Shown piece by piece: positions 1-60,709 of a stretch of 60,709 nucleotides of DNA; position 1 is the first letter of the stretch, and each line of letters begins with the position of its first letter. Below the pieces are notes generated by a model that was not told where the DNA came from, did no database searches, and saw nothing but the letters and a program-made list of their open reading frames with translations. A program made the position numbers and the translations under genes. The stretch is from Pseudomonadota bacterium (GTDB lineage Bacteria > Desulfobacterota > Desulfobacteria > Desulfobacterales > JAHIVH01), in the NCBI GenBank assembly GCA_018816735.1, contig JAHIVH010000044.1, positions 1 to 60,709 of the forward strand, read 5' to 3'.

Positions 1-437
1 AGTGTAACACTTCCTGTGTTGCCGGTTGCATCATATGCCGTAATGATTATTGGATTGCTGCCGGATACCAATGATACATTGCCGACAGACCAGTTGTCCG
101 TGCCTGTAGCCGTACCGCTCTGGCCTGACGAAGAATTTGACCATGTAACTTTACTTATGCCAATATTATCTGTGGCTGTGCCGGACAAATTGATTGAAGC
201 CTGATTGGCAGTGTAGGATGTGCCTGTTGTGGGTGAGCTCAGCGTAATAACGGGTTTGGCTGTATCTGTCGTATCTATTAATGTGGTCAGGATATTCCGG
301 GTAACATTTAGTGTAACACTTCCTGTGTTGCCGGTTGCATCATATGCCGTAATGATTATTGGATTGCTGCCGGATACCAATGATACATTGCCGACAGACC
401 AGTTGTCCGTGCCTGTAGCCGTACCGCTCTGGCCTGA
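1..437. repeat. 128-bp exact direct repeat inside the Ig-repeat gene
   Basis: Bases 1-128 and 310-437 are identical over 128 bp, an offset of 309 bp (103 codons). Both lie in the same reading frame of consecutive Ig-like repeats. The neighbouring repeats (offset 288 bp, 96 codons) are clearly diverged. A recent in-frame duplication or gene conversion of one repeat is the simplest explanation. Confidence 0.9.
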
Positions 438-2033
438 TGTGGAATTCAGCCAGGTAACTTGACTTATACCGATATTATCTGTGGCTGTGCCGGACAAATT
501 TACCAAAGCCTGATTGGCGGTGTAAGATGTTGCCGTTGTCGGCAAGACTATCTTGACAACCGGTTTTGTGGTATCTGCTGCATTACACGTAACATTTAAT
601 ATCACACTTCCCATATTGCCGGAAATATCGGACGCAGTAATCGTTACTGCATTCATGCCTGGTTTTAATGGCACATTACTGATCGACCAGGTGTTGGTCC
701 CTGAAGCAATGCCGCTTTCACCTGACGCTGAATTTGCCCAGGTAACTTTACTTACAGCGGTATTATCAGTGGCTGTTCCGGATAAATTGATTACGGTCTG
801 GTTTTGAGTATAAGAGGAATTCGTTGTGGGTGAGACTAATTTGACTATCGGTTTTTCTGTATCTGCAGGGCTGTAGATGACATTTAATGTAACACTGCCC
901 GTATTGCTGGCACCATCGGAAGCGGTAATTGTTATCGCATTGGTACCGGCTATCAGGGACACATTGCTGACAGACCAGTTGGACGTTCCGGTTGCTGTGC
1001 CATTAATTCCAGTTGCTGAATTAGCCCATGTGACTTTGCTTACGCTGACATTGTCCGTAGCGGTTCCTGTTACATTTACCGAGCTGTTAGTCGTACTGTA
1101 AGCTGCACCCGTTGTGGGAGATGCCAATGCAATAACCGGTTTTATTGAATCCGGGGTTTTGTATATGATCTGAATGCTTGCGCCTGCTGTTTTTCCGGCA
1201 GTATCATATGCTGTCACCGTGACAACATTTGTGCCGTCTTTCAAAGTAATACTACCAGACCAGTTAGAAGTTCCGATAGCCGTGCCGATGCCGCCAAGGG
1301 AGTTCGCCCACTTTACCTGGGATATTCCCTTATCATCCGTGGCGGTTCCTGAAACACTTATAGTAGCGTTTGTCGCCGTATATGATCCGCTTGATACAGG
1401 AGACGCAATATTGATCACAGGAGGTGTATCTATTGCAGCAGGGATTTCAATGGAAGTTTCCGGCGAAAATCCGCTTTCATTTTCGGATGTATCGACAGCG
1501 GTCACCGCAACATAATATTTTCTACCCTTTTCAAGACCGCCAAGAGAATATCCAGTTACATTACCCACTGGAACTGATGGGCTGTAATTTCTGCTTTCAA
1601 CACCATAATATACCTTATAGCCCGATAGATCCTGTGCCGTAACTGCCTGCCAGCTTATACGTATTCCATCACCCTGTATAACGGCAGTTGCACCTTGGGG
1701 ATTCAGCGGTGGTGTTGTGTCGGAAACGGCGGTGACCTTATAAGTTACATAATCCGAATCTTCGCTCTCACATGTGGCATTATAAGCACGCACCACAAAA
1801 TAATATGTTGTCCCAACGCTTAATGGCAGATTGGATAACGCATATTCAGTGACTTTCCCGACATCCTTTGTATTGGTATAATTGCCAACAGATGTTCCAT
1901 AATTAATTTTATAACCGGTTACATCCCCACTGACAGCATCCCATTTCAATTTGTATTCAGCGCCATACAAATTGAAGCTGCAAAAAAACAGAACAACAAG
2001 TCCTATTAAAATCAGTTTTGTTTTATGTGTCAT
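1..2033 (-). CDS. Secreted FN3/Ig-like repeat surface protein (3' part off window)
   Basis: The gene reads leftward and leaves the window, so only its N-terminal 677 or so codons are visible. The start ATG follows a strong GGGAGG ribosome site. Residues 1-24 form a signal peptide (MTHKTK, then a hydrophobic core, ending LYGA). Two fibronectin type III-like domains follow (about 25-105 and 106-200). At least five Ig-like repeats of about 96 residues come next, each with a shared TATDN...V.W.N core. It is the last visible gene of the exopolysaccharide operon, so a cell-surface, matrix or adhesion role is likely. No catalytic motif is visible. The frame was checked over several stretches and stays open. 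Confidence 0.85.
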   Translation of the reverse strand, partial: MTHKTKLILIGLVVLFFCSFNLYGAEYKLKWDAVSGDVTGYKINYGTSVGNYTNTKDVGKVTEYALSNLPLSVGTTYYFVVRAYNATCESEDSDYVTYKVTAVSDTTPPLNPQGATAVIQGDGIRISWQAVTAQDLSGYKVYYGVESRNYSPSVPVGNVTGYSLGGLEKGRKYYVAVTAVDTSENESGFSPETSIEIPAAIDTPPVINIASPVSSGSYTATNATISVSGTATDDKGISQVKWANSLGGIGTAIGTSNWSGSITLKDGTNVVTVTAYDTAGKTAGASIQIIYKTPDSIKPVIALASPTTGAAYSTTNSSVNVTGTATDNVSVSKVTWANSATGINGTATGTSNWSVSNVSLIAGTNAITITASDGASNTGSVTLNVIYSPADTEKPIVKLVSPTTNSSYTQNQTVINLSGTATDNTAVSKVTWANSASGESGIASGTNTWSISNVPLKPGMNAVTITASDISGNMGSVILNVTCNAADTTKPVVKIVLPTTATSYTANQALVNLSGTATDNIGISQVTWLNSTSGQSGTATGTDNWSVGNVSLVSGSNPIIITAYDATGNTGSVTLNVTRNILTTLIDTTDTAKPVITLSSPTTGTSYTANQASINLSGTATDNIGISKVTWSNSSSGQSGTATGTDNWSVGNVSLVSGSNPIIITAYDATGNTGSVT

Positions 2034-2302
2034 CTAAAACCTCCCGATGCGGATTATCCGAAAATAAGGCATAAAAAGTTACTATGGTATGAAAAAAGAT
2101 ACAGAAGATAAATAAGCAATCAACCCACAGTCCTGATTTTCGGCGCCCTCCTTATTAAAATAAAAAATTCTTAATTCCCGGGATATGATTAATGCAATGA
2201 TAATGCCAAGCATTTTTTATGTTGTAATCGCCCTTGTTCACGCAACTGAAATTGAACAAAAGACCGACTTGTGGATGGGAACTCAAGAACGATCCGGATG
2301 GT
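2034..2302. other. Intergenic stretch between two surface-protein genes
   Basis: About 270 bp with no credible gene. It holds the ribosome site of the leftward FN3/Ig gene and AT-rich sequence. I saw no convincing terminator or riboswitch motif. Short open frames here are shadows of the flanking gene. Confidence 0.5.
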
Positions 2303-4744
2303 TTACCAATGGAATCCGACACTTCCAATAATACCGCGTCTGTTGTCATAGTCAAGCTGAAGACAGAATTCCCAGCGAAAGAGATCGGGAAAGTAGCTGA
2401 TACCGCCACCATAAATCCCAAAAAATTTCTGGTCAGAAGATTGCTCATAATATAAATCAGACAGATTTGACTGAACGAGTTCAATCTCTGTTACCATGGA
2501 TATTCCCGCCAGAACTGAAACATATACATCTGTGTCGAAAAGCCCTATTCCGGCCTTCCCATACAGTCCTGACTCGACACCTTCTGTTACTTTATCAATA
2601 CGCACATAATCTTTATGTGGACATGGATAATCTCTTGTATTTGAGGGAAAATCATTATAGCCATGAAACATACCCAACACGCCACCGCCCAGCAGATAAT
2701 TAAGATTTCCGCCACCAAGCCGGACAGCACCGGTTTCTATAGACAGGCTATACTCGTCCGCATCGCCACCAGCACCATTTCCAATTGAAAAGTATCCGGC
2801 CAGGCCCACACCAGGCGTTAGAAGTATGATTACCATAACCTGTAAAAAAAAATTAACATATGGCTTACGTGTTTGCCCTTTCAACCGAAAGGCATTTTTG
2901 CATAAAATGATAATCAGGACCCCAAAAAAACCTGCAAGAGCGTGTTTAAATCCAGGCATAGATTTCCCTTGAGATAGTGAACCGGACAGAGAGCTAATAA
3001 AGCAATCTCCTTTTTTTCTCTCAACGGTTTCAGGGTCATTTACAGTGACAATCACATCATCCGTACTTTCCAACCCGTTTGCATTGCTCACATAAAGCCT
3101 GAATACCAGCACATTGTTGCCTTCACTTGAATAGGGGGCATAAAAACTTGCAATGATATGATTGGGGGTTTCCAATGTGACGGCAGGCCCGCCTATCTGG
3201 GTCCAGGCATATGTCATGGTCTGGGCCGGGTCATATGTATTTGACCCATCAAGCCTGACCTGGGAATCAGCGCCCACGAATTGATCCGGTCCTGCATTGG
3301 CAATGTTTTCATCAATATTCACCGTGACGTCATCGGTGTCCGAAAAACCGTTTGGATCGGTTACAGTCAGTTGAAATTTCATTTTGTTATTCACATCAAC
3401 GTATGGCGCTGAAAACGTGGCGGTTTTATTATCCGCGCCTGTTATTTCCACCAGGGGGTCTGCTGGCTCTATCTGTACCCAGGCATAAATCATTTTATCG
3501 TCCGGATCATAGGAGCCTGAACCGTCAAGTGTGATTTTTGTGCCGCCTGTGACAACCTGTGTGCCTCCGGCATCTGCAATGGGGGGATAGGAGAGTGTTG
3601 ATCCTGCATCTGAAATGGCACTGCCAAGATATTGGCTGTAATCAATTTCAGGCAATTCAAAATCATTACTATAATCGTAAATCATTGCGTCGATTTCTGA
3701 TTCAGAGACAGTTCCCCACCAGTTCGCCGTCATATCGATTTGAGCTGGATTTGTATGCTTCCAATTATAAAGGAAAATCGCCGTAAACACATCTGCGCCG
3801 TGTATGTTGTTTCCTGTCAGGTTAAAACGATAATCTGCCTGGGAATCACTTTCCGCGATTCCGATGGCTATTGAATTTTCAAGATTATTGATAATTTCAT
3901 TTCCGGTGATGGATATCGTATTGTCAACAAATCCGCCGGCTTTGAAGTAGAACGGTATATTAAGACAATTTCCGGTTGCTTCGGACAGATCATTTATAAT
4001 GGTGTTATGTAAAACATTTATGGTATTCAGATTGGTGCTGAAATTGATTGCTCTTGAATTATAAATAAAATAATTATTTTCAAGTTTCACGCCATTGACA
4101 ATGATATTCACCCCATTTGTCGTATGATGGATACGGTTATTTTGAATGGTATGCACATCCGACGTCACCGCACCTCCGGAGTATGTTGTGGAATCATAGT
4201 TGGTGTAGATGCCGTCTCCTTGGCTGTAACGGATAATATTGTCCTTTATTAAGGGAACAGCGGAAAAACATTTTATCGAGGCCCCGCCATACCTGCTGTT
4301 GCCACTCCCCTGACTGTTTCCTGCATATTCAATAATACAATTTCTGATAATACTTCCGGATGATGCGCCGGAATCCCAGTCTTCACTTATGTCCGTAAAC
4401 GCAATGCATCCCCAATATCCACTTTTATTTTCTGATGTAAACAAGATGGATTCATTAACGGCGCCTTCTGCAATTAATGTCCCATCCACCTGAATGTAAT
4501 ACCCTATTGTTGACAAGGGACCAGACCGGAACTTGACAACAGTATTTTTTTCTATGGTTAATGAAACAGTCTCTTTTACCTGGATATTACCGGTAACAAT
4601 ATAGGGGCTGTTTGCTGACGTCCAGGTCGTGTTGCCTGAAATAATTCCTGAAACCTCGGTTTCTGCAAATGCCGGGCTGCCTGGCATTAAAAGAATAATC
4701 AGGGTATTCAAAAAAAGACAAATGGCATGAAGAAAACGTTTCAT
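2303..4744 (-). CDS. Secreted beta-helix / PKD protein fused to a beta-barrel-like C-terminus
   Basis: Start chosen at MKRFLHAIC, which follows AAAGGAG and begins a signal peptide ending in AFA. Residues about 30-375 look like a right-handed parallel beta-helix, with repeated short Asn-rich strands. Two PKD/REJ-like domains follow (about 390-570), with SYDPD and TYDPA motifs. At about 575-625 there is a CFISS motif, a hydrophobic stretch and basic residues, which looks like a C-terminal sorting tail. A second signal-peptide-like segment ending VGLAG follows directly, then about 180 residues of Gly/aromatic-rich sequence ending FHW, typical of an outer-membrane barrel. The layout suggests two neighbouring genes joined into one frame. 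The function is a surface protein made with the EPS operon. Confidence 0.75.
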   Translation of the reverse strand: MKRFLHAICLFLNTLIILLMPGSPAFAETEVSGIISGNTTWTSANSPYIVTGNIQVKETVSLTIEKNTVVKFRSGPLSTIGYYIQVDGTLIAEGAVNESILFTSENKSGYWGCIAFTDISEDWDSGASSGSIIRNCIIEYAGNSQGSGNSRYGGASIKCFSAVPLIKDNIIRYSQGDGIYTNYDSTTYSGGAVTSDVHTIQNNRIHHTTNGVNIIVNGVKLENNYFIYNSRAINFSTNLNTINVLHNTIINDLSEATGNCLNIPFYFKAGGFVDNTISITGNEIINNLENSIAIGIAESDSQADYRFNLTGNNIHGADVFTAIFLYNWKHTNPAQIDMTANWWGTVSESEIDAMIYDYSNDFELPEIDYSQYLGSAISDAGSTLSYPPIADAGGTQVVTGGTKITLDGSGSYDPDDKMIYAWVQIEPADPLVEITGADNKTATFSAPYVDVNNKMKFQLTVTDPNGFSDTDDVTVNIDENIANAGPDQFVGADSQVRLDGSNTYDPAQTMTYAWTQIGGPAVTLETPNHIIASFYAPYSSEGNNVLVFRLYVSNANGLESTDDVIVTVNDPETVERKKGDCFISSLSGSLSQGKSMPGFKHALAGFFGVLIIILCKNAFRLKGQTRKPYVNFFLQVMVIILLTPGVGLAGYFSIGNGAGGDADEYSLSIETGAVRLGGGNLNYLLGGGVLGMFHGYNDFPSNTRDYPCPHKDYVRIDKVTEGVESGLYGKAGIGLFDTDVYVSVLAGISMVTEIELVQSNLSDLYYEQSSDQKFFGIYGGGISYFPDLFRWEFCLQLDYDNRRGIIGSVGFHW

Positions 4745-4784
4745 TACCGGCTCCTTTAGCATAAACATGGATTTTTCATCACTA

Positions 4785-5873
4785 TCAATGAAACATGGCA
4801 ACAATATTTTTTACAATCCTTGCAGCCGTTTGACCATCCCATAACTCGGGGACTGTTCCCTTTTTATATTTTCCTGAAACGATTTCATCTGCCATCATTT
4901 CCACATCATCTGTGGTGCAGAGTGAATTCGTTCCTTGTGTGATGGTTACGGGTCGCTCTGTATTCGGCCGCAATGTGAGGCAGGGAATTCCCAGGTATGT
5001 TGTTTCTTCCTGAACGCCTCCTGAATCTGTCAATAAAAATTTACTGTTGAACACCAGATTCATGAACCGGACATAACTCAACGGCTCCATCAGCATGATA
5101 TTGGGTTCTGCTTGAAGTGAATCCATCTGTTTTGTTTTTTCAAGATTCTTCAAGGTCCGGGGGTGAACCGGGAAGACAATGGGCAATTTGGCAGCGATAT
5201 TCAATAATATTTCACAAATCTTTTTTAGATTCTCCGGATGATCAACATTGGCCGGTCTGTGAAGCGTCACCAGCCCAAAGCCACCTTTTGAAACATTTAA
5301 AGACTCGAAAAGCGTTTCCGATTCAATCCTGTCTTTCATCATGACAAGGGAATCAATCATGATATTCCCCACACGGTGTATCTTGTCTTTGGATACGCCT
5401 TCTTTCAGCAGATTCTCATCCCCATCCGGAGAGGGTGTCCACAGGATATCCGCAATGGCATCTGTGACTAACCGATTGATTTCTTCAGGCATGGTCCGGT
5501 CAAATGAACGGAGCCCTGCTTCAAGATGCGCCACTTTAACTCCGAGCTTTACAGCTGCAAGGGTTGCAGCTGCCGTAGAATTCACATCCCCCACAACGAT
5601 AACCAGATCCGGTTTTTCCTTCATAATGACTTTTTCATAGGCGATCATCACTTTTCCAGTTTGCTCGGCATGGGTTCCGCTTCCCACATTCAGATGGATA
5701 TCAGGCTCAGGAAGACCGAAATCCCTGAAGAACACATCCGACATATTCAGATCATAATGCTGACCGGTATGGACAATTACCGGGTGAGCCCAGGCTTCTT
5801 TTCCAAGCGCATGGTAAAGCGGGGCGATTTTCATAAAATTGGGTCTGGCAGCTGCTATCAGATGAATAACCAT
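4785..5873 (-). CDS. wecB: UDP-N-acetylglucosamine 2-epimerase (non-hydrolysing)
   Basis: Converts UDP-GlcNAc to UDP-ManNAc in the cytoplasm, supplying ManNAc or, after oxidation, ManNAcA for polysaccharide. The 362-residue length is normal for the family. The N-terminal sequence IAAARPNFMKIAPL and HTGQHYD, the EAGLRSFD stretch, and the C-terminal SGGVQEE and LRPNTERP motifs are characteristic. I start at MVIHLIAAARP, since AAGGGA precedes it and the longer frame would run into ugd. The gene begins 13 nt after the ugd stop, so it is co-transcribed. Confidence 0.95.
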   Translation of the reverse strand: MVIHLIAAARPNFMKIAPLYHALGKEAWAHPVIVHTGQHYDLNMSDVFFRDFGLPEPDIHLNVGSGTHAEQTGKVMIAYEKVIMKEKPDLVIVVGDVNSTAAATLAAVKLGVKVAHLEAGLRSFDRTMPEEINRLVTDAIADILWTPSPDGDENLLKEGVSKDKIHRVGNIMIDSLVMMKDRIESETLFESLNVSKGGFGLVTLHRPANVDHPENLKKICEILLNIAAKLPIVFPVHPRTLKNLEKTKQMDSLQAEPNIMLMEPLSYVRFMNLVFNSKFLLTDSGGVQEETTYLGIPCLTLRPNTERPVTITQGTNSLCTTDDVEMMADEIVSGKYKKGTVPELWDGQTAARIVKNIVAMFH

Positions 5874-5886
5874 TGACTGGATTCCC

Positions 5887-7224
5887 TTAAAATTTCCGTC
5901 CGATTCCGTAATAGACAAAACCACTGCCTTGAATCTGGTCAGGGTGATACTGGTTTCTGCCATCAAAAATCACAGGTGTTCGCATCATTTTTTTCATGGC
6001 GACAAAATCAGGTTGCCTGAAAGGCTTCCATTCTGTAACCAGAACCATGGCATCTGCCTGCTTCAGGGCATCATACTGGTGATCTGAAAACAGTAGTTTT
6101 TCTTCATCAATATACGCTTTTGGAAAATGCTTTATGGCTTCTGTCATGGCAACCGGGTCGTACGCCTGAACTGTAGCGCCATTCTCGATAAGCCGTTTGA
6201 TCAATACAATAGAAGATGCTTCGCGCATGTCATCTGTACCCGGCTTAAAGGAAAGGCCCCATATGCCGAATTTTTTCCCGGCAAGGTCTGTTCCGAAGTG
6301 AGCTGTTATCTTTTCAAACAGCCGCTCCTTCTGTTGAGTATTCCGGTCCTCCACTGCCTGAAGCAATTTGGGATCAAAGTCCAGTTCCCGGCTGGTTCGT
6401 ATCAGGGCTTTTACATCTTTAGGAAAACAGGAGCCCCCATAACCGCACCCCGGATAGATGAATGAATAACCGATCCTCTGGTCAGACCCGATTCCTTTTC
6501 TTACATTTTCGATATCCACGTTCAACCGGTCGCAAAGGTTTGAAATTTCATTCATAAAAGATATCTTTGTGGCCAGAAGAGAATTCGCCGCATACTTGGT
6601 CAATTCTGCATCGCGTATTCCCATAGCAATCAATTTATCCCGGTTCCGGGAAAAAGACGCATAGAGCTTTTTCATCACTTCAAGCGCTTTTTCTGAATCT
6701 GTGCCCACAATAATTCTGTCCGGCCTCATGAAATCACTGACAGCATCGCCCTCTTTAAGAAACTCCGGATTGCTTACCACATCAAATTCAATGTCAAGCC
6801 GTCGTTTCTGAAGTTCTTCCTTAACGGCCAATTTCACTTTTTCAGCTGTGCCAACAGGAACGGTTGATTTATTAATAATAATTGCATATCTTTTCAGATT
6901 CATGCCAATCTCTTTTGCAACGCCAAGCACGTGCTTGAGATCTGCAGAGCCGTCTTCATTTGGAGGGGTGCCAACCGCAATCAGATAAATCTCTGATTCA
7001 TCCATGGCATCCGCCAGTTTGTCCGAAAATTTGAGAACCCCTGATTCATGATTTCGTTTGACAATTGCTTCAAGACCGGGCTCATAAATGGGTATAATCC
7101 CCTTTTCCAGCAGCGCCAGTTTTTTTTTATCCACATCAACACAGATGACGGAATTCCCCATTTCGGAAAAACAAGCGCCAGTGACCAGTCCGACATATCC
7201 TGTGCCAATAACGGTTATATTCAT
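5887..7224 (-). CDS. ugd: UDP-glucose 6-dehydrogenase
   Basis: Oxidises UDP-glucose to UDP-glucuronate using 2 NAD+. The N-terminal Rossmann motif GTGYVGLVTG, NPEFLKEG, the catalytic Cys in GYGGSCFPKD and the C-terminal GLSFKPGTDDMREA mark the UDPG/GDP-mannose dehydrogenase family. The 445-residue length is typical. The start MNITVIGTG follows CAGGAGC. The UDP-glucuronate-type 4-epimerase just upstream suggests its product is partly converted to UDP-galacturonate. Confidence 0.96.
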   Translation of the reverse strand: MNITVIGTGYVGLVTGACFSEMGNSVICVDVDKKKLALLEKGIIPIYEPGLEAIVKRNHESGVLKFSDKLADAMDESEIYLIAVGTPPNEDGSADLKHVLGVAKEIGMNLKRYAIIINKSTVPVGTAEKVKLAVKEELQKRRLDIEFDVVSNPEFLKEGDAVSDFMRPDRIIVGTDSEKALEVMKKLYASFSRNRDKLIAMGIRDAELTKYAANSLLATKISFMNEISNLCDRLNVDIENVRKGIGSDQRIGYSFIYPGCGYGGSCFPKDVKALIRTSRELDFDPKLLQAVEDRNTQQKERLFEKITAHFGTDLAGKKFGIWGLSFKPGTDDMREASSIVLIKRLIENGATVQAYDPVAMTEAIKHFPKAYIDEEKLLFSDHQYDALKQADAMVLVTEWKPFRQPDFVAMKKMMRTPVIFDGRNQYHPDQIQGSGFVYYGIGRKF

Positions 7225-7259
7225 TCTTATGCTCCTGTATCCGTTAAGTTCAAATACCT

Positions 7260-8282
7260 TTATACGCCATAATATTCCCTGTACCATGCCACAAACCGGC
7301 CAAGGCCGTCTTCAATGGGCGTGCCCGGCCTGAATCCCACATGATTTGCAAGATCATCTATATCTGCAAACGTCGCCTCCACATCACCCGGCTGCATTTC
7401 CAGAAATACCTTATTGGCTTTTTTCCCCAATGCCTCTTCTATCGTCTGGACAAAAGAAAGCAGTTCTACCGGTGTATTATTCCCAATGTTAAATATTTTG
7501 TATTTTGCAAAAGAAGAAGAGGGATCCGGTGTATTTCCATGCCATCCGGGATCAGGCAGGGGAGGTTTTGCCATGACGCGCACAACCCCTTCAATGATAT
7601 CATCAATATACGTAAAATCCCGCTTCATGTTGCCATGGTTGAATATTTTTATGGGTTGATCAGAAAGGATCGCCTTTACAAAAAGAAAATAGGCCATATC
7701 CGGCCTCCCCCAGGGACCATATACGGTAAAAAACCGAAGACCGGTACAGGGAAGTCCGTAAAGGTGGCTGTATGCGTGTGCCATCAATTCATTTGATTTT
7801 TTTGTGGCTGCATAAAGGGACACCGGATGATCCACGTTATCATGCACGGAAAATGGCATTTTGGTATTGGCCCCGTAGACAGAGCTCGATGATGCAAAAA
7901 CCAGATGTTTGATTTTGTGATGACGGCATTGCTCGAGAATATTGCCAAACCCCTGAAGGTTGGACTGAATATACGCCTGAGGGTTTTCAATTGAATATCT
8001 GACCCCGGCTTGTGCGGCAAGATTCACCACCACATCTATATCTGCGGCTTTAAAAATTGAAGATAAAGCCTCTTCATCTGCGATATCTGTCTTATGAAAT
8101 GTAAAATCAGAATACTCTTTTAGAAGGTTCAAACGGGATTCTTTTAACCTGACATCATAATAGTCGTTCAGATTATCAATACCTGTCACCTGAAACCCGT
8201 CTTCAAGAAGACGCTTGGACAGGAAAAAACCGATAAAACCAGCAGCTCCGGTCACAAGGATATGCTTGAAATCGTTTATCAT
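7260..8282 (-). CDS. UDP-glucuronate 4-epimerase-like NAD-dependent epimerase
   Basis: Extended SDR enzyme of 340 residues. It has the NAD motif TGAAGFIG, the DNLNDYYD segment typical of CapI/LpsL glucuronate epimerases, a catalytic YAATKK motif, and RFFTVYGPWGRPDM, which is also characteristic of that subgroup. It probably interconverts UDP-GlcA and UDP-GalA. It starts 2 nt after the stop of the upstream epimerase, with GGAG inside that gene, so translation is likely coupled. The subgroup call is by motif only. Confidence 0.88.
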   Translation of the reverse strand: MINDFKHILVTGAAGFIGFFLSKRLLEDGFQVTGIDNLNDYYDVRLKESRLNLLKEYSDFTFHKTDIADEEALSSIFKAADIDVVVNLAAQAGVRYSIENPQAYIQSNLQGFGNILEQCRHHKIKHLVFASSSSVYGANTKMPFSVHDNVDHPVSLYAATKKSNELMAHAYSHLYGLPCTGLRFFTVYGPWGRPDMAYFLFVKAILSDQPIKIFNHGNMKRDFTYIDDIIEGVVRVMAKPPLPDPGWHGNTPDPSSSFAKYKIFNIGNNTPVELLSFVQTIEEALGKKANKVFLEMQPGDVEATFADIDDLANHVGFRPGTPIEDGLGRFVAWYREYYGV

Positions 8283-8284
8283 TG

Positions 8285-9310
8285 TTACATATTCTCCATG
8301 TACCATTTCGAGGCCTGATCTAACCCTGTCTCAACCGAGTATTCCGGCGAATATCCCAGATATTTTTTAATTTTGCTTATATCGGCAAGAGAATGCCTGA
8401 CATCGCCTTTGCGAAAATCCCTGTACACAGGTTCTGTATTTGAGATGTGAGGATAATTGGGGAGAAGTCTCTCTCTGATATAATAAAATAGTTGTGTCAA
8501 CGTTGTTTGTTCGCCAAAGGCCACATTGTAAACCTGATTAACCGCGTCTTCTGATTCTGCTAAAGCTGCAAGGATATTGGCCTGAACGCAGTTGTCAATA
8601 TAACAGAAATCCCTGCTCGTTTTACCATCGCCATTGATATAGGCAGGCTTTCCTTTGATAAGGCTGCCGAACCACAACGGGACAACCGCTGCATAGGCGC
8701 CATTGGGGTCCTGTCTTCTGCCAAATACGTTAAAGTATCTGAGGCCAATCGATTTGGTGCCATAGGTCCTTCCAAAAACGTCTGCATAAAGCTCATTCAC
8801 ATATTTCGTAACCGCATAAGGAGAAAGCGGTTTTCCGATTGTGTTTTCCACTTTAGGCAGTGCCTCATGATCACCGTAGGTGGAACTTGAGGCTGCATAG
8901 ACAAATCGTTTGACACGATTTTCCTTGGCAGCAACAAGCATATTCAAAAAGCCGGTGATATTGCTTTCATTTGTCCGGATGGGGTTTTCTATGGATCGGG
9001 GAACGGAACCCAGGGCCGCCTGATGAAGAGAATAATCTATATTAATAGAGGCCTTCATGCATGTTTCGTAATCGGTGATATCCCCTTCGATAAATGTAAA
9101 CCGTTGCCATTTTTCAGAAGAAACCATAGACTTCACTTCATCAAGATTATACGGATGGCCGGTTGAAAAATTATCAAGGCCGACGACTTCCTGATCAAGT
9201 TGCAATAGCGTTTCAAGAAGATTGGAACCGATAAACCCTGCAACACCGGTGACCAGCCATTTTTGTGGATTTTCCAAAAGGTCTGCCTGAATCGCTTTAT
9301 ATGTTTTCAT
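8285..9310 (-). CDS. wbpP: WbpP/TviC-type UDP-N-acetylhexosamine 4-epimerase
   Basis: Extended SDR enzyme of 341 residues. The N-terminus [16 protein letters not shown] followed by [18 protein letters not shown] closely follows the WbpP/TviC group, which acts on UDP-GlcNAc/GalNAc or their uronates. The catalytic YAVTKY motif and [16 protein letters not shown] are present. The ATG overlaps the hepT stop (ATGA). An upstream TTG gives a slightly longer version but sits too close to AGGAG. Together with the TviB-type dehydrogenase it could supply UDP-GalNAcA, as in Vi or O-antigen pathways. Confidence 0.9.
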
Positions 9311-9723
9311 TTTTTTAAGCAAAATCTCCTGATTTCATCTGTAAAAGCTAAAAAATCATCCAGTTTGTTTGAGATGATGTTAAATAAAATTTCAGGTTCG
9401 ATACTTTCATATCGATGAACCACGAAATTGCGAAACCGAACCATATCTGCATATTTATCAACAGACTGAATGGCATTTAGCTTTTCAAGTGCTTTAAAAT
9501 TTTCAACTGACGAATCGCAAGGCGGAATCTTTTGAATGGATAGAATTCTTTCACTCACATCGATCATGATTTCCACACAGACGGTTAACGCACGCTCGAC
9601 TGCACTTATTTGAAGGGAAGAGTTTTTAAAACTGTTGTATTGAGCAATGTCCCATTCTCTGATATCAGCTACTTTTTGTTCAAGAAGTCTTAATTTTCGT
9701 TCAATGACGCCATTCATTTCCAT
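9307..9723 (-). CDS. hepT: HepT-like HEPN toxin (DUF86)
   Basis: 138-residue all-helical protein with the HEPN signature RNFVVHRY (R-x4-H-x-Y), the active centre of HepT toxins. HepT is reported as an RNase or a target of AMPylation by its partner. The start overlaps the stop of the upstream nucleotidyltransferase gene by one base (TAATG). The stop overlaps the next epimerase start, so the pair is locked into the polysaccharide operon. Toxicity is inferred from the family. Confidence 0.88.
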
Positions 9724-10115
9724 TAAACATACCCCCTGTAGGAAAGCTGGCGCTTCATCCAGAACATTTTGTCCTCATATTCCCGGCATGTCAGTGAATA
9801 AAATGAAGAATAATCCTCCAGTTTATTATCTCTGACAAAAAGCAGGATGCCTTTCAATGCTTCAAAGCGAAGGATTTCCGATGCCGTGTTTAATATGCTT
9901 AAATCACATCTGCATTTTGTAAGGGTTTCAACTTTTTCTAAAATTTTGCCAATTAACTCAAGAGAGACTGTTGTATTCAGATAGGCACCTATATCAACGT
10001 CCTGGCACTGATCGATCGGCTTTTTCATGGCAGACCCGAAAAGAAATGCAAAATCTATTTCTGGAATGTTCTCTCTTAATTCTTTGGTCAGACTGTTAAC
10101 CAAGGCTTTTTTCAT
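9723..10115 (-). CDS. mntA: MntA-like minimal nucleotidyltransferase antitoxin
   Basis: 130-residue protein with the minimal nucleotidyltransferase motif GS-x10-DxD (FGSAMKKPIDQCQDVDIG). In MntA-HepT systems this enzyme AMPylates a HepT tyrosine and so neutralises it. It lies directly upstream of and overlaps hepT, the usual order for many such modules. It begins 38 nt after the TviB-type dehydrogenase, with no visible promoter of its own. Both proteins look full-length. Confidence 0.88.
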   Translation of the reverse strand: MKKALVNSLTKELRENIPEIDFAFLFGSAMKKPIDQCQDVDIGAYLNTTVSLELIGKILEKVETLTKCRCDLSILNTASEILRFEALKGILLFVRDNKLEDYSSFYSLTCREYEDKMFWMKRQLSYRGYV

Positions 10116-10153
10116 ATACGATCTATCTCATTTCCCTATGAAATCCATACCAG

Positions 10154-11443
10154 CTACAACCGCCAGAACTTGACCTCTTTTTTATCCACTTCCTCTGGAT
10201 TCAAGATCGCTTTTACATCAACAAGGCACCCGTTAGATAAAAGTTTGTCCGTAAAGTGTTTGAGAGTTTTCTCGCGATACTCCCGATGCGGCACAGCAAT
10301 AATCAATGCGCCCAAGTCTTTGAGGTCATCCCATTTGCATAAGGAAATATCATAATATTTTAATGCTTCTTCAGGCGCAGCAATGGGGTCATGAACCATG
10401 ACGGCCGTACCATACGATTTAAGCTCGTTTACGATATCCACGACTCTTGTGTTTCTCAAATCCGGGCAATCCTCCTTGAATGTCAGACCCAGAACCCCCA
10501 CCCGTTGCCCCTTGATATTTTTTCCGGTAGTAATCATTAACTTGATGGTCTTTTCAACAATAAATTTCCCCATATTATCATTAATTCGCCTGCCAGCCAG
10601 AATCACTTCCGGATGATATCCCAATGTTTCTGCTTTGTATGTTAAATAATACGGATCAACCCCGATGCAATGACCGCCGACCAGGCCAGGTTTAAATGGC
10701 AGGAAGTTCCATTTTGTGCCTGCGGCATCGAGCACGTTCTTTGTATCAATACCCAGTTTGTCAAAAATCACGGCCAGCTCGTTCATCAGGGCGATATTCA
10801 GGTCTCGCTGGGTATTTTCAATCACTTTGGCAGCTTCTGCCTCCTTGATTGTCCGGGTTGGGTAGACACCGGCCTGAATAATAGACTGATAAAGGCCTTC
10901 AACCTTTTTAAGTGTCTCAGGATCATCTCCGGACACGACTTTTTTTATCCGCGTCAGGGTATGTTCCTTATCCCCTGGATTGATTCTCTCCGGAGAGTAC
11001 CCCACATGAAAATCCTTTTTCCAGACATAACCGGATGCGCGTCCCAGAATAGGCACACACACATCTTCTGTCACACCCGGATACACCGTGGATTCAAACA
11101 CAACCACCACACCTTTTTTCATATGTTTGCCTGCTGTTTCAGCAGCACTTTTTACCGGCCCCAAATCCGGCTGATGGGCGTTATCTATAGGGGTGGGTAC
11201 CGCAACAATAATGAAATCCGCTTCATGCAACCTTGACGGATCAGATGTGGGCTCAAGATAAACGGCTTTTTCAAGCTCGGATTTATCTACTTCCCCTGTC
11301 GGATCGATATGTTTTTTATAACTCTCGATAATCCGGGTATTCAAATCATATCCGATTGTATTATATTTCTTCCCAAATGCGACTGCCAGGGGCAATCCCA
11401 CATATCCCAGGCCGATAACGGCAACTTTCAATGATGTATCCAT
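10154..11443 (-). CDS. tviB: TviB/WbpA-type nucleotide sugar dehydrogenase
   Basis: 429 residues, three-domain UDP-sugar dehydrogenase. N-terminal GLGYVGLPLA NAD motif, VPTPID, ESTVYPG, GYSPERINPGD, and the active-site segment PGLVGGHCIGVDPYYL with the catalytic Cys. These point to the UDP-GlcNAc/ManNAc C6-dehydrogenase group (TviB, WbpA, WecC) rather than UDP-glucose dehydrogenase. With WecB it could make UDP-ManNAcA, and with the WbpP-type epimerase UDP-GalNAcA. Ribosome site AGGAAAC. Substrate cannot be settled from sequence alone. Confidence 0.93.
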   Translation of the reverse strand: MDTSLKVAVIGLGYVGLPLAVAFGKKYNTIGYDLNTRIIESYKKHIDPTGEVDKSELEKAVYLEPTSDPSRLHEADFIIVAVPTPIDNAHQPDLGPVKSAAETAGKHMKKGVVVVFESTVYPGVTEDVCVPILGRASGYVWKKDFHVGYSPERINPGDKEHTLTRIKKVVSGDDPETLKKVEGLYQSIIQAGVYPTRTIKEAEAAKVIENTQRDLNIALMNELAVIFDKLGIDTKNVLDAAGTKWNFLPFKPGLVGGHCIGVDPYYLTYKAETLGYHPEVILAGRRINDNMGKFIVEKTIKLMITTGKNIKGQRVGVLGLTFKEDCPDLRNTRVVDIVNELKSYGTAVMVHDPIAAPEEALKYYDISLCKWDDLKDLGALIIAVPHREYREKTLKHFTDKLLSNGCLVDVKAILNPEEVDKKEVKFWRL

Positions 11444-11523
11444 ATGTTTCCTGTTAATTTTTTACTGTTTGAAAACGCTTTCTTTACAACTCAATGTATA
11501 CTCACGCCCGTTCACTTGAACCG

Positions 11524-12822
11524 TCAGCGCCTGGTCCTTCCTGCCGATGGTATAAAAAATGCTTCAAGCAAAAAACGGTTCTCGTAATAATCCTCATTTA
11601 CAGCCGACGCTTTGGTCACAGCCGCATTGACATCAACATTTTTATATTCATATGAAAATGTCACATCCAGCCACTCCGTGAATGACCAATTGAAGCCTGT
11701 TTTGACCTGTTTTGTTATATCTATTCTTTTGTTCCTAATATTTCTGTAATCACCGTGCCTCACTTTTCCGGAAAGCTGGTATCTGATATTTTTCGTCAGT
11801 TCATAATTAAATGCGGCCTGGCCTTGATGATATATTTCAAATCCGAGATTCTCTGCACCAAAATAGGACTCATCGTATCCGCTGGATCCTGACAGTGAAA
11901 AGTCCCCTTTTCTAAAACGGAATCTCTGGCCCAGGTTTCCTGAAATGGTTAAGCCGCTTTCATCTTCAGTGTCATGCCGATCCAGTAAATAATACCCGAT
12001 CTGAATTGAAAAAAGGGGGTCATCATCTACTGAGACCGATATCCCAATTGAAGGATTCAATATGTCATAGTCTTCGCTTTGTCCCTTGTAGCGCATGAAC
12101 GTCTGTGAATATTGCATAAAAGCATCCATAAAATGCGTCAATTGTTTACTCAACCTCATGGTCGCATTGATACTATCAAAATCACCTGAATTGTCGGCAG
12201 TGGACTTATTTAAAAATTCACCAAACGTATATGACGTATTTAAAGTCAAAATCCATTCCGGCAAAAACCGGTAAACAATTCCTGCAGAAGGCATGACCTG
12301 ATCACTGTCCTCACGTGCGGGATCGTCATTTCTCAATGCGGAATAGACACATCTCATATAAACAGAATCAAAGCTACCAAACTGGCTTTTTAATCCTATA
12401 CTCGTGGAATTTTTATAATAGATTTCCCGGCTATTTCTGATTGTGGTGTCATTCAAATCTTCTGCCGGATCATCTGTCAGGAAATACAAATCAGAAAATT
12501 CGAAAACCGTGGTCCGGGTTATGGGCATAAAGACAGTGCAGGACGCATTATAATGTGTAACGTTGTCTTCAACACCTTTTACATAGTTCCGGAATGACGG
12601 GCTGAAAAAAAAACGCGTTATTCTGCTGGCACGCGAAAGGTCCACGGTCAACTGAGGCGCAACGAATAGAATTATGTCCGATTCTCTTTCATCATTTGTT
12701 AAATAGACATTGTCCGTATATTCGGCGCCAACCCCTATAGCTGGCGTAAATATACCTTGCGCGCCATATACGGATGACGCAAACGATAAAAACAGGATCA
12801 GGGCAAGGAAAAGACTGCGCAT
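11524..12822 (-). CDS. Outer-membrane beta-barrel protein of the EPS secretion locus
   Basis: 432 residues. A signal peptide (MRSLFLALILFLSF, ending VYGA) is followed by alternating amphipathic strands with many aromatic ends and repeated short turns, as in large outer-membrane barrels. The opening FTPAIGVGAEYTDNVYL resembles the barrel proteins found in PEP-CTERM/XrtA-type EPS clusters. It follows the Wza-like export gene by 21 nt and probably forms part of the export route. The start at MRSLF gives the better signal peptide; a GTG five codons upstream is possible. Family assignment is by context and pattern. Confidence 0.75.
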   Translation of the reverse strand: MRSLFLALILFLSFASSVYGAQGIFTPAIGVGAEYTDNVYLTNDERESDIILFVAPQLTVDLSRASRITRFFFSPSFRNYVKGVEDNVTHYNASCTVFMPITRTTVFEFSDLYFLTDDPAEDLNDTTIRNSREIYYKNSTSIGLKSQFGSFDSVYMRCVYSALRNDDPAREDSDQVMPSAGIVYRFLPEWILTLNTSYTFGEFLNKSTADNSGDFDSINATMRLSKQLTHFMDAFMQYSQTFMRYKGQSEDYDILNPSIGISVSVDDDPLFSIQIGYYLLDRHDTEDESGLTISGNLGQRFRFRKGDFSLSGSSGYDESYFGAENLGFEIYHQGQAAFNYELTKNIRYQLSGKVRHGDYRNIRNKRIDITKQVKTGFNWSFTEWLDVTFSYEYKNVDVNAAVTKASAVNEDYYENRFLLEAFFIPSAGRTRR

Positions 12823-12843
12823 AAAACCGGCTATCACCTTTTA

Positions 12844-13422
12844 TCAGGGAACGATAATCGTATCATTTGCTTTTATTTTCATGTTCGAATCGAGATCTTT
12901 TCCACGGATGATCCGCTTATAATCAATTCGTATTCGTTTTTCTTCATTGCCTTCATATCGAAGAAGAATAATCTCCTTTTTAGACGCCCACTGGGTAAAT
13001 CCACCAGCCAGCGCAAAGGCCTGAAGAACCGTAAGCTCCTTCATAATGGGATATTCACCGGTATTCATTACCTCACCAAGGATATAGAATTTCTGGCTTC
13101 CTGCAGACTTTACAATGATGGTTACAACAGGGGACGCCACAAAATCCTTCAAGATTTTTTCCAGTATCTTCTTTAATTCCATGGGTGTCTTGCCTGCGGC
13201 CTGCACATCATTTAACAGCGGAAGAGTAATTTTTCCGTCCAGGCGTACCAACACATCGTTACGTGTGAAATCTGCTTCTTTCCATGTTATTATTTCCAGT
13301 ATGTCACCACTGCCAATGATATACTGATTGGCGTTTGGCGATGCCGCTTTTTCAGGTTGCCCGAATGCGATCTGGGGCAACACCATCATGTGGCAGAAAA
13401 AAATAATCATCCATTTTCTCAT
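12844..13422 (-). CDS. Polysaccharide export protein (Wza-like, Poly_export/SLBB)
   Basis: 192 residues with a signal peptide (to about residue 21, AFG). The Poly_export signature YIIGSGDILEIITWKE and VRLDGKITLPLL is followed by an SLBB-like segment containing FYILGEVMNTGEYP and a C-terminal NDTIIVP. It is about half the length of E. coli Wza and lacks the C-terminal transmembrane helix, as in the short PEP-CTERM-associated exporters. GGAG precedes the ATG and the gap from the upstream epimerase is 3 nt. Probable role: periplasm-to-surface export of the polymer. Confidence 0.93.
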   Translation of the reverse strand: MRKWMIIFFCHMMVLPQIAFGQPEKAASPNANQYIIGSGDILEIITWKEADFTRNDVLVRLDGKITLPLLNDVQAAGKTPMELKKILEKILKDFVASPVVTIIVKSAGSQKFYILGEVMNTGEYPIMKELTVLQAFALAGGFTQWASKKEIILLRYEGNEEKRIRIDYKRIIRGKDLDSNMKIKANDTIIVP

Positions 13423-13425
13423 AAT

Positions 13426-14403
13426 TTAATCTCCATAAATTTGACTGTTCTGATACCACCGGAATGTTTCTTTTATGCCTGTTTCAAAAGGAAAAGATGG
13501 TTCAAACCGAAGCAGACTTTTTGCCAGGCTTATATCTGCTTTTGATTCCTTGATATCTCCTTTTCTTGGCTCTTTGTATTCGGGTGTGACATCTGTTTCT
13601 GCCAACGCCCTGATCATTTCCCAGAGATCATTGACCCTGATGGCTTGTCCTGTCCCTATATTAAAAACCCGGCCTGCCGCTTTTTCGGCAACGGCGGCTT
13701 TCAGATTGGCTTTTACCACATCCCTGACAAACACAAAGTCCCTGTATTGATTGCCATCACCGTAGATAAAAGGGGCCTTTCTTTCTATCGCCTTCTTCAT
13801 AAAAATTGAAATCACACCTGAATACGGGGAGGACGGATCTTGCCTGGGACCATACACATTGAAATATCTGAGGCAAACCGTTTCAATACCGTATAAGTCT
13901 GTATACAGTTTCGCATTATATTCACCGGTGAGTTTCTGTACCGCATATGGGCTTAAAGGCTTCACCGGCATGGTTTCTTTTTTGGGCAGCCCAGGGTCAT
14001 CACCATAAACGGCACATGAACTTGCCATAACCACGCGTTTTATCCCATTTTTCCGGGCAGCTTCAAGAACGCGCAAGGTGCCTATATCATTTACCATGGA
14101 TGACTCAACAGGATGTTCAACTGTCTGAGGGACGGACACGACAGCAGCCTGATGAAAAATGACATCACACCCTTTAGATATATCATTCAGAATATCGGCA
14201 TCCTGAATATCGCCTTCAATAAAAGCGATACGGTCCATGACTTTGGAAAGATTTGACAGATGACCGGTTGACAGGTTGTCAATCACCGATACATTGATGC
14301 CATTTTCAAGAATCGCGTCCACCAGATTGGAACCGATAAATCCGGCGCCACCGGTTACAAGCGCTTTTTTAAATGTCAGTTTCAATGTGTCAGAAAAACG
14401 CAT
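13426..14403 (-). CDS. GalE-like NAD-dependent sugar-nucleotide epimerase
   Basis: 325 residues of the extended SDR family: [17 protein letters not shown] at the N-terminus, ASSCAVYGD, catalytic YAVQKL, and LRYFNVYGPRQDP. I start at MRFSDTLK, which has GGAG nine bases upstream; longer frames run into the glycosyltransferase region without a conserved sequence. It probably interconverts UDP-Glc/Gal or UDP-GlcNAc/GalNAc for the polymer. This is the third epimerase of the cluster, and its exact substrate is open. Confidence 0.88.
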   Translation of the reverse strand: MRFSDTLKLTFKKALVTGGAGFIGSNLVDAILENGINVSVIDNLSTGHLSNLSKVMDRIAFIEGDIQDADILNDISKGCDVIFHQAAVVSVPQTVEHPVESSMVNDIGTLRVLEAARKNGIKRVVMASSCAVYGDDPGLPKKETMPVKPLSPYAVQKLTGEYNAKLYTDLYGIETVCLRYFNVYGPRQDPSSPYSGVISIFMKKAIERKAPFIYGDGNQYRDFVFVRDVVKANLKAAVAEKAAGRVFNIGTGQAIRVNDLWEMIRALAETDVTPEYKEPRKGDIKESKADISLAKSLLRFEPSFPFETGIKETFRWYQNSQIYGD

Positions 14404-14539
14404 ATGATATAGCTCCGCCTTTCGGGTTACATGGGAAAGCAAGGCATAACAAGTTAATTTTGTTATATTATCATTAAAAAAACTGCCTTCCGGGCACTTG
14501 AAAGGCCAGTTCCGTATATTATCAAAATTTTGGCTTGAA

Positions 14540-15937
14540 TTAACGGGCCCCCACACCAAAAAGAACGGTCTTGACCGTGCGCACCACAATGACAAAGTCC
14601 ATGAATATGGAATAATTCTTTATGTAAAACAATTCATAGTTCAGTTTTTCCATGGCATCTTCAATGGAATCCCCATACCCGTAGCATACCTGGGCCCAAC
14701 CGGTTAACCCGGGTTTGACTGTGAACCGTTCTTTATAATAAGGGATAATGGCCTCCAGTTTATGTACAAAAAATTCCCTTTCAGGCCGCGGACCTATAAA
14801 ACTCATCTCCCCTTTAAGCACATTCCATAACTGAGGTATTTCATCAATACGCCACTTCCTGATAAATTTCCCCACTCGTGTAACACGGCTGTCGTTTTTC
14901 TGCGCCCAGACCGGACCGCTTGCTGATTCAGCATCTGTAACCATGGATCTGAATTTATGAACCATATACGTTTTTTTTCGTCTTCCCACACGTTCCTGCG
15001 AAAAAAAGACCGGCCCCCTGGAGTCAATCTTTATCAAAAAGGCGGTAAATATCGTTATGGGCAAACAAAGGATCAGAAGAAGAAAGGAAAATAAAATATC
15101 TTCCGTCCGTTTAATGAATTTCCTCAGTGTGGGTTTTTTGAAGCCATCTGAAAAAATAAGCCATGCAGGATTAATATCCTTTACGCTCAATTTGCCGGTC
15201 AACATTTCATGAAAGCTGTTTCCTTCAATAATATCAATTCCTGCAACGCGGCAGTCCAGCAGTTCTTTTGTGGGAAACGCACCGCGCCGTTCTTTTATGG
15301 CGACAACAATTTTGTCTATGCCCAACTCTTGCGAAAGGATGCATAAATTGCAATCCACAATGCTGCAGGCGATTTCCGGTTTGTGATCTGCCAAAATATG
15401 AAACTGACCGTCCTTATCCGTAACCACAGCTGAAATTGTATACCCGCAGTCTCTTTTTTGTATGATCTCATTGTAAATATTCTGGGCGAGTTTTCCTGAA
15501 CCAAGAAGTATTATTTTCTGGTCAAACAACCCGTATTTCAGCACCACCGAATAGAATAACCGCCATGAGACAATCATGACGATCACGATGGCCACACTCA
15601 ACACAAAAATGCCGCGACCAATGATAATTTCAGGAAATAAATAGTAAACGCCTGCCAGAAATATGGCAGCCACACCCAGTGCCTGAAAAAGCCGTATACC
15701 CAGCTCCGTAAACGTATCAGTGACTTTAAAATCGTATAAATCGTTATAATATAAACAAATCAAAAACACGAACGTGATTAAAACTGCTTTGAACGTCAGG
15801 TAACTGTCCTGATCAAACAAATCAGCACCATACAGAATCCTGGTCGCGAGAAGGACGGATATAAAAATCACCAGTCCTTCAACAGATACAAAAAATATAT
15901 TTCGAATCGGATAGTTCTGTTTAAATAATCTAAGCAT
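14540..15937 (-). CDS. Polyprenyl glycosylphosphotransferase initiating EPS synthesis (XrtA-type, TIGR03013-like)
   Basis: 465 residues. Four or five transmembrane helices in the first 130 residues, a CoA-binding/Rossmann-like middle (ILLGSGKLAQNI), another helix near 280, and the C-terminal bacterial sugar transferase domain with FFSQERVGR, KFRSM, WRIDEIPQLWNVLKGEMSFIGPRPE and the KPGLTGWAQV motif. It transfers a sugar-1-phosphate to undecaprenyl phosphate at the inner membrane, the first step of repeat-unit assembly. The overall layout fits the XrtA/PEP-CTERM-associated subgroup. No strong ribosome site is visible before the ATG. Confidence 0.93.
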   Translation of the reverse strand: MLRLFKQNYPIRNIFFVSVEGLVIFISVLLATRILYGADLFDQDSYLTFKAVLITFVFLICLYYNDLYDFKVTDTFTELGIRLFQALGVAAIFLAGVYYLFPEIIIGRGIFVLSVAIVIVMIVSWRLFYSVVLKYGLFDQKIILLGSGKLAQNIYNEIIQKRDCGYTISAVVTDKDGQFHILADHKPEIACSIVDCNLCILSQELGIDKIVVAIKERRGAFPTKELLDCRVAGIDIIEGNSFHEMLTGKLSVKDINPAWLIFSDGFKKPTLRKFIKRTEDILFSFLLLILCLPITIFTAFLIKIDSRGPVFFSQERVGRRKKTYMVHKFRSMVTDAESASGPVWAQKNDSRVTRVGKFIRKWRIDEIPQLWNVLKGEMSFIGPRPEREFFVHKLEAIIPYYKERFTVKPGLTGWAQVCYGYGDSIEDAMEKLNYELFYIKNYSIFMDFVIVVRTVKTVLFGVGAR

Positions 15938-16017
15938 ATCGATTCAGCCAGTGTTTTTATTCTGTTTATGTATTGCGGTTTGCATGTTAAATCTCCTGAT
16001 AAGCCAATGATGTACCC

Positions 16018-16953
16018 CTAATCTTTCTTTGTATTGCCGTAATAACCCCCATAGGCGCCATATTGCCCATAGGTATATCCATGCCCCACAGAAGCTTTGG
16101 TATCAAATTGATTAAACACAATGCCCAATATCTTGTCTTTGCCAAACATCTCTACGAGCTCTTTAATGTACAATCTGCTCGTAGATCCATATTTAATGAC
16201 CAGAATGATACCATCCACCCGCTTTGCAATCGCATTGGCCTCTGCTGTGAGCTGAGGCGGCGGGGTGTCTATCACCACATATCGGTCGTTATACCTTGTC
16301 TTCAACTCGTCAAGCAAATGTGCCATCCGTTCGGATGATAACAATTCCGAAGGATTATGAGGAGGCTTTCCTCCTGGCAGAACGGTCAGTTTATCGATAA
16401 CCGTCTTTACAAACAGTGACGGCAAGGATGCATCACCGGTAAGATAACTGCTTAAACCGGAAATACTATCCTTAAATCCGAAAAGCTTATGAATGGTGGG
16501 AAGCCTCATATCACAGTCTATCAACAGAACATGGTTGTCAATATTCTGAGCCAGGCTGATAGCCAGATTACCGGCTACAAAGGATTTTCCCTCACCGGGT
16601 ACGGCACTTGTCACCATAATCGTTTTTGGGGGGTCTCCCTTTTCAGGAAACATAATGTTTGTTTTGATAATTCTGAATTGTTCTGCTTCAACGGTATGAG
16701 GACTGTAGTAAGTAATCAGGTTTGGATGAAGCTCTCCTGTAATCAATTGACGGTCAAGCTTTTCAAATGGTGGTGGCGCTTTTTCCATGGAAACCGGATC
16801 ATCGGAAAAACCGCCTGCATCATTTCTGGGCTTGATGGTTTCAAAATCCGGTGCCATGTCAGCTTGAGGCCTATTGCCGATTTTTAAAGATGCGTCCTCT
16901 TTTTTATTTTGTTCTCTGATCGACTTTTCAAGCGCATCTGAAATTTTTCCCAA
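16018..16953 (-). CDS. BY-type tyrosine autokinase (CpsD/CapB, XrtA-type)
   Basis: 311 residues. Walker A in AVPGEGKS (about 117-124), Walker A' LLIDCDMR, and Walker B YVVIDTPPP mark a bacterial tyrosine kinase. The last 25 residues hold a Tyr cluster (YTYGQYGAYGGYYG), the expected autophosphorylation sites. I choose the TTG start because AAGGAG lies five bases before it and the protein then opens GKISDALEKS, as in the family. An ATG seven codons upstream and another TTG further up lack ribosome sites. It sits just after the Wzz-type protein, its likely membrane activator, and probably controls polymer length or export. Confidence 0.92.
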   Translation of the reverse strand: MGKISDALEKSIREQNKKEDASLKIGNRPQADMAPDFETIKPRNDAGGFSDDPVSMEKAPPPFEKLDRQLITGELHPNLITYYSPHTVEAEQFRIIKTNIMFPEKGDPPKTIMVTSAVPGEGKSFVAGNLAISLAQNIDNHVLLIDCDMRLPTIHKLFGFKDSISGLSSYLTGDASLPSLFVKTVIDKLTVLPGGKPPHNPSELLSSERMAHLLDELKTRYNDRYVVIDTPPPQLTAEANAIAKRVDGIILVIKYGSTSRLYIKELVEMFGKDKILGIVFNQFDTKASVGHGYTYGQYGAYGGYYGNTKKD

Positions 16954-17030
16954 TGTGTCTCCTTTATACCCCATAAAATCCAGGCAACGCCGGGTAGGAT
17001 TCAATGGGTTTGATTGCAACAGATATTCGA

Positions 17031-18617
17031 TTAAATAACCTGATGAATAAACTCCATTGCCTTGCTAAATCCAACCAAAGTGACGATAAAAAAAACCGCA
17101 AATAAAAGCATTGAAAATAAAACCGAGATGATACTCATAAAAGTAGTTATCCGTTGTTTGATAATGTGCGCCGGCCGAATAATAATCGGGACAGTGGCAA
17201 GCACGGATATCCCCAGAAAATTTTCCACATCATCCGGTCTTCTGAAAGATTGATCAAAAAATTCAAGCAAAAAAGAAAAGCCCCCGCCAATTCCCAGGCC
17301 AATGGCAAGAATGATTAAAAAAAGCTTTTGCATGTTGGGTGAAACCGGTTTTTCAGGGAGCCTTGCAGAATCAAGGATTCTAAATTGTTCGCCTTTCTGC
17401 TTTTTCTCCATATTCACAGCCAGTTCTGCCTCAAGCTTCCTTGCCAGAAGTGAATTATAGGAATCCATTACATTCTGATAATCTCTCTTAATTGTCAGAA
17501 GTTCCTGCTCTCTTTTGGGGGTATCTTCCACTCTTTTCTGATAAACCTGAATCTGGTTCTGAATCGTCGCAATATCATCCTTAAATGTCTGGATTTCGAA
17601 TAAAATATCTTCCTGGCGCTTTTTTTGATGCCATGCCTGTTTGGTATCCCTGACTGTTGAATCCAGAGACCCAGGCTTGTTATTATCAGCAATATCTTTC
17701 TCTAATCTTGCAATCGTGGTCTGAAGCCTTTGGATATCAGGATGACGCTCTGTATACCGGGTCAAAAGATAGGCCAACTGCTCCCTGAGCTGAGCCAGTT
17801 TAACATAGCTGTCCGTATCCGAACTGTTCATGATATCATCCGGTGATTTGGAGATGGCTTCTTTTAGCCTTTCAATTTCAACCAGCTGAGAACTCAGGAC
17901 TTCCAGCCTGTTCTGGGCGTCTCTCATGCCTTCCTGTTTACCACTTAACTGTTCCTGAAGCCTGTCCAGGATTCTCAGGTTGGTATCCAATTGTTCAGGA
18001 AGCCCGCCCATAAAACTTTCCCGATAGGTCTTTAAAAGCGCCTCGTTTTCCTCAAGCCGTTTTCTGATGGAATCCAGCTCGACATCCAGAAAATTGCTGG
18101 TTCCAAGCGCGGTTTCTTCTCTTAATTTCAAGCTTTCATCAATAAAAAATGACGCCAGGGTGTTTGCAATCCGCATGACTTTCTCCGGCTCCTGCCCGGT
18201 ATATGATATTGAAAATGCGTCTGCATCTTTGCGGGACCGTGTAACATCCACCTTGATTCTTTCGCGAAGGGCATTGATCTTGTCCTCAAAAAACATTTTG
18301 CTTGCTTCCGGGCCGCGGAACAGATCAAATTGCTCAATGATTTTTTCCAGATTGGAGCGGCTCATGATCTGTTGGGAGATGGTGCTGATCCTTGCATCCA
18401 TATCTGAACTGACAATAGGCTGAACAAAACTGGTCGGCACCTTTTGAGGCTGAATAAGAATAAGCGTGCTTGCCTTGTAAAGTTTGGGAAGTGTAAATGC
18501 CAGATAAATTCCTGCAACCATTGTCAAACAAAACGGAATTATAATAAACCAGCGCCGTCTTAAAACAATTTCTATCACCTGGTCTGGTTTTAAAGGCATG
18601 TGAGGAGCATCTGCCAT
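17031..18617 (-). CDS. Wzz-type polysaccharide chain-length determinant
   Basis: 528 residues. N-terminal transmembrane helix (about 24-43), Wzz domain with KLYKASTLILIQP, a long periplasmic coiled coil (about 180-420, many EQL/RLE heptads), then the RLPEKPVSPN motif and a second transmembrane helix with GGGF. A third hydrophobic stretch closes the protein. This matches the XrtA-system chain-length family more than short O-antigen Wzz. Ribosome site AAGGAT. It is the first gene of the leftward EPS operon. Confidence 0.93.
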   Translation of the reverse strand: MADAPHMPLKPDQVIEIVLRRRWFIIIPFCLTMVAGIYLAFTLPKLYKASTLILIQPQKVPTSFVQPIVSSDMDARISTISQQIMSRSNLEKIIEQFDLFRGPEASKMFFEDKINALRERIKVDVTRSRKDADAFSISYTGQEPEKVMRIANTLASFFIDESLKLREETALGTSNFLDVELDSIRKRLEENEALLKTYRESFMGGLPEQLDTNLRILDRLQEQLSGKQEGMRDAQNRLEVLSSQLVEIERLKEAISKSPDDIMNSSDTDSYVKLAQLREQLAYLLTRYTERHPDIQRLQTTIARLEKDIADNNKPGSLDSTVRDTKQAWHQKKRQEDILFEIQTFKDDIATIQNQIQVYQKRVEDTPKREQELLTIKRDYQNVMDSYNSLLARKLEAELAVNMEKKQKGEQFRILDSARLPEKPVSPNMQKLFLIILAIGLGIGGGFSFLLEFFDQSFRRPDDVENFLGISVLATVPIIIRPAHIIKQRITTFMSIISVLFSMLLFAVFFIVTLVGFSKAMEFIHQVI

Positions 18618-19097
18618 ATGAGAAATCCTTGTTATCCAAAATGTTTAATCAATCAAAAAAAAGCATGGGCGTTTATTTAATGAATCTGAAAAATTCTATG
18701 CTTTAAACATTCTCCTGGTTCATATTTTATCCTTCCATGAATTGAGATAAAATTATCCGTTTTGGAATTGTATTTCTTATGTTTTTAAAGCTGTTGTCGT
18801 TAATCAATGAATGGCAACTCAAAACCGGTTAAAAAACTATTTGTATCACAGCCCTATATGCACTTAAAATGCTGTATTTGTCAAGCATTCATCATTTAAA
18901 ATACCTGAAAATTCGACATTTTTCACTCAATGCGGCTTAAAATTCACTAATCAACCGGGCACCATACGGACAGTCATCACCCATTCCTGAAACATCCTTC
19001 CAAGATCTTGCTTTTCCTTTTGATCCAGTCTATAAAAAGATAATGAATGTATTAAAAATGCAAATCACCCTGACAATCCCTTAAGGCCTTATAAAAC
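18618..19097. promoter_or_regulatory. Divergent intergenic region between EPS operon and ATPase gene
   Basis: About 480 bp without genes, AT-rich, between the leftward EPS operon and the rightward ATPase-OmpA gene. It must carry promoters for both. A TTGACA on the minus strand (in ATTTGTCAAGC, near 18880) lacks a well-spaced -10 box. I saw no sigma54 -24/-12 pair. No promoter is claimed with confidence. Confidence 0.4.
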
Positions 19098-20864
19098 ATG
19101 TATCTTTCACATTTCGGTTTAACTGAAAAACCTTTCCAGATAAGTTCCGATCCCAAATTTCTATGGCTGAGTGAAAAACACAAAGAGGCGCTTGCTATCC
19201 TGAAATATGGAATTACAGATAACAGAGGTTTCCTCCTGTTGACAGGTGATGTGGGAACGGGAAAAACAACGCTTATTAATACATTAATAAACAGCATAGC
19301 GGATCATACAATTGTTGCGGTCATTTCCGATCCGGGCTTGAGCAAACTTGAATTTTACAATTTTCTGGCAAATGAATTTAATATCCATCAGCAATTCACG
19401 GACAAGGCGACCTTTCTTGTTCATTTTAAACGGTTTCTGAATGATTCATATGAAAACAATAAAAAGATACTCTTGGTCATTGATGAAGCCCAAAGATTGG
19501 ATCATGCACTTTTAGAAGATATCCGGCTGCTTTCAAATATCGAAAAACAGCAGACCAAGTTGATGAATATTTTCCTGATTGGCCAAAATGATTTTAATGA
19601 CACCCTTTTAAAATTAGAAAACAGGGCCATTCGCCAGAGAATTTCGTTAAATTATCATATCAATCCGCTGGTAGAACACGAAACAGAATTGTATGTCAAA
19701 CACAGATTAATGATAGCGGGCGCCAGGCAACCTATTTTTGACGCAGGGGCTGTGAGAACAATATACTATTATACAAAGGGGTTTCCGCGCCTGATTAACA
19801 TTTTATGTGATCATGCCCTTTTAACCGCTTATGTCAGGGAAAGGAAAACCATTGGCGATGATATCATAAAAGAATGTGTGGATGAGCTTAGAATTACACC
19901 TGCAAAAATGGATTACTCGCCAACATATGTATCTGCTGAAATCGAAAATGACACCTTATTTGAAAATAATGCCACGCCATTACAAAAGCAGGCTGAAACA
20001 GCCCGGAAAACCTATGCAAGAAATACGAAGGTAAGGAGCAGCACAGGGTTGGGATATCTGGTTTTGACAACGGTTATTATCCTCTTTGCCATTATTGGCG
20101 GATTCTATGCCTATAGCCGGAATAACATGCTAAGCTTTCATGAAATAAAAACATATATCAATAATCAGCAGTTCAAGCTGACAAAACAGACAAGTCCTCT
20201 GCCAGAAGAAATAAATACGGACAAATATGACATTCCCGTTCCGGAAATGCATGAAAATAATACAAATGAGTCGGTTGCCCATGACATTGCCATACCGATA
20301 GAAAATATGGATAAACCTGAAAACATGGCTGCCGAAACCGTTGAGATCCCAGATAAAAAAATTGACTTGGCTCAGAATCGATTAGATGAAGATGTAAACC
20401 CGCAGGGTAACCCGGAACAAAAAGAACCCAAATCAACAACTGCCAAAAAAGAACCCAGCTACTGGAACACCCTGAACCCTGAAGACCAGCGGTTTTACGT
20501 TATGGTTGTTTCCGGGCACAAGATTCCGATTCAATTCATCAGCAATTCAAATGACCTCCCAAAAGAATCTTATAAACAACTCTCTATCATTACGGAAATT
20601 TTAAACAATCTACCGGAAAGCAAGGTTACAATAAGAGGGTATTCAGACACGGTTGGAACAGAATTGTACAATAAAAAACTATCTGAATTCCGGGCAAATA
20701 TTGTGAAGTCCTATATTATTGGAAACGGAATTGATGAGAAAAGAGTAAATGCTTCAGGCATGGGTTCCCTGAATCCTATCGCAAGCAACGAAACATCCGA
20801 GGGAAGAAAAGCCAATCGAAGGGTGGAAATCCAAATCATTTTTGAGCGCGGTCAAAAGTCGTAA
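19098..20864 (+). CDS. ExeA-like AAA ATPase fused to an OmpA peptidoglycan-binding domain
   Basis: 588 residues. The N-terminal 270 residues match XrtA-associated/ExeA ATPases: YLSHFGLTEKPF, Walker A GDVGTGKTT (50-58), Walker B LLVIDEAQ. A single transmembrane helix at about 317-337 separates this cytoplasmic part from a linker rich in Pro, Glu and Lys. A C-terminal OmpA-like domain (about 470-585) carries IRGYSDTVG, NKKLSEFRA and ANRRVEI. ATPases of this type usually end in a different peptidoglycan-binding domain, so OmpA looks like a functional replacement. It is transcribed away from the EPS operon and probably helps assemble the export complex through the cell wall. Confidence 0.88.
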   Translation: MYLSHFGLTEKPFQISSDPKFLWLSEKHKEALAILKYGITDNRGFLLLTGDVGTGKTTLINTLINSIADHTIVAVISDPGLSKLEFYNFLANEFNIHQQFTDKATFLVHFKRFLNDSYENNKKILLVIDEAQRLDHALLEDIRLLSNIEKQQTKLMNIFLIGQNDFNDTLLKLENRAIRQRISLNYHINPLVEHETELYVKHRLMIAGARQPIFDAGAVRTIYYYTKGFPRLINILCDHALLTAYVRERKTIGDDIIKECVDELRITPAKMDYSPTYVSAEIENDTLFENNATPLQKQAETARKTYARNTKVRSSTGLGYLVLTTVIILFAIIGGFYAYSRNNMLSFHEIKTYINNQQFKLTKQTSPLPEEINTDKYDIPVPEMHENNTNESVAHDIAIPIENMDKPENMAAETVEIPDKKIDLAQNRLDEDVNPQGNPEQKEPKSTTAKKEPSYWNTLNPEDQRFYVMVVSGHKIPIQFISNSNDLPKESYKQLSIITEILNNLPESKVTIRGYSDTVGTELYNKKLSEFRANIVKSYIIGNGIDEKRVNASGMGSLNPIASNETSEGRKANRRVEIQIIFERGQKS

Positions 20865-20921
20865 CAGGCATAAATAAAGTGATGGGAATTAACGATTGCC
20901 TCAAACTGACTATGCAATTTT

Positions 20922-22805
20922 TTAACCGACAATCGACGGGAACATAATTTTTTTGGTTCGCTCAATTATTTTTTCATAGTACGTACAATTTCTCTGCAGA
21001 TAAAAACTGGTTTCAATATCCCATCTTCTTTCACCCAGGTTTCTTAAAAACGCTCCCAGGTCATATCCGGAACTGAATCGTTTGACGTAAAGTTCTCCCC
21101 AGCTGTTTTTATATATCACGCCCAGATCGTTAATATTTTTTTCCCATGGATTCCTCTCAAAACTGACAATGACCATGAGTTTGGTTATAAATTCCTTTTT
21201 AAGATAAAAAGAATTGTCCACACTGAACACATCATTTGTGCCAAAAAATTCTTTGATTTGTTTACATAAATTAATGATTTCCTGAATGCTGACACTCGAA
21301 GGATTCGGTTCCATATTGATATTGTTGGCGTCATCCAAAAGTTGGTTCCATATGATAAACGCAAGCGTGTAAATAATGTCTGTCCCGGATACAACAACTT
21401 TCTGCATTGAATTTCTTGGAAATATTCTCCAGGTTTTCCGGTCCAGCACGATTGTGAGATCGGGCAGATTAAGGTGATCCAGGGGTTTTGGAATAACCTG
21501 GACCTTATCTGTTTTTTGCTGGTAACACGAATGAATTCTTCTGCCCAGAATCGTCATGTCCTGTCTGTCAACTTCACTGGCGATACCTGCATGAGCGGTT
21601 ACAATTTCCTTGTACACTTTCAGCATGAACTGGAAAAGACGGTTTCCGAAATCGATCTGGGTATCCAGATCCCACTTTGAAAAGCTATTGAGCCAGCTTT
21701 TAATATCTTTATTCATGGGATATTTTTTGAAAAAATCACTGATCAGTTTTTTCTTGAGGGGTTGATTTCTGTAGTACGATCTAAAACCACATCTTAAAAA
21801 AAAGCTCTCCTGAAGAAAGGCCAGCTTGTTTTTGTTTTTAGCCCCCTGATAATGCTCAAAAATGGACTGCATCGTGAATACAATCGGATCGATTGCCGTA
21901 GGCGACGAGGCTGTAAAAACATGATGTCGAAGCTGATGGCAAATCAATGTTTCATCTGGTGCATCCAATTGAATTTTCAAAAGAAACATTTTGATGATGG
22001 ATTTTAACGGGCGGGTCAATGATTTCTGCAGTTGCCATAGCGCCGCGCCAAAATACTCGCTGGGTTCAATTTTTTCCAGATTGCCAAAATCAATCAGGTC
22101 ATAATCCCCGTATTCGGTGCTATACATGGCGAGCAAAGCCTGATCATAATCAAAAGGTTTTTTTTCGTCATACGCCACCCACCATAGAGGAATTTTTCCC
22201 ATAATAACAATACAGGTTCTGTAAAATTCCTCTTTGAGGACATTTTTCTGTGTGCTCCCGGAGCTTTCCATGTCCACATTTCCGAAATTTCCCTGCCTCA
22301 CATCATTCACATCACACAGAAAAAAATAAATGGGCAGTTTCACATGGATATCCATCCAGTCTTTAATCAGATTGACCTTCTGGTTAAACTGCCCCCAGGA
22401 TTTTGCATCAAATTCATCTTTGTCATAACAGATCCATATATCACAATCAGATGAAGGTGTATGAGCCACCGTTCCCACGCTCCCTATCGTATAAAGTCCT
22501 TCAATCCAGCAGAATTTTTCAGGGACTTTCAGCATGGTTTCCTTGTCATATACCTTAAACATTCTCTTGAAGGCAGATTCCCTTTTACGAATTTCAATGT
22601 CGCTATCAATATTAAAAACCCTGAAATTTTTCTTTAAACCATCAACATAACCCGGACATGATGGATGATTAATACTCAATAGCCAGGGAAGAAGATAAAA
22701 AACAGCTTCGCTCTCTCTGGGGGAAAACTCGGAGAAAACATTTTTTCTATACTGATTATATTCAGCAAAAATCTTTTTATTGTTGGAAAGAATCCGGCTA
22801 ATCAC
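20922..22805 (-). CDS. cyaA: Class I adenylate cyclase
   Basis: 627 residues. The nucleotidyltransferase-type catalytic centre is clear: GSVGT followed by SSDCDIW (about 108-124), matching the GS...SDxDxW motif of enterobacterial CyaA. It makes cAMP from ATP in the cytoplasm. It is shorter than the roughly 850-residue E. coli enzyme, so much of the C-terminal regulatory region is absent. The start is a GTG with only a weak ribosome site; no better in-frame ATG precedes the catalytic motif. The cyclic-nucleotide-binding protein at 26596 could be a target. Confidence 0.93.
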   Translation of the reverse strand: MISRILSNNKKIFAEYNQYRKNVFSEFSPRESEAVFYLLPWLLSINHPSCPGYVDGLKKNFRVFNIDSDIEIRKRESAFKRMFKVYDKETMLKVPEKFCWIEGLYTIGSVGTVAHTPSSDCDIWICYDKDEFDAKSWGQFNQKVNLIKDWMDIHVKLPIYFFLCDVNDVRQGNFGNVDMESSGSTQKNVLKEEFYRTCIVIMGKIPLWWVAYDEKKPFDYDQALLAMYSTEYGDYDLIDFGNLEKIEPSEYFGAALWQLQKSLTRPLKSIIKMFLLKIQLDAPDETLICHQLRHHVFTASSPTAIDPIVFTMQSIFEHYQGAKNKNKLAFLQESFFLRCGFRSYYRNQPLKKKLISDFFKKYPMNKDIKSWLNSFSKWDLDTQIDFGNRLFQFMLKVYKEIVTAHAGIASEVDRQDMTILGRRIHSCYQQKTDKVQVIPKPLDHLNLPDLTIVLDRKTWRIFPRNSMQKVVVSGTDIIYTLAFIIWNQLLDDANNINMEPNPSSVSIQEIINLCKQIKEFFGTNDVFSVDNSFYLKKEFITKLMVIVSFERNPWEKNINDLGVIYKNSWGELYVKRFSSGYDLGAFLRNLGERRWDIETSFYLQRNCTYYEKIIERTKKIMFPSIVG

Positions 22806-22936
22806 TGTGTTTCACTTTTTTATTGGGTCAGTCCGACGTTTTGGTGTTATTTTCTTGAACCATTATACTTGAAAACGCATCAAATCTACATATAATTGTG
22901 TAACGATCATCAGCTATTTTTTCAATATTTTTAATT

Positions 22937-23179
22937 ATGAATTGCACAAATAATTCAGGATGCGATATTCTACAAAAGATGAGTAATTATAAAAAAATAA
23001 ATTGTTACAAGTGCAGGCACTATTATGTAACGTGGGATAAAAGTTTTCCTCATGGGTGCCGTGGGTTGAATTTCAAATCCAGAGAGTATCCGGCAACAAC
23101 GGTCTATAAAAATTCCGGCCATCACTGCCTGGTTTTTGAACCCAAAGAGCCCCTGAACAAATCTTGGAAAGGATCATGA
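22937..23179 (+). CDS. Small Cys-rich conserved protein
   Basis: 80 residues. It has CYKC followed by TWD, HGC and HHC with a C-terminal LVFEPK, so four or more Cys/His residues could bind zinc. Short proteins of this pattern are conserved in Desulfobacterota and some other Proteobacteria; I know no proven function. The ATG has no good ribosome site. A second ATG 14 codons in (MSNYKKINC) may be the true start and would give 66 residues. It ends by overlapping the convergent M15 peptidase gene by 6 bp. Confidence 0.65.
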   Translation: MNCTNNSGCDILQKMSNYKKINCYKCRHYYVTWDKSFPHGCRGLNFKSREYPATTVYKNSGHHCLVFEPKEPLNKSWKGS

Positions 23180-24031
23180 ATACAATTTAATATGCCATGG
23201 CTCAAATCTGACACCAAGCATATTATTTCTGTTGTATCGAAAATTGACATAACCCAAATTTTCGAGCTTATGATAAACAGATGTATAGGTAAATCGTTCT
23301 GTAAAATTTTCTACACCAAAATTCGCCTGCCCCACATCAAAATCACCAATCGCATGGAACGAGTATCCCGGAGGGGCCAGAGATCTTGACGCCAGGGAAA
23401 GGTTGCCATAACTTCTGTAAGCTTTATTTAAAAAAAGACTTAACTGCTTTGTAATACTCCTTACACCTGAAGTCAGAATGACGTCTTCGCCGATATCCTT
23501 CTTAAGCTTTATATATGTCTCTTCAGGCAATCCCCTGTACAAATAATTGCCGGTATCAGGTATCTTTTGCACTTTGGTCTGATCAATTTTTTCAGTAAGG
23601 CCGACAAATGGTTTCTGCCCGCTGAACCCGTAAACAGATGCATCCTTGTAAAAAATCATTTCTATAAAATCAAGCTCCTCCTTTTTAAAGGCCCCCACAC
23701 GGACATAGCTCCTGGCGATATGAACGGCATCATCAAAATCAAGAAGATAAAAATTACCGTTACCGACTGTTTTCTCTATTCTTCTTAAACGCATGACTGT
23801 TGATGTAAGGCGTTCTTGTCTTTCACCTGTCAATAAAATATCATCTCTATGCTGCTCATGATAATATTTCATTTTGTAGAGATAATCTTTTAAATAATCA
23901 TCTGGTACTGATACCTGAATGGACTTAAACTGGGAAAATTGAATAATATCTGCCAGAGCCGCCGAACTGATGCCTGTACTCATAAGGGATGCCATATATT
24001 TAAAAAAATTTCTTCGTGTCATCATTGACAT
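23174..24031 (-). CDS. Tat-exported M15-family peptidase (VanY/DacX-like)
   Basis: 285 residues. The N-terminus carries a twin-arginine motif (TRRNFFK) and a hydrophobic stretch ending SSAALA, so export by Tat is likely. The C-terminal part has the M15 zinc pattern: YSFHAIGDFDVG (His and Asp ligands) and RFEPWHIK (catalytic Glu, His ligand). The family trims peptidoglycan peptides (D-Ala-D-Ala or related carboxypeptidase). The middle (about 60-170) is unrecognised. Three closely spaced ATG codons make the exact start uncertain. Confidence 0.85.
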   Translation of the reverse strand: MSMMTRRNFFKYMASLMSTGISSAALADIIQFSQFKSIQVSVPDDYLKDYLYKMKYYHEQHRDDILLTGERQERLTSTVMRLRRIEKTVGNGNFYLLDFDDAVHIARSYVRVGAFKKEELDFIEMIFYKDASVYGFSGQKPFVGLTEKIDQTKVQKIPDTGNYLYRGLPEETYIKLKKDIGEDVILTSGVRSITKQLSLFLNKAYRSYGNLSLASRSLAPPGYSFHAIGDFDVGQANFGVENFTERFTYTSVYHKLENLGYVNFRYNRNNMLGVRFEPWHIKLYS

Positions 24032-24113
24032 ATTGCACCAAGAACAGGTCAGAATCGAAAAAAATGTTTGGGATTCATAAAATAAACGTGTCTATTCTGT
24101 GAGAACAGGTTTC

Positions 24114-24575
24114 CTAAAACTCAAAACACACTTCCATTGTAAATGCCCCTCCCTCCAATGTGAAAGGTATGGCAATTTTCGGCCCTTCGGTAAAATGCAG
24201 GATATTATGGTTGGAACCGCCAAAAACAGAAGGAATAGCCCCATCAAGCACAAGACCTATAGCCTCAAGTTCTCTTCTTGCTTGTCCTGAAACCATATTT
24301 GCAATCTCACCCACGACTTCTGTTACATCTCTGTCAAGTTTGGTAATTTTTTCACCAAACATATTTGACGCAATTGTTAAAACACTTTTTTCATCAAAAC
24401 TGAGTGAAAATGTCCCGTTTGACTGACCAGTCATTCCCACAATTGCACTCACATCACCGGTTGCAAGATCATCCTTCTTCAAGTAAGGTTTTGACGCCTT
24501 GGCCTTTGTAAATGCCATAATCTTCAAAACCTCAACAACTGCCTTAATAAATGGATTGATATACTCAGCCTTCAT
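24114..24575 (-). CDS. CheX-like chemotaxis phosphatase
   Basis: 153 residues. The CheC/CheX family motif E-x2-N is visible in VVGEIANMVSGQARREL, and the pattern of a single ExxN helix fits CheX. Such proteins dephosphorylate CheY-P. The start overlaps the stop of the HDOD gene (ATGA), so the two are co-translated. It lies about 8 kb from the hydrogenase-chemotaxis operon, which has no phosphatase of its own, so a link is possible but unproven. Confidence 0.88.
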   Translation of the reverse strand: MKAEYINPFIKAVVEVLKIMAFTKAKASKPYLKKDDLATGDVSAIVGMTGQSNGTFSLSFDEKSVLTIASNMFGEKITKLDRDVTEVVGEIANMVSGQARRELEAIGLVLDGAIPSVFGGSNHNILHFTEGPKIAIPFTLEGGAFTMEVCFEF

Positions 24576-25642
24576 ATTTTCCCCGGTTTGTTTTTTGATG
24601 GTGTTATGATACGGGTTACTTCAGAAACTTCCTTGCCGACTATTTCAAAAAGCTTTTCAAAATATTGGACAGGTAATTCAATATATTTCCATGCATCAAA
24701 ATTTAAGGGGGGCACAAATCTCTCACCACTGCTTCCAATCTGCATGCCATTTGTAATGATATCTGCAAAATGGATTACGGAAACTTCTTTTCGATGCCGT
24801 GCCCGGCCCGGTAAATGATGGAACATGACCATGTCTACCAGGATATCGGAAAGTTTCCAGAATTTAAGCAATAACCCGCCGAATTTTGCATGATCATGCT
24901 CTAACACTTTTTTTTCCGATTGATGGAGAGGTTCATCATTTTCCCATGACATTTCAAACGCTTCCTTGGCACGAAACGGTAAATAGTTAAAAATGACCAG
25001 CCGGCCAATATCATGAAGCAATCCGGCAACAAAAAACCGTTCTGTCTCTGGTATTTTTTTATACTCGGCAATTCTTTTTGCAATCACACCGCAGGCAATA
25101 CTATGCGACCAAAAAGAAGGAAGCGTAACAAAATTCTCCGGGATGTCCTTAAACGTTTTAATAACCGACATGCTTAAGACCAAAGAGTACAGAGCTTTTG
25201 TACCAACCACTGACACAGCACTTGAAACAGTATCCACACGATGCCTTAATCCATAAAAAGAACTGTTCACCAGTTTTAAAAGCCTTGCAGCAAGAGGTGG
25301 ATCCATTCTGATGACTTCCGCAAAATCGTTTGCACTGCTATTGGAATTACCCATCAAAGAAACGATCTGGGTGAAAATGATGGGGAGCGAAGGCAACATG
25401 ATTTTCTTTCCGGCCAGATCAAATGGTTCATCTTTTTGCTCCAGATGAATCACATTGTCCTCTGGCTTTGACGGACCGGCAAAATATACGGCATCATTCT
25501 CGCCGGATAAAGCCGCATACTCTCTTGAAACGCAGAGCCTTACCAGTTCCTCTATCACAATGTGATCTTTGTCTGTATAACGGAATCTGTTCTGCGTTCT
25601 TTCTTCTGCCTTTTTAAGTATTGCGGCATCCATTTCGGCCAT
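24572..25642 (-). CDS. HDOD-domain signalling protein
   Basis: 356 residues. The HDOD domain spans about 75-290, with LPSLPIIFTQIV, RLLKLVNSSFYGL and LLHDIGRLV. HDOD proteins act in signalling, often c-di-GMP, motility or chemotaxis, usually without catalysis, although here an HD pair is retained. The N-terminal 70 residues are not recognised. It overlaps the CheX-like gene by 4 bp, which ties it to chemotactic signalling. Ribosome site AAAGGT about 11 nt upstream. Confidence 0.9.
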   Translation of the reverse strand: MAEMDAAILKKAEERTQNRFRYTDKDHIVIEELVRLCVSREYAALSGENDAVYFAGPSKPEDNVIHLEQKDEPFDLAGKKIMLPSLPIIFTQIVSLMGNSNSSANDFAEVIRMDPPLAARLLKLVNSSFYGLRHRVDTVSSAVSVVGTKALYSLVLSMSVIKTFKDIPENFVTLPSFWSHSIACGVIAKRIAEYKKIPETERFFVAGLLHDIGRLVIFNYLPFRAKEAFEMSWENDEPLHQSEKKVLEHDHAKFGGLLLKFWKLSDILVDMVMFHHLPGRARHRKEVSVIHFADIITNGMQIGSSGERFVPPLNFDAWKYIELPVQYFEKLFEIVGKEVSEVTRIITPSKNKPGKI

Positions 25643-25834
25643 TGAATAAAATTACCTTTTGAGTGGCATAAGATTCTACCCGGCGTTTCGGTTCACCTTA
25701 AAACGAAGTGAAAATAAAAGAAAAGTGAAAAAAGATCAAAAAAAGCTATTGAACTACCTGTTTTTATATGAATATAGCGGAGAAGCACCCCTTTTGTCAA
25801 TCCTAAACTCAAAATGGCAGATCAATCGTGCAAT

Positions 25835-26326
25835 CTATTTCCCGGATTTTCGGGGCTGAATGCTTAATTTATAGAATTTTTCAGCCATCACCAAAAACTC
25901 TTTGGACCCAAGATCCTTTATGGCTTTTTGCGCCAGACCACGCTCAACCATTTTTAAATAGGGTTTGCTAAGATTTTTATCATAGGTGCCGGATTTCTGA
26001 TTCCTAAAAATAATTGTCATCTTTATTCGCATTGCATGGGTCGCTGCCGTTAAAATATCCTCATTATTTCTCAAAACCATGACTTCATCTTCAACCAGAC
26101 GCTTGTTTGATTTTAAATAGGACCGGTTCTCATCATTGGTGGGTGGAAGTGAAAAGAGTTCATTGGTCACAGATGCAGCAAGAAGGCCTGACACATCCTT
26201 GCCATATTTTTCCAGGTACACAGTTGAAAGTCGCATATAAATGCCATGTTTGATCTGGTTGATACCATTATCTATCTCGTCCCAAATCGATTTTTTCCCT
26301 GAAAATAAAAATGAAAAAAGCCCCAT
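25835..26326 (-). CDS. Conserved hypothetical protein, helical
   Basis: 163 residues; I do not recognise the family. It opens with a short hydrophobic MGLFSFLFSGKK, then is mainly helical and charged, with no signal peptide cleavage site and no Cys. GAGGGG just upstream of the ATG supports translation. It is separate from the HDOD/CheX pair, with a gap of about 190 bp. Confidence 0.65.
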   Translation of the reverse strand: MGLFSFLFSGKKSIWDEIDNGINQIKHGIYMRLSTVYLEKYGKDVSGLLAASVTNELFSLPPTNDENRSYLKSNKRLVEDEVMVLRNNEDILTAATHAMRIKMTIIFRNQKSGTYDKNLSKPYLKMVERGLAQKAIKDLGSKEFLVMAEKFYKLSIQPRKSGK

Positions 26327-26595
26327 ACCAACCCCTCAAATTTTTTCATGTGACTAAAAGCAAAAAAGATAACCGCTTAAAAGAATCTGTTCTTTATGTC
26401 AAATACATTTTATTTTGAAAACTATACTGATGTTCCGGGAATGTGTCAAATAAAGGCATTTGATTGTGAACGGGTTTAATCTAAAATACACCATAAGCAT
26501 TTTTATCCTTTGACCCGATACCGGATTTATATTAATAATAACTTACATAATTCAAAGTCCACCTCTTTTCATGCCACTAAAGGGATCAATACAAA

Positions 26596-27171
26596 ATGAT
26601 CGAATCTGACTATCTAAAAAACAATGAAGAACTTATTGAAAAAATGAGCAAAATTCCTGAGCTGGGAATTTTTGATGACAAAGACCTGCATGGCCTTATG
26701 AAGTTAAGCAAAATCAGAAAATATGAACCTGGTGAAATCATTATAGAGGAAGGGTGTTATGACAGCTGGATTTATTACCTTATATCCGGCAAGGTAAAAG
26801 TTGTAAAAGAAAATGAAGATATAGGCATCATGCAACGGACAGGAGACGTCTTTGGTGAAATGGGCGTGATTGACGGTTCCGCAAGGTCAGCATCCGTTTA
26901 CGCCGTGACAGAATCTGTATGTCTTGCCACAGACACGTCATATATTGACCGTTTGTCAGGTAATAATAAAGTGACCTTTGGGTACATTCTATACAAACTG
27001 TTTGCCGAAATTCTGGCCAGCCGTTTAAGAGTTGCCAATCAAGAGCTTATTAAAACCAAAGCGAAATTGACCATGGTCAAACTGGCCAAAAAACTTGAGC
27101 TGACAAGTGAGGAATTGATAATCGCCAGAAACGAAATTGACAAGTTGCTTTGCTCAGGACAAGAAGAATAA
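26596..27171 (+). CDS. Cyclic-nucleotide-binding protein without HTH
   Basis: 191 residues. A CRP-type cNMP-binding beta-barrel covers about 20-135, with the phosphate-binding cassette FGEMGVIDGSARSASVYA, including the Arg that contacts the cyclic phosphate. The C-terminal 50 residues form a coiled-coil-like helix (LIKTKAKLTMVKLAKKLELTS region) with no helix-turn-helix, so it is probably not a DNA-binding regulator. It may bind cAMP from the class I cyclase. The 3' end overlaps the convergent LysE gene by 18 bp. Confidence 0.85.
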   Translation: MIESDYLKNNEELIEKMSKIPELGIFDDKDLHGLMKLSKIRKYEPGEIIIEEGCYDSWIYYLISGKVKVVKENEDIGIMQRTGDVFGEMGVIDGSARSASVYAVTESVCLATDTSYIDRLSGNNKVTFGYILYKLFAEILASRLRVANQELIKTKAKLTMVKLAKKLELTSEELIIARNEIDKLLCSGQEE

Positions 27172-27867
27172 TGGAGACATGCCCAGGTATATTCCGAAAA
27201 AAATCATAAACGCCCCGCAGATACCCAATATCCCGTAATAAACTTTTTTATTCAGATATCGTATTCCCCAAAAAGCCAACATAGATATCAAAAGATACCA
27301 TGCCAGATCCCCTGCTTCATGACCGATAAAAAAAACGGCCAAATGGGGCCAGTTTTTCAGCGATACATTAATTTGGGTCATGAATGCAAGTCCGATGGTT
27401 GCCCACCAGATCCACCAGTAAGGATTGGACATGGATACCATGGCTCCCCCCAAAATTGTATGGGACGCGCCTTTGTTTTTCAGTGGAATGCATCCATTAT
27501 CCATATCTCTGGGGGCATTTAAAAATTCTGTTGATATATTTCCTTTGATCAGGTCTTTGACGAGGGTTACACCAAATAAAACAAGAACACCCCCGCCGAT
27601 AACCCCAATACCCTTTATAACGGCCTGATTTTCAACTATATATGAAAATCCAAGTAACATGAAAAGAATGAGAATCATTTCAACCAGTGCATGCCCGATG
27701 ATGACAAATACCCCCACCAGGTAACCTGAACGCTTTTCCTGGGCTGCCTGAATGATGGTGTAGGTCAAAAGCGGCCCCGGGGCCATGGCTCCGGTGAGCG
27801 CCACGATAAAGGAAAAAGAAAAAATTCCCCAAAAACTTGAAAAAATACTTGTTATCTGTTCAATCAT
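27154..27867 (-). CDS. LysE/RhtB-family amino-acid exporter
   Basis: 237 residues with six or so transmembrane helices. The family signature GAMAPGPLLTYTI sits in the first helix, with SNPYWWIWWATIG in the middle. LysE-type proteins export amino acids or small derivatives across the inner membrane. The start at MIEQITSIF is preferred over a TTG 12 codons upstream, though neither has a strong ribosome site. It is divergent from the FmdE-family gene by about 70 bp. Confidence 0.88.
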   Translation of the reverse strand: MIEQITSIFSSFWGIFSFSFIVALTGAMAPGPLLTYTIIQAAQEKRSGYLVGVFVIIGHALVEMILILFMLLGFSYIVENQAVIKGIGVIGGGVLVLFGVTLVKDLIKGNISTEFLNAPRDMDNGCIPLKNKGASHTILGGAMVSMSNPYWWIWWATIGLAFMTQINVSLKNWPHLAVFFIGHEAGDLAWYLLISMLAFWGIRYLNKKVYYGILGICGAFMIFFGIYLGMSPLFFLS

Positions 27868-27937
27868 AAAAGAAGCTGTACACCTTGAATGATTGTATGG
27901 CAATGTCAGTTTATCTTAAAAAAGAAAAAGGATTAAC

Positions 27938-28552
27938 ATGAATAAACAATTTTCTGAAGAATTAAATCAGTGTATTTCATTTCACGGCCATTTGTGCCCC
28001 GGATTAATTTATGGCTATCTGGTAGCCCAAAAAGCCAGTGAGCTGCTCCATATCAATCGATCAAAAGATGAAGAAATTGTGGCTGTCTGTGAAAATGATT
28101 CCTGCGCAGTTGATGCATTGCAGGTTATCCTTGGCACGTCTTCAGGCAAAGGCAATCTGATTATCCAAAATTATGGCAAAAATGCCTTTACCATTTTTTC
28201 GCGTTCTGAAAAAAAAGCCTATCGTTTTTCCCGAACCACAACATATGCATACACAGGCCTTGACAGTCACGAATTTCAAATGCTTGAAAAAAAAGTTGCC
28301 GATGGCACAGCAACAATCGAGGAAAAAAAACGCCAGAAATATTTGAAGGCTATTGATCTTATTGAACAACCGTTTGAAGCTGTCTTCAAAACAGAAGAAA
28401 CCGCTTATCATCCGCCTGATTATGCGCCCTTGGCCCCATCAAAGCCATGCGGTCTGTGTGGGGAAATGACCATGTCAACGCGGATGGTATCTTCAGATAC
28501 GCATGGTTTGCTATGTATCCCCTGCTCCTATAAAAGAACGAATTTAAAATAG
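27938..28552 (+). CDS. FmdE-family protein
   Basis: 204 residues. The N-terminal FmdE signature FHGHLCPGLIYGY and CENDSCAVDALQ, and a C-terminal zinc-ribbon CGLCGEM...CIPCSYK, match the FmdE family, named after a formylmethanofuran dehydrogenase subunit. In sulfate reducers such proteins often stand alone with unknown role, possibly in molybdopterin or formate metabolism. No Fmd/Fwd catalytic subunit lies nearby, so methanofuran chemistry is not implied. Confidence 0.9.
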   Translation: MNKQFSEELNQCISFHGHLCPGLIYGYLVAQKASELLHINRSKDEEIVAVCENDSCAVDALQVILGTSSGKGNLIIQNYGKNAFTIFSRSEKKAYRFSRTTTYAYTGLDSHEFQMLEKKVADGTATIEEKKRQKYLKAIDLIEQPFEAVFKTEETAYHPPDYAPLAPSKPCGLCGEMTMSTRMVSSDTHGLLCIPCSYKRTNLK

Positions 28553-28622
28553 CAGGTACACCCCATATGAAACAAGGGGTCACCCTGATTTTTAAACGAT
28601 TAACCAAGCCTTGAATATGAAT

Positions 28623-29162
28623 TCAAAAAACATCGTGGTGAACAAATTCAATGATTTCTCTTCGTTTTGGTGGAGAAGGGATTTTCTCAGGATATCCGGC
28701 AGGTACCAGTACTATCGTCTCATATCCTGATGGAACCTGAAGTATTTTTCCTGCCGCCGCATGATCAAATGATCCGACAATCACCGTTCCCAGACCCAAA
28801 GAATGCGCAGCCAGACATAAACTCTGTACCGCAATACCAAGGTCAAACATCATCCAGTCACCCAATTGGGTCACCGCAATATCTTTATAAAAACCGGCAC
28901 TGTTCTTTTTTCCACATACAGCGAAAAGCAAAGGCGCCGATATAATGGATTTTGTTGCCGGGTTCTTGGGAGAGATAACGTTTTTCAGATTTTCTCTGAT
29001 TGTGCTGTCCTTGATAATGATAATTTCCCAGCATTGGGTATTTGCCCATGAAGGAGACCATCTGACAGATTCCAAAAGATGGTTTAAAATATCCTCAGAT
29101 ATATTCTTTTCAGAAAAATTTCTTACACTTCGTCGTTCCTTGATCGTATTTATCAAATCCAT
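28623..29162 (-). CDS. Nitroreductase-family flavoprotein
   Basis: 179 residues. The FMN-binding RRSVRNFSEK near the N-terminus and the AAHSLGLGTVIVGSF and LVPAGYPEKIP segments are typical of the nitroreductase family, which uses NAD(P)H and FMN to reduce nitro or related substrates. The start at MDLINTIKERRS has GGAG six bases upstream, better than an ATG seven codons earlier. Substrate unknown. Confidence 0.92.
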   Translation of the reverse strand: MDLINTIKERRSVRNFSEKNISEDILNHLLESVRWSPSWANTQCWEIIIIKDSTIRENLKNVISPKNPATKSIISAPLLFAVCGKKNSAGFYKDIAVTQLGDWMMFDLGIAVQSLCLAAHSLGLGTVIVGSFDHAAAGKILQVPSGYETIVLVPAGYPEKIPSPPKRREIIEFVHHDVF

Positions 29163-29253
29163 AATTATCTCCATGTGTCCCAAATAAAATCATTCCAATA
29201 AATATTTACAGACGTTTATCCTATCCATTATTTTTTTTGTGCGGGTATGTTCT

Positions 29254-30231
29254 TCAGGCTTCAGCATCAACTTTGCTGTCCTCCTCAACTTCCTCAGGGC
29301 TTTCTTCCACTTTTTGCGGTTTTAGCAGCTGGTTTTCATAATCTTCCACAATTTTACGTTCAGTTGTTATGATAATGGTATTGATCACCAGTTCTTGAAT
29401 TTTGTTTTCAAGATAAGGGTTGAGCACATCCTTTAATTCATTTAGGATTTCCTGTGCCTTGTCAACCGTTCGTAATTCCTGATATGTTTTTGAGCTTAAA
29501 TAAAAAATAGCGGCTTCTCTTACCCGAGGATGAAGCTTGGGAGGGGCCGGAGGTAATGTGCCCTCTTCATATGGGACTTCAAGGATAATATCCACATCAA
29601 GGCAAAGATATCTTCGTTTATGCCGTATTTGGGTTCTGCTCAAATTAACAATAATAGATCCCAGGCTTGCTTTTATCGTCCCCCCCGTGACCTCGTCTGT
29701 ATTTTTCCCGGAACTGCTGACACGCATCCATTCCATCACCATGTCATCAAAACCTTTCAAAACAAGCCTGTCTTTATTTAACTCAACAATTTCAAAAGGT
29801 TTTGTAACCCCTTTTTGCCAGCCCGTTTCCTCGTCATCAGACGCGATTACGCTCATGACCAGAAATATTTTCGGTTTCGAAGCTTCTGTTTCAGCCTCAT
29901 TTTTTTTCCCGGTCTCATCTTTCTTTTCCTTTTCACCCTGGCCCTCAGGAAGACCGCCTTCTAACTCGTCCGTGTAAAACCATTCACCTGAAATTTTGCC
30001 TTTTTTGGCAACAATTTTGGATAATTTCCCCTCAACCCTGTTTTCAAGAATCCAGGAGCCATTGGCATGAAATGACAAAATTGAATGCACTTTGCCCTGG
30101 TTCATTCGCCAGGAACCAAGCAGAAATTCCTCTACCTTTGGTCCGCTTTTACACCCGCTTAACAAGGTCAGGTTAATCAGAAAGAAAACTGAAAGGAAAG
30201 CACAACAAAATTGAGCCTGTTTATTTATCAT
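29254..30231 (-). CDS. Lipoprotein with a FliL-like domain
   Basis: 325 residues. A lipoprotein signal peptide ends at LLSGC (Cys27). Residues about 30-190 form an unrecognised beta-rich region with a Lys/Glu-rich insert. About 200-310 resemble FliL: NLSRTQIRHKRRYLCLDVDIILE, HPRVREAAIFYLSSK and the NIIIT-like end. FliL normally has a transmembrane helix and sits at the flagellar motor. Here the domain is attached to a lipid anchor instead, with no flagellar genes nearby. The role is unknown; a periplasmic scaffold is plausible. Confidence 0.8.
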   Translation of the reverse strand: MINKQAQFCCAFLSVFFLINLTLLSGCKSGPKVEEFLLGSWRMNQGKVHSILSFHANGSWILENRVEGKLSKIVAKKGKISGEWFYTDELEGGLPEGQGEKEKKDETGKKNEAETEASKPKIFLVMSVIASDDEETGWQKGVTKPFEIVELNKDRLVLKGFDDMVMEWMRVSSSGKNTDEVTGGTIKASLGSIIVNLSRTQIRHKRRYLCLDVDIILEVPYEEGTLPPAPPKLHPRVREAAIFYLSSKTYQELRTVDKAQEILNELKDVLNPYLENKIQELVINTIIITTERKIVEDYENQLLKPQKVEESPEEVEEDSKVDAEA

Positions 30232-30350
30232 GGTATTGCTGCCATATTATCTTTTCTTGTTGCTGTTCAAAACAATCTTTTGATAAACTGTAAGGCGTTT
30301 CTTGAAACGATTCTTGAAAAAGATGCCCCATAGTACTGACATAAAAATAA

Positions 30351-30381
30351 AAAAGCAACACTCTTTCAAAGTGTTGCTTTT
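30351..30381 (-). terminator. Intrinsic terminator of the HesB-like selenoprotein gene
   Basis: A perfect 12-bp inverted repeat (AAAAGCAACACT and its complement) with a 7-nt loop lies 30 bp after the selenoprotein stop. On the minus strand it is followed by a T-rich tract. Confidence 0.9.
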
Positions 30382-30410
30382 CTAAATCTGTATCTCCATG
30401 GAGGCAGATA

Positions 30411-30728
30411 TTATGTTGTCCCGCAGCCCCCACCTGAACCACAACTTGAACAGCCAGCGCCCAAATCTATACTTGAAGAAATAAAAAATCCTGTTGACAG
30501 AAAATCAACCTTAATCGGTTTTGCCATGTTCAGAAATTCTTTATCAACGATGTAATCATGTCCGTCATACTGAAAAACTTCATCTGTATCTTTTGTCTCA
30601 TCCAGAGCCATTGCCAGAGATGGCCCACCTCAACCGCCCTGGTTAAGAAAAATCCGGACAGGCTTGGCATCCTTGCCTTTAAAATATTCTGCAACCTGCT
30701 CCTGGGCTGCCTGAGTGACTTCTACCAT
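30411..30728 (-). CDS. HesB/IscA-like selenoprotein (UGA read as Sec)
   Basis: 105 residues if the in-frame TGA at 30632-30630 is read through as selenocysteine (residue 33). The ATG follows GGAGAA. The sequence before it, MVEVTQAAQEQVAEYFKGKD, and after it, GGPSLAMALDE, form one continuous HesB-like domain, with Sec in NQGG-U-GGPS at the place of the first conserved Cys of IscA/HesB proteins. The C-terminus has a Cys cluster (CSSCGSGGGC). HesB-like selenoproteins with Sec here are known (TIGR01911). A predicted SECIS hairpin follows the TGA. Iron-sulfur or redox role is inferred. Confidence 0.88.
30605..30626 (-). promoter_or_regulatory. Predicted bacterial SECIS hairpin
   Basis: Three bases after the TGA, GGGCCAT and ATGGCTC pair as a 7-bp stem with one G-U, around the 8-nt loop CTCTGGCA containing GG. 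Position and loop content fit a SelB-dependent SECIS element. Folding was done by hand. Confidence 0.75.
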
Positions 30729-30871
30729 AGTGTTCTCCTTGTTATCGATAAATTAAATAACCAATAAATTTAGTATTAATTTTATCACTGATAACCGGTA
30801 TGTCAATGACTAAAAAAACAAACCGTTGATATGTATACATTTTTCAGTAAAAAAATCGGGGGGATTCCCAT

Positions 30872-31393
30872 TTATTTTGATTTCAGAACGCGTGTATACA
30901 CATCCACATGTGCAACTGAAAATAATACAAAAATTATCTTCTCAATTGTTTTATCCTTTTTAAGAAACGTGATGCATGTATCTGTTGCTATTTGGCATGC
31001 ATCCTCAACCGGATAACCATATACACCACAACTGATTGCCGGAAAGGCAATTTGCCTCACATGATAATCCACTGCAAGAGACAGGGAATTCCTGTAACAT
31101 GATGCCAGAAATTTACTGTCTTCCAGTTTGCCAGAATATATGGGTCCAACAGTATGGATAACATATTTGGCCGGCAACATATGACCTCGGGTAATTCGGG
31201 CCTCACCTGTTGGACATCCGCCTATTTTACGGCATTCTGCAAGCAGGTCCGGTCCGGCAGCTCTATGAATGGCACCATCCACACCGCCACCGCCTAAAAG
31301 AGATGAATTTGCTGCATTTACAATAGCATCCACCTTCAGTAAAGTGATGTCCCCCTGCTTGATATCAATCCTGTCACGGATTTCTGTTTCCAT
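30872..31393 (-). CDS. Macrodomain protein (YmdB-like ADP-ribose hydrolase)
   Basis: 173 residues, a single macrodomain. It has [22 protein letters not shown] near the N-terminus (adenine and distal ribose binding), [17 protein letters not shown] and [12 protein letters not shown]. YmdB-type enzymes hydrolyse O-acetyl-ADP-ribose or ADP-ribose from proteins. It lies alone between the selenoprotein and ndk. The start METEIRDRI fits the usual family length. Confidence 0.93.
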
Positions 31394-31772
31394 CGCTTCC
31401 TCCGGCCCTCGGTTTATTGGGTTCGTTGAGTTACTTGAGTTTGTTGAGTTACTTGGATTACTTGGTTGAATAGTTAAATTGTTGATTGAATAAATAGAGA
31501 ATTGGTTGAATGGGCAATAAAGACAACATTAAAGGCTAATGATAACCATTCTTTTGTAAATTAAGGGCAGAATTCCTTAAAAACCATTAGACTATTTATC
31601 TACTCAACTGTTTAACTCTCTTTACCTTTCACCTTTTACCATTAACCCTGTTTTTATAGAGTACTGAACCGATAAAATCAATGATATACATAATTCATAC
31701 ACCAGGAGTTGACTTGATAATTACCTTCTGTTATTTGAGGTTTTCAAAATAAAAGGAAAGGAAAAACAGATT
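31394..31772. other. Gene-free stretch with short tandem-like repeats before ndk
   Basis: About 380 bp without a gene. The macrodomain-proximal part holds imperfect repeats built on TTGAGTTACTTG (about 31425-31466). The rest is AT-rich. The ndk promoter candidate lies at its right end. Confidence 0.6.
31709..31736 (+). promoter_or_regulatory. Candidate sigma70 promoter of ndk-trmJ
   Basis: TTGACT and TTATTT separated by 16 bp, about 37 bp before the ndk start. The -35 box is good but the -10 box is weak. Confidence 0.4.
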
Positions 31773-32189
31773 ATGGAAAAGACATTATCAATTATCAAAC
31801 CTGATGGTGTAAAAAAAAATGTCATCGGCGAGGTGATCAAACGCTTTGAGGCAAATGACATTAAAATAGCCGCCATGAAAATGGTTCATCTGACAAGGAC
31901 CCAGGCAGAAGGATTTTACGCTGTTCATAAAGAACGTCCTTTTTTTAAAAGTCTTACGGAATTCATGAGTTCCGGTCCCATTGTCGTTATGGTGCTAAAA
32001 GGCAATGATGTCATTGCCAAAAATCGAAAACTGATGGGGGCAACCAATTTTAAGGAGGCTGAAGAAGGAACCATTCGTAAAGATTTTGCAACTGACATTG
32101 AAAAAAACGTCGTACACGGGTCAGATGCGCCTGAAACAGCTGCTTTTGAAATCGGTTACTTTTTCAATAGCTTTGAAATCACCGGTTGA
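31773..32189 (+). CDS. ndk: Nucleoside diphosphate kinase
   Basis: 138 residues, the normal family length. It exchanges the terminal phosphate between nucleoside triphosphates and diphosphates through a phospho-His. The signature [10 protein letters not shown] opens the protein, and the active-site His lies in [18 protein letters not shown] precedes the ATG. The stop overlaps the trmJ start (TGATG), so the two genes are coupled. Confidence 0.97.
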
Positions 32190-32947
32190 TGTCTGACACC
32201 CTTATTCTCGACAATATCACTATCGTGCTGAAAAAGCCCCGGTTTCCTGAAAATATCGGGGCAACAGCACGGGCAATGAGCAACATGGGTTTGAGCCATT
32301 TGACTGTTGTTATGCCCGAGAACTATGAACTGGAAAAAATTTACAAAATGGCCACCCATAAAGCAGCGCATATTGTTGACAACGCAGTGATCGTGTCAAA
32401 TATGGAAGACGCGCTTTGTGATTTTACCTATGTTATCGGCAGTTCGGCCCGGATGGGGAAACAAAGGCTTGAATTTGATTCACCGGAAGAACTCGCAGAA
32501 AAACTGACCGCTGTTACGCACAACAACAAAACAGCCATTTTATTCGGACCGGAAGACAGAGGCCTTACAAACGAAGATATCAGATATTGCCATTCACTTG
32601 TCCATATCCCTACAGCCCAATTTTCTTCGTTGAATCTTTCACAGGCTGTAATCGTGATTGCTTACGAATTATTCAAAAAAAGTTTTGTCCCCACTGAAAT
32701 ATTTACCCCCAAACTGGCAAAAGTTATTGAGCTTGAGGGGATGTACAATCACTTGAAAGATATTCTTGAAAAAATTAAATTTGAAAATCCTCAAAACGCA
32801 GATTACTGGTTGAACCGATTCAGGAAGTTTTTCACAAGAGTTCCGATAAGAGCCAAAGAAGTCAAGTTGGTGCGGGGCATGTTAAAACAAATCAACCGAT
32901 ATGGTGAAAAAAGATACCAGGATGGTCTAAAAGACAAAAATTCATAA
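32189..32947 (+). CDS. trmJ: tRNA (cytidine/uridine-2'-O-)-methyltransferase TrmJ-like
   Basis: 252 residues of the SPOUT/TrmH class. The motifs RFPENIGATARAM, ILFGPEDRGLTNED and SLNLSQAVIVIAYEL are characteristic of TrmJ, which 2'-O-methylates position 32 of tRNA with AdoMet. A C-terminal helical extension fits TrmJ. The ATG shares its A with the ndk stop. It converges on cheR with about 32 bp between stops. Confidence 0.92.
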   Translation: MSDTLILDNITIVLKKPRFPENIGATARAMSNMGLSHLTVVMPENYELEKIYKMATHKAAHIVDNAVIVSNMEDALCDFTYVIGSSARMGKQRLEFDSPEELAEKLTAVTHNNKTAILFGPEDRGLTNEDIRYCHSLVHIPTAQFSSLNLSQAVIVIAYELFKKSFVPTEIFTPKLAKVIELEGMYNHLKDILEKIKFENPQNADYWLNRFRKFFTRVPIRAKEVKLVRGMLKQINRYGEKRYQDGLKDKNS

Positions 32948-32979
32948 AACAGGTATTTCATTTTCTTCTTGCGCTGTTC

Positions 32980-33834
32980 TCAAAGTGTAAGCCTGTAGCA
33001 AATGCTCCCTTCAAAATTTATCATATCAAATCGTTCGGAATAACTTGTAACACTCTCCCCCGTCCCTAGAATTAAAAATCCCGAGGGTTTTAATACACTT
33101 TCAATTCTCCGGAACAGTTCTTTTTTGAAATTTTCCGAAAAATATATCATTACATTTCGGATAAAAATAACATCAAAGGGTCCCATGATCCCTGCAACAG
33201 GCTCTTTTAAATTAAAATTTTTAAATTTGATCATTTGTCTCACTTCTGGAGAAATGGTCCAGGCATTATCCTCTTTGGTAAAATACTTATCTATATAGTA
33301 TGACGGCAACCCTCTTCCAATGGCAATCGAATCAAATTTCCCCGATTCTGCAATTGAAAGAGCACGTGTGGAAACATCGGTGGCAAAAACCTTCACATGT
33401 TCATAAAACGTTTGGCTGAATTGAAGGCGGCCACTTAATTCCAAGGCAAGCATGGCTATTGAATACGGCTCTTGTCCTGTTGAACATGCAGCAGACCAAA
33501 TGTGAATTTTTTTATTTTCTCCTGATTGCAAACCTTCATTGAGTTCGGGAAAAATTTTTTTTTCAAGGATGGAGAAAGGATGTGTATCCCTGAACCATAA
33601 GGTTTCATTTGTGGTAATTGCATCGACAAGATCCGTTATCAGGGGACTGGTTCGTTTTGCCTCTTTAATTTTAAAATAATAATCTGTAAAGGATTTACAG
33701 TGAGATTCGTTTACAAGATGTGACAGACGGGTTTCTATCAGATATTTTTTATTTTCAGCGAGAAAAATTCCTGTTTTTTCATGGATGATATCTCTTATTA
33801 AAAGGAATTCATTCGTTGATATAGATAATTTCAT
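32980..33834 (-). CDS. cheR: Chemotaxis protein methyltransferase
   Basis: 284 residues. N-terminal helical CheR domain, then the AdoMet-binding domain with IWSAACSTGQEPYSIAM, FATDVSTRAL and FIRNVMIYF. It methylates glutamates of chemoreceptors, here probably the two MCPs in the same operon. Ribosome site AAGGAA. It is the last gene of the hydrogenase-chemotaxis operon, 47 bp after cheB. Confidence 0.95.
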   Translation of the reverse strand: MKLSISTNEFLLIRDIIHEKTGIFLAENKKYLIETRLSHLVNESHCKSFTDYYFKIKEAKRTSPLITDLVDAITTNETLWFRDTHPFSILEKKIFPELNEGLQSGENKKIHIWSAACSTGQEPYSIAMLALELSGRLQFSQTFYEHVKVFATDVSTRALSIAESGKFDSIAIGRGLPSYYIDKYFTKEDNAWTISPEVRQMIKFKNFNLKEPVAGIMGPFDVIFIRNVMIYFSENFKKELFRRIESVLKPSGFLILGTGESVTSYSERFDMINFEGSICYRLTL

Positions 33835-33881
33835 CAGGGTTCCTTAATTGAAAGGCCTCTATTAAAAGGGCATAAACGACA

Positions 33882-35054
33882 TCAGCTTCGCTTCATTTGC
33901 GGAAGTCTTTGCTGAACAAGATATATGATTCTTTCGGCAAGCTGTTCCAGGGGCACTTTTTCATCTGACAACCCCGCCTCATCCATACTTCGTGACATCC
34001 CGTAAACAACACATGTATCCTCTGTTTGAGACAAGCAGAAGCAACCTTCTTTTTTCATTTGTCTGACACCTTCCACGCCATCTTTCCCCATACCCGTCAT
34101 GATAACTGCGAGTATATTCCCGCCATAAACATGTGCAACTGACCTGAAAAGCACATCAGCAGCAGGCCGCACACTGTTCTCCGGTGGTTCTTCATTTAAA
34201 CCGATATATTTTTTATTATCAAAAAGAGGATTACTTTTTACGATCATGTGTTTACCGCCAGGCGCCACATATACGATGTTGGATCGGATCTCATCGCCAT
34301 CTACTGCTTCAACAACCTGAATATCGGAAATACTATTAAGGGTTGCAATAAATGACTTTGTCAGATGAGAAGGCATATGCTGAACAAGAAAAACAGGGAC
34401 CCCAATGTTGGCTGGCAAGCCGGGTATCACTTGTTCCAATGATTTGGGCCCCCCCGTGGATGATGCAATCACAACAACATCAATCCTGGAAAGAAGCAAT
34501 GTAATTTTTGAGGATTCCTTTTTATGTAAAATAATATCATCCTGATCTTTTTTGCTTCCCAAATCCTTTTTTTGCGCGTTTGGAGGCTCAACCGGATTGC
34601 CCAAAGGGACCGCCCTGGGTATCCCCGGAGAGCTGGTCAATTTAAAATTTTTCTGTGATTTGATCGGGGCGATCATTGTAATAAATCTTAATCGTAATGC
34701 CCTGAACTGTTTCTCATCACCACGAATTGTTCCTAAAAAATCTGAGGCCCCAAGGCGGGAAGCCTTTTCAAAATCTGTCCCGTCATCTTCTGACTCACAG
34801 TTAATCATAATGATTTTCACTGCCGGATAATTTTCCCTGACTTCTTTAACAATTTTAAAACCATCGGTTGATGCCAGCTTCATATCAACCAAAACCAGAT
34901 CCGTTTCAATGCTCCTCAATTTTGACAGGGCAAGACCGCAGGTTGAAACGACGCCAACAATCTCCGTATCGGCTATTTCTTCTGCGACACGCCAGATAAT
35001 TTCCTGATGAATTACATTGCCATCGACAACCAATATTTTTACCAAATTATCCAT
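33882..35054 (-). CDS. cheB: Chemotaxis methylesterase CheB with a degenerate receiver
   Basis: 390 residues: receiver (about 1-125), linker, and methylesterase domain (about 205-385). The esterase catalytic residues are present in ASSTGG, QHMPSHL and MTGMGKDG. In the receiver the phosphorylatable Asp is kept (LVLVDMK), but the acidic pair VDD reads VDG, and the expected Lys-Pro near the end of the domain reads GTI. The conserved Thr/Ser is also not obvious. So phosphorylation control may be weak or absent. It removes methyl or amide groups from the operon's MCPs. Confidence 0.93.
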   Translation of the reverse strand: MDNLVKILVVDGNVIHQEIIWRVAEEIADTEIVGVVSTCGLALSKLRSIETDLVLVDMKLASTDGFKIVKEVRENYPAVKIIMINCESEDDGTDFEKASRLGASDFLGTIRGDEKQFRALRLRFITMIAPIKSQKNFKLTSSPGIPRAVPLGNPVEPPNAQKKDLGSKKDQDDIILHKKESSKITLLLSRIDVVVIASSTGGPKSLEQVIPGLPANIGVPVFLVQHMPSHLTKSFIATLNSISDIQVVEAVDGDEIRSNIVYVAPGGKHMIVKSNPLFDNKKYIGLNEEPPENSVRPAADVLFRSVAHVYGGNILAVIMTGMGKDGVEGVRQMKKEGCFCLSQTEDTCVVYGMSRSMDEAGLSDEKVPLEQLAERIIYLVQQRLPQMKRS

Positions 35055-35094
35055 TACCTGTCAGTCCATTTCCTCTGATTATTTTTTATAATCC

Positions 35095-37338
35095 CTAAAT
35101 TCTGAATTGCTCAATAACGGCTTTTAAATGGGAAGAAATCCTTGCAAGCTCTTCAGCCTGTTTTTTCGTAGATGCCGCCCCCGTGGATGTGGCGCCAACA
35201 GATTCATGAACGCCTTTTACATTCTCCAGCACAATATTGGTTTCAGCAGCTGCCTCTCCGGTATCCTTGGAAATTGTATGGGCACCACTCGCGACTTCAC
35301 CTAAATTTCTTGAAATCTCAAGCTCCATATTGATGGCTTCCTGAACGTTTTGAGAAGCGTCTTCTGCTCCTTTTGCCGCCTCTGTCACATTGTTTGAAAC
35401 CGTTTTGGCCGCACTGGCTGTATCACCAATATTTTTTGATATTTCATTTGTGGTTGCCGTCTGTTCTTCAACAGCTGTTGCGATATTCCCCATAATCAAA
35501 TTAATTTCCGAGATAACGCTTACAATTGCCTCAATTGCTTTAACGGCAGCTTCTGTGTTTTTCTGCATACCTTCCACTTTTTCCCGAATTTCCTCAGTAG
35601 CACCTGACGTTTGGCGGGCCAGTTCCTTGACTTCATTTGCAACAACTGCAAATCCTTTCCCGGCCTCACCCGCACCCGCTGCTTCAATTGTAGCATTTAA
35701 AGCCAGAAGATTCGTTTGGGCGGCAATACCTTGAATCAGCTCAACAACATCTCCTATTTCTCTGGCTGCCCCTCCCAGGGTGACCATCAATTCTGACGTC
35801 ACGCCAGCCTGTTCTGATGCATCATTGGTTACATTTGCACCTCGGGAAGAATTCCTCGCCACTTCATTTAATGTGGCGTACATCTCATCTATTGCCACAG
35901 CAACCGTATTCACCGCATTTGACATCTGTTCAGCCGCGCTGGCGACAGAATTGAGATTATCAGAAACATTACCGGAAGCATCTCCTATTTCTCGCATATT
36001 TTTTGAAAGCCCTTGGGATGCAGAGGCAATCGAGGACACCTGCGCACTAATCTGTTCAATAGCTGTTGCAATATTTTTTATTTTTTCATTCGTTTTATCA
36101 GTGGCTTGTTCGGCATCGTCGGATTGACCTTTCATTGTCATTGCCTTTTGTCCCATGTCTTCTGATATGTCGAGCAGCTCTTTTGATGAATTATTTAAAA
36201 GAATCACATCTTCAGTGACACGTTTTATCGTATTCTGTAACTTATCGACAAACTGATTAAACCACTTTGCCAGCTCACCTATCTCCGTCTTTTCAACAAC
36301 ATCGATTCTACTGGTGAGATCTCCCTCGCCTTCTGCGATGTCCCGCAAACTTTTCACCACCATGTTGATACTGTTCTGGGTCGATCGAATGGTAAAAAAA
36401 CCGATAATCAACAATGCAGAAATCCCTATGGCCAGAATAATCATACCGAATATACGCCCGATGGCAGTTACTTTTTTGATCTCCTGACTTGAGATATCAA
36501 TAATTTCAGTTGTCAAACGCTGTATTAAATCGCCGGTCTGTTTTAATTCATTATTCAGGTCAACGTTATTTTTCAGATTCATGGAAATGCCGTCTTCAAT
36601 GTCTTTCACTTCCGGCCATACCCTCATGGCTTTGTTCCAGTTTCCGAGGTAATCAGACTTATTGATAAGCCGTGCAAGATTGTTCATTTTTACAATCTCT
36701 GCAGAAATGAATTTCTCGGATTCCTCCCTTTTCTGGGAATAGGCCTCAAAATCAAGCTGAACAAAAAGGGATTGAAGCAAAATAATGATCTTGTCTATTT
36801 TTCCCTGCATAATAACAAGCTGATCTCTGAAAGCAGATTCATTTGAGGAGAGTGATTCGCCTTCCATAGATAAAAAAGATTCTTCATTACTTATCATTCC
36901 AACAATACCTGAAAGTTGCTGTGTAACCTGACCGAGTTTTTCATAGAAAATTTTGAGACTCTCCTTTGTTTTCTTTTTATTTTCCAGGATTTTGTCAAAT
37001 ACCTTATATCGCTCTTCATTGGCTTCAGATATCTGGTTTAAAATATTTCGAGCATCTTCTCTTAGGGAGAAGGCGTCGACCCGCTTCAAAAGGGTTTCCA
37101 TTTCCTTTCTTATTGTCTGGATATGATCAAGCAAACCAGCGTCATTTAACTTGATAAACTGTTCTTCAAGCATCATGCATTTGGAAATATTCAAGGCCAC
37201 TTTCTTGCTGTAATCTGACATTTCAGCTCTTTTATTTTTTGAAGCGTCAATAATCAAATTGGTTGTAAAAATAAAAAAAAGCAGCACAATACCAATCAAC
37301 AACAGCAATGAAATTCTTGATTTTATGCTTGCAAACAT
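35095..37338 (-). CDS. Methyl-accepting chemotaxis protein with large helical sensor domain
   Basis: 747 residues. Transmembrane helices at about 8-30 and 297-317 bracket a 265-residue, all-helical periplasmic domain of a size fitting a helical bimodular (HBM-like) sensor. HAMP and the long signalling coiled coil follow, with the highly conserved hairpin tip [20 protein letters not shown]. No CxxCH is present. The C-terminus IEQFRI resembles that of the next MCP, and there is no NWETF-type tether. It follows the heme MCP by 39 bp. Ribosome site GGGAGA. Confidence 0.95.
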
Positions 37339-37377
37339 ATTCTTCTCCCTTTTTTAAGGTCTTATATGCCGTATGGG

Positions 37378-39321
37378 TCAGATTTTAAAATGACTGATAA
37401 TTTTCTGCAGTTGATTGGCCAGTTTCGCAAGGTCATCGGCTTGTTTTTGCGTGTCTATGGCATCATCTGACGTTGCATTAATAGCCACATTCAAGTCAGA
37501 AACATTCTTTAATACATTTTCTGTTTCAGTTGAGGCCTGTGCGGCATCTTTTGCAATTGCCACGGCAGCTTTGGTGACATCTTCCAGATTTCGCGACACT
37601 TCAGCACCGGATTTAATTGCAGCTTGAATATTTTCTGAGGCCTTATCAGCACTTTTTGCGGCGTCCTGGACCATTTTCGAGACAGATGTCGCAGAGTCTG
37701 CGGCTTCACCAACGCTTTTTGATATTTCATTTGTGGTTGCCGTTTGCTGCTCAACGGCTGAAGCAATGGTACTCATGATTGAATTTATTTCTGATATGGC
37801 CTTCACAATAGCTTCGATTGCAAAAACAGCAGAATCAGTATTGTTCTGCATGCCTTCAACTTTTTCACGGATTTCCTCTGTGGCTCCTGCGGTTTGCCGG
37901 GCCAGTTCCTTCACTTCGTTTGCGACCACGGCAAATCCTTTACCGGCCTCTCCTGCCCCGGCAGCCTCAATTGTAGCATTCAGGGCAAGCAGATTGGTTT
38001 GTGCGGCAATTCCCTTGATCAGATCAACCACATCACCAATTTCACTGGCTGCATTTCCTAGAGCATTCACTATACCTGATGTTTCACCGGCCTTATCCGA
38101 TGCATTACTTGTCATGTCAGCGCCTCTTCCGGAATTTTTAGCCACTTCATTCAATGTGGAATACATCTCTTCAATTGCAACAGCCACACTTTTAACCGAT
38201 CCGGACATTTGTTCCGCAGCACTTGCCACTGAGTGAAATGTTTCTGTCACATCAGAGGTAATTGAACCAATCGTGTTCATATTTCCCGCAAGATCATCAG
38301 AAGCAGAGGAAACCGTTGATACCTGGGCACTGACCTCTTCTGCCGCAGTGGCGATATTTCTTATGCTTGCAGAAGCATTTTCAGAAGATGTTTGCACAAC
38401 AGTTGACTGACCGTCCATCTGATCGGACTTTCCTGCCATATCATCCGAAATTGTTTTCAATTGCGTTGAAGAAACAATCAAGCGTTCAATGTCCTCTCTG
38501 ACTTTTCCGATCATATCAGAAAGTCTGCTTACAAAAATATTAAACCATTTGGCGACTTCCCCCACTTCATCATTTGAATTAATCTCCAGCTTTTTTGTTA
38601 AATCGCCTTCACCTTCAGCAATATCTTTCAGCATTTCAACTGTTTTTCCAAGGGGAAGCGAAACGAATTTTCGAACGAGCACATAGGTGGATATACTCAT
38701 TACCATTATTAGAAAAACAACGACGATAAAAGAACTCAAAAGGATAATTCGCTTCATATGTGAAATCGCAATAGACGCTTTCCGGTTTGCATTTTTCAGG
38801 GCCTCATTGGAAAATCTGAAATGGGTTATTCCGCCGGATTCGCCTGGCTGCCAGCTTGTATGACACCGAATGCAATCATGATTGACTTTTTGTGATTTAA
38901 AAATTTCAATGGCATCTGACGATTCAAACGCGTATATTTCCTTTTTTTCATTTTCCATCAGTTGTTTGACATTCTTTGGAATTTTGTTCCCTATACTTTT
39001 TGAATCGGAAGAAAATTTAACGATACCGTCACGATCGAACAGGGAAAATTCAATCAATCCTTCAATTTCATTCAAGGCAGTTAATAAATCACTGAACTTT
39101 TCCATTTCCCCCCTTTCTAAAGAGCCTGCAACAGCTCGCTCTGCAGATCGGTGCATATCATGGGCAAATTCGGATTCTCTTTTTTCCAGAATACTGATGC
39201 TGGTGCTTGATAAATCAGACGCAAGTTTTGTAATGGTGATGTATTGAAAACATTGTGCCGTCAAAACCACAGCTATAAGACCGGCAAGAAGAGAAAGCAC
39301 AAGTTTGGTATGAAGTTTCAT
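37378..39321 (-). CDS. Methyl-accepting chemotaxis protein with periplasmic c-heme
   Basis: 647 residues. Transmembrane helices at about 8-26 and 191-213 bracket a periplasmic sensor that carries a heme c attachment site, CIRCH (Cys150, Cys153, His154). HAMP (with EGDLTKK) and the signalling domain follow, with hairpin tip [20 protein letters not shown]. Heme-c receptors such as Desulfovibrio DcrA sense oxygen or redox state. Its ATG overlaps the stop of the hydrogenase small-subunit gene by 4 bp, so the two are translationally coupled. I infer that the heme receives electrons from, or senses the state of, that hydrogenase. Confidence 0.93.
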
Positions 39322-40241
39322 AGCTTTTCCTTTATTTTTTCATTCTTTCTGTAAAAAGAAAAAGATGCGTGCCGAGCAAATGATTCTGACGCGCAACCAA
39401 TGCAGGGACCGCCTGCAGGTATGCAGGAGTTGGTGCCGTCGTTCCATAATCTCAAATTACAATCACCATGGGTAATGATTCCAAGACATCCCAGTTTAAA
39501 CAAGCACCCGCTTGATGAAAATGTTTCAGCGAAATTCTCCCGCTCATAATCCGAAAACCGGGGGCACTGGTCATGTATCAATCGATCAAAAAACATCCTG
39601 GGCCTTCCCAATGCATCCATATCCGGCTGGCCAAATTTTAATAAATGAACCAGTGTTCCCACAAACCAGTCCGGATGGACCGGACAACCGGGTATGCAAA
39701 TAACGGGTCTTGGCAATTGCTCTTTCTCAAGGAATTCTTTCAGGCTTAGGGCGCCGGTGGGATTGTTCTCGGCAGCAGGGATACCTCCAAAAGAAGCGCA
39801 CGTACCCACAGCAATAATGGCCTTTGATCGGGTTGCCGCGCTTAATATAAGGTCCGAAACGGGCTTGCCTCCCATTTTGCAGGCCTCAGGCATGCCATAA
39901 GGCACACTGCCCTCAACCACCAGGATGTAATCCCCCTTTGAGATGACGTTGTCAACCAGATCCATACTCACATGACCTGTTGCAGTTGATAGTGTTGAAT
40001 GGAATAAAAGTGAAATATATCGCGTCAAGATTTCAGCCGGTCCCGGGTCAGCTGAATTCAATAAAGACACTGAACATCCCGAACAACTTTGACCACTCAG
40101 CCATAAGACATTCACCTGGCCTGAAACAAGATGTTCCAGTGCATCTGCGACATCAGGAATCATATGACTGGATAGTCCTATCAATGCCGCATACCTGGTA
40201 CTGAGTTCCAGAAATTCTCTCCGGGTAATTTTTGCCGACAT
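39318..40241 (-). CDS. [NiFe] hydrogenase small subunit, Tat-exported
   Basis: 307 residues. A Tat signal is visible (TRREFLE, residues 6-12, then a hydrophobic stretch). The Fe-S cluster ligands follow the group 1 pattern: [14 protein letters not shown] (Cys53, Cys56), [22 protein letters not shown] for the proximal cluster, and a C-terminal set with [16 protein letters not shown] and GGPCIGC for the other clusters. There is no C-terminal transmembrane anchor, so the dimer should be soluble in the periplasm. Ribosome site AAGGAG. The stop overlaps the heme MCP start. It is separated from the large subunit by a CheY-like gene, an unusual arrangement. Confidence 0.95.
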
Positions 40242-40307
40242 AATAATACTCCTTGTTAACTGACTGAGGCTACTTTCTGTTGCCTGATTTTGTCATAAAA
40301 ATAAAAG

Positions 40308-40898
40308 TTATGTAGCGACAACAATCTTTTGAAGCGTTTTTTCCACATGAGCTGTTGTAAAAGGCTTGATAATATATCCGTTTATCCCATGATTGATGGC
40401 CTCCATGACACTTTTTTGATGGCCCTGGCTTGTGACCATCACAAACAGACTCTTAGAAAGACCTGGCACGGCTTTAACGATTTTCAGCAGATCGAGTCCT
40501 GTGATTTCGGGCATATTCCAGTCGGAGATAATCAGATCATAACGCACGTCTCTCAATTTCTGAATAGCAGGTTTCCCGTCGTTCGCATCATCAATATTTG
40601 CGGAAACAAACCCGATATCCTTTAAAGCGCCTTTCATGAGGCCTCTTATTGTGGACTGATCATCAATCACGAGCACACGCATCTCTTCCCATTTGGTTTT
40701 CAAAGACGCCTCCGGCTCCGGCCATCTCTTTTTAAGAGCCTCAACAACACCCTCAAAATCAGACGTTTGGGCCGCTGCAGTTTTGGACTTTATGATGTTC
40801 TCGATGAACACATTTAAATGATCAAGTGTTGTCAGCTGTTTTGGAATGATGACATGATAATTGTCGCCTTCTTCCCGGATTTCCGGTTTTGTTTCCAT
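40308..40898 (-). CDS. CheY-like response regulator with N-terminal extension
   Basis: 196 residues. The C-terminal 125 residues are a complete receiver: VLVIDDQ, the phospho-acceptor Asp in ISDWNMP, VTSQG and the Lys in IIKPF. About 70 residues precede it (with VIIPKQLTTLDHLNVFIENI), a domain I do not recognise. It lies between the hydrogenase large- and small-subunit genes, with GGAGG before the ATG. It is the only CheY candidate in the operon and so the probable output of CheA. Confidence 0.92.
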   Translation of the reverse strand: METKPEIREEGDNYHVIIPKQLTTLDHLNVFIENIIKSKTAAAQTSDFEGVVEALKKRWPEPEASLKTKWEEMRVLVIDDQSTIRGLMKGALKDIGFVSANIDDANDGKPAIQKLRDVRYDLIISDWNMPEITGLDLLKIVKAVPGLSKSLFVMVTSQGHQKSVMEAINHGINGYIIKPFTTAHVEKTLQKIVVAT

Positions 40899-40931
40899 CT
40901 ATGCCTCCTTCATTTATGCAATGTCCTTATT

Positions 40932-42446
40932 TTAATGCACAGCACAGGCAATACAAGGGTCAAACGACCTAACAACCCTTGCAACCGCCATAGGATTTTT
41001 TTCATCCGTAACAGGGGTTCCGATCAATGCAAATTCAACTGCTCCAGGGATTCCCCGATCATCCCGCGGAGAACAATTCCATGTTGTCGGCACCACGCAC
41101 TGATAATTGGCTATTTTGTAATTTTCAATATTTATCCAGTGTCCCAGAGCACCTCTGGGCGCCTCTGTCAATCCGACACCACGGCCTGTCTTGCAGATTT
41201 CAAAATCATTGAAAACCGGTTTGCCAACATTTAAATTTTCTATCCATTCAATACATCTTTCAGCAAGGATTTGACTCTCAATAGCCCTGGCAGCATGACG
41301 CCCCATGGCAGATATCAAGGCATCCGGTTTCAATCCTGTTCTTGCCAACAGGGCATCGATATGTTTGGTTACGACAGGATTTCTGCCTTTCTTATGGCTA
41401 ATCATTAAACGGGCAAGAGAGCCGACTTCCATAACCTTGCCGCCATATCTGGGAGCCTTGATCCATGAATATGCCTTATGTTTTTCCGGGGCAGGTTCAG
41501 TTCTTCCCAAATCAGGGCTCAGACCGGACTCAGAAGAAAACAGGGAGTAAGCCACATCTTCAGTAATCTTCATTGGGTCCAGTTCATAAATTTGGCCGTC
41601 AATAATGGCGCCATTTGAAAACAAATGATTTGAATTGCCATCATTTTCGGGAAAAACGCCATAACCCAAAAAATTCCCATATCCTTTCCCCATATTGAAA
41701 TATTCCGGAAATGCGGAAGCCACAGCTATCACATCAGGGACGTATGAATGATCAATAAAAGATTGAAGGGTTTTCATCATTGAAAGACAGGCTGCGATCT
41801 TTTTAGCGGTCACAATTTCCGTAACACCTCCGGGCACAATAGTCGTTGTATGGGGCAGCTTTCCGGCAAATATGGCTCCCAATTTATGGGCCAGAGCCCG
41901 CATGGAAAGCGCATCCAGATAATGCTTGATCGCCAGAATGTTCAACTCTGTATTTTCAATATAATTCGAATCATATCGGGGTAAAAACGGTGCTGCCGGG
42001 TAAAGCGATTTTGATGAGAGCTGAGCGTTTACCCAGTCTTTCAGTTCCAGAAGTGCCGGATCTTTTCCTGTATAAGCGGCAATTTTGGCGATATCGACAA
42101 AATCAAGCGCTGATAAATGATAAAAATGAATGATGTGAGACTGGATATAATTGGCAGCAAGGATAATATTCCTGATGATACGGCCATTTGAAGGGGGACT
42201 CACCCCGTATGCTTCCTCCTGAGCCTGAACAGACGCCATTCCATGTGATACAGGGCAGACACCACAGATTCTCTGGGTTATCTGTTGCGCATCAAGCGGA
42301 TCCCGCCCCGTCAATATTTGTTCAAATCCCCGAAACATTTCTCCTGCACTATAAGCACTTACAACTTTCCCGGATTCAACCTCGACACGAATCGCGAGGT
42401 GTCCTTCAATTCTTGTTATGGGATCAATGTCAATCGTTCGGGCCAT
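40932..42446 (-). CDS. [NiFe] hydrogenase large subunit without C-terminal maturation peptide
   Basis: 504 residues. The Ni ligands are in RICGVCPVSH (Cys61, Cys64) and DPCIACAVH (Cys498, Cys501). The stop TAA follows the final His directly, so the usual 10-20 residue extension cut off by a maturation protease is missing, as in H2-sensing HoxC/HupV. Cys, not Sec, occupies the terminal ligand. There is no signal peptide, so export would be by piggy-back on the Tat-tagged small subunit. The gene is between cheW and a CheY-like gene. No maturation protease gene lies nearby. Ribosome site AGGGAGA. Confidence 0.96.
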   Translation of the reverse strand: MARTIDIDPITRIEGHLAIRVEVESGKVVSAYSAGEMFRGFEQILTGRDPLDAQQITQRICGVCPVSHGMASVQAQEEAYGVSPPSNGRIIRNIILAANYIQSHIIHFYHLSALDFVDIAKIAAYTGKDPALLELKDWVNAQLSSKSLYPAAPFLPRYDSNYIENTELNILAIKHYLDALSMRALAHKLGAIFAGKLPHTTTIVPGGVTEIVTAKKIAACLSMMKTLQSFIDHSYVPDVIAVASAFPEYFNMGKGYGNFLGYGVFPENDGNSNHLFSNGAIIDGQIYELDPMKITEDVAYSLFSSESGLSPDLGRTEPAPEKHKAYSWIKAPRYGGKVMEVGSLARLMISHKKGRNPVVTKHIDALLARTGLKPDALISAMGRHAARAIESQILAERCIEWIENLNVGKPVFNDFEICKTGRGVGLTEAPRGALGHWINIENYKIANYQCVVPTTWNCSPRDDRGIPGAVEFALIGTPVTDEKNPMAVARVVRSFDPCIACAVH

Positions 42447-42494
42447 GTTTATCTCCCTGATATCGTCTTATGGGTTTTCAATGTCAGACATCTT

Positions 42495-42935
42495 TCAGTC
42501 TTTTTCTTTGTACACCCCGTCATACTCAATAATTTTACTTGCTGAAAGAATGACGAGAAGATTTTCATTCAGCTTTTTTACACCCTCAACAAATCTTGAT
42601 TTCATCCCTTTTAGATTGGCTGGGGGAATTTCAATTTCGTTTTCGTCAGCCTCGATCACATCACCTATGTTATCGACGATTAACCCTACGGCATCCTTTT
42701 TCAGAATAATATTATGGCTTTCTTCTGTAATGTCTCTTTTGCCAAATCCTATTCGAACAGCCAGATCAAATACCGTTACCGTATTTCCCCTCAGATTAAT
42801 TAGCCCGCGAACATAATCAGGCGCGTGTTGCACAGGTGTAATCTCCAGAATACGGTTAATCTCTCTGACATCCTTAATATCAATGCCAACCAGATGATCC
42901 ATGATGTTAAATGTAATAAACTGACTGATTGCCAT
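42495..42935 (-). CDS. cheW: Chemotaxis coupling protein
   Basis: 146 residues, a single CheW domain with ITFNIMDHLVGIDIKDVREI, APDYVRGLINLRGNTVTVFDL and VDNIGDVIEAD. It couples MCPs to CheA. The start at MAISQF is preferred because AGGAG lies at usable distance; the ATG four codons upstream touches it. It lies between cheA and the hydrogenase large-subunit gene in one transcript. Confidence 0.95.
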   Translation of the reverse strand: MAISQFITFNIMDHLVGIDIKDVREINRILEITPVQHAPDYVRGLINLRGNTVTVFDLAVRIGFGKRDITEESHNIILKKDAVGLIVDNIGDVIEADENEIEIPPANLKGMKSRFVEGVKKLNENLLVILSASKIIEYDGVYKEKD

Positions 42936-43042
42936 TCCTTTAAGCATCTCCTGTCACGAATGATTTCATGGTGTGATATGGAAATAAAAAGTGTATTGAA
43001 TGTCTGACTTTGCCAAATAAAACCGTATCATGCCGATCAGGG

Positions 43043-45820
43043 TCATAAAGCAGGCACATGCTCATAAATCAATTCCAGAAGTTCAACTGTGTTTAAAAAC
43101 ATGGTCAGATTCCCATTTACAAATGCGGTCCCCAGCAAACCCTGAGGGGTTGTTTTATCATGCTTGACATCTACATTTACATCAATGGTATCCATAATAT
43201 TAGATACGGCTATACCTACAGAGTCTATATTTGTTTTGGGGACAAGCATAAAATACTGTTCCATATCTTTTGGAAACGGTTTTACCGGTAGAATATCTTC
43301 TAGATAAACAAGTGGAATACTTTCATTCAGATATGCAATAAAATCTCGTTTGCCAATCCTGTAAATATCGTCAGGCTTGATTAGTTCGAGTCTTGAAATC
43401 GCCTCAAGTGTCAGGGCAAAATGTTCGTTTTCAGCAGAATTGAAAAGGAGTATCGATTCAAAATTACCTTTTCTGCCCTGTTTTTTTCTTTCTTCTATTG
43501 CGTTTCTCCTATGGGCTTCCCTGTTCACTTCCGTAAAATTAAGTTTGGCACATTCTGCAATTCCCACAGCATCCAGAATCATTGCAACGCGGCCATCCCC
43601 CATAATGGTTGCCCCTGCAAAACATCTGCAATCCTTGATATGGGTTGACAATGGTTTTACCACGATTTCCTCATTATCATAAAGCCTGTCCACAATCAGT
43701 CCAAAGCTGTTATTGCCGATTTTTAAGACCACAACATTAACGTCATTCCGCCAACTGGAACGTCTGTCATTTGAAAGTTTCCGCCTTTCGGTTGAATCAG
43801 GGTCCTCACTTTCAGCACCAATGCTTTCATTTCTTCTGTCATCGCTTTTCAGACGCCGATCCGCCATAGGCTCATTTGTGAGAGGTGTGTAATATTTCTT
43901 TTCAATACCCAGTACATCTGAAAGATTGACCAAAGGCAGAAGACGCTCCCTGACACGCAAGACTTCGGCATCACCAATCTTTTCAATTTTTCTTGATTTT
44001 TCCCCCACCCTGATCAGAAAAAGCTCCTGAACGTTTACCTGGGGAATAGCAAATCTCAAATCTCCGGAGCCGACAATCAGAGAAGGGATGATTGCTAACG
44101 TCAATGGCAATCGGATACGAATGGTCGTTCCTTTTCCCGGTTTGCTTTCAAGCTCAAGCTGGCCACCCAAGGCTTCGATGTTGGTTTTCACGACATCCAT
44201 GCCAACACCTCTGCCGGAAATATCCGTAATGGATTCTGCGGTGGAAAAACCGGGAAGCATAATCAGGTTTATTTTTTCGCTATCACTTAAATAAGCCGCT
44301 CTGTCCGCTGAAATATTGCCACTTTCAATGGCTTTTTTAAGAATGACTTCCGGGTCGATGCCTTTGCCATCATCCTTAACAATGATATTAACCTGGCCAC
44401 CTTCATGAAATGTACTGACTTGAAGCTTACCTACTTTTGACTTACCGTTTTTCTCTCTTTGAGCAGGCAATTCAATGCCATGATCCAGGCTGTTTCGAAT
44501 AAGGTGTGTTAACGGATCTGACAAACCTTCCAGCATGGTCTTATCAAGCTCAACATCCTTTCCCTCTATGATCAGTTCGACTTCTTTTGAAAGCTGCCTT
44601 GCAATATCTCTCACAATCCTTGAAAACTTGTTAAAAAGATTCCCTACCGGCTGCATGCGCATCTTCATGATATCTTCCTGAATTTCACTTGTCACGGCAT
44701 CCACATTCTGAATAATGGTATTTAATTTGGGATTGCTTCGTACGACAGTTTCAAGTTCCTGCCTGAGCTGGTTCCGGCCCAACACAAGCTCTCCTGCAAG
44801 ATTCATCAAACTGTCAATCACGGTGACACTGACGCGAATGGTTTCAGGTGACGTACTTTTTTCCGGTTTATTGTTGGGTGCCAATTTACCTGTATTGCTT
44901 AAAGCAGTTGTCTTGCTGATTATGGGCGTTTTTCTTTCATCTGAAGGCTCTGCCTTGGTTTCTACAGACACATTCTTTGGCATTTCATCAATCAAAAAAT
45001 CGAGTTTCAGCAATTCTTTTTGACAGTCGATATCATTTGAGCAATGGATATTGTCAAAAAGCTCCAGAACTTTACTCAAACCATCAAACAGAATGTCCGC
45101 CTGATCCTTTCTTACAAGGTCCGCCATTTGTCTGAATCTGCCAAATACGATTTCAAGACGCTTGCCCAATTCATACAATTGCCTGAAATTCAAAAACCTG
45201 GCGCCGACTTTGATATGGTGTACAGTTTTGTAAAGTGCCTTATAATCATCAGTTGAAATATCATGGGGATTATTTTTAAGTGATATAAAAATCGGATTTA
45301 TTTCAGCAATTCGATCCATGGTCTCATTTATCAAATCATTCACAACCGAATCATCCCGTGACTCGTCCGAAACAGGTTCTGAGGTGACAGGGATATCATC
45401 CTTTGCAGGGACTATTTGATCATTGCTCATTTCTTTTTCGAGGATGGCATTTATTTTCCGGATCTCTTCATCACATGGGATTTGGTTGCTTGAATGCACA
45501 TCGCTGAGCATCAGTCTCACTTTGTCTATTCCCTGAAAAATCGGGTCCATCCTGTCGGGGTCAGGCGTTAATTCACCATCCCTGAATTTCATAAAAACAT
45601 TTTCCATGGCATGGCTCAGACGGGTCAATGCGTCAAAGCCGAAAAAACTCGAAGCCCCTTTAATGCTGTGCATGGCACGAAAAATTCTATTGATAATATT
45701 ATAATCAATTTGGTCGCAGTGTTGTTCCAAAATAAGCAGATCCGGCTCTATCGACTCAAGATGATCCGAACTTTCAGCGACAAATTCGCTTATAATGTTT
45801 TTACTATGAATCTCATCCAT
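43043..45820 (-). CDS. cheA: Chemotaxis histidine kinase CheA with two Hpt and two CheW-like domains
   Basis: 925 residues. First Hpt with AMHSIKGASSFFG (phospho-His at about 51); second Hpt-like domain with VHHIKVGARF (His kept, the usual KG replaced by KV). Then dimerisation, the HATPase with IRNSLDHGIEL, DDGKGID and GRGVGMDVV, a CheW domain with a charged insert (about 620-690), and a second CheW-like domain at the C-terminus (about 780-915). It is the kinase of the hydrogenase-chemotaxis operon and its first gene. ATG chosen with AAGGG about 10 nt upstream; a TTG lies one codon earlier. Confidence 0.95.
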   Translation of the reverse strand: MDEIHSKNIISEFVAESSDHLESIEPDLLILEQHCDQIDYNIINRIFRAMHSIKGASSFFGFDALTRLSHAMENVFMKFRDGELTPDPDRMDPIFQGIDKVRLMLSDVHSSNQIPCDEEIRKINAILEKEMSNDQIVPAKDDIPVTSEPVSDESRDDSVVNDLINETMDRIAEINPIFISLKNNPHDISTDDYKALYKTVHHIKVGARFLNFRQLYELGKRLEIVFGRFRQMADLVRKDQADILFDGLSKVLELFDNIHCSNDIDCQKELLKLDFLIDEMPKNVSVETKAEPSDERKTPIISKTTALSNTGKLAPNNKPEKSTSPETIRVSVTVIDSLMNLAGELVLGRNQLRQELETVVRSNPKLNTIIQNVDAVTSEIQEDIMKMRMQPVGNLFNKFSRIVRDIARQLSKEVELIIEGKDVELDKTMLEGLSDPLTHLIRNSLDHGIELPAQREKNGKSKVGKLQVSTFHEGGQVNIIVKDDGKGIDPEVILKKAIESGNISADRAAYLSDSEKINLIMLPGFSTAESITDISGRGVGMDVVKTNIEALGGQLELESKPGKGTTIRIRLPLTLAIIPSLIVGSGDLRFAIPQVNVQELFLIRVGEKSRKIEKIGDAEVLRVRERLLPLVNLSDVLGIEKKYYTPLTNEPMADRRLKSDDRRNESIGAESEDPDSTERRKLSNDRRSSWRNDVNVVVLKIGNNSFGLIVDRLYDNEEIVVKPLSTHIKDCRCFAGATIMGDGRVAMILDAVGIAECAKLNFTEVNREAHRRNAIEERKKQGRKGNFESILLFNSAENEHFALTLEAISRLELIKPDDIYRIGKRDFIAYLNESIPLVYLEDILPVKPFPKDMEQYFMLVPKTNIDSVGIAVSNIMDTIDVNVDVKHDKTTPQGLLGTAFVNGNLTMFLNTVELLELIYEHVPAL

Positions 45821-45905
45821 CAAGGAATACCCTTTTCGCGTTCATGAATGATATATTTTTCTGGGATTCCGGGTTTGGTAAATCTGATCTGTTGATCTGG
45901 CCCGG

Positions 45906-45933
45906 CTCATAGATAAAAAAAATTATTTATGAG
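45906..45933 (-). promoter_or_regulatory. Inverted repeat in the leader of the cheA operon
   Basis: CTCATAGATAA and TTATTTATGAG form an 11-bp inverted repeat with one mismatch and a 6-A spacer, just downstream of the predicted transcription start and about 90 bp before cheA. It could be an operator or an mRNA hairpin. Confidence 0.5.
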
Positions 45934-45947
45934 ATATGATGAGAGCT

Positions 45948-45976
45948 ATCATAAAAAAAAATCCATGAAATGTCAA
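45948..45976 (-). promoter_or_regulatory. Sigma70 promoter of the hydrogenase-chemotaxis operon
   Basis: On the minus strand TTGACA and TATGAT are separated by exactly 17 bp, close to consensus. The predicted start is near 45941, giving a leader of about 120 nt before cheA. ATCATA and TATGAT also form a short palindrome around it. Confidence 0.7.
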
Positions 45977-46184
45977 ATATGTTCCTTACATTCCCGATAT
46001 TTAATTCATGAGTAAATATTCAAAAACCGCTACAACACCCAATTTAAGGACCTTAAAAATTTCTTTTGGGGGTTTCCCCCATGCAAATAAGTAGATAACC
46101 CCATAGACAATCTGAAAATAAAATCGATATAGTGGTCTTCACTAATTTACCCCTTCCTACCACACAACTCCCCCCACCAGCTTT

Positions 46185-46217
46185 TGGGCGGTTTGCAACG
46201 AATCGCCCATTTTTTTT
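46185..46217 (+). terminator. Terminator-like hairpin with no gene upstream
   Basis: TGGGCG and CGCCCA form a 6-bp stem with a 13-nt loop, followed by eight T on the plus strand. No rightward gene precedes it, so its transcript is unknown; it could shield the downstream gene from readthrough. Confidence 0.45.
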
Positions 46218-46314
46218 CTTTTGAAATGCCTATCTCTAAAGGGAGTCAGAAAAAATACCGATACAAATACAAAAATGCTAATATTGACTTCATGAATTGA
46301 GGAATGACCCCGGT

Positions 46315-46722
46315 ATGACGTTAAAAACAATTCTTATGATGATAACGATTCTTTTTATTTCCGTTATATCTCATGCAAGAGACTATAAAATAGAAATATT
46401 TAAAGAAAACTATAAAGAAAAATTGATACCAGGTGGTGGTGAACTGAAACTATATCATACTTGGCAGGCAAAAACCGTATTTGGAAACAAACTTCTTGTA
46501 CTGGTTGGAAATGATTCTGATTACCGAAACTGGCTAAGGGAATCTCTTAAAAAAAACAAACTCTACATCGTTAAAATACCAAAACAGGGTGAGAATGCAT
46601 TTGAAAATGATTTGGCGATCCCGGTTGATATTCAACAGATTCACCCAGTATGGGATGAAAAATGGGATTGCAGCGGATGCCGGCATGGCAATCCGGAAGA
46701 AGAACCTCAAAAAAATATGTAA
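46315..46722 (+). CDS. Small secreted hypothetical protein
   Basis: 135 residues. A signal peptide covers about the first 22 residues (MTLKTILMMITILFI, ending SHA). The mature part is beta-rich and basic, and ends with WDCSGCRHG, a CxxC pair near the C-terminus that could bind a metal or be redox active. No heme CxxCH. GAGGA precedes the chosen ATG by 11 nt. I do not recognise the family. It is divergent from the cheA operon. Confidence 0.65.
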   Translation: MTLKTILMMITILFISVISHARDYKIEIFKENYKEKLIPGGGELKLYHTWQAKTVFGNKLLVLVGNDSDYRNWLRESLKKNKLYIVKIPKQGENAFENDLAIPVDIQQIHPVWDEKWDCSGCRHGNPEEEPQKNM

Positions 46723-47142
46723 CTGGGCGTCGAATATAAAAGGCCACCTCCCTTTTAAAATAAAGGCAGGAAAACTATTTCCACAGTCATTTTCTTGTGA
46801 GTCTGAAAGTCAAGGATTGACATGTTCCTCAAAAAATGGTTGTTTAATTAAAAATAATTTCAAATGCCTCTTTCTATAAAATTCTATAAAGATCACTATT
46901 ATTTTGGGATTTTTTCCCATAAAAATAATCGTTTTGATCTATAGACAGGAAATACTTACTTTTGATAATATTAACGGAATTCTCCTTCCGGTAATGAGGC
47001 ACACCTTATATCAAAACGACTTTCGATAGACTGAATATTTTTCTGCCTGAATTTTAATAATAATGATTAAGCATTTTTACAAGGTTAAAAGGATTTTAAT
47101 GGCGTATTCGTTTTCAAAATTTAAAATTGGAGATTAAGCAAT
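46723..47142. other. Gene-free AT-rich stretch
   Basis: About 420 bp between a small secreted-protein gene and the PilZ gene. I see no credible frame, RNA gene or strong promoter. It contains GGGATTTTTTCCC, a short palindrome of unknown meaning. Confidence 0.55.
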
Positions 47143-47466
47143 ATGACAACAATGGAAAGTCTCACTGAACAGCGTGAAGATTTAAGAAGGCCCTGTTTTT
47201 TTATGGCCGTTGACTATGTGACAGATAACCACGTTTTCACCGAATCCATTCAGGATATCAGCACAAATGGATTGTTTATTGAAACCAGAAAACCCCTTCC
47301 GGTTGGAACAAATATCAATATGGTTTTCACAGACTATGACAAGCTGCGTGTTATCAAAATATCCGGTAACGTTATCCGGGCAACATCAGATGGGATCGCC
47401 GTTAAATTTATTTTTGATAATCAACGCCAGGAAACGGTTATTCAAAGCTTTGTCCGAAGCATTTAA
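47143..47466 (+). CDS. PilZ-domain protein (c-di-GMP receptor candidate)
   Basis: 107 residues, a lone PilZ domain. The RxxxR motif appears in QREDLRR and the second motif in DISTNGLFIE (D-x-S-x2-G). Such proteins bind c-di-GMP and alter motility or polysaccharide output. GGAG lies before the ATG. A diguanylate cyclase (50260) lies 3 kb away, and the window's EPS locus is a plausible process to be controlled; both links are inference. Confidence 0.88.
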   Translation: MTTMESLTEQREDLRRPCFFMAVDYVTDNHVFTESIQDISTNGLFIETRKPLPVGTNINMVFTDYDKLRVIKISGNVIRATSDGIAVKFIFDNQRQETVIQSFVRSI

Positions 47467-47543
47467 ATCAATAAAACGTCCCATCCGATAATTATGGACG
47501 TTTGATATTCTGCAAATCAAGGACTTACGAAAAAGGTTTGAAA

Positions 47544-47804
47544 TTATTCTGATGGTGCGACAAATGACTCCATCTTTTCGAACCCGCCATCGACCACACT
47601 TTTAATATAATCAAAATTGCTTTTAAAATTGGTATGCAGTTGATCAACAAGCACCTGATTTCTCACTGGTAATCCCACCATGAACGTGATGGTTTCAAAT
47701 TGTTCCTGAATCATAATCATCGTATTGAATGCGTAGTTAAATGATTGTTTTTGAAACCTGATCATCCGTTTTAAATTTTTTTTCACAATATCATAGCTGT
47801 CCAT
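47544..47804 (-). CDS. Small helical hypothetical protein, phasin-like pattern
   Basis: 86 residues, all helical with an amphipathic, Gln/Phe/Met-rich pattern (FQKQSFNYAFNTMIMIQEQFE), reminiscent of phasin-like proteins that coat storage granules. There is no signal peptide or motif to prove it. Convergent with the PilZ gene. Function unknown. Confidence 0.6.
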   Translation of the reverse strand: MDSYDIVKKNLKRMIRFQKQSFNYAFNTMIMIQEQFETITFMVGLPVRNQVLVDQLHTNFKSNFDYIKSVVDGGFEKMESFVAPSE

Positions 47805-48083
47805 AGGTTATCCCTTTACAATTTGTTTAACATGGGTGAAACGATAAGACATTCAAAAAACAACGCAACAAAACATTATCTTTTTAATACCATACCAGAT
47901 TAATAGAGACTGTCAATAATTGAGATTTGATTATATATTAACGCGTTATAAAAATTGTTGCCACCAATAGGCCTTTTTTGCATTGCAAGAAAATGCCTGA
48001 TTTATCACAATGACTGTCTAAGGCCAACGTCCAGGGCAATACCTGGCAGCAGATTTTTTTCAAAGGCTTAACTTGGCAATCGG

Positions 48084-49880
48084 CTATTCGTCAGATGTTT
48101 TTAGAACCGCAAGAAATGCAGATTGGGGAATTTCCACCTGACCAACGGTCTTCATACGTTTTTTACCCTTCTTTTGTTTTTCAAGGAGTTTTCGTTTTCG
48201 TGAGATATCGCCACCATAACATTTTGCGGTTACATCTTTTCTGAATGGCGTGATTGTCTCTCTTGAAATAATTTTCGCACCTATGGCTCCCTGAATGGCA
48301 ACCTTGTACATCTGGCGGGGAATCTCCTTTTTCAATCTCTCGCATGAATTCCTTGCACGTGCCACCGCATTATCCTTATGGACAAGCTGTGATAAAGCGT
48401 CAACCCGCTCACCATTGATAAGGACATCGACCTTGACCAAGTCTGTTTCCACATACCCTATAATATCATAATCAAAAGAACCATAGCCCTGTGTAATACT
48501 TTTCAGCCGATCATAAAAATCATATATCACTTCCGCAAGCGGGAGTTCAAAAATCATCTCCAGCCGGTTGTTTGTCAGATACTGATAATTTTTATTGATG
48601 CCTCTCCGCTCCAGGCATAATTTCATGACCGCGCCCATGTATCTGTCCGGAACGATAATCGATGCACGGATAAACGGCTCCCGTGTAATAGCTATCGTTG
48701 TGGGGTCCGGAAAAAGCGAGGGGTTATCAATAATTACTTTTTCACCATCTTGCATGACAACCTCGTATTGAACAGATGGGGCTGTGAGGATTAAGGAAAG
48801 ATCATATTCCCGTTCCAGGCGCTCTTGCACGACCTCCAGATGAAGGAGTCCAAGAAATCCGCATCGGAAACCAAATCCGAGCGCAGCAGAAGAATCTTTT
48901 TCGTAAATAACTGAAGCATCATTCAACTTCAGTTTTTCCATAGCAAGTGTAAGTTCTTCATAGTCATCTGATGCAACCGGATAAATCGACGAAAATACCA
49001 CAGGTTTGGGATCCTTAAAACCTTCCACCGGCTTGTCACATCTGTTTTTTCTATGTGTGATTGTATCACCGCATTTTGTATCGCTGACGGTTTTAATCCC
49101 TGCGATCAGATATCCCACCTGCCCGGCATACAGTTCTTTTTTGGGCACCCTCACTATCTGAAAGATACCGACTTCCTCAACGCGGTGGACCGCTTTATTG
49201 GACATGAATACAACTTCATCGCCCACTTTAATGGTCCCGTCAAAAATGCGAAAATGAACCACTGTCCCCCGATAGGGGTCATAGTGGGAATCAAAAATAA
49301 GGGCCTTTAATGGTGCACTGGCATCCCCTTTCGGCGGCGGCAATTTTGTTACAGCACCTTCCAGTACATCTTCTATTCCGATTCCTTTTTTGGCAGACGC
49401 AAGGATGATATTGTCCGTATCCATTCCCAGGTCGTCTTTTATCTGCTGCTTGACCCATTCGATTTCTGCTGAAGGCAGGTCAATTTTATTGATGACAGGA
49501 ATCACTTCAAGGTCATGTTCCAGAGCCAGATACAGATTGGCCAATGTCTGAGCTTCCACACCCTGACTAGCATCAACTAACAAAAATGCCCCCTCGCAGG
49601 ATGCCAAGGCCCGGGATACTTCATATGTAAAATCCACATGACCGGGTGTATCGATGAGATTCAACATATATTCTTTACCGTCTTTTGCTTTATATGGCAG
49701 ACAAACACTCTGACTTTTTATGGTAATGCCCCTTTCACGTTCGATATCCATATTATCAAGTATTTGATCTTTAAAATCACGGTCCGTAATAATACCTGTG
49801 GCCTGAATCAATCTGTCAGACAACGTGGATTTACCGTGATCGATGTGGGCAATAATTGAAAAATTTCTGATATGCTTCAT
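48084..49880 (-). CDS. lepA: Elongation factor 4
   Basis: 598 residues, the standard length. GTPase motifs [17 protein letters not shown] and NKIDLP, then the LepA-specific C-terminal domain with GFRCGFLG and the basic [25 protein letters not shown] end. It is a ribosome-associated GTPase that can back-translocate stalled ribosomes. It stands alone with about 280 bp of gene-free sequence downstream. Confidence 0.98.
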
Positions 49881-50259
49881 TGAATTATCAATCTTGTTTG
49901 AATAAATACAACCTTATCAGCACAAATATGATTGACAAAACGCTCTCATACTTGTGCCTGCTTGCTGAAAATCAGCATACCGCACTATAAACGTTTTTCT
50001 ATACCATTTAACAGCCATTATGGGAATACATTATTATTGAATATTTTCCGGATACGAATTATATTTTAAATAACAATTTAATATATAATCTATTTAAATA
50101 AATGATTCGAATTTTCATGTTCGAAATAGGACCAAAAGGAAGTTGACACTAAGCGGCATTCCCGTTATAAAGGACGAATTATTTGGGTGAGGGCTTTATC
50201 GGGCATGCCCGGCTCAATCAAAACGAAACATTGTAAAATAATATACCGGAAATTAGAAT
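49881..50259. other. Divergent intergenic region between lepA and the GGDEF gene
   Basis: About 380 bp without genes. It holds a clear rightward promoter at 50143-50171 and a 12-bp palindrome, CGGGCATGCCCG, in the resulting leader (50200-50211). No known riboswitch class was recognised in the leader. Confidence 0.6.
50143..50171 (+). promoter_or_regulatory. Sigma70 promoter of the REC-GGDEF gene
   Basis: TTGACA and TATAAA separated by exactly 17 bp. The start would leave an 80-nt leader that includes a 12-bp perfect palindrome just before the gene. Confidence 0.75.
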
Positions 50260-51177
50260 ATGGCAGCAAGTATTTTAATTGTTGATGATGATACGGCAAT
50301 ACGTGAATCCATGCAGGAATTTATTCAGATGTCCAATTTTGATGTGGATACGGCTGCAAGTGCTGAAGAAGCTATTGAAATTCTGGAAGATAAAGAAATA
50401 GATGTCGTTATCACTGATATTATGATGACAGGGATGAGTGGTCTTGAACTTACAGGAATCATAAAAAAGAATTATAATACGGATGTCATTGTCATGACCG
50501 GATTCTGTGCGGATTATTCCTATGAAGAGGCCATCAACAAAGGCGCCAATGATTTTGTATTCAAACCGATTCGTTTTGAAGAATTGATTTTAAGGCTAAA
50601 ACGTGTTTTAAATGAACGGAAACTCACCAAAGACCGCATTCAGATGCTTGAAAAGCTGAAAAAACTGGCTATTACGGATGGTTTGACCAACCTTTACAAC
50701 TCAAGATATTTTTACAGTCAGCTGGAACTTGAAGTGGACAGATTCAGAAGATACAACCATCCTCTTTCATTGCTCTTGCTGGATATCGATCACTTCAAAC
50801 AGTATAATGATGCCTTTGGCCATATTGAAGGCGATAAAGTGCTTGTAAAACTCGGTAAAGTGATTAAGTCCTGCCTCAGGCGTATGGATACGGGATACCG
50901 GTATGGCGGTGAGGAATTCACCATCATCCTGCCTGAAACCGGAAGTGAAGAAGCAAGGGTCGTTGCCGAACGTGTCAAATCCACATTAATGGAAGCAACA
51001 TTTTCACCTGTACCTGGCAAAGAAATCCAGATCACTATCAGCATCGGATTGACAGAATACGCATTAAACGAGGAAATAGCCTCGTTTGTGCAACGCGCTG
51101 ACCGCGCCATGTACATGTCTAAAGAATCAGGACGGGACCAGATCACATCCTTGCCGGCCACCCCATCGGATCAATAA
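50260..51177 (+). CDS. Response regulator diguanylate cyclase (REC-GGDEF)
   Basis: 305 residues. Complete receiver (LIVDDD, phospho-Asp in ITDIMM, Lys in FKPI), then a GGDEF domain with active-site RYGGEEF and an I-site RRMD five residues before it, allowing product inhibition. It makes c-di-GMP when phosphorylated. Its kinase is not evident in the immediate vicinity. The following GNAT gene starts 5 bp after the stop and is probably co-transcribed. Confidence 0.95.
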   Translation: MAASILIVDDDTAIRESMQEFIQMSNFDVDTAASAEEAIEILEDKEIDVVITDIMMTGMSGLELTGIIKKNYNTDVIVMTGFCADYSYEEAINKGANDFVFKPIRFEELILRLKRVLNERKLTKDRIQMLEKLKKLAITDGLTNLYNSRYFYSQLELEVDRFRRYNHPLSLLLLDIDHFKQYNDAFGHIEGDKVLVKLGKVIKSCLRRMDTGYRYGGEEFTIILPETGSEEARVVAERVKSTLMEATFSPVPGKEIQITISIGLTEYALNEEIASFVQRADRAMYMSKESGRDQITSLPATPSDQ

Positions 51178-51182
51178 TCCAA

Positions 51183-51608
51183 ATGATATCTTGTAGTTTC
51201 CTAACCCATCCGTCAGAAGACCAGATTGCCGGAATCATGCACCTTTATCAAGCGGAAAAATGGTGGGAAGGTGATATGGACAACGCAAAAACAGTCAAAA
51301 AGATTATTTCCGGCAGCCATTGTTTTGTAATCGCCAATATCAAAAATAAAATCATCGGGATGGGAAGAGCGATAAGCGACCATGTCAGTGATGCCTATAT
51401 CCAGGATGTCACTGTTCAGGAATCATTCAGGGGGCAAAAGATAGGGACCCGGATTATTGCCATGCTTATTGAAAAGTTAAATCAGGACGGCATCCATTGG
51501 ATTGGCCTTATTGCCGAAAAAAATGCAAGTCCCTTCTATGAACCACTGGGGTTTACAATCATGCCAAATGCCGCACCCATGCTGAGAAAGACATATAATG
51601 GATTTTAG
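51183..51608 (+). CDS. GNAT-family N-acetyltransferase
   Basis: 141 residues with the GNAT core: DVTVQESFRGQKIGTRIIAML (acetyl-CoA pyrophosphate loop, R-G-x2-I-G) and the C-terminal SPFYEPLGF. Substrate unknown. The 3' end overlaps the next gene by 11 bp, so the two are coupled. Confidence 0.88.
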   Translation: MISCSFLTHPSEDQIAGIMHLYQAEKWWEGDMDNAKTVKKIISGSHCFVIANIKNKIIGMGRAISDHVSDAYIQDVTVQESFRGQKIGTRIIAMLIEKLNQDGIHWIGLIAEKNASPFYEPLGFTIMPNAAPMLRKTYNGF

Positions 51609-52509
51609 ACTTTTAGAACCAGGAGACTATGAGACCTACAAACCCTTTTTCAGGAATCAGCCTTACGATCTCTGCATATACACCCTGCCCTCCCTGATTG
51701 TCTGGACCAACAGCCTTGCACGACACTTTGTACAAATCAGAGATGATATTCTCATGATCTACATTGATTATCCCAAAGGCCATTCCCTGCCTCACCTGAT
51801 CATGCCCATATCGCAGGAAAGAGAGATTATGCCTGAGGAGCTTTACGAACTGTCGAAATCCGTTCAATTCAATGGGTACAGCAATGTTCCTGAAGCATAC
51901 ATCGATCATTATGGCAGGGATCGAATAGAATCACTCTTTCGAATCAACGAGCAACCGGAATTTGAGGATTACGTTTACAGAGCAAAAGACCTTGCCTCGC
52001 TCAAAGGAAAAAAATATTCCAAAAAAAGGAATCTGATTCACCAGTTTGAAAAAGAATTTGTTCTTGAGAATCGGGTATTGGTCGAACAGATGACCGGGGT
52101 CATCCAGGATGAATGTCTGACCTTTCTTGAAGAATGGTGCGAAGAAAAAGACTGCGGCGAAGAAAAAGACAAAGTGCTTGCCTGTGAGAGAGAGGCAGCC
52201 ATAAAGGCCATTACCTATATTGACTCGATCGAGCTGCAGGGGATTTGTTTGAGGATTGATGGAAAAATCAATGCGTTCGGCATCGCCTCTGTTTTAAATA
52301 AAAAGATGTGCGTCCTTCATTTTGAAAAGGCGTTCAACAACGTCAAAGGGCTTTATCAATATTTTGACCGGGAGTGTGCAAGGCACTTGTTCACTGAATA
52401 TGAATATATCAATAAAGAAAGTGACATGGGATTACCTGGGATCGCTCATGCCAAAAGCTCCTATTTTCCGGTGATGAAAGTCAAATCCTTCAAGCTTACG
52501 CGGTTGTAA
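51598..52509 (+). CDS. DUF2156-family protein
   Basis: 303 residues. The motif set (KKRNLIHQFEKEF, EWCEEK, ECARHLF, INKESDMGLPG and SYFPVMKV) matches DUF2156, related to the C-terminal catalytic domain of phosphatidylglycerol lysyltransferases (MprF). Without a transmembrane domain it may be a soluble aminoacyl- or acyl-transferase; the exact substrate is unknown. It overlaps the GNAT gene upstream and the convergent nadC by 14 bp. Confidence 0.88.
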   Translation: MDFRLLEPGDYETYKPFFRNQPYDLCIYTLPSLIVWTNSLARHFVQIRDDILMIYIDYPKGHSLPHLIMPISQEREIMPEELYELSKSVQFNGYSNVPEAYIDHYGRDRIESLFRINEQPEFEDYVYRAKDLASLKGKKYSKKRNLIHQFEKEFVLENRVLVEQMTGVIQDECLTFLEEWCEEKDCGEEKDKVLACEREAAIKAITYIDSIELQGICLRIDGKINAFGIASVLNKKMCVLHFEKAFNNVKGLYQYFDRECARHLFTEYEYINKESDMGLPGIAHAKSSYFPVMKVKSFKLTRL

Positions 52510-53332
52510 TTCTCATACTTAAGTCAACAGATACGGCCTGATGGGTCAATGCGCCTGATGAGATGATATCCACACCTGTTGCGGCAAGGCTTTTCAAGCT
52601 TTCCTTTGTCACGTTTCCCGAAACTTCAACCAAAACCTTCCCGTTTATCAGTTTCACAGCATCCCGAATCTGATCCAAATCCATATTATCGAGCATAATC
52701 ACGTCCACACCGGCTGATAGGGCTTCCCGGACCTCGTCCATGGTCGATACTTCCACCTCTATTTTAACAAGGTGAGACACATGGCACTTCACTTTTGATA
52801 CCGCCGCCAGAATACCGCCGCCAACGGCAATGTGATTGTCCTTGATCAATACACCATCATAAAGGGCCATCCTGTGGTTATAGGCCCCCCCCACACGAAC
52901 CGCGTATTTCTCAAGTATCCGCCAGCCTGGAGTTGTTTTTCGCGTATCAGTAAGTTTCACTTTGGCGTGGCTCATATGGTCCACATATGAGCGGACATGG
53001 GTGGCGATCCCTGACATTCTCTGAAGAAAATTGAGGGCAGTCCGTTCCCCTTTCAAAAGCGTCCTTAACGATCCTGACACAGTAAAAACCGTATCACCTT
53101 TTTTTACAGTATCACCATCTTTATAATGAAATAGGCACGCCACGCTATCATCCAGTGTTTTAAAAACAGCTTCAACCACATCAAGACCCGCGAGCATGAG
53201 AGATTGTTTGGCCACAATCTCCCCTTTGCCCATCTGGCCTTCTGCAACAATATTATCCGTCGTGATATCTCCGGGCCCCAAGTCTTCCGATATGGCCAGA
53301 TCAATTAGATGCTGAACGGAACTTATATGCAT
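52496..53332 (-). CDS. nadC: Nicotinate-nucleotide diphosphorylase (carboxylating)
   Basis: 278 residues, type II phosphoribosyltransferase. ALNFLQRMSGIAT, DTRKTTPGWR, KYAVRVGGAYNHR and VMLDNMD are diagnostic. It makes nicotinate mononucleotide from quinolinate and PRPP in NAD synthesis. The start MHISSVQHL fits the family. It follows valS by about 45 bp on the same strand. Confidence 0.97.
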   Translation of the reverse strand: MHISSVQHLIDLAISEDLGPGDITTDNIVAEGQMGKGEIVAKQSLMLAGLDVVEAVFKTLDDSVACLFHYKDGDTVKKGDTVFTVSGSLRTLLKGERTALNFLQRMSGIATHVRSYVDHMSHAKVKLTDTRKTTPGWRILEKYAVRVGGAYNHRMALYDGVLIKDNHIAVGGGILAAVSKVKCHVSHLVKIEVEVSTMDEVREALSAGVDVIMLDNMDLDQIRDAVKLINGKVLVEVSGNVTKESLKSLAATGVDIISSGALTHQAVSVDLSMRITTA

Positions 53333-53376
53333 ATCATGTCTCTTTTATGATGCGTTTAAACTTGCCGAACCAAAGA

Positions 53377-56055
53377 TTACGTCTCATCGGAACTGGAAAC
53401 AAGTTCCATAATTTTCTGAAGATTGATTTTCAGTTTGTCGTGCTTTTCAATCAGACCCTTTTGCTGATCACGAACCTTCAAAACAACTTGATCCGGTGCT
53501 TTTGAAATAAAGCTGTCGTTATTGAGTTTGTTGTCAACACCTGTCAGTTCTTTCTCAACTTTACCGATTTCTTTTTCAAGACGCGTTCTTTCCTTATCCA
53601 AATCAACCACGCCCTCAAGAGAAACATAAATCTGAGCACCCTCAATAATCGCTGTTGCTGACGATTTGGGCCGTTTCCCCGGAATCGATATATCAAATGC
53701 GTCTAATCGGGCCAAATTTTTTATCAAATTCCCATGATGGCTGATTTTTTCCCGTATATGTTGATCTCCTGACTGCACAATCACCTTCAGCATGGCAGAA
53801 GGTGCAATCTGCATTTCTCCCCGGATGTTTCGTATTGCAGATATTAATGCCATCATCAGGTTCATGGTGGCTTCGGCATCCGGATCAACCGTTATTTCGG
53901 GCAGACTGTCATTATCTTCAGGATAGACCGCCTGCATGATCGCTCCTTTACTTCCTGGCAATTTGTGCCATATTTCCTCAGTGACAAACGGGACAAAGGG
54001 ATGAAGCAAAATCAGTGTATCGTGAAGCACGCGCCACAAAACACTTTTTGATGCCTCCTTCTGTTTTTCACCCATTTTATCGTAAAGTGCGGGTTTTGAG
54101 GCCTCAAGATACCAGTCACAGAATTCGTGCCACACAAAATTATATAATGCGCCTGCCGTTTCATTGAACTTATAATCTTCAAGCGTATGGACAACCGTTT
54201 GGGAAACCGTTTTCAGCCTGGATAAAATCCATTTATCAACCACTGAAATATGATCCCAGTCGATTGTTGTCATCTCTTTGTCGAGATGCATAAATGAAAA
54301 CCGCGCCGCATTCCACAGTTTATTAATAAAATTCCTGTACCCTTCGACTCTATCCATGGAAAGCTTGATATCACGGCCCTGAGCGGCAAAGGCTGCCAAC
54401 GTAAACCGAAATGCATCCGTGCCATGACTGTCTATCACTGTAAGCGGATCAATCACGTTTCCTTTGGATTTGCTCATCTTCTTGCCATGTTCATCCCTTA
54501 CCAGCGCATGGATATACACATCCTTAAACGGCACTTCTCCCATGAAATGGATACCCATCATCATCATCCTGGCGACCCAGAAAAAAAGAATATCAAACCC
54601 GGTTACCAGAACGGATGTGGGATAAAATGTATTCAACAGTTTTGTTTCTTCGGGCCAGCCCATGGTTGAAAACGGCCAGAGCGCCGAACTGAACCAGGTG
54701 TCAAGCACATCTGTTTCCTGCAGGAGATTTTTTCCTGAACACGACGGGCAGGAAGCGGGTGTCTCGACTTCAACGATCACATCACTGCAATCTTCACAAG
54801 TCCAGACAGGAATTCTGTGCCCCCACCAAATCTGACGGGAAATGCACCAGTCCTTGATATTGTACATCCATTCAAAATAGGTTTTTTTCCAGTGGTCCGG
54901 AATGATTTTTGTCGTACCCTCCTCAACCGCCTTGATGGCTTTTTCTGCAAGAGGTTTGACATTGACAAACCATTGTTTGGACAGGTTGGGCTCAACAACG
55001 GTTTTACATCTGTAGCAATGTCCGACACTGTGGCTATGGGGTTCTATCTTGACCAAGAGGCCCTGTTCTTCCAAGTCCTTGACTGCGGCCTTGCGGCATT
55101 CGAACCGGTCAAGGCCTATGTATTTCCCGGCGCCGTCTGTCATGATGCCGTTATCATCAATGACTTTCACACTGTCAAGGTTATGCCGTTCACCAATATG
55201 AAAATCATTGGGATCATGAGCAGGCGTCACTTTTAGGGCACCTGTACCAAATCCTGTTTCAACGTATGTATCCCGAATGATTGGAATGGTCTTGTCTGTT
55301 AAGGGCAATTTCACATGGTCAGCACTTAAATTCTTATATCTTTCATCATCCGGGTGAACGGCAACGGCTGTATCACCGAACATGGTTTCCGGCCGGGTTG
55401 TGGCAACAATCAATCCCCCGGAATCATCAGTAAACGGATATTTGATATGGTAAAGATGGCCGTCTGAGGTTTCATGATCCACTTCCAGATCCGCAAGAGC
55501 CGTATTACACCTGGGGCACCAGTTGATGATATAATTTGCGCGGTAGATCAATCCATCCTTGTAGAGCTTGACAAAAACCTCCCTGACCGCCTTTGAAAGC
55601 CCCTCGTCCATGGTAAACCGCTCGCGCCTGAAATCGCAGGACGCCCCCATACTTTTCAACTGATTGATGATTGCGCTTCCGGATTTTTCCTTCCATTCCC
55701 AAACCGCTTCAATAAATTTTTCACGGCCAAGTTCATGCCTTGAAATGCCTTTGGCGGTCAGATCCTTTTCCACAACATTCTGAGTGGCAATGCCGGCATG
55801 GTCGGTTCCCGGCATCCACAGCACATTATCCCCTCTCAATCGCCTGTACCGGCAGAGAATATCCTGAAGGGTATTGTTCAGCGCATGCCCCATGTGAAGA
55901 ACGCCTGTCACATTTGGCGGAGGAATCACAATAGAATAACTTTTCTTCGGGCTTTCATCCAAAGCCCCAAAAAGATTTTCCTTTTCCCAGAAGTCAAACC
56001 ATTTTTTTTCAACATCACGGGGCTCGTACCCTTTGTCCAGCATTTCGGAACTCAT
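53377..56055 (-). CDS. valS: Valyl-tRNA synthetase
   Basis: 892 residues. Class I signature HMGH (in PPPNVTGVLHMGHALNNT), KMSKS in KMSKSKGNVIDP, the editing domain with ATTRPETMFGD, and a C-terminal coiled coil (EKEIGKVEKEL) are all present. It charges tRNA-Val and edits Thr. The start at MSSEMLDKG has AAGGAG eight bases upstream; the frame continues to a TTG nine codons earlier. Upstream lies about 300 bp with the terminator of the next gene. Confidence 0.98.
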   Translation of the reverse strand: MSSEMLDKGYEPRDVEKKWFDFWEKENLFGALDESPKKSYSIVIPPPNVTGVLHMGHALNNTLQDILCRYRRLRGDNVLWMPGTDHAGIATQNVVEKDLTAKGISRHELGREKFIEAVWEWKEKSGSAIINQLKSMGASCDFRRERFTMDEGLSKAVREVFVKLYKDGLIYRANYIINWCPRCNTALADLEVDHETSDGHLYHIKYPFTDDSGGLIVATTRPETMFGDTAVAVHPDDERYKNLSADHVKLPLTDKTIPIIRDTYVETGFGTGALKVTPAHDPNDFHIGERHNLDSVKVIDDNGIMTDGAGKYIGLDRFECRKAAVKDLEEQGLLVKIEPHSHSVGHCYRCKTVVEPNLSKQWFVNVKPLAEKAIKAVEEGTTKIIPDHWKKTYFEWMYNIKDWCISRQIWWGHRIPVWTCEDCSDVIVEVETPASCPSCSGKNLLQETDVLDTWFSSALWPFSTMGWPEETKLLNTFYPTSVLVTGFDILFFWVARMMMMGIHFMGEVPFKDVYIHALVRDEHGKKMSKSKGNVIDPLTVIDSHGTDAFRFTLAAFAAQGRDIKLSMDRVEGYRNFINKLWNAARFSFMHLDKEMTTIDWDHISVVDKWILSRLKTVSQTVVHTLEDYKFNETAGALYNFVWHEFCDWYLEASKPALYDKMGEKQKEASKSVLWRVLHDTLILLHPFVPFVTEEIWHKLPGSKGAIMQAVYPEDNDSLPEITVDPDAEATMNLMMALISAIRNIRGEMQIAPSAMLKVIVQSGDQHIREKISHHGNLIKNLARLDAFDISIPGKRPKSSATAIIEGAQIYVSLEGVVDLDKERTRLEKEIGKVEKELTGVDNKLNNDSFISKAPDQVVLKVRDQQKGLIEKHDKLKINLQKIMELVSSSDET

Positions 56056-56298
56056 TGACCCTGCTCCTTGACCTGTTTTCAATCCGCACCAGAAAACGAG
56101 GCAATTTTTTATTCAGTCACTATTTATATAATTCAGGTATTCGCCTGAAATTATTGCCGATATACTATTGAAAACCTGTATGCCGCAACATTCAGATTTG
56201 AAATTAAACTTGATACCCTAAAAGGCCATAGATGTAAATCAATTTCCTGATAGGCTGCATGAGGGTCAGATAAGGATTCAGAAAAAAATATGGGGCAT

Positions 56299-56328
56299 AA
56301 AAAAAGGGGATACAAATGATCCCCTTTT
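56299..56328 (-). terminator. Intrinsic terminator after the acidic repeat gene
   Basis: AAAAGGGGAT and ATCCCCTTTT pair as a 10-bp stem with a 7-nt loop, 33 bp after the stop of the leftward acidic gene. On the minus strand a T-run follows. Confidence 0.85.
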
Positions 56329-56360
56329 GCAATTGACATCGTCTATTCAGGGAGAGCGGA

Positions 56361-57062
56361 TCAGGAGTTCATGAGTTTATCCTGAAGTTTCTTAAGCTCC
56401 CTTATGATGGTGCGATCGATGAGTGTGGTCAATATGCCGTCTATTCGTTCGGCAAACATTTTTCTAATGACGCGTTCGAGTGCAGCATCAATCTGTTTTT
56501 CAGTCACCTCAACATCGCTGAGTTCATATTTTTCATCATCTTCTGCATCTGCCACATCCGATAGATACGAATCAGCCCCTTTTATTTTATCATCAATAAC
56601 ATCGGCACGTTCAGCAACTGAATTCGCTTCTTCAAATGCGTCTGCCAGATCAATGATGCCATCCCCGTTTTCTTCAACTTCCGTTTCTTTGATATCAATT
56701 GACTCTAATTCCAGATCAATGTAATCCGAGTCTTCCGATTCGTCTGTATCGTCTGCCAAATCATTGGCTCTTTCCTCATCTTCCTTTACGTTAACTTCTT
56801 CTTCAAGATTAATCACATTATCATCAACTTCATCGACCAGATCAATCACATCACCATTTTCCAGATCAAATACATCGTCTTCGACTTCTTCTATAAGATC
56901 AATAATTTCATCATCATTTTTTGCATGCGGGTCAAGCTCTTCCACGAGATCTATCACATCATCATCATTTTCGGTTAACTCATCAACAAGCTCCATCAGA
57001 TTATCATCAACAGGCAAATCAATTTTAACATCATGCCTTTGGTTGTCCTTGCCGTTGTTCAT
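56361..57062 (-). CDS. Acidic IDLVEE-repeat protein with PopZ-like C-terminal helix
   Basis: 233 residues. The N-terminal 175 residues are highly acidic and probably disordered, with at least five copies of a D-x-I-D-L-(V/I)-(D/E)-E motif. The last 50 residues switch to charged amphipathic helix (QIDAALERVIRKMFAERIDGIL), a pattern seen at the C-termini of PopZ-type polar scaffolds and some other deltaproteobacterial proteins. Sequence identity to PopZ is not claimed. A strong terminator follows. Function unknown; a scaffold is a testable idea. Confidence 0.75.
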   Translation of the reverse strand: MNNGKDNQRHDVKIDLPVDDNLMELVDELTENDDDVIDLVEELDPHAKNDDEIIDLIEEVEDDVFDLENGDVIDLVDEVDDNVINLEEEVNVKEDEERANDLADDTDESEDSDYIDLELESIDIKETEVEENGDGIIDLADAFEEANSVAERADVIDDKIKGADSYLSDVADAEDDEKYELSDVEVTEKQIDAALERVIRKMFAERIDGILTTLIDRTIIRELKKLQDKLMNS

Positions 57063-57293
57063 CTAAGACCTCGCTTTTTTTTAGAAATAAATATCATTAT
57101 CGTGTGGATACTTGAGGCACCCTAAAGAAGTTATCAAAGCTTTATAAGTCATTGAAAATTAACAGACATAATAAATGGTGTCAAGAGATTTGGCTGTTTT
57201 TGGCCCAAGACCAGAAAAATATTTACATTGGAAGCCAGTTGGCTATAAGAAGTAAACTGATATATTTACCGATAATATCAAGGAATCTAATCT

Positions 57294-58055
57294 GTGAAAG
57301 CAAATAAAAATCTGAAACGTTTCCATATAGATACAAACATCATCACACAAGAAAGGATCATGATCCAATCCAGAGAAGCCAATCATATTAAAAATGTTCT
57401 CCGCATGACAATCGGGGATCATCTCTGCCTGTTTGACAACCAGGGAAATGAATACGAAGCCAGGATAACAAGCCTGTCGTCACAGGGAATAGAAGTCGAA
57501 ATCATTGAAACCTTTATAGCCGCCCCCGTGGAAAAAAGCCTGCAGCTATGCGTTGCCCAGTCATTCCTGAAAGACAAAAAAATGGATGCTCTTGTCAGAC
57601 AAGTCACTGAACTCGGCGTGACGCGATGGCATCCATTTTTTTCAGAAAGGTCCATTCCCCAGCCAGACAAAAACCGCATGAAAAACAGATTGGAACGCTG
57701 GCAAAAAATATCCCATGAAGCGCTGAAACAATGCCGGCGTAATCTCCCCCTTGAAATAGTACCACCCTGCACGTTTGATGTTATCCTCGAAACCGGAAGT
57801 CAGGCCGACCTGAGCCTTATTTTCTGGGAAAACGAATCCATGCCATTAGGGGGAATTACAGCGGACAAAACCGATCATCCCCAAAGCGTATTCATTGTCA
57901 CCGGCCCGGAAGGCGGCTTTTCACAACAGGAAATAGACAAGGCGAAAGACAAGGGGTTTATCTGCCTTTCACTGGGCCCTCGAATTTTAAAAGCAGAAAC
58001 CGCGGCAATTTCTTCTGTCACCCTTATGCAATTTATTTTTGGAGACATGAAATGA
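57294..58055 (+). CDS. rsmE: 16S rRNA (uracil1498-N3)-methyltransferase
   Basis: 253 residues of the SPOUT class. HIKNVLRM near the N-terminus, VTELGVTRWHPFFSERS, and the C-terminal knot motifs VTGPEGGFSQQE and LGPRILKAETA are typical of RsmE. It methylates U1498 of 16S rRNA. Start is GTG with AAGGA nine bases upstream. tRNA-Phe follows by about 54 bp. Confidence 0.95.
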   Translation: MKANKNLKRFHIDTNIITQERIMIQSREANHIKNVLRMTIGDHLCLFDNQGNEYEARITSLSSQGIEVEIIETFIAAPVEKSLQLCVAQSFLKDKKMDALVRQVTELGVTRWHPFFSERSIPQPDKNRMKNRLERWQKISHEALKQCRRNLPLEIVPPCTFDVILETGSQADLSLIFWENESMPLGGITADKTDHPQSVFIVTGPEGGFSQQEIDKAKDKGFICLSLGPRILKAETAAISSVTLMQFIFGDMK

Positions 58056-58063
58056 AATAATCC

Positions 58064-58093
58064 TTGACAAATGAACATGTTTCCATCTATACA
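58064..58093 (+). promoter_or_regulatory. Sigma70 promoter of tRNA-Phe
   Basis: TTGACA and TATACA separated by 18 bp, ending 16 bp before the tRNA. The position suits a tRNA promoter. Confidence 0.75.
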
Positions 58094-58109
58094 AGGTTCG
58101 TTTTTGGCT

Positions 58110-58185
58110 GCCCAGGTAGCTCAGTCGGTAGAGCAGGGGACTGAAAATCCCCGTGTCGGCGGTTCGATTCCGTCCCTGGGCACCA
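58110..58185 (+). tRNA. tRNA-Phe (GAA)
   Basis: Complete cloverleaf of 76 nt: acceptor GCCCAGG/CCTGGGC, D arm GCTCAGTCGGTAGAGC, anticodon stem GGGGA/TCCCC with loop CTGAAAA (anticodon GAA), T arm with GGTTCGATTCC, and genome-encoded CCA. Phage-like genes begin soon after, so its 3' end may have served as an attachment site. Confidence 0.98.
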
Positions 58186-58193
58186 CAACTAAT

Positions 58194-58231
58194 AAGGCTT
58201 TCAGCAAATTTTGCTTAAAGCCTTTTTTTAT
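58194..58231 (+). terminator. Terminator of tRNA-Phe
   Basis: AAGGCTTT and AAAGCCTT pair perfectly as an 8-bp stem with a 15-nt loop, followed by seven T, 8 bp beyond the tRNA end. Confidence 0.85.
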
Positions 58232-58392
58232 TGTGTAAGCGCTATGTAAGTATCTTGAAGAACAATTCAGTCAAAATCTAATCCCGATCCCCGCCCCACA
58301 TTGAATAGAATTATTTTACAAAGGGTGCTATACTTTTCAATCAAACGACCGGCATATCCACCCCTTAAAAATTCATTTAACAGGAGTCCCCC

Positions 58393-58551
58393 ATGCCATA
58401 TAATGTCAATACCCCCGAAAGACAGGCAAAGATTGCACAATACTGGAGGATGGTTGAAAGGACAGCCATTGAGTGGCGGGAAGAATACCGGAAACCCCTG
58501 GAAGAATTGAGGGAGAAAAAGAAAAAAGAAATCCCCGATCAAGATGAATGA
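58393..58551 (+). CDS. Small basic helical protein of phage-like region
   Basis: 52 residues with CAGGAG six bases before the ATG. The sequence is mainly one long charged helix (ERQAKIAQYWRMVERTA, then PLEELREKKKKE). The family is not recognised. It is oriented opposite to the phage-like genes to the right. The stop codon lies inside a hairpin (CCCCGATCA/TGACCGGGG, one mismatch) that may end its transcript. Confidence 0.55.
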   Translation: MPYNVNTPERQAKIAQYWRMVERTAIEWREEYRKPLEELREKKKKEIPDQDE

Positions 58552-58892
58552 CCGGGGGCTTGCCCTGCTGGTTGCATAGAATTATTTTTGCCGGGTAATT
58601 GGTAATGACTTTTTACTGAAAAAGGAAGGGTCAAAACCATCTGTCACCTGCCGGGCCTTTTGCCGGATATGTTCTTCCGGGTGGCTGTATCCATCTATAA
58701 ATCGGCATATATCGTTCAAAGCATAAAATGTGCCATGATATGCAATCGCTTGACTGACAAGCCTTTTGATAGATGGTACGTTATTTGCATATATCGTTGA
58801 ATTGGAATATTTATTTTGCTGGAATTAAAAGGCCATAAAAAAACCCACCACATTTTTACGTGCGGTGGGTTCTCTGATCATGGATACCAGGG
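58552..58892. other. Gap in the phage-like region with a start-less reading frame
   Basis: About 340 bp without a complete gene. On the minus strand 58582-58824 an 80-codon open frame without a start codon encodes protein-like sequence (HGTFYALNDICRFIDGY, then HPEEHIRQKARQ). It lies beyond the terminator of the gene to the right. It may be a decayed phage-gene fragment or chance. Confidence 0.35.
58842..58871 (-). terminator. Terminator of the leftward phage-like operon
   Basis: AACCCACC and GGTGGGTT pair as an 8-bp stem, extended by CAC/GTG with a bulge. On the minus strand a run of seven T follows, 22 bp after the stop of the preceding gene. Confidence 0.85.
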
Positions 58893-59465
58893 TTAAATTT
58901 TACTGCTATGCGCCTGTATCTGCCGTCCGATCGTCATTTTTTCATCAGGCAACATGCCCCCGGGTTTCAAAGATGCACCAGACAGGACCGTTTGGTAAAT
59001 TTCAACGGCCTGGTTCCTTAAATGCTTAATATCTGCCTCTGGCAATTGGACACCAGACAAGATATCTGCCTTTAAGTCAAAATCATCAAGGGAATGGGAC
59101 CGGCCCAATGCAGCCAACCTAACCACGGGATTTACAGGATGCCCCACAAGGGCCTTTAGGGCCTCTTTGGGCAGGTTCCCAATGATCGAGACCATTGCCA
59201 TGTCTCCGGGGGAAACCTCACGGGAAGCTTGCGAAAAACTCGCCTGGGTCAACGCGCTTACCGGATCTGAAAGCCGTACAATTTCTGACTCGATTCGATC
59301 CGCTTCAGACTTCAATTCCATCTGGGCCTCTGCCATAGGTTTTGAATACTTTTGCCGGATTTCTGCTTTTTGCTTTTGCTGGATTTCAAGTTTCAAATCC
59401 TGGGAAACACCTGCCAATTCTTTTGTAAACTGATCTTGCAACCGTTTGATTTCTTCAATTTTCAT
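58893..59465 (-). CDS. Phage-like protein with N-terminal coiled coil
   Basis: 190 residues. The first 70 residues form a Lys/Gln/Glu-rich coiled coil (KRLQDQFTKELAGVSQDLKL), then a mixed helical part with HPVNPVVRLAALGRSH. Such an architecture occurs in phage scaffold or assembly proteins, but I do not recognise the family. AAGGTGG lies six bases before the chosen ATG, overlapping the end of the preceding gene. It is the last gene of a four-gene leftward set ending at a good terminator. Confidence 0.65.
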   Translation of the reverse strand: MKIEEIKRLQDQFTKELAGVSQDLKLEIQQKQKAEIRQKYSKPMAEAQMELKSEADRIESEIVRLSDPVSALTQASFSQASREVSPGDMAMVSIIGNLPKEALKALVGHPVNPVVRLAALGRSHSLDDFDLKADILSGVQLPEADIKHLRNQAVEIYQTVLSGASLKPGGMLPDEKMTIGRQIQAHSSKI

Positions 59466-59467
59466 AA

Positions 59468-59671
59468 TTACCACCTTCTTGTGGGTTTATTAATTTTTGC
59501 CAATACTTCTGAATCGATCTCTTTTTTTGCCGGTCGGCGCCATGCCTTGAATGGAGGTGTTGCCTCTTTGTTTTTGGCCTCAAGAAGCTCCTTGTCCCGC
59601 CGTTCGTCAAGAAGGTCAGACACTGCTTGCCCTCTCTCTTTCGATTGAATGAATCCATCTGTTTTGCTCAT
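59468..59671 (-). CDS. Small phage-like hypothetical protein
   Basis: 67 residues, charged, with AWRRPAKKEI. AAGGA precedes the ATG. The stop is 2 bp before the next gene, whose ribosome site lies within this gene. Another frame of equal length overlaps it but lacks a ribosome site. The family is not recognised. Confidence 0.6.
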   Translation of the reverse strand: MSKTDGFIQSKERGQAVSDLLDERRDKELLEAKNKEATPPFKAWRRPAKKEIDSEVLAKINKPTRRW

Positions 59672-59674
59672 TTT

Positions 59675-60169
59675 TCACATTCCTTTTTTTAAAATTATAG
59701 GGATTTCTTCTCTTATCTTGTCAAAAACTTTTGCCGTATCTGCATCCGGATCGCCGCCCTCTGGCACCATCGACAAAAGAGTCTCTACGACAAAATGGCT
59801 TGCCGGCCGCGCTGCTTTTATCGCCTTGTCAGAAAGACCGGCTTCCTTGAGCATATCAATCCACGCCTTATTCACGCTCTCCATTTTTCCCAGGATATCA
59901 TGCGCCGTTTCCGTTTCCCCCGCCCGGATCGCCATCAGCCATGACAACGCATATCCTCTTAAATCGCATTCGGTGGCAAGAGAAAACCCAGTTATTGCGT
60001 CCCAGGAACCACGGAACATAAGATCAGGCCCCGAATAGGTTTTTCTGGGGCAGGTGTCAGTCAGTCTTGAATACTCTGCCTCATCGCCTCTGGCCTGTGC
60101 TTCAAATGCCAGGCAAATACGTTGTTTTGGGGTCAGGTGAGAAAATAGATTCTCATTAAACTTTTTCAA
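59675..60169 (-). CDS. Phage-like hypothetical protein, TTG start
   Basis: 164 residues. Start is TTG, overlapping the TGA of the upstream gene (TTGA), with AAGGAGG seven bases before it. The sequence has PRKTYSGPDLMFRGSWDA and is mainly helical. Similar proteins of unknown role sit in prophage regions near packaging genes; this is by general pattern, not a firm match. It is translationally coupled to the genes on either side. Confidence 0.65.
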   Translation of the reverse strand: MKKFNENLFSHLTPKQRICLAFEAQARGDEAEYSRLTDTCPRKTYSGPDLMFRGSWDAITGFSLATECDLRGYALSWLMAIRAGETETAHDILGKMESVNKAWIDMLKEAGLSDKAIKAARPASHFVVETLLSMVPEGGDPDADTAKVFDKIREEIPIILKKGM

Positions 60170-60438
60170 TTGTTAGCCTCCTTTTGTATTTTCAAAGCCC
60201 GTTCAACGGCTTCCAGCCGCTGCTCAAGGTCACTGTCTTTTATAATTTCTTTCATTATGGATAGGATATATGCGAACGTTCTCGCTGTTCCCTCCTCAAT
60301 CTGGCCACCATGTAACTGGTTCACAACCCGGGCAAGGAACCTGCGTAAATCCGCCAAAGTCTTCAAACGGATAGACCGGGGGGGGGTCCTTGCTAAATCC
60401 TTTGCCTCGCTTGCCTTTTGATCGTTTTTTGTGTTCAT
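60166..60438 (-). CDS. Phage-like small helical protein near packaging genes
   Basis: 90 residues from MNTKNDQKA, where AAAAGG lies eight bases upstream; longer frames would overlap the upstream remnant. It has IRLKTLADLRRFLARVVNQL and a C-terminal DLEQRLEAVERAL helix, a pattern seen in small proteins preceding phage terminase genes. Function unproven. It overlaps the next gene by 4 bp. Confidence 0.65.
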   Translation of the reverse strand: MNTKNDQKASEAKDLARTPPRSIRLKTLADLRRFLARVVNQLHGGQIEEGTARTFAYILSIMKEIIKDSDLEQRLEAVERALKIQKEANN

Positions 60439-60439
60439 T

Positions 60440-60607
60440 TTAATATACCTTTTCATAGTCTGTTTGTGCATTTAACGCATCAGGACCCTTCCAGAATTCA
60501 ACGTCATCCAGAAGATCCCGAAAATTATTCACTGATTTTTCGATCTTGTTCAGGTATCCACGGATCTCGCTTAGGAGCCGTAAAATAATAACATGGCCAT
60601 TTAATTT
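60440..60607 (-). pseudogene. 5'-truncated phage-like gene next to a transposase
   Basis: About 55 codons remain, ending KGPDALNAQTDYEKVY, one base before the next gene's ATG, as in a normal operon. The frame reads back into the end of the transposase gene with no ATG, GTG or TTG at its 5' side. So it was most likely cut by insertion of the element to its right. Confidence 0.6.
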
Positions 60608-60709
60608 TCATTGGGAAGGATTGAATAATTCCACTCGCCATGAAAATTTTCACGTAAAATAAGTATTGCTTCGAGTTCTTCGTCTGTCACTTTGATGCCT
60701 TTGGGGTAA
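60601..60709 (-). CDS. ISAzo13-type transposase, C-terminal end (partial)
   Basis: Only the last 36 codons are in the window. They read YPKGIKVTDEEL, then HGEWNYSILPNEN and a stop. The HGEWNY-x-I-x-P ending is typical of ISAzo13/Rhodopirellula-type DDE transposases. The element's terminal repeat should lie within about 60 bp of the stop but was not identified. The rest of the gene lies to the right of the window. Confidence 0.8.
   Translation of the reverse strand, partial: YPKGIKVTDEELEAILILRENFHGEWNYSILPNEN

What the first reader, a model, noticed from the sequence alone, without database searches (positions are those of the whole stretch)
32980..45976. A [NiFe] hydrogenase embedded in a complete chemosensory operon: candidate H2/redox-taxis system
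Seen: nine same-strand genes in order cheA, cheW, hydrogenase large subunit, CheY-like regulator, hydrogenase small subunit, c-heme MCP, second MCP, cheB, cheR, with gaps of about -4 to 107 bp and one near-consensus promoter. Known: Tat-tagged small subunits carry the dimer to the periplasm, and heme-c MCPs such as DcrA sense redox state. Inference: H2 oxidation in the periplasm reduces the receptor heme and alters CheA activity, so the cell steers by (or responds to) H2. The output could be flagella, type IV pili or gene control. I know of no described hydrogenase wired into a chemotaxis operon in this way.
Basis: partly seen in the sequence, partly recalled or inferred. Interest (0 to 1): 0.96.

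Follow-up and report, generated by a model that had tools for sequence, protein, structure and literature searches.

The report
Hydrogenase-wired chemoreceptor for hydrogen gas
Bacteria of many phyla carry hydrogenase genes right beside a gene for a chemotaxis receptor, here inside one run of nine chemotaxis and hydrogenase genes; the pair likely works as a hydrogen-gas sensor in which electrons taken from hydrogen are predicted to switch the receptor, which would let cells steer by or respond to hydrogen.

Summary
In detail: nine same-strand genes (cheA, cheW, [NiFe] large subunit, cheY-like, small subunit, heme MCP, MCP, cheB, cheR) lie at 32980-45823. The conserved core is large subunit, small subunit and heme receptor. 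In 97 examined loci, 64 of 77 large subunits that end at the catalytic His (no C-terminal extension) have the sensor plus an MCP within 4 kb; 0 of 18 with an extension do. A partly overlapping phylum sample repeats this: 17 of 19 against 0 of 18. The two enzyme types fall on opposite sides of one branch of the tree. The receptor's periplasmic Cache-type domain has an invariant CxRCH and Met73 (50 of 50); a related branch without the heme motif lacks that Met too (0 of 11). One locus has a CheA-like kinase in place of the MCP. Best reading: a dedicated periplasmic H2 sensor, hydrogenase to Fe-S chain to receptor heme to CheA. Electron transfer and taxis are inferred, not shown. HydDB lists [FeFe] "chemotactic (putative)" and kinase- or cyclase-linked [NiFe] sensors, no [NiFe]-MCP class in the passages seen.

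The parts
43043..45823 (-). cheA (926 aa; Hpt, H-kinase_dim, HATPase_c, CheW-like domains)
   Evidence: Pfam
42495..42947 (-). cheW
   Evidence: Pfam PF01584
40932..42446 (-). [NiFe] hydrogenase large subunit, 504 aa, no C-terminal extension
   Evidence: Pfam PF00374; NCBIfam NF033181 672 bits, cut-off 600; closest solved structures are NiFeSe hydrogenases
42255..42272 (-). RICGVC: N-terminal Ni-site ligands Cys61 and Cys64 (role recalled)
   Evidence: invariant in 12 aligned large subunits
40935..40961 (-). DPCIACAVH-stop: C-terminal ligands Cys498 and Cys501; the gene ends at the His after which other hydrogenases are cleaved
   Evidence: sequence; the 120 closest listed proteins also end here, 120 of 120
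40308..40898 (-). response regulator with CheY domain (196 aa)
   Evidence: Pfam PF00072; 80% identical in G001
39318..40241 (-). hydrogenase small subunit, 12 Fe-S ligand positions for three clusters (assignment recalled), no TM helix
   Evidence: Pfam PF01058 and PF14720; ligands; hydropathy scan
40209..40223 (-). RREFL twin-arginine motif of the small subunit
   Evidence: sequence; motif in 71 of 72 no-extension-group small subunits
37378..39321 (-). MCP1: TM1 7-25, periplasmic Cache-type domain, TM2 192-210, HAMP, MCP signalling domain
   Evidence: Pfam, hydropathy scan, AF2 model of residues 1-245, pLDDT 90
38860..38874 (-). CIRCH heme-c motif of MCP1 (residues 150-154)
   Evidence: C150, R152, C153, H154 invariant in 50 of 50
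39103..39105 (-). Met73 of MCP1, candidate distal heme ligand
   Evidence: Met in 50 of 50 sensors with CxxCH, 0 of 11 without
35095..37338 (-). MCP2, no CxxCH motif, periplasmic part without Pfam match
   Evidence: Pfam; translation; motif scan of its G001 counterpart
33882..35054 (-). cheB
   Evidence: Pfam PF01339 and PF00072
32980..33834 (-). cheR
   Evidence: Pfam PF01739
45948..45976 (-). sigma-70-like promoter TTGACA-N17-TATGAT
   Evidence: 11 of 12 matches; consensus match only

Best explanation
The locus encodes a [NiFe] hydrogenase with a twin-arginine-type small subunit and an adjacent heme-c-motif chemoreceptor that together likely act as one H2 sensor, in which electrons from H2 are predicted to pass through the small subunit's Fe-S chain to the receptor's heme and so change CheA kinase activity. 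Shown by sequence: all Ni and Fe-S ligand positions, the twin-arginine motif, a receptor whose CxxCH domain lies between two predicted TM helices, and a cross-phylum conserved gene unit tied to the hydrogenase subtype that lacks the C-terminal extension. Inferred: export of the dimer to the periplasm, docking at the distal cluster, heme reduction with His/Met ligation, signalling through TM2 and HAMP to CheA/CheW, adaptation by CheR/CheB, and output through the operon's CheY-like protein. The most likely output in this genome is flagellar taxis (flagellins and FliM are present). The unit is a portable H2 input: elsewhere it feeds MCPs of various lengths or, in one locus seen, a CheA-like kinase.
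For: Gene unit: 64 of 77 no-extension large subunits have sensor and MCP on the same strand within 4 kb, 5 more the sensor alone, 3 an MCP alone, 5 neither; 0 of 18 extension enzymes have either (after three duplicates are dropped, 61 of 74). Phylum sample of 395 genomes: 17 of 19 against 0 of 18. Reverse direction: 16 of 16 sensor hits with E <= 1e-50 lie beside a listed large subunit; in the order sample 19 of 20 with E <= 1e-60 lie beside the small and/or large subunit. The 120 closest listed large subunits all end at the His. Tree: one change separates 76 no-extension from 18 extension rows, SH-aLRT 95. Catalytic ligands intact. Tat-type motif 71 of 72. Met73 and CxxCH occur together, 50 of 50, and are missing together, 11 of 11. 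Small-subunit residue 235, nine residues after distal ligand Cys226, is Glu in 51 of 55 heme-type, Lys, His or Arg in 9 of 11 heme-less, Gly in 15 of 17 extension-type. L152: sensor with heme motifs fused to an HATPase domain and an Hpt-like stretch in the MCP's place. The window genome's two maturation-protease hits lie by its C32 and C20 hydrogenases, none by this one. Flagellins 4 hits, FliM 1.
Against: No biochemical data. A heme-less branch (11 sensor rows, 9 of them Planctomycetota by record title) keeps hydrogenase and MCP together, so reduction of a heme is not needed in all. Five no-extension loci have neither sensor nor MCP; two of these end within 1.4 kb of the large subunit (L054, L075), but L057 and L073 (8 kb of room) and L045 (2.3 kb) are real exceptions. 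Orphan sensor-type MCPs exist: G024:C31, and eight of ten hits between E 1e-50 and 1e-36 lie beside no listed large subunit. These genome searches score only the first few candidates per genome (3, 7, 14), so the reverse counts can miss cases. One extension locus, L142, has an MCP 4.0 kb and a sensor 6.5 kb downstream. A February 2026 preprint finds a HAMP-linked heme-Cache protein to be NO-binding (abstract and passages). The residue 235 pattern may only follow phylogeny. The small subunit could also pass electrons to soluble cytochromes.
Confidence: 0.65

Rival explanations
1. Contact signalling: the hydrogenase docks on the receptor and its H2-dependent state, not an electron, is read by the Cache domain; the heme is an addition in one branch.
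For: The heme-less branch (11 sensors, no CxxCH, no Met73) is homologous (hhalign probability 99.9), has the same predicted order of helices and strands and still sits beside hydrogenase genes. Known HK-linked sensory [NiFe] hydrogenases signal through a partner protein (recalled).
Against: In the window's branch CxRCH and Met73 are invariant in 50 of 50, and all three Fe-S clusters with an exit at the distal cluster are kept, which contact alone would not need.
Confidence: 0.15
2. The receptor is a gas or general redox sensor (NO, O2, CO or potential, as DcrA or the heme-Cache proteins), and the hydrogenase only keeps its heme reduced and ready.
For: A preprint reports NO binding by a HAMP-linked heme-Cache protein (PMC12889525, abstract and passages); the fold search lists heme-Cache Tll0287 (5b82, E 7e-3) and GSU0935 (3b42, E 6e-3) among weak matches.
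Against: The invariant Met73 suggests a six-coordinate, redox-type heme (inference). Gas sensors need no linked hydrogenase, yet the stronger sensor hits lie beside one in 19 of 20 (with 52) and 16 of 16 (with 59).
Confidence: 0.1
3. An ordinary uptake hydrogenase that happens to be co-transcribed with chemotaxis genes, supporting energy taxis indirectly.
For: The enzyme is catalytically complete by sequence and close to NiFeSe uptake hydrogenases.
Against: No cytochrome or quinone-reducing subunit among the nine genes; association with sensor and MCP is seen for the no-extension type only (64 of 77 against 0 of 18) and in record titles of many phyla.
Confidence: 0.08

Closest known systems
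HK-linked sensory [NiFe] hydrogenases (HydDB group 2b; HupUV, HoxBC)
   Same: [NiFe] enzyme used for H2 sensing through a signalling partner; large subunit without the C-terminal extension (that trait is recalled, not confirmed in the passages)
   Different: Here the small subunit has a twin-arginine motif, the large subunit is NiFeSe-like by NCBIfam, which I file under group 1 from memory, and the partner is an MCP with a heme-motif Cache domain
[FeFe] group C2 'Chemotactic (putative)' of HydDB
   Same: Hydrogenase proposed to act on methyl-accepting chemotaxis proteins (Table 1 passage)
   Different: Unrelated [FeFe] enzyme; here [NiFe], export motif, separate small subunit
Heme-c MCPs: DcrA, GSU0582/GSU0935
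   Same: MCP with one periplasmic heme-c site; Pfam PF21563 matches 20 of 50 sensor rows at E <= 1; 3b42 in the fold search
   Different: No hydrogenase partner is known to me; the window's own sensor has no PF21563 match
Heme-Cache family DUF3365/Tll0287 (PF11845)
   Same: Cache fold with CxxCH; 17 of 50 rows match weakly; 5b82 in the fold search
   Different: Sequence matches are weak; candidate axial ligand is Met73, whereas Tll0287 uses Cys (passage)
Periplasmic NiFeSe and group 1 uptake hydrogenases (HysAB)
   Same: Closest solved structures; same Ni and Fe-S ligand positions, four-Cys medial cluster (recalled assignment)
   Different: Cys in place of Sec; no C-terminal extension; tied to a receptor gene

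Membership tests
Group 1 [NiFe] hydrogenase (NiFeSe-like clade) | PF00374 large subunit with two CxxC motifs, NCBIfam NF033181 over cut-off | tested here: met
Group 1 [NiFe] hydrogenase (NiFeSe-like clade) | Small subunit with Tat signal and three Fe-S clusters | tested here: met
   RREFL motif and 12 ligand positions; cluster assignment from recalled numbering; export itself not tested
Group 1 [NiFe] hydrogenase (NiFeSe-like clade) | C-terminal extension removed by a dedicated protease | tested here: not met
   gene ends at His504; no protease hit at this locus
Sensory [NiFe] group 2b (HupUV/HoxBC) | Small subunit without Tat signal (cytoplasmic; recalled) | tested here: not met
   twin-arginine motif
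Sensory [NiFe] group 2b (HupUV/HoxBC) | Histidine kinase partner | tested here: not met
   partner in the window is an MCP with CheA/CheW; a kinase partner was seen only in L152
[FeFe] group C2 | [FeFe] H-cluster enzyme | tested here: not met
   large subunit is PF00374
Heme-Cache (DUF3365/Tll0287) | Cache fold | tested here: met
   AF2 pLDDT 90; WalK, KinD, DctB and CitA sensor domains among the best matches
Heme-Cache (DUF3365/Tll0287) | CxxCH heme motif in the domain | tested here: met
   residues 150-154, 50 of 50 rows; heme attachment itself not tested
Heme-Cache (DUF3365/Tll0287) | PF11845 match | tested here: inconclusive
   17 of 50 rows at E <= 1, best 0.0034; none for the window's row
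Chemoreceptor (MCP) | HAMP and MCP signalling domain | tested here: met
   PF00672 and PF00015 over cut-off
H2-responsive chemosensory system | CheA activity or motility changes with H2 | not testable with these tools
   needs bench work

The most novel reading that the evidence does not exclude
A previously undescribed, cross-phylum class of sensory [NiFe] hydrogenase: an exported, protease-independent enzyme whose dedicated electron acceptor is a chemoreceptor, so that the receptor's 'ligand' is an electron taken from H2, with a heme-less sister branch that reads the hydrogenase by contact. It would be the molecular basis of bacterial H2 taxis.
Probability: 0.5. Interest if true: 0.93.

Novelty: new variant of a known kind. 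Interest (0 to 1): 0.85.

Why it matters
H2 is a central currency of anoxic ecosystems, and my searches (open-licence papers only) listed no [NiFe]-MCP sensor for it. If true, a simple sequence rule (no C-terminal extension plus neighbouring MCP) would flag sensing rather than respiratory hydrogenases within this clade, which surveys that read such genes as H2 oxidation would miscount. It would also give a receptor class in which an enzyme is the sensing head, testable in a cultured relative (Desulfobacter vibrioformis, L108).

Tried and rejected
Chance clustering: rejected by conservation. A nine-gene conserved operon: not shown; only G001 keeps six of the nine on its short contig, other loci read keep the three-gene core. 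Selenocysteine enzyme: rejected, the C-terminal motif reads DPCIACAVH with TGT codons. Sequence search of the sensor profile against solved structures found nothing convincing (best E 0.012, a designed protein). Known-function match for the sensor in Pfam: only weak, partial. Literature for a [NiFe]-MCP sensor: searches listed nothing that I recognise as describing it, judged from titles and abstract starts; the library holds open-licence papers only, so this is not proof. Passages read: PMC5037454, PMC10787695, PMC10116758, PMC3460858, PMC9100943 (does not state the HoxC trait); PMC12889525 abstract and passages; PMC4817680 not held. Co-inheritance: distance correlations of 0.82-0.93 between large subunit, small subunit and sensor over 60 loci, 0 of 2000 permutations as high; this shows shared descent, not contact. 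The heme-less sensor model is weaker (pLDDT 73). Heme-Cache structures 5b82 and 3b42 are not among the 50 rows shown by the second fold comparison, only in the first. The tree program warned of long-branch joins with L102; no careful tree was run. G165 has small subunit and MCP on one contig and its large subunit on another, unexplained.
Full report
Observation. Nine minus-strand genes fill 32980-45823 of the window, in transcription order cheA, cheW, [NiFe] large subunit, CheY-like regulator, small subunit, MCP1, MCP2, cheB, cheR, with gaps of -4 to 95 bp. A promoter-like TTGACA-17-TATGAT lies upstream of cheA. The neighbouring ORFs on both sides, 32186-32947 and 46297-46722, are on the other strand.

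The hydrogenase. The large subunit scores 672 bits against NCBIfam NF033181 (cut-off 600), and its closest solved relatives are NiFeSe hydrogenases, but the motif at the end reads Cys, not selenocysteine. Cys61, Cys64, Cys498 and Cys501 are invariant in 12 aligned relatives. The gene stops right after DPCIACAVH, so there is no C-terminal extension to cleave. The small subunit has a twin-arginine motif, no TM helix by hydropathy and Cys or His at all twelve positions that serve three Fe-S clusters in relatives (each 55 of 55 heme-type rows; in heme-less rows one Cys, residue 56, is kept in 8 of 11). The genome holds three further PF00374 genes, on C32, C131 and C20, whose products run on past the His; its two maturation-protease hits lie near those on C32 and C20, not here.

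The conserved unit. In 194 genomes of the order, 18 have a large subunit at E <= 1e-150. Reading around them showed that what recurs is large subunit, small subunit and an MCP whose N-terminal sensor resembles MCP1's. Over these 80 and 17 loci from the order: large subunits ending at the His, 77, of which 64 have sensor and MCP on the same strand within 4 kb, 5 sensor only (four of them at a contig end, the fifth, L113, with a short receptor under Pfam's MCP cut-off), 3 MCP only, 5 neither; with a 14-15 residue extension, 18, of which none has either; 2 cut short. Without three duplicates the counts are 61 of 74. Among the three MCP-only loci, L074 does carry a heme-less-type sensor when its DNA is read by eye. 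In extension loci the small subunit mostly precedes the large one; in the others it mostly follows. Because only the best 80 were kept, the extension enzymes here are the nearest ones, not a fair draw of all hydrogenases.

A second, less selected sample. In 395 genomes of the phylum, 38 large-subunit matches have E <= 2.6e-145, the window's among them (at most three candidates per genome were scored). I fetched the other 37 and scored them: 19 end at the His, 17 with sensor and MCP next door, one at a contig end (L148), one with another partner (L152); 18 have an extension, none with sensor and MCP adjacent (L142 has an MCP 4.0 kb and a sensor 6.5 kb downstream). Of three matches added by choice, two, with only 43-44% identity, also end at the His and have the MCP; the third has an extension and none. 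At least two contigs overlap with the first sample. From the sensor side, 16 of 16 hits with E <= 1e-50 lie beside a listed large subunit; between 1e-50 and 1e-36 only 2 of 10 do, so the sensor family also has orphan members. In the order sample 19 of 20 hits with E <= 1e-60 lie beside a small and/or large subunit; the exception is G024:C31, and two weaker ones that I read (G040, G127:C101) also have none.

Tree. A quick tree of 94 large subunits, C-terminal extension removed, needs one change to separate 18 extension rows from 76 others (SH-aLRT 95), and puts the 11 heme-less loci in one group of 14 rows with three rows in which no sensor was scored (SH-aLRT 99). It is rooted on the extension rows, so it shows a split, not a direction. 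The 120 closest listed proteins of the large protein set all end at the His (7998 matched in all).

The sensor. MCP1 residues 26-191 lie between two predicted TM helices. AF2 gives a Cache-type domain at mean pLDDT 90; best solved matches are sensor domains of WalK, KinD, DctB and CitA, with heme-bearing GSU0935 and Tll0287 among weak ones in the first comparison only. In 50 sensors R70, G71, M73, L94, C150, R152, C153, H154 and G164 are invariant. Eleven sensors, nine of them of Planctomycetota by title, have no CxxCH; all eleven also lack Met at position 73, although the domain is the same by profile comparison and predicted secondary structure. Joint loss or gain of CxxCH and Met73 is what one expects if Met73 is the second axial ligand. 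I infer His/Met ligation, hence a redox rather than gas-binding site; this is not shown.

Mechanism. Both the twin-arginine motif and heme-c attachment place the partners in the periplasm (established knowledge). The nine genes include no other evident electron acceptor. I therefore infer H2 oxidation at the Ni-Fe site, electron flow through proximal, medial and distal clusters, and reduction of the receptor heme, with signalling through HAMP to CheA/CheW and adaptation by CheR/CheB. Two findings fit an interface at the distal cluster and a portable input: small-subunit residue 235 differs by class (Glu 51 of 55; Lys, His or Arg 9 of 11; Gly 15 of 17), though this may follow descent, and L152 joins a sensor of this family, with two heme motifs, to an HATPase domain and an Hpt-like stretch (the latter just under Pfam's cut-off) in the MCP's place. 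Receptor length varies widely, so outputs probably differ. The window's genome has four flagellin matches and FliM and five CheA-type matches, so flagellar output is possible but not assigned.

What is known. HydDB Table 1 lists [NiFe] 2b (kinase-linked), 2c (cyclase-linked, putative) and [FeFe] C2 (chemotactic, putative), and no [NiFe]-MCP class in the passages seen. A 2026 preprint on heme-Cache domains does not mention hydrogenases in its main text (0 occurrences). Eight literature searches on the pair listed no description. The finding is thus a new variant of sensory hydrogenases, with strong comparative evidence and no functional test yet.

Noticed in passing
window 29254-30231 (-): Lipoprotein-like ORF with a FliL domain (Pfam PF03748), a few genes from the che operon.
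   Followed up: no
window 20922-22805 (-): Class-I adenylate cyclase (Pfam PF12633 and PF01295), unexpected to me in a Desulfobacterales-like genome.
   Followed up: no
window 10154-18617 (-): Polysaccharide export/synthesis genes: UDP-sugar dehydrogenase, sugar transferase, Wzz.
   Followed up: no
L152 2-5096: No-extension large subunit, small subunit, then a sensor with two CxxCH motifs fused to an HATPase domain and Hpt-like stretch instead of an MCP.
   Followed up: partly
L045, L057: Two Omnitrophota loci with no-extension large and small subunits but no MCP or sensor nearby, beside ORFs that look like NADH dehydrogenase subunits to my eye (start sequences; name recalled).
   Followed up: no
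L053, L058: Magnetococcales receptors of the unit carry a second CxxCH in an insertion of the sensor domain.
   Followed up: no
small subunits of the heme-less group: Two of 11 have Asp at the position of Cys56, a proximal-cluster ligand by recalled numbering.
   Followed up: no
L046, L047: Gene order small subunit-MCP-large subunit (L046) or MCP-large subunit at a contig start (L047), a permutation of the unit.
   Followed up: no
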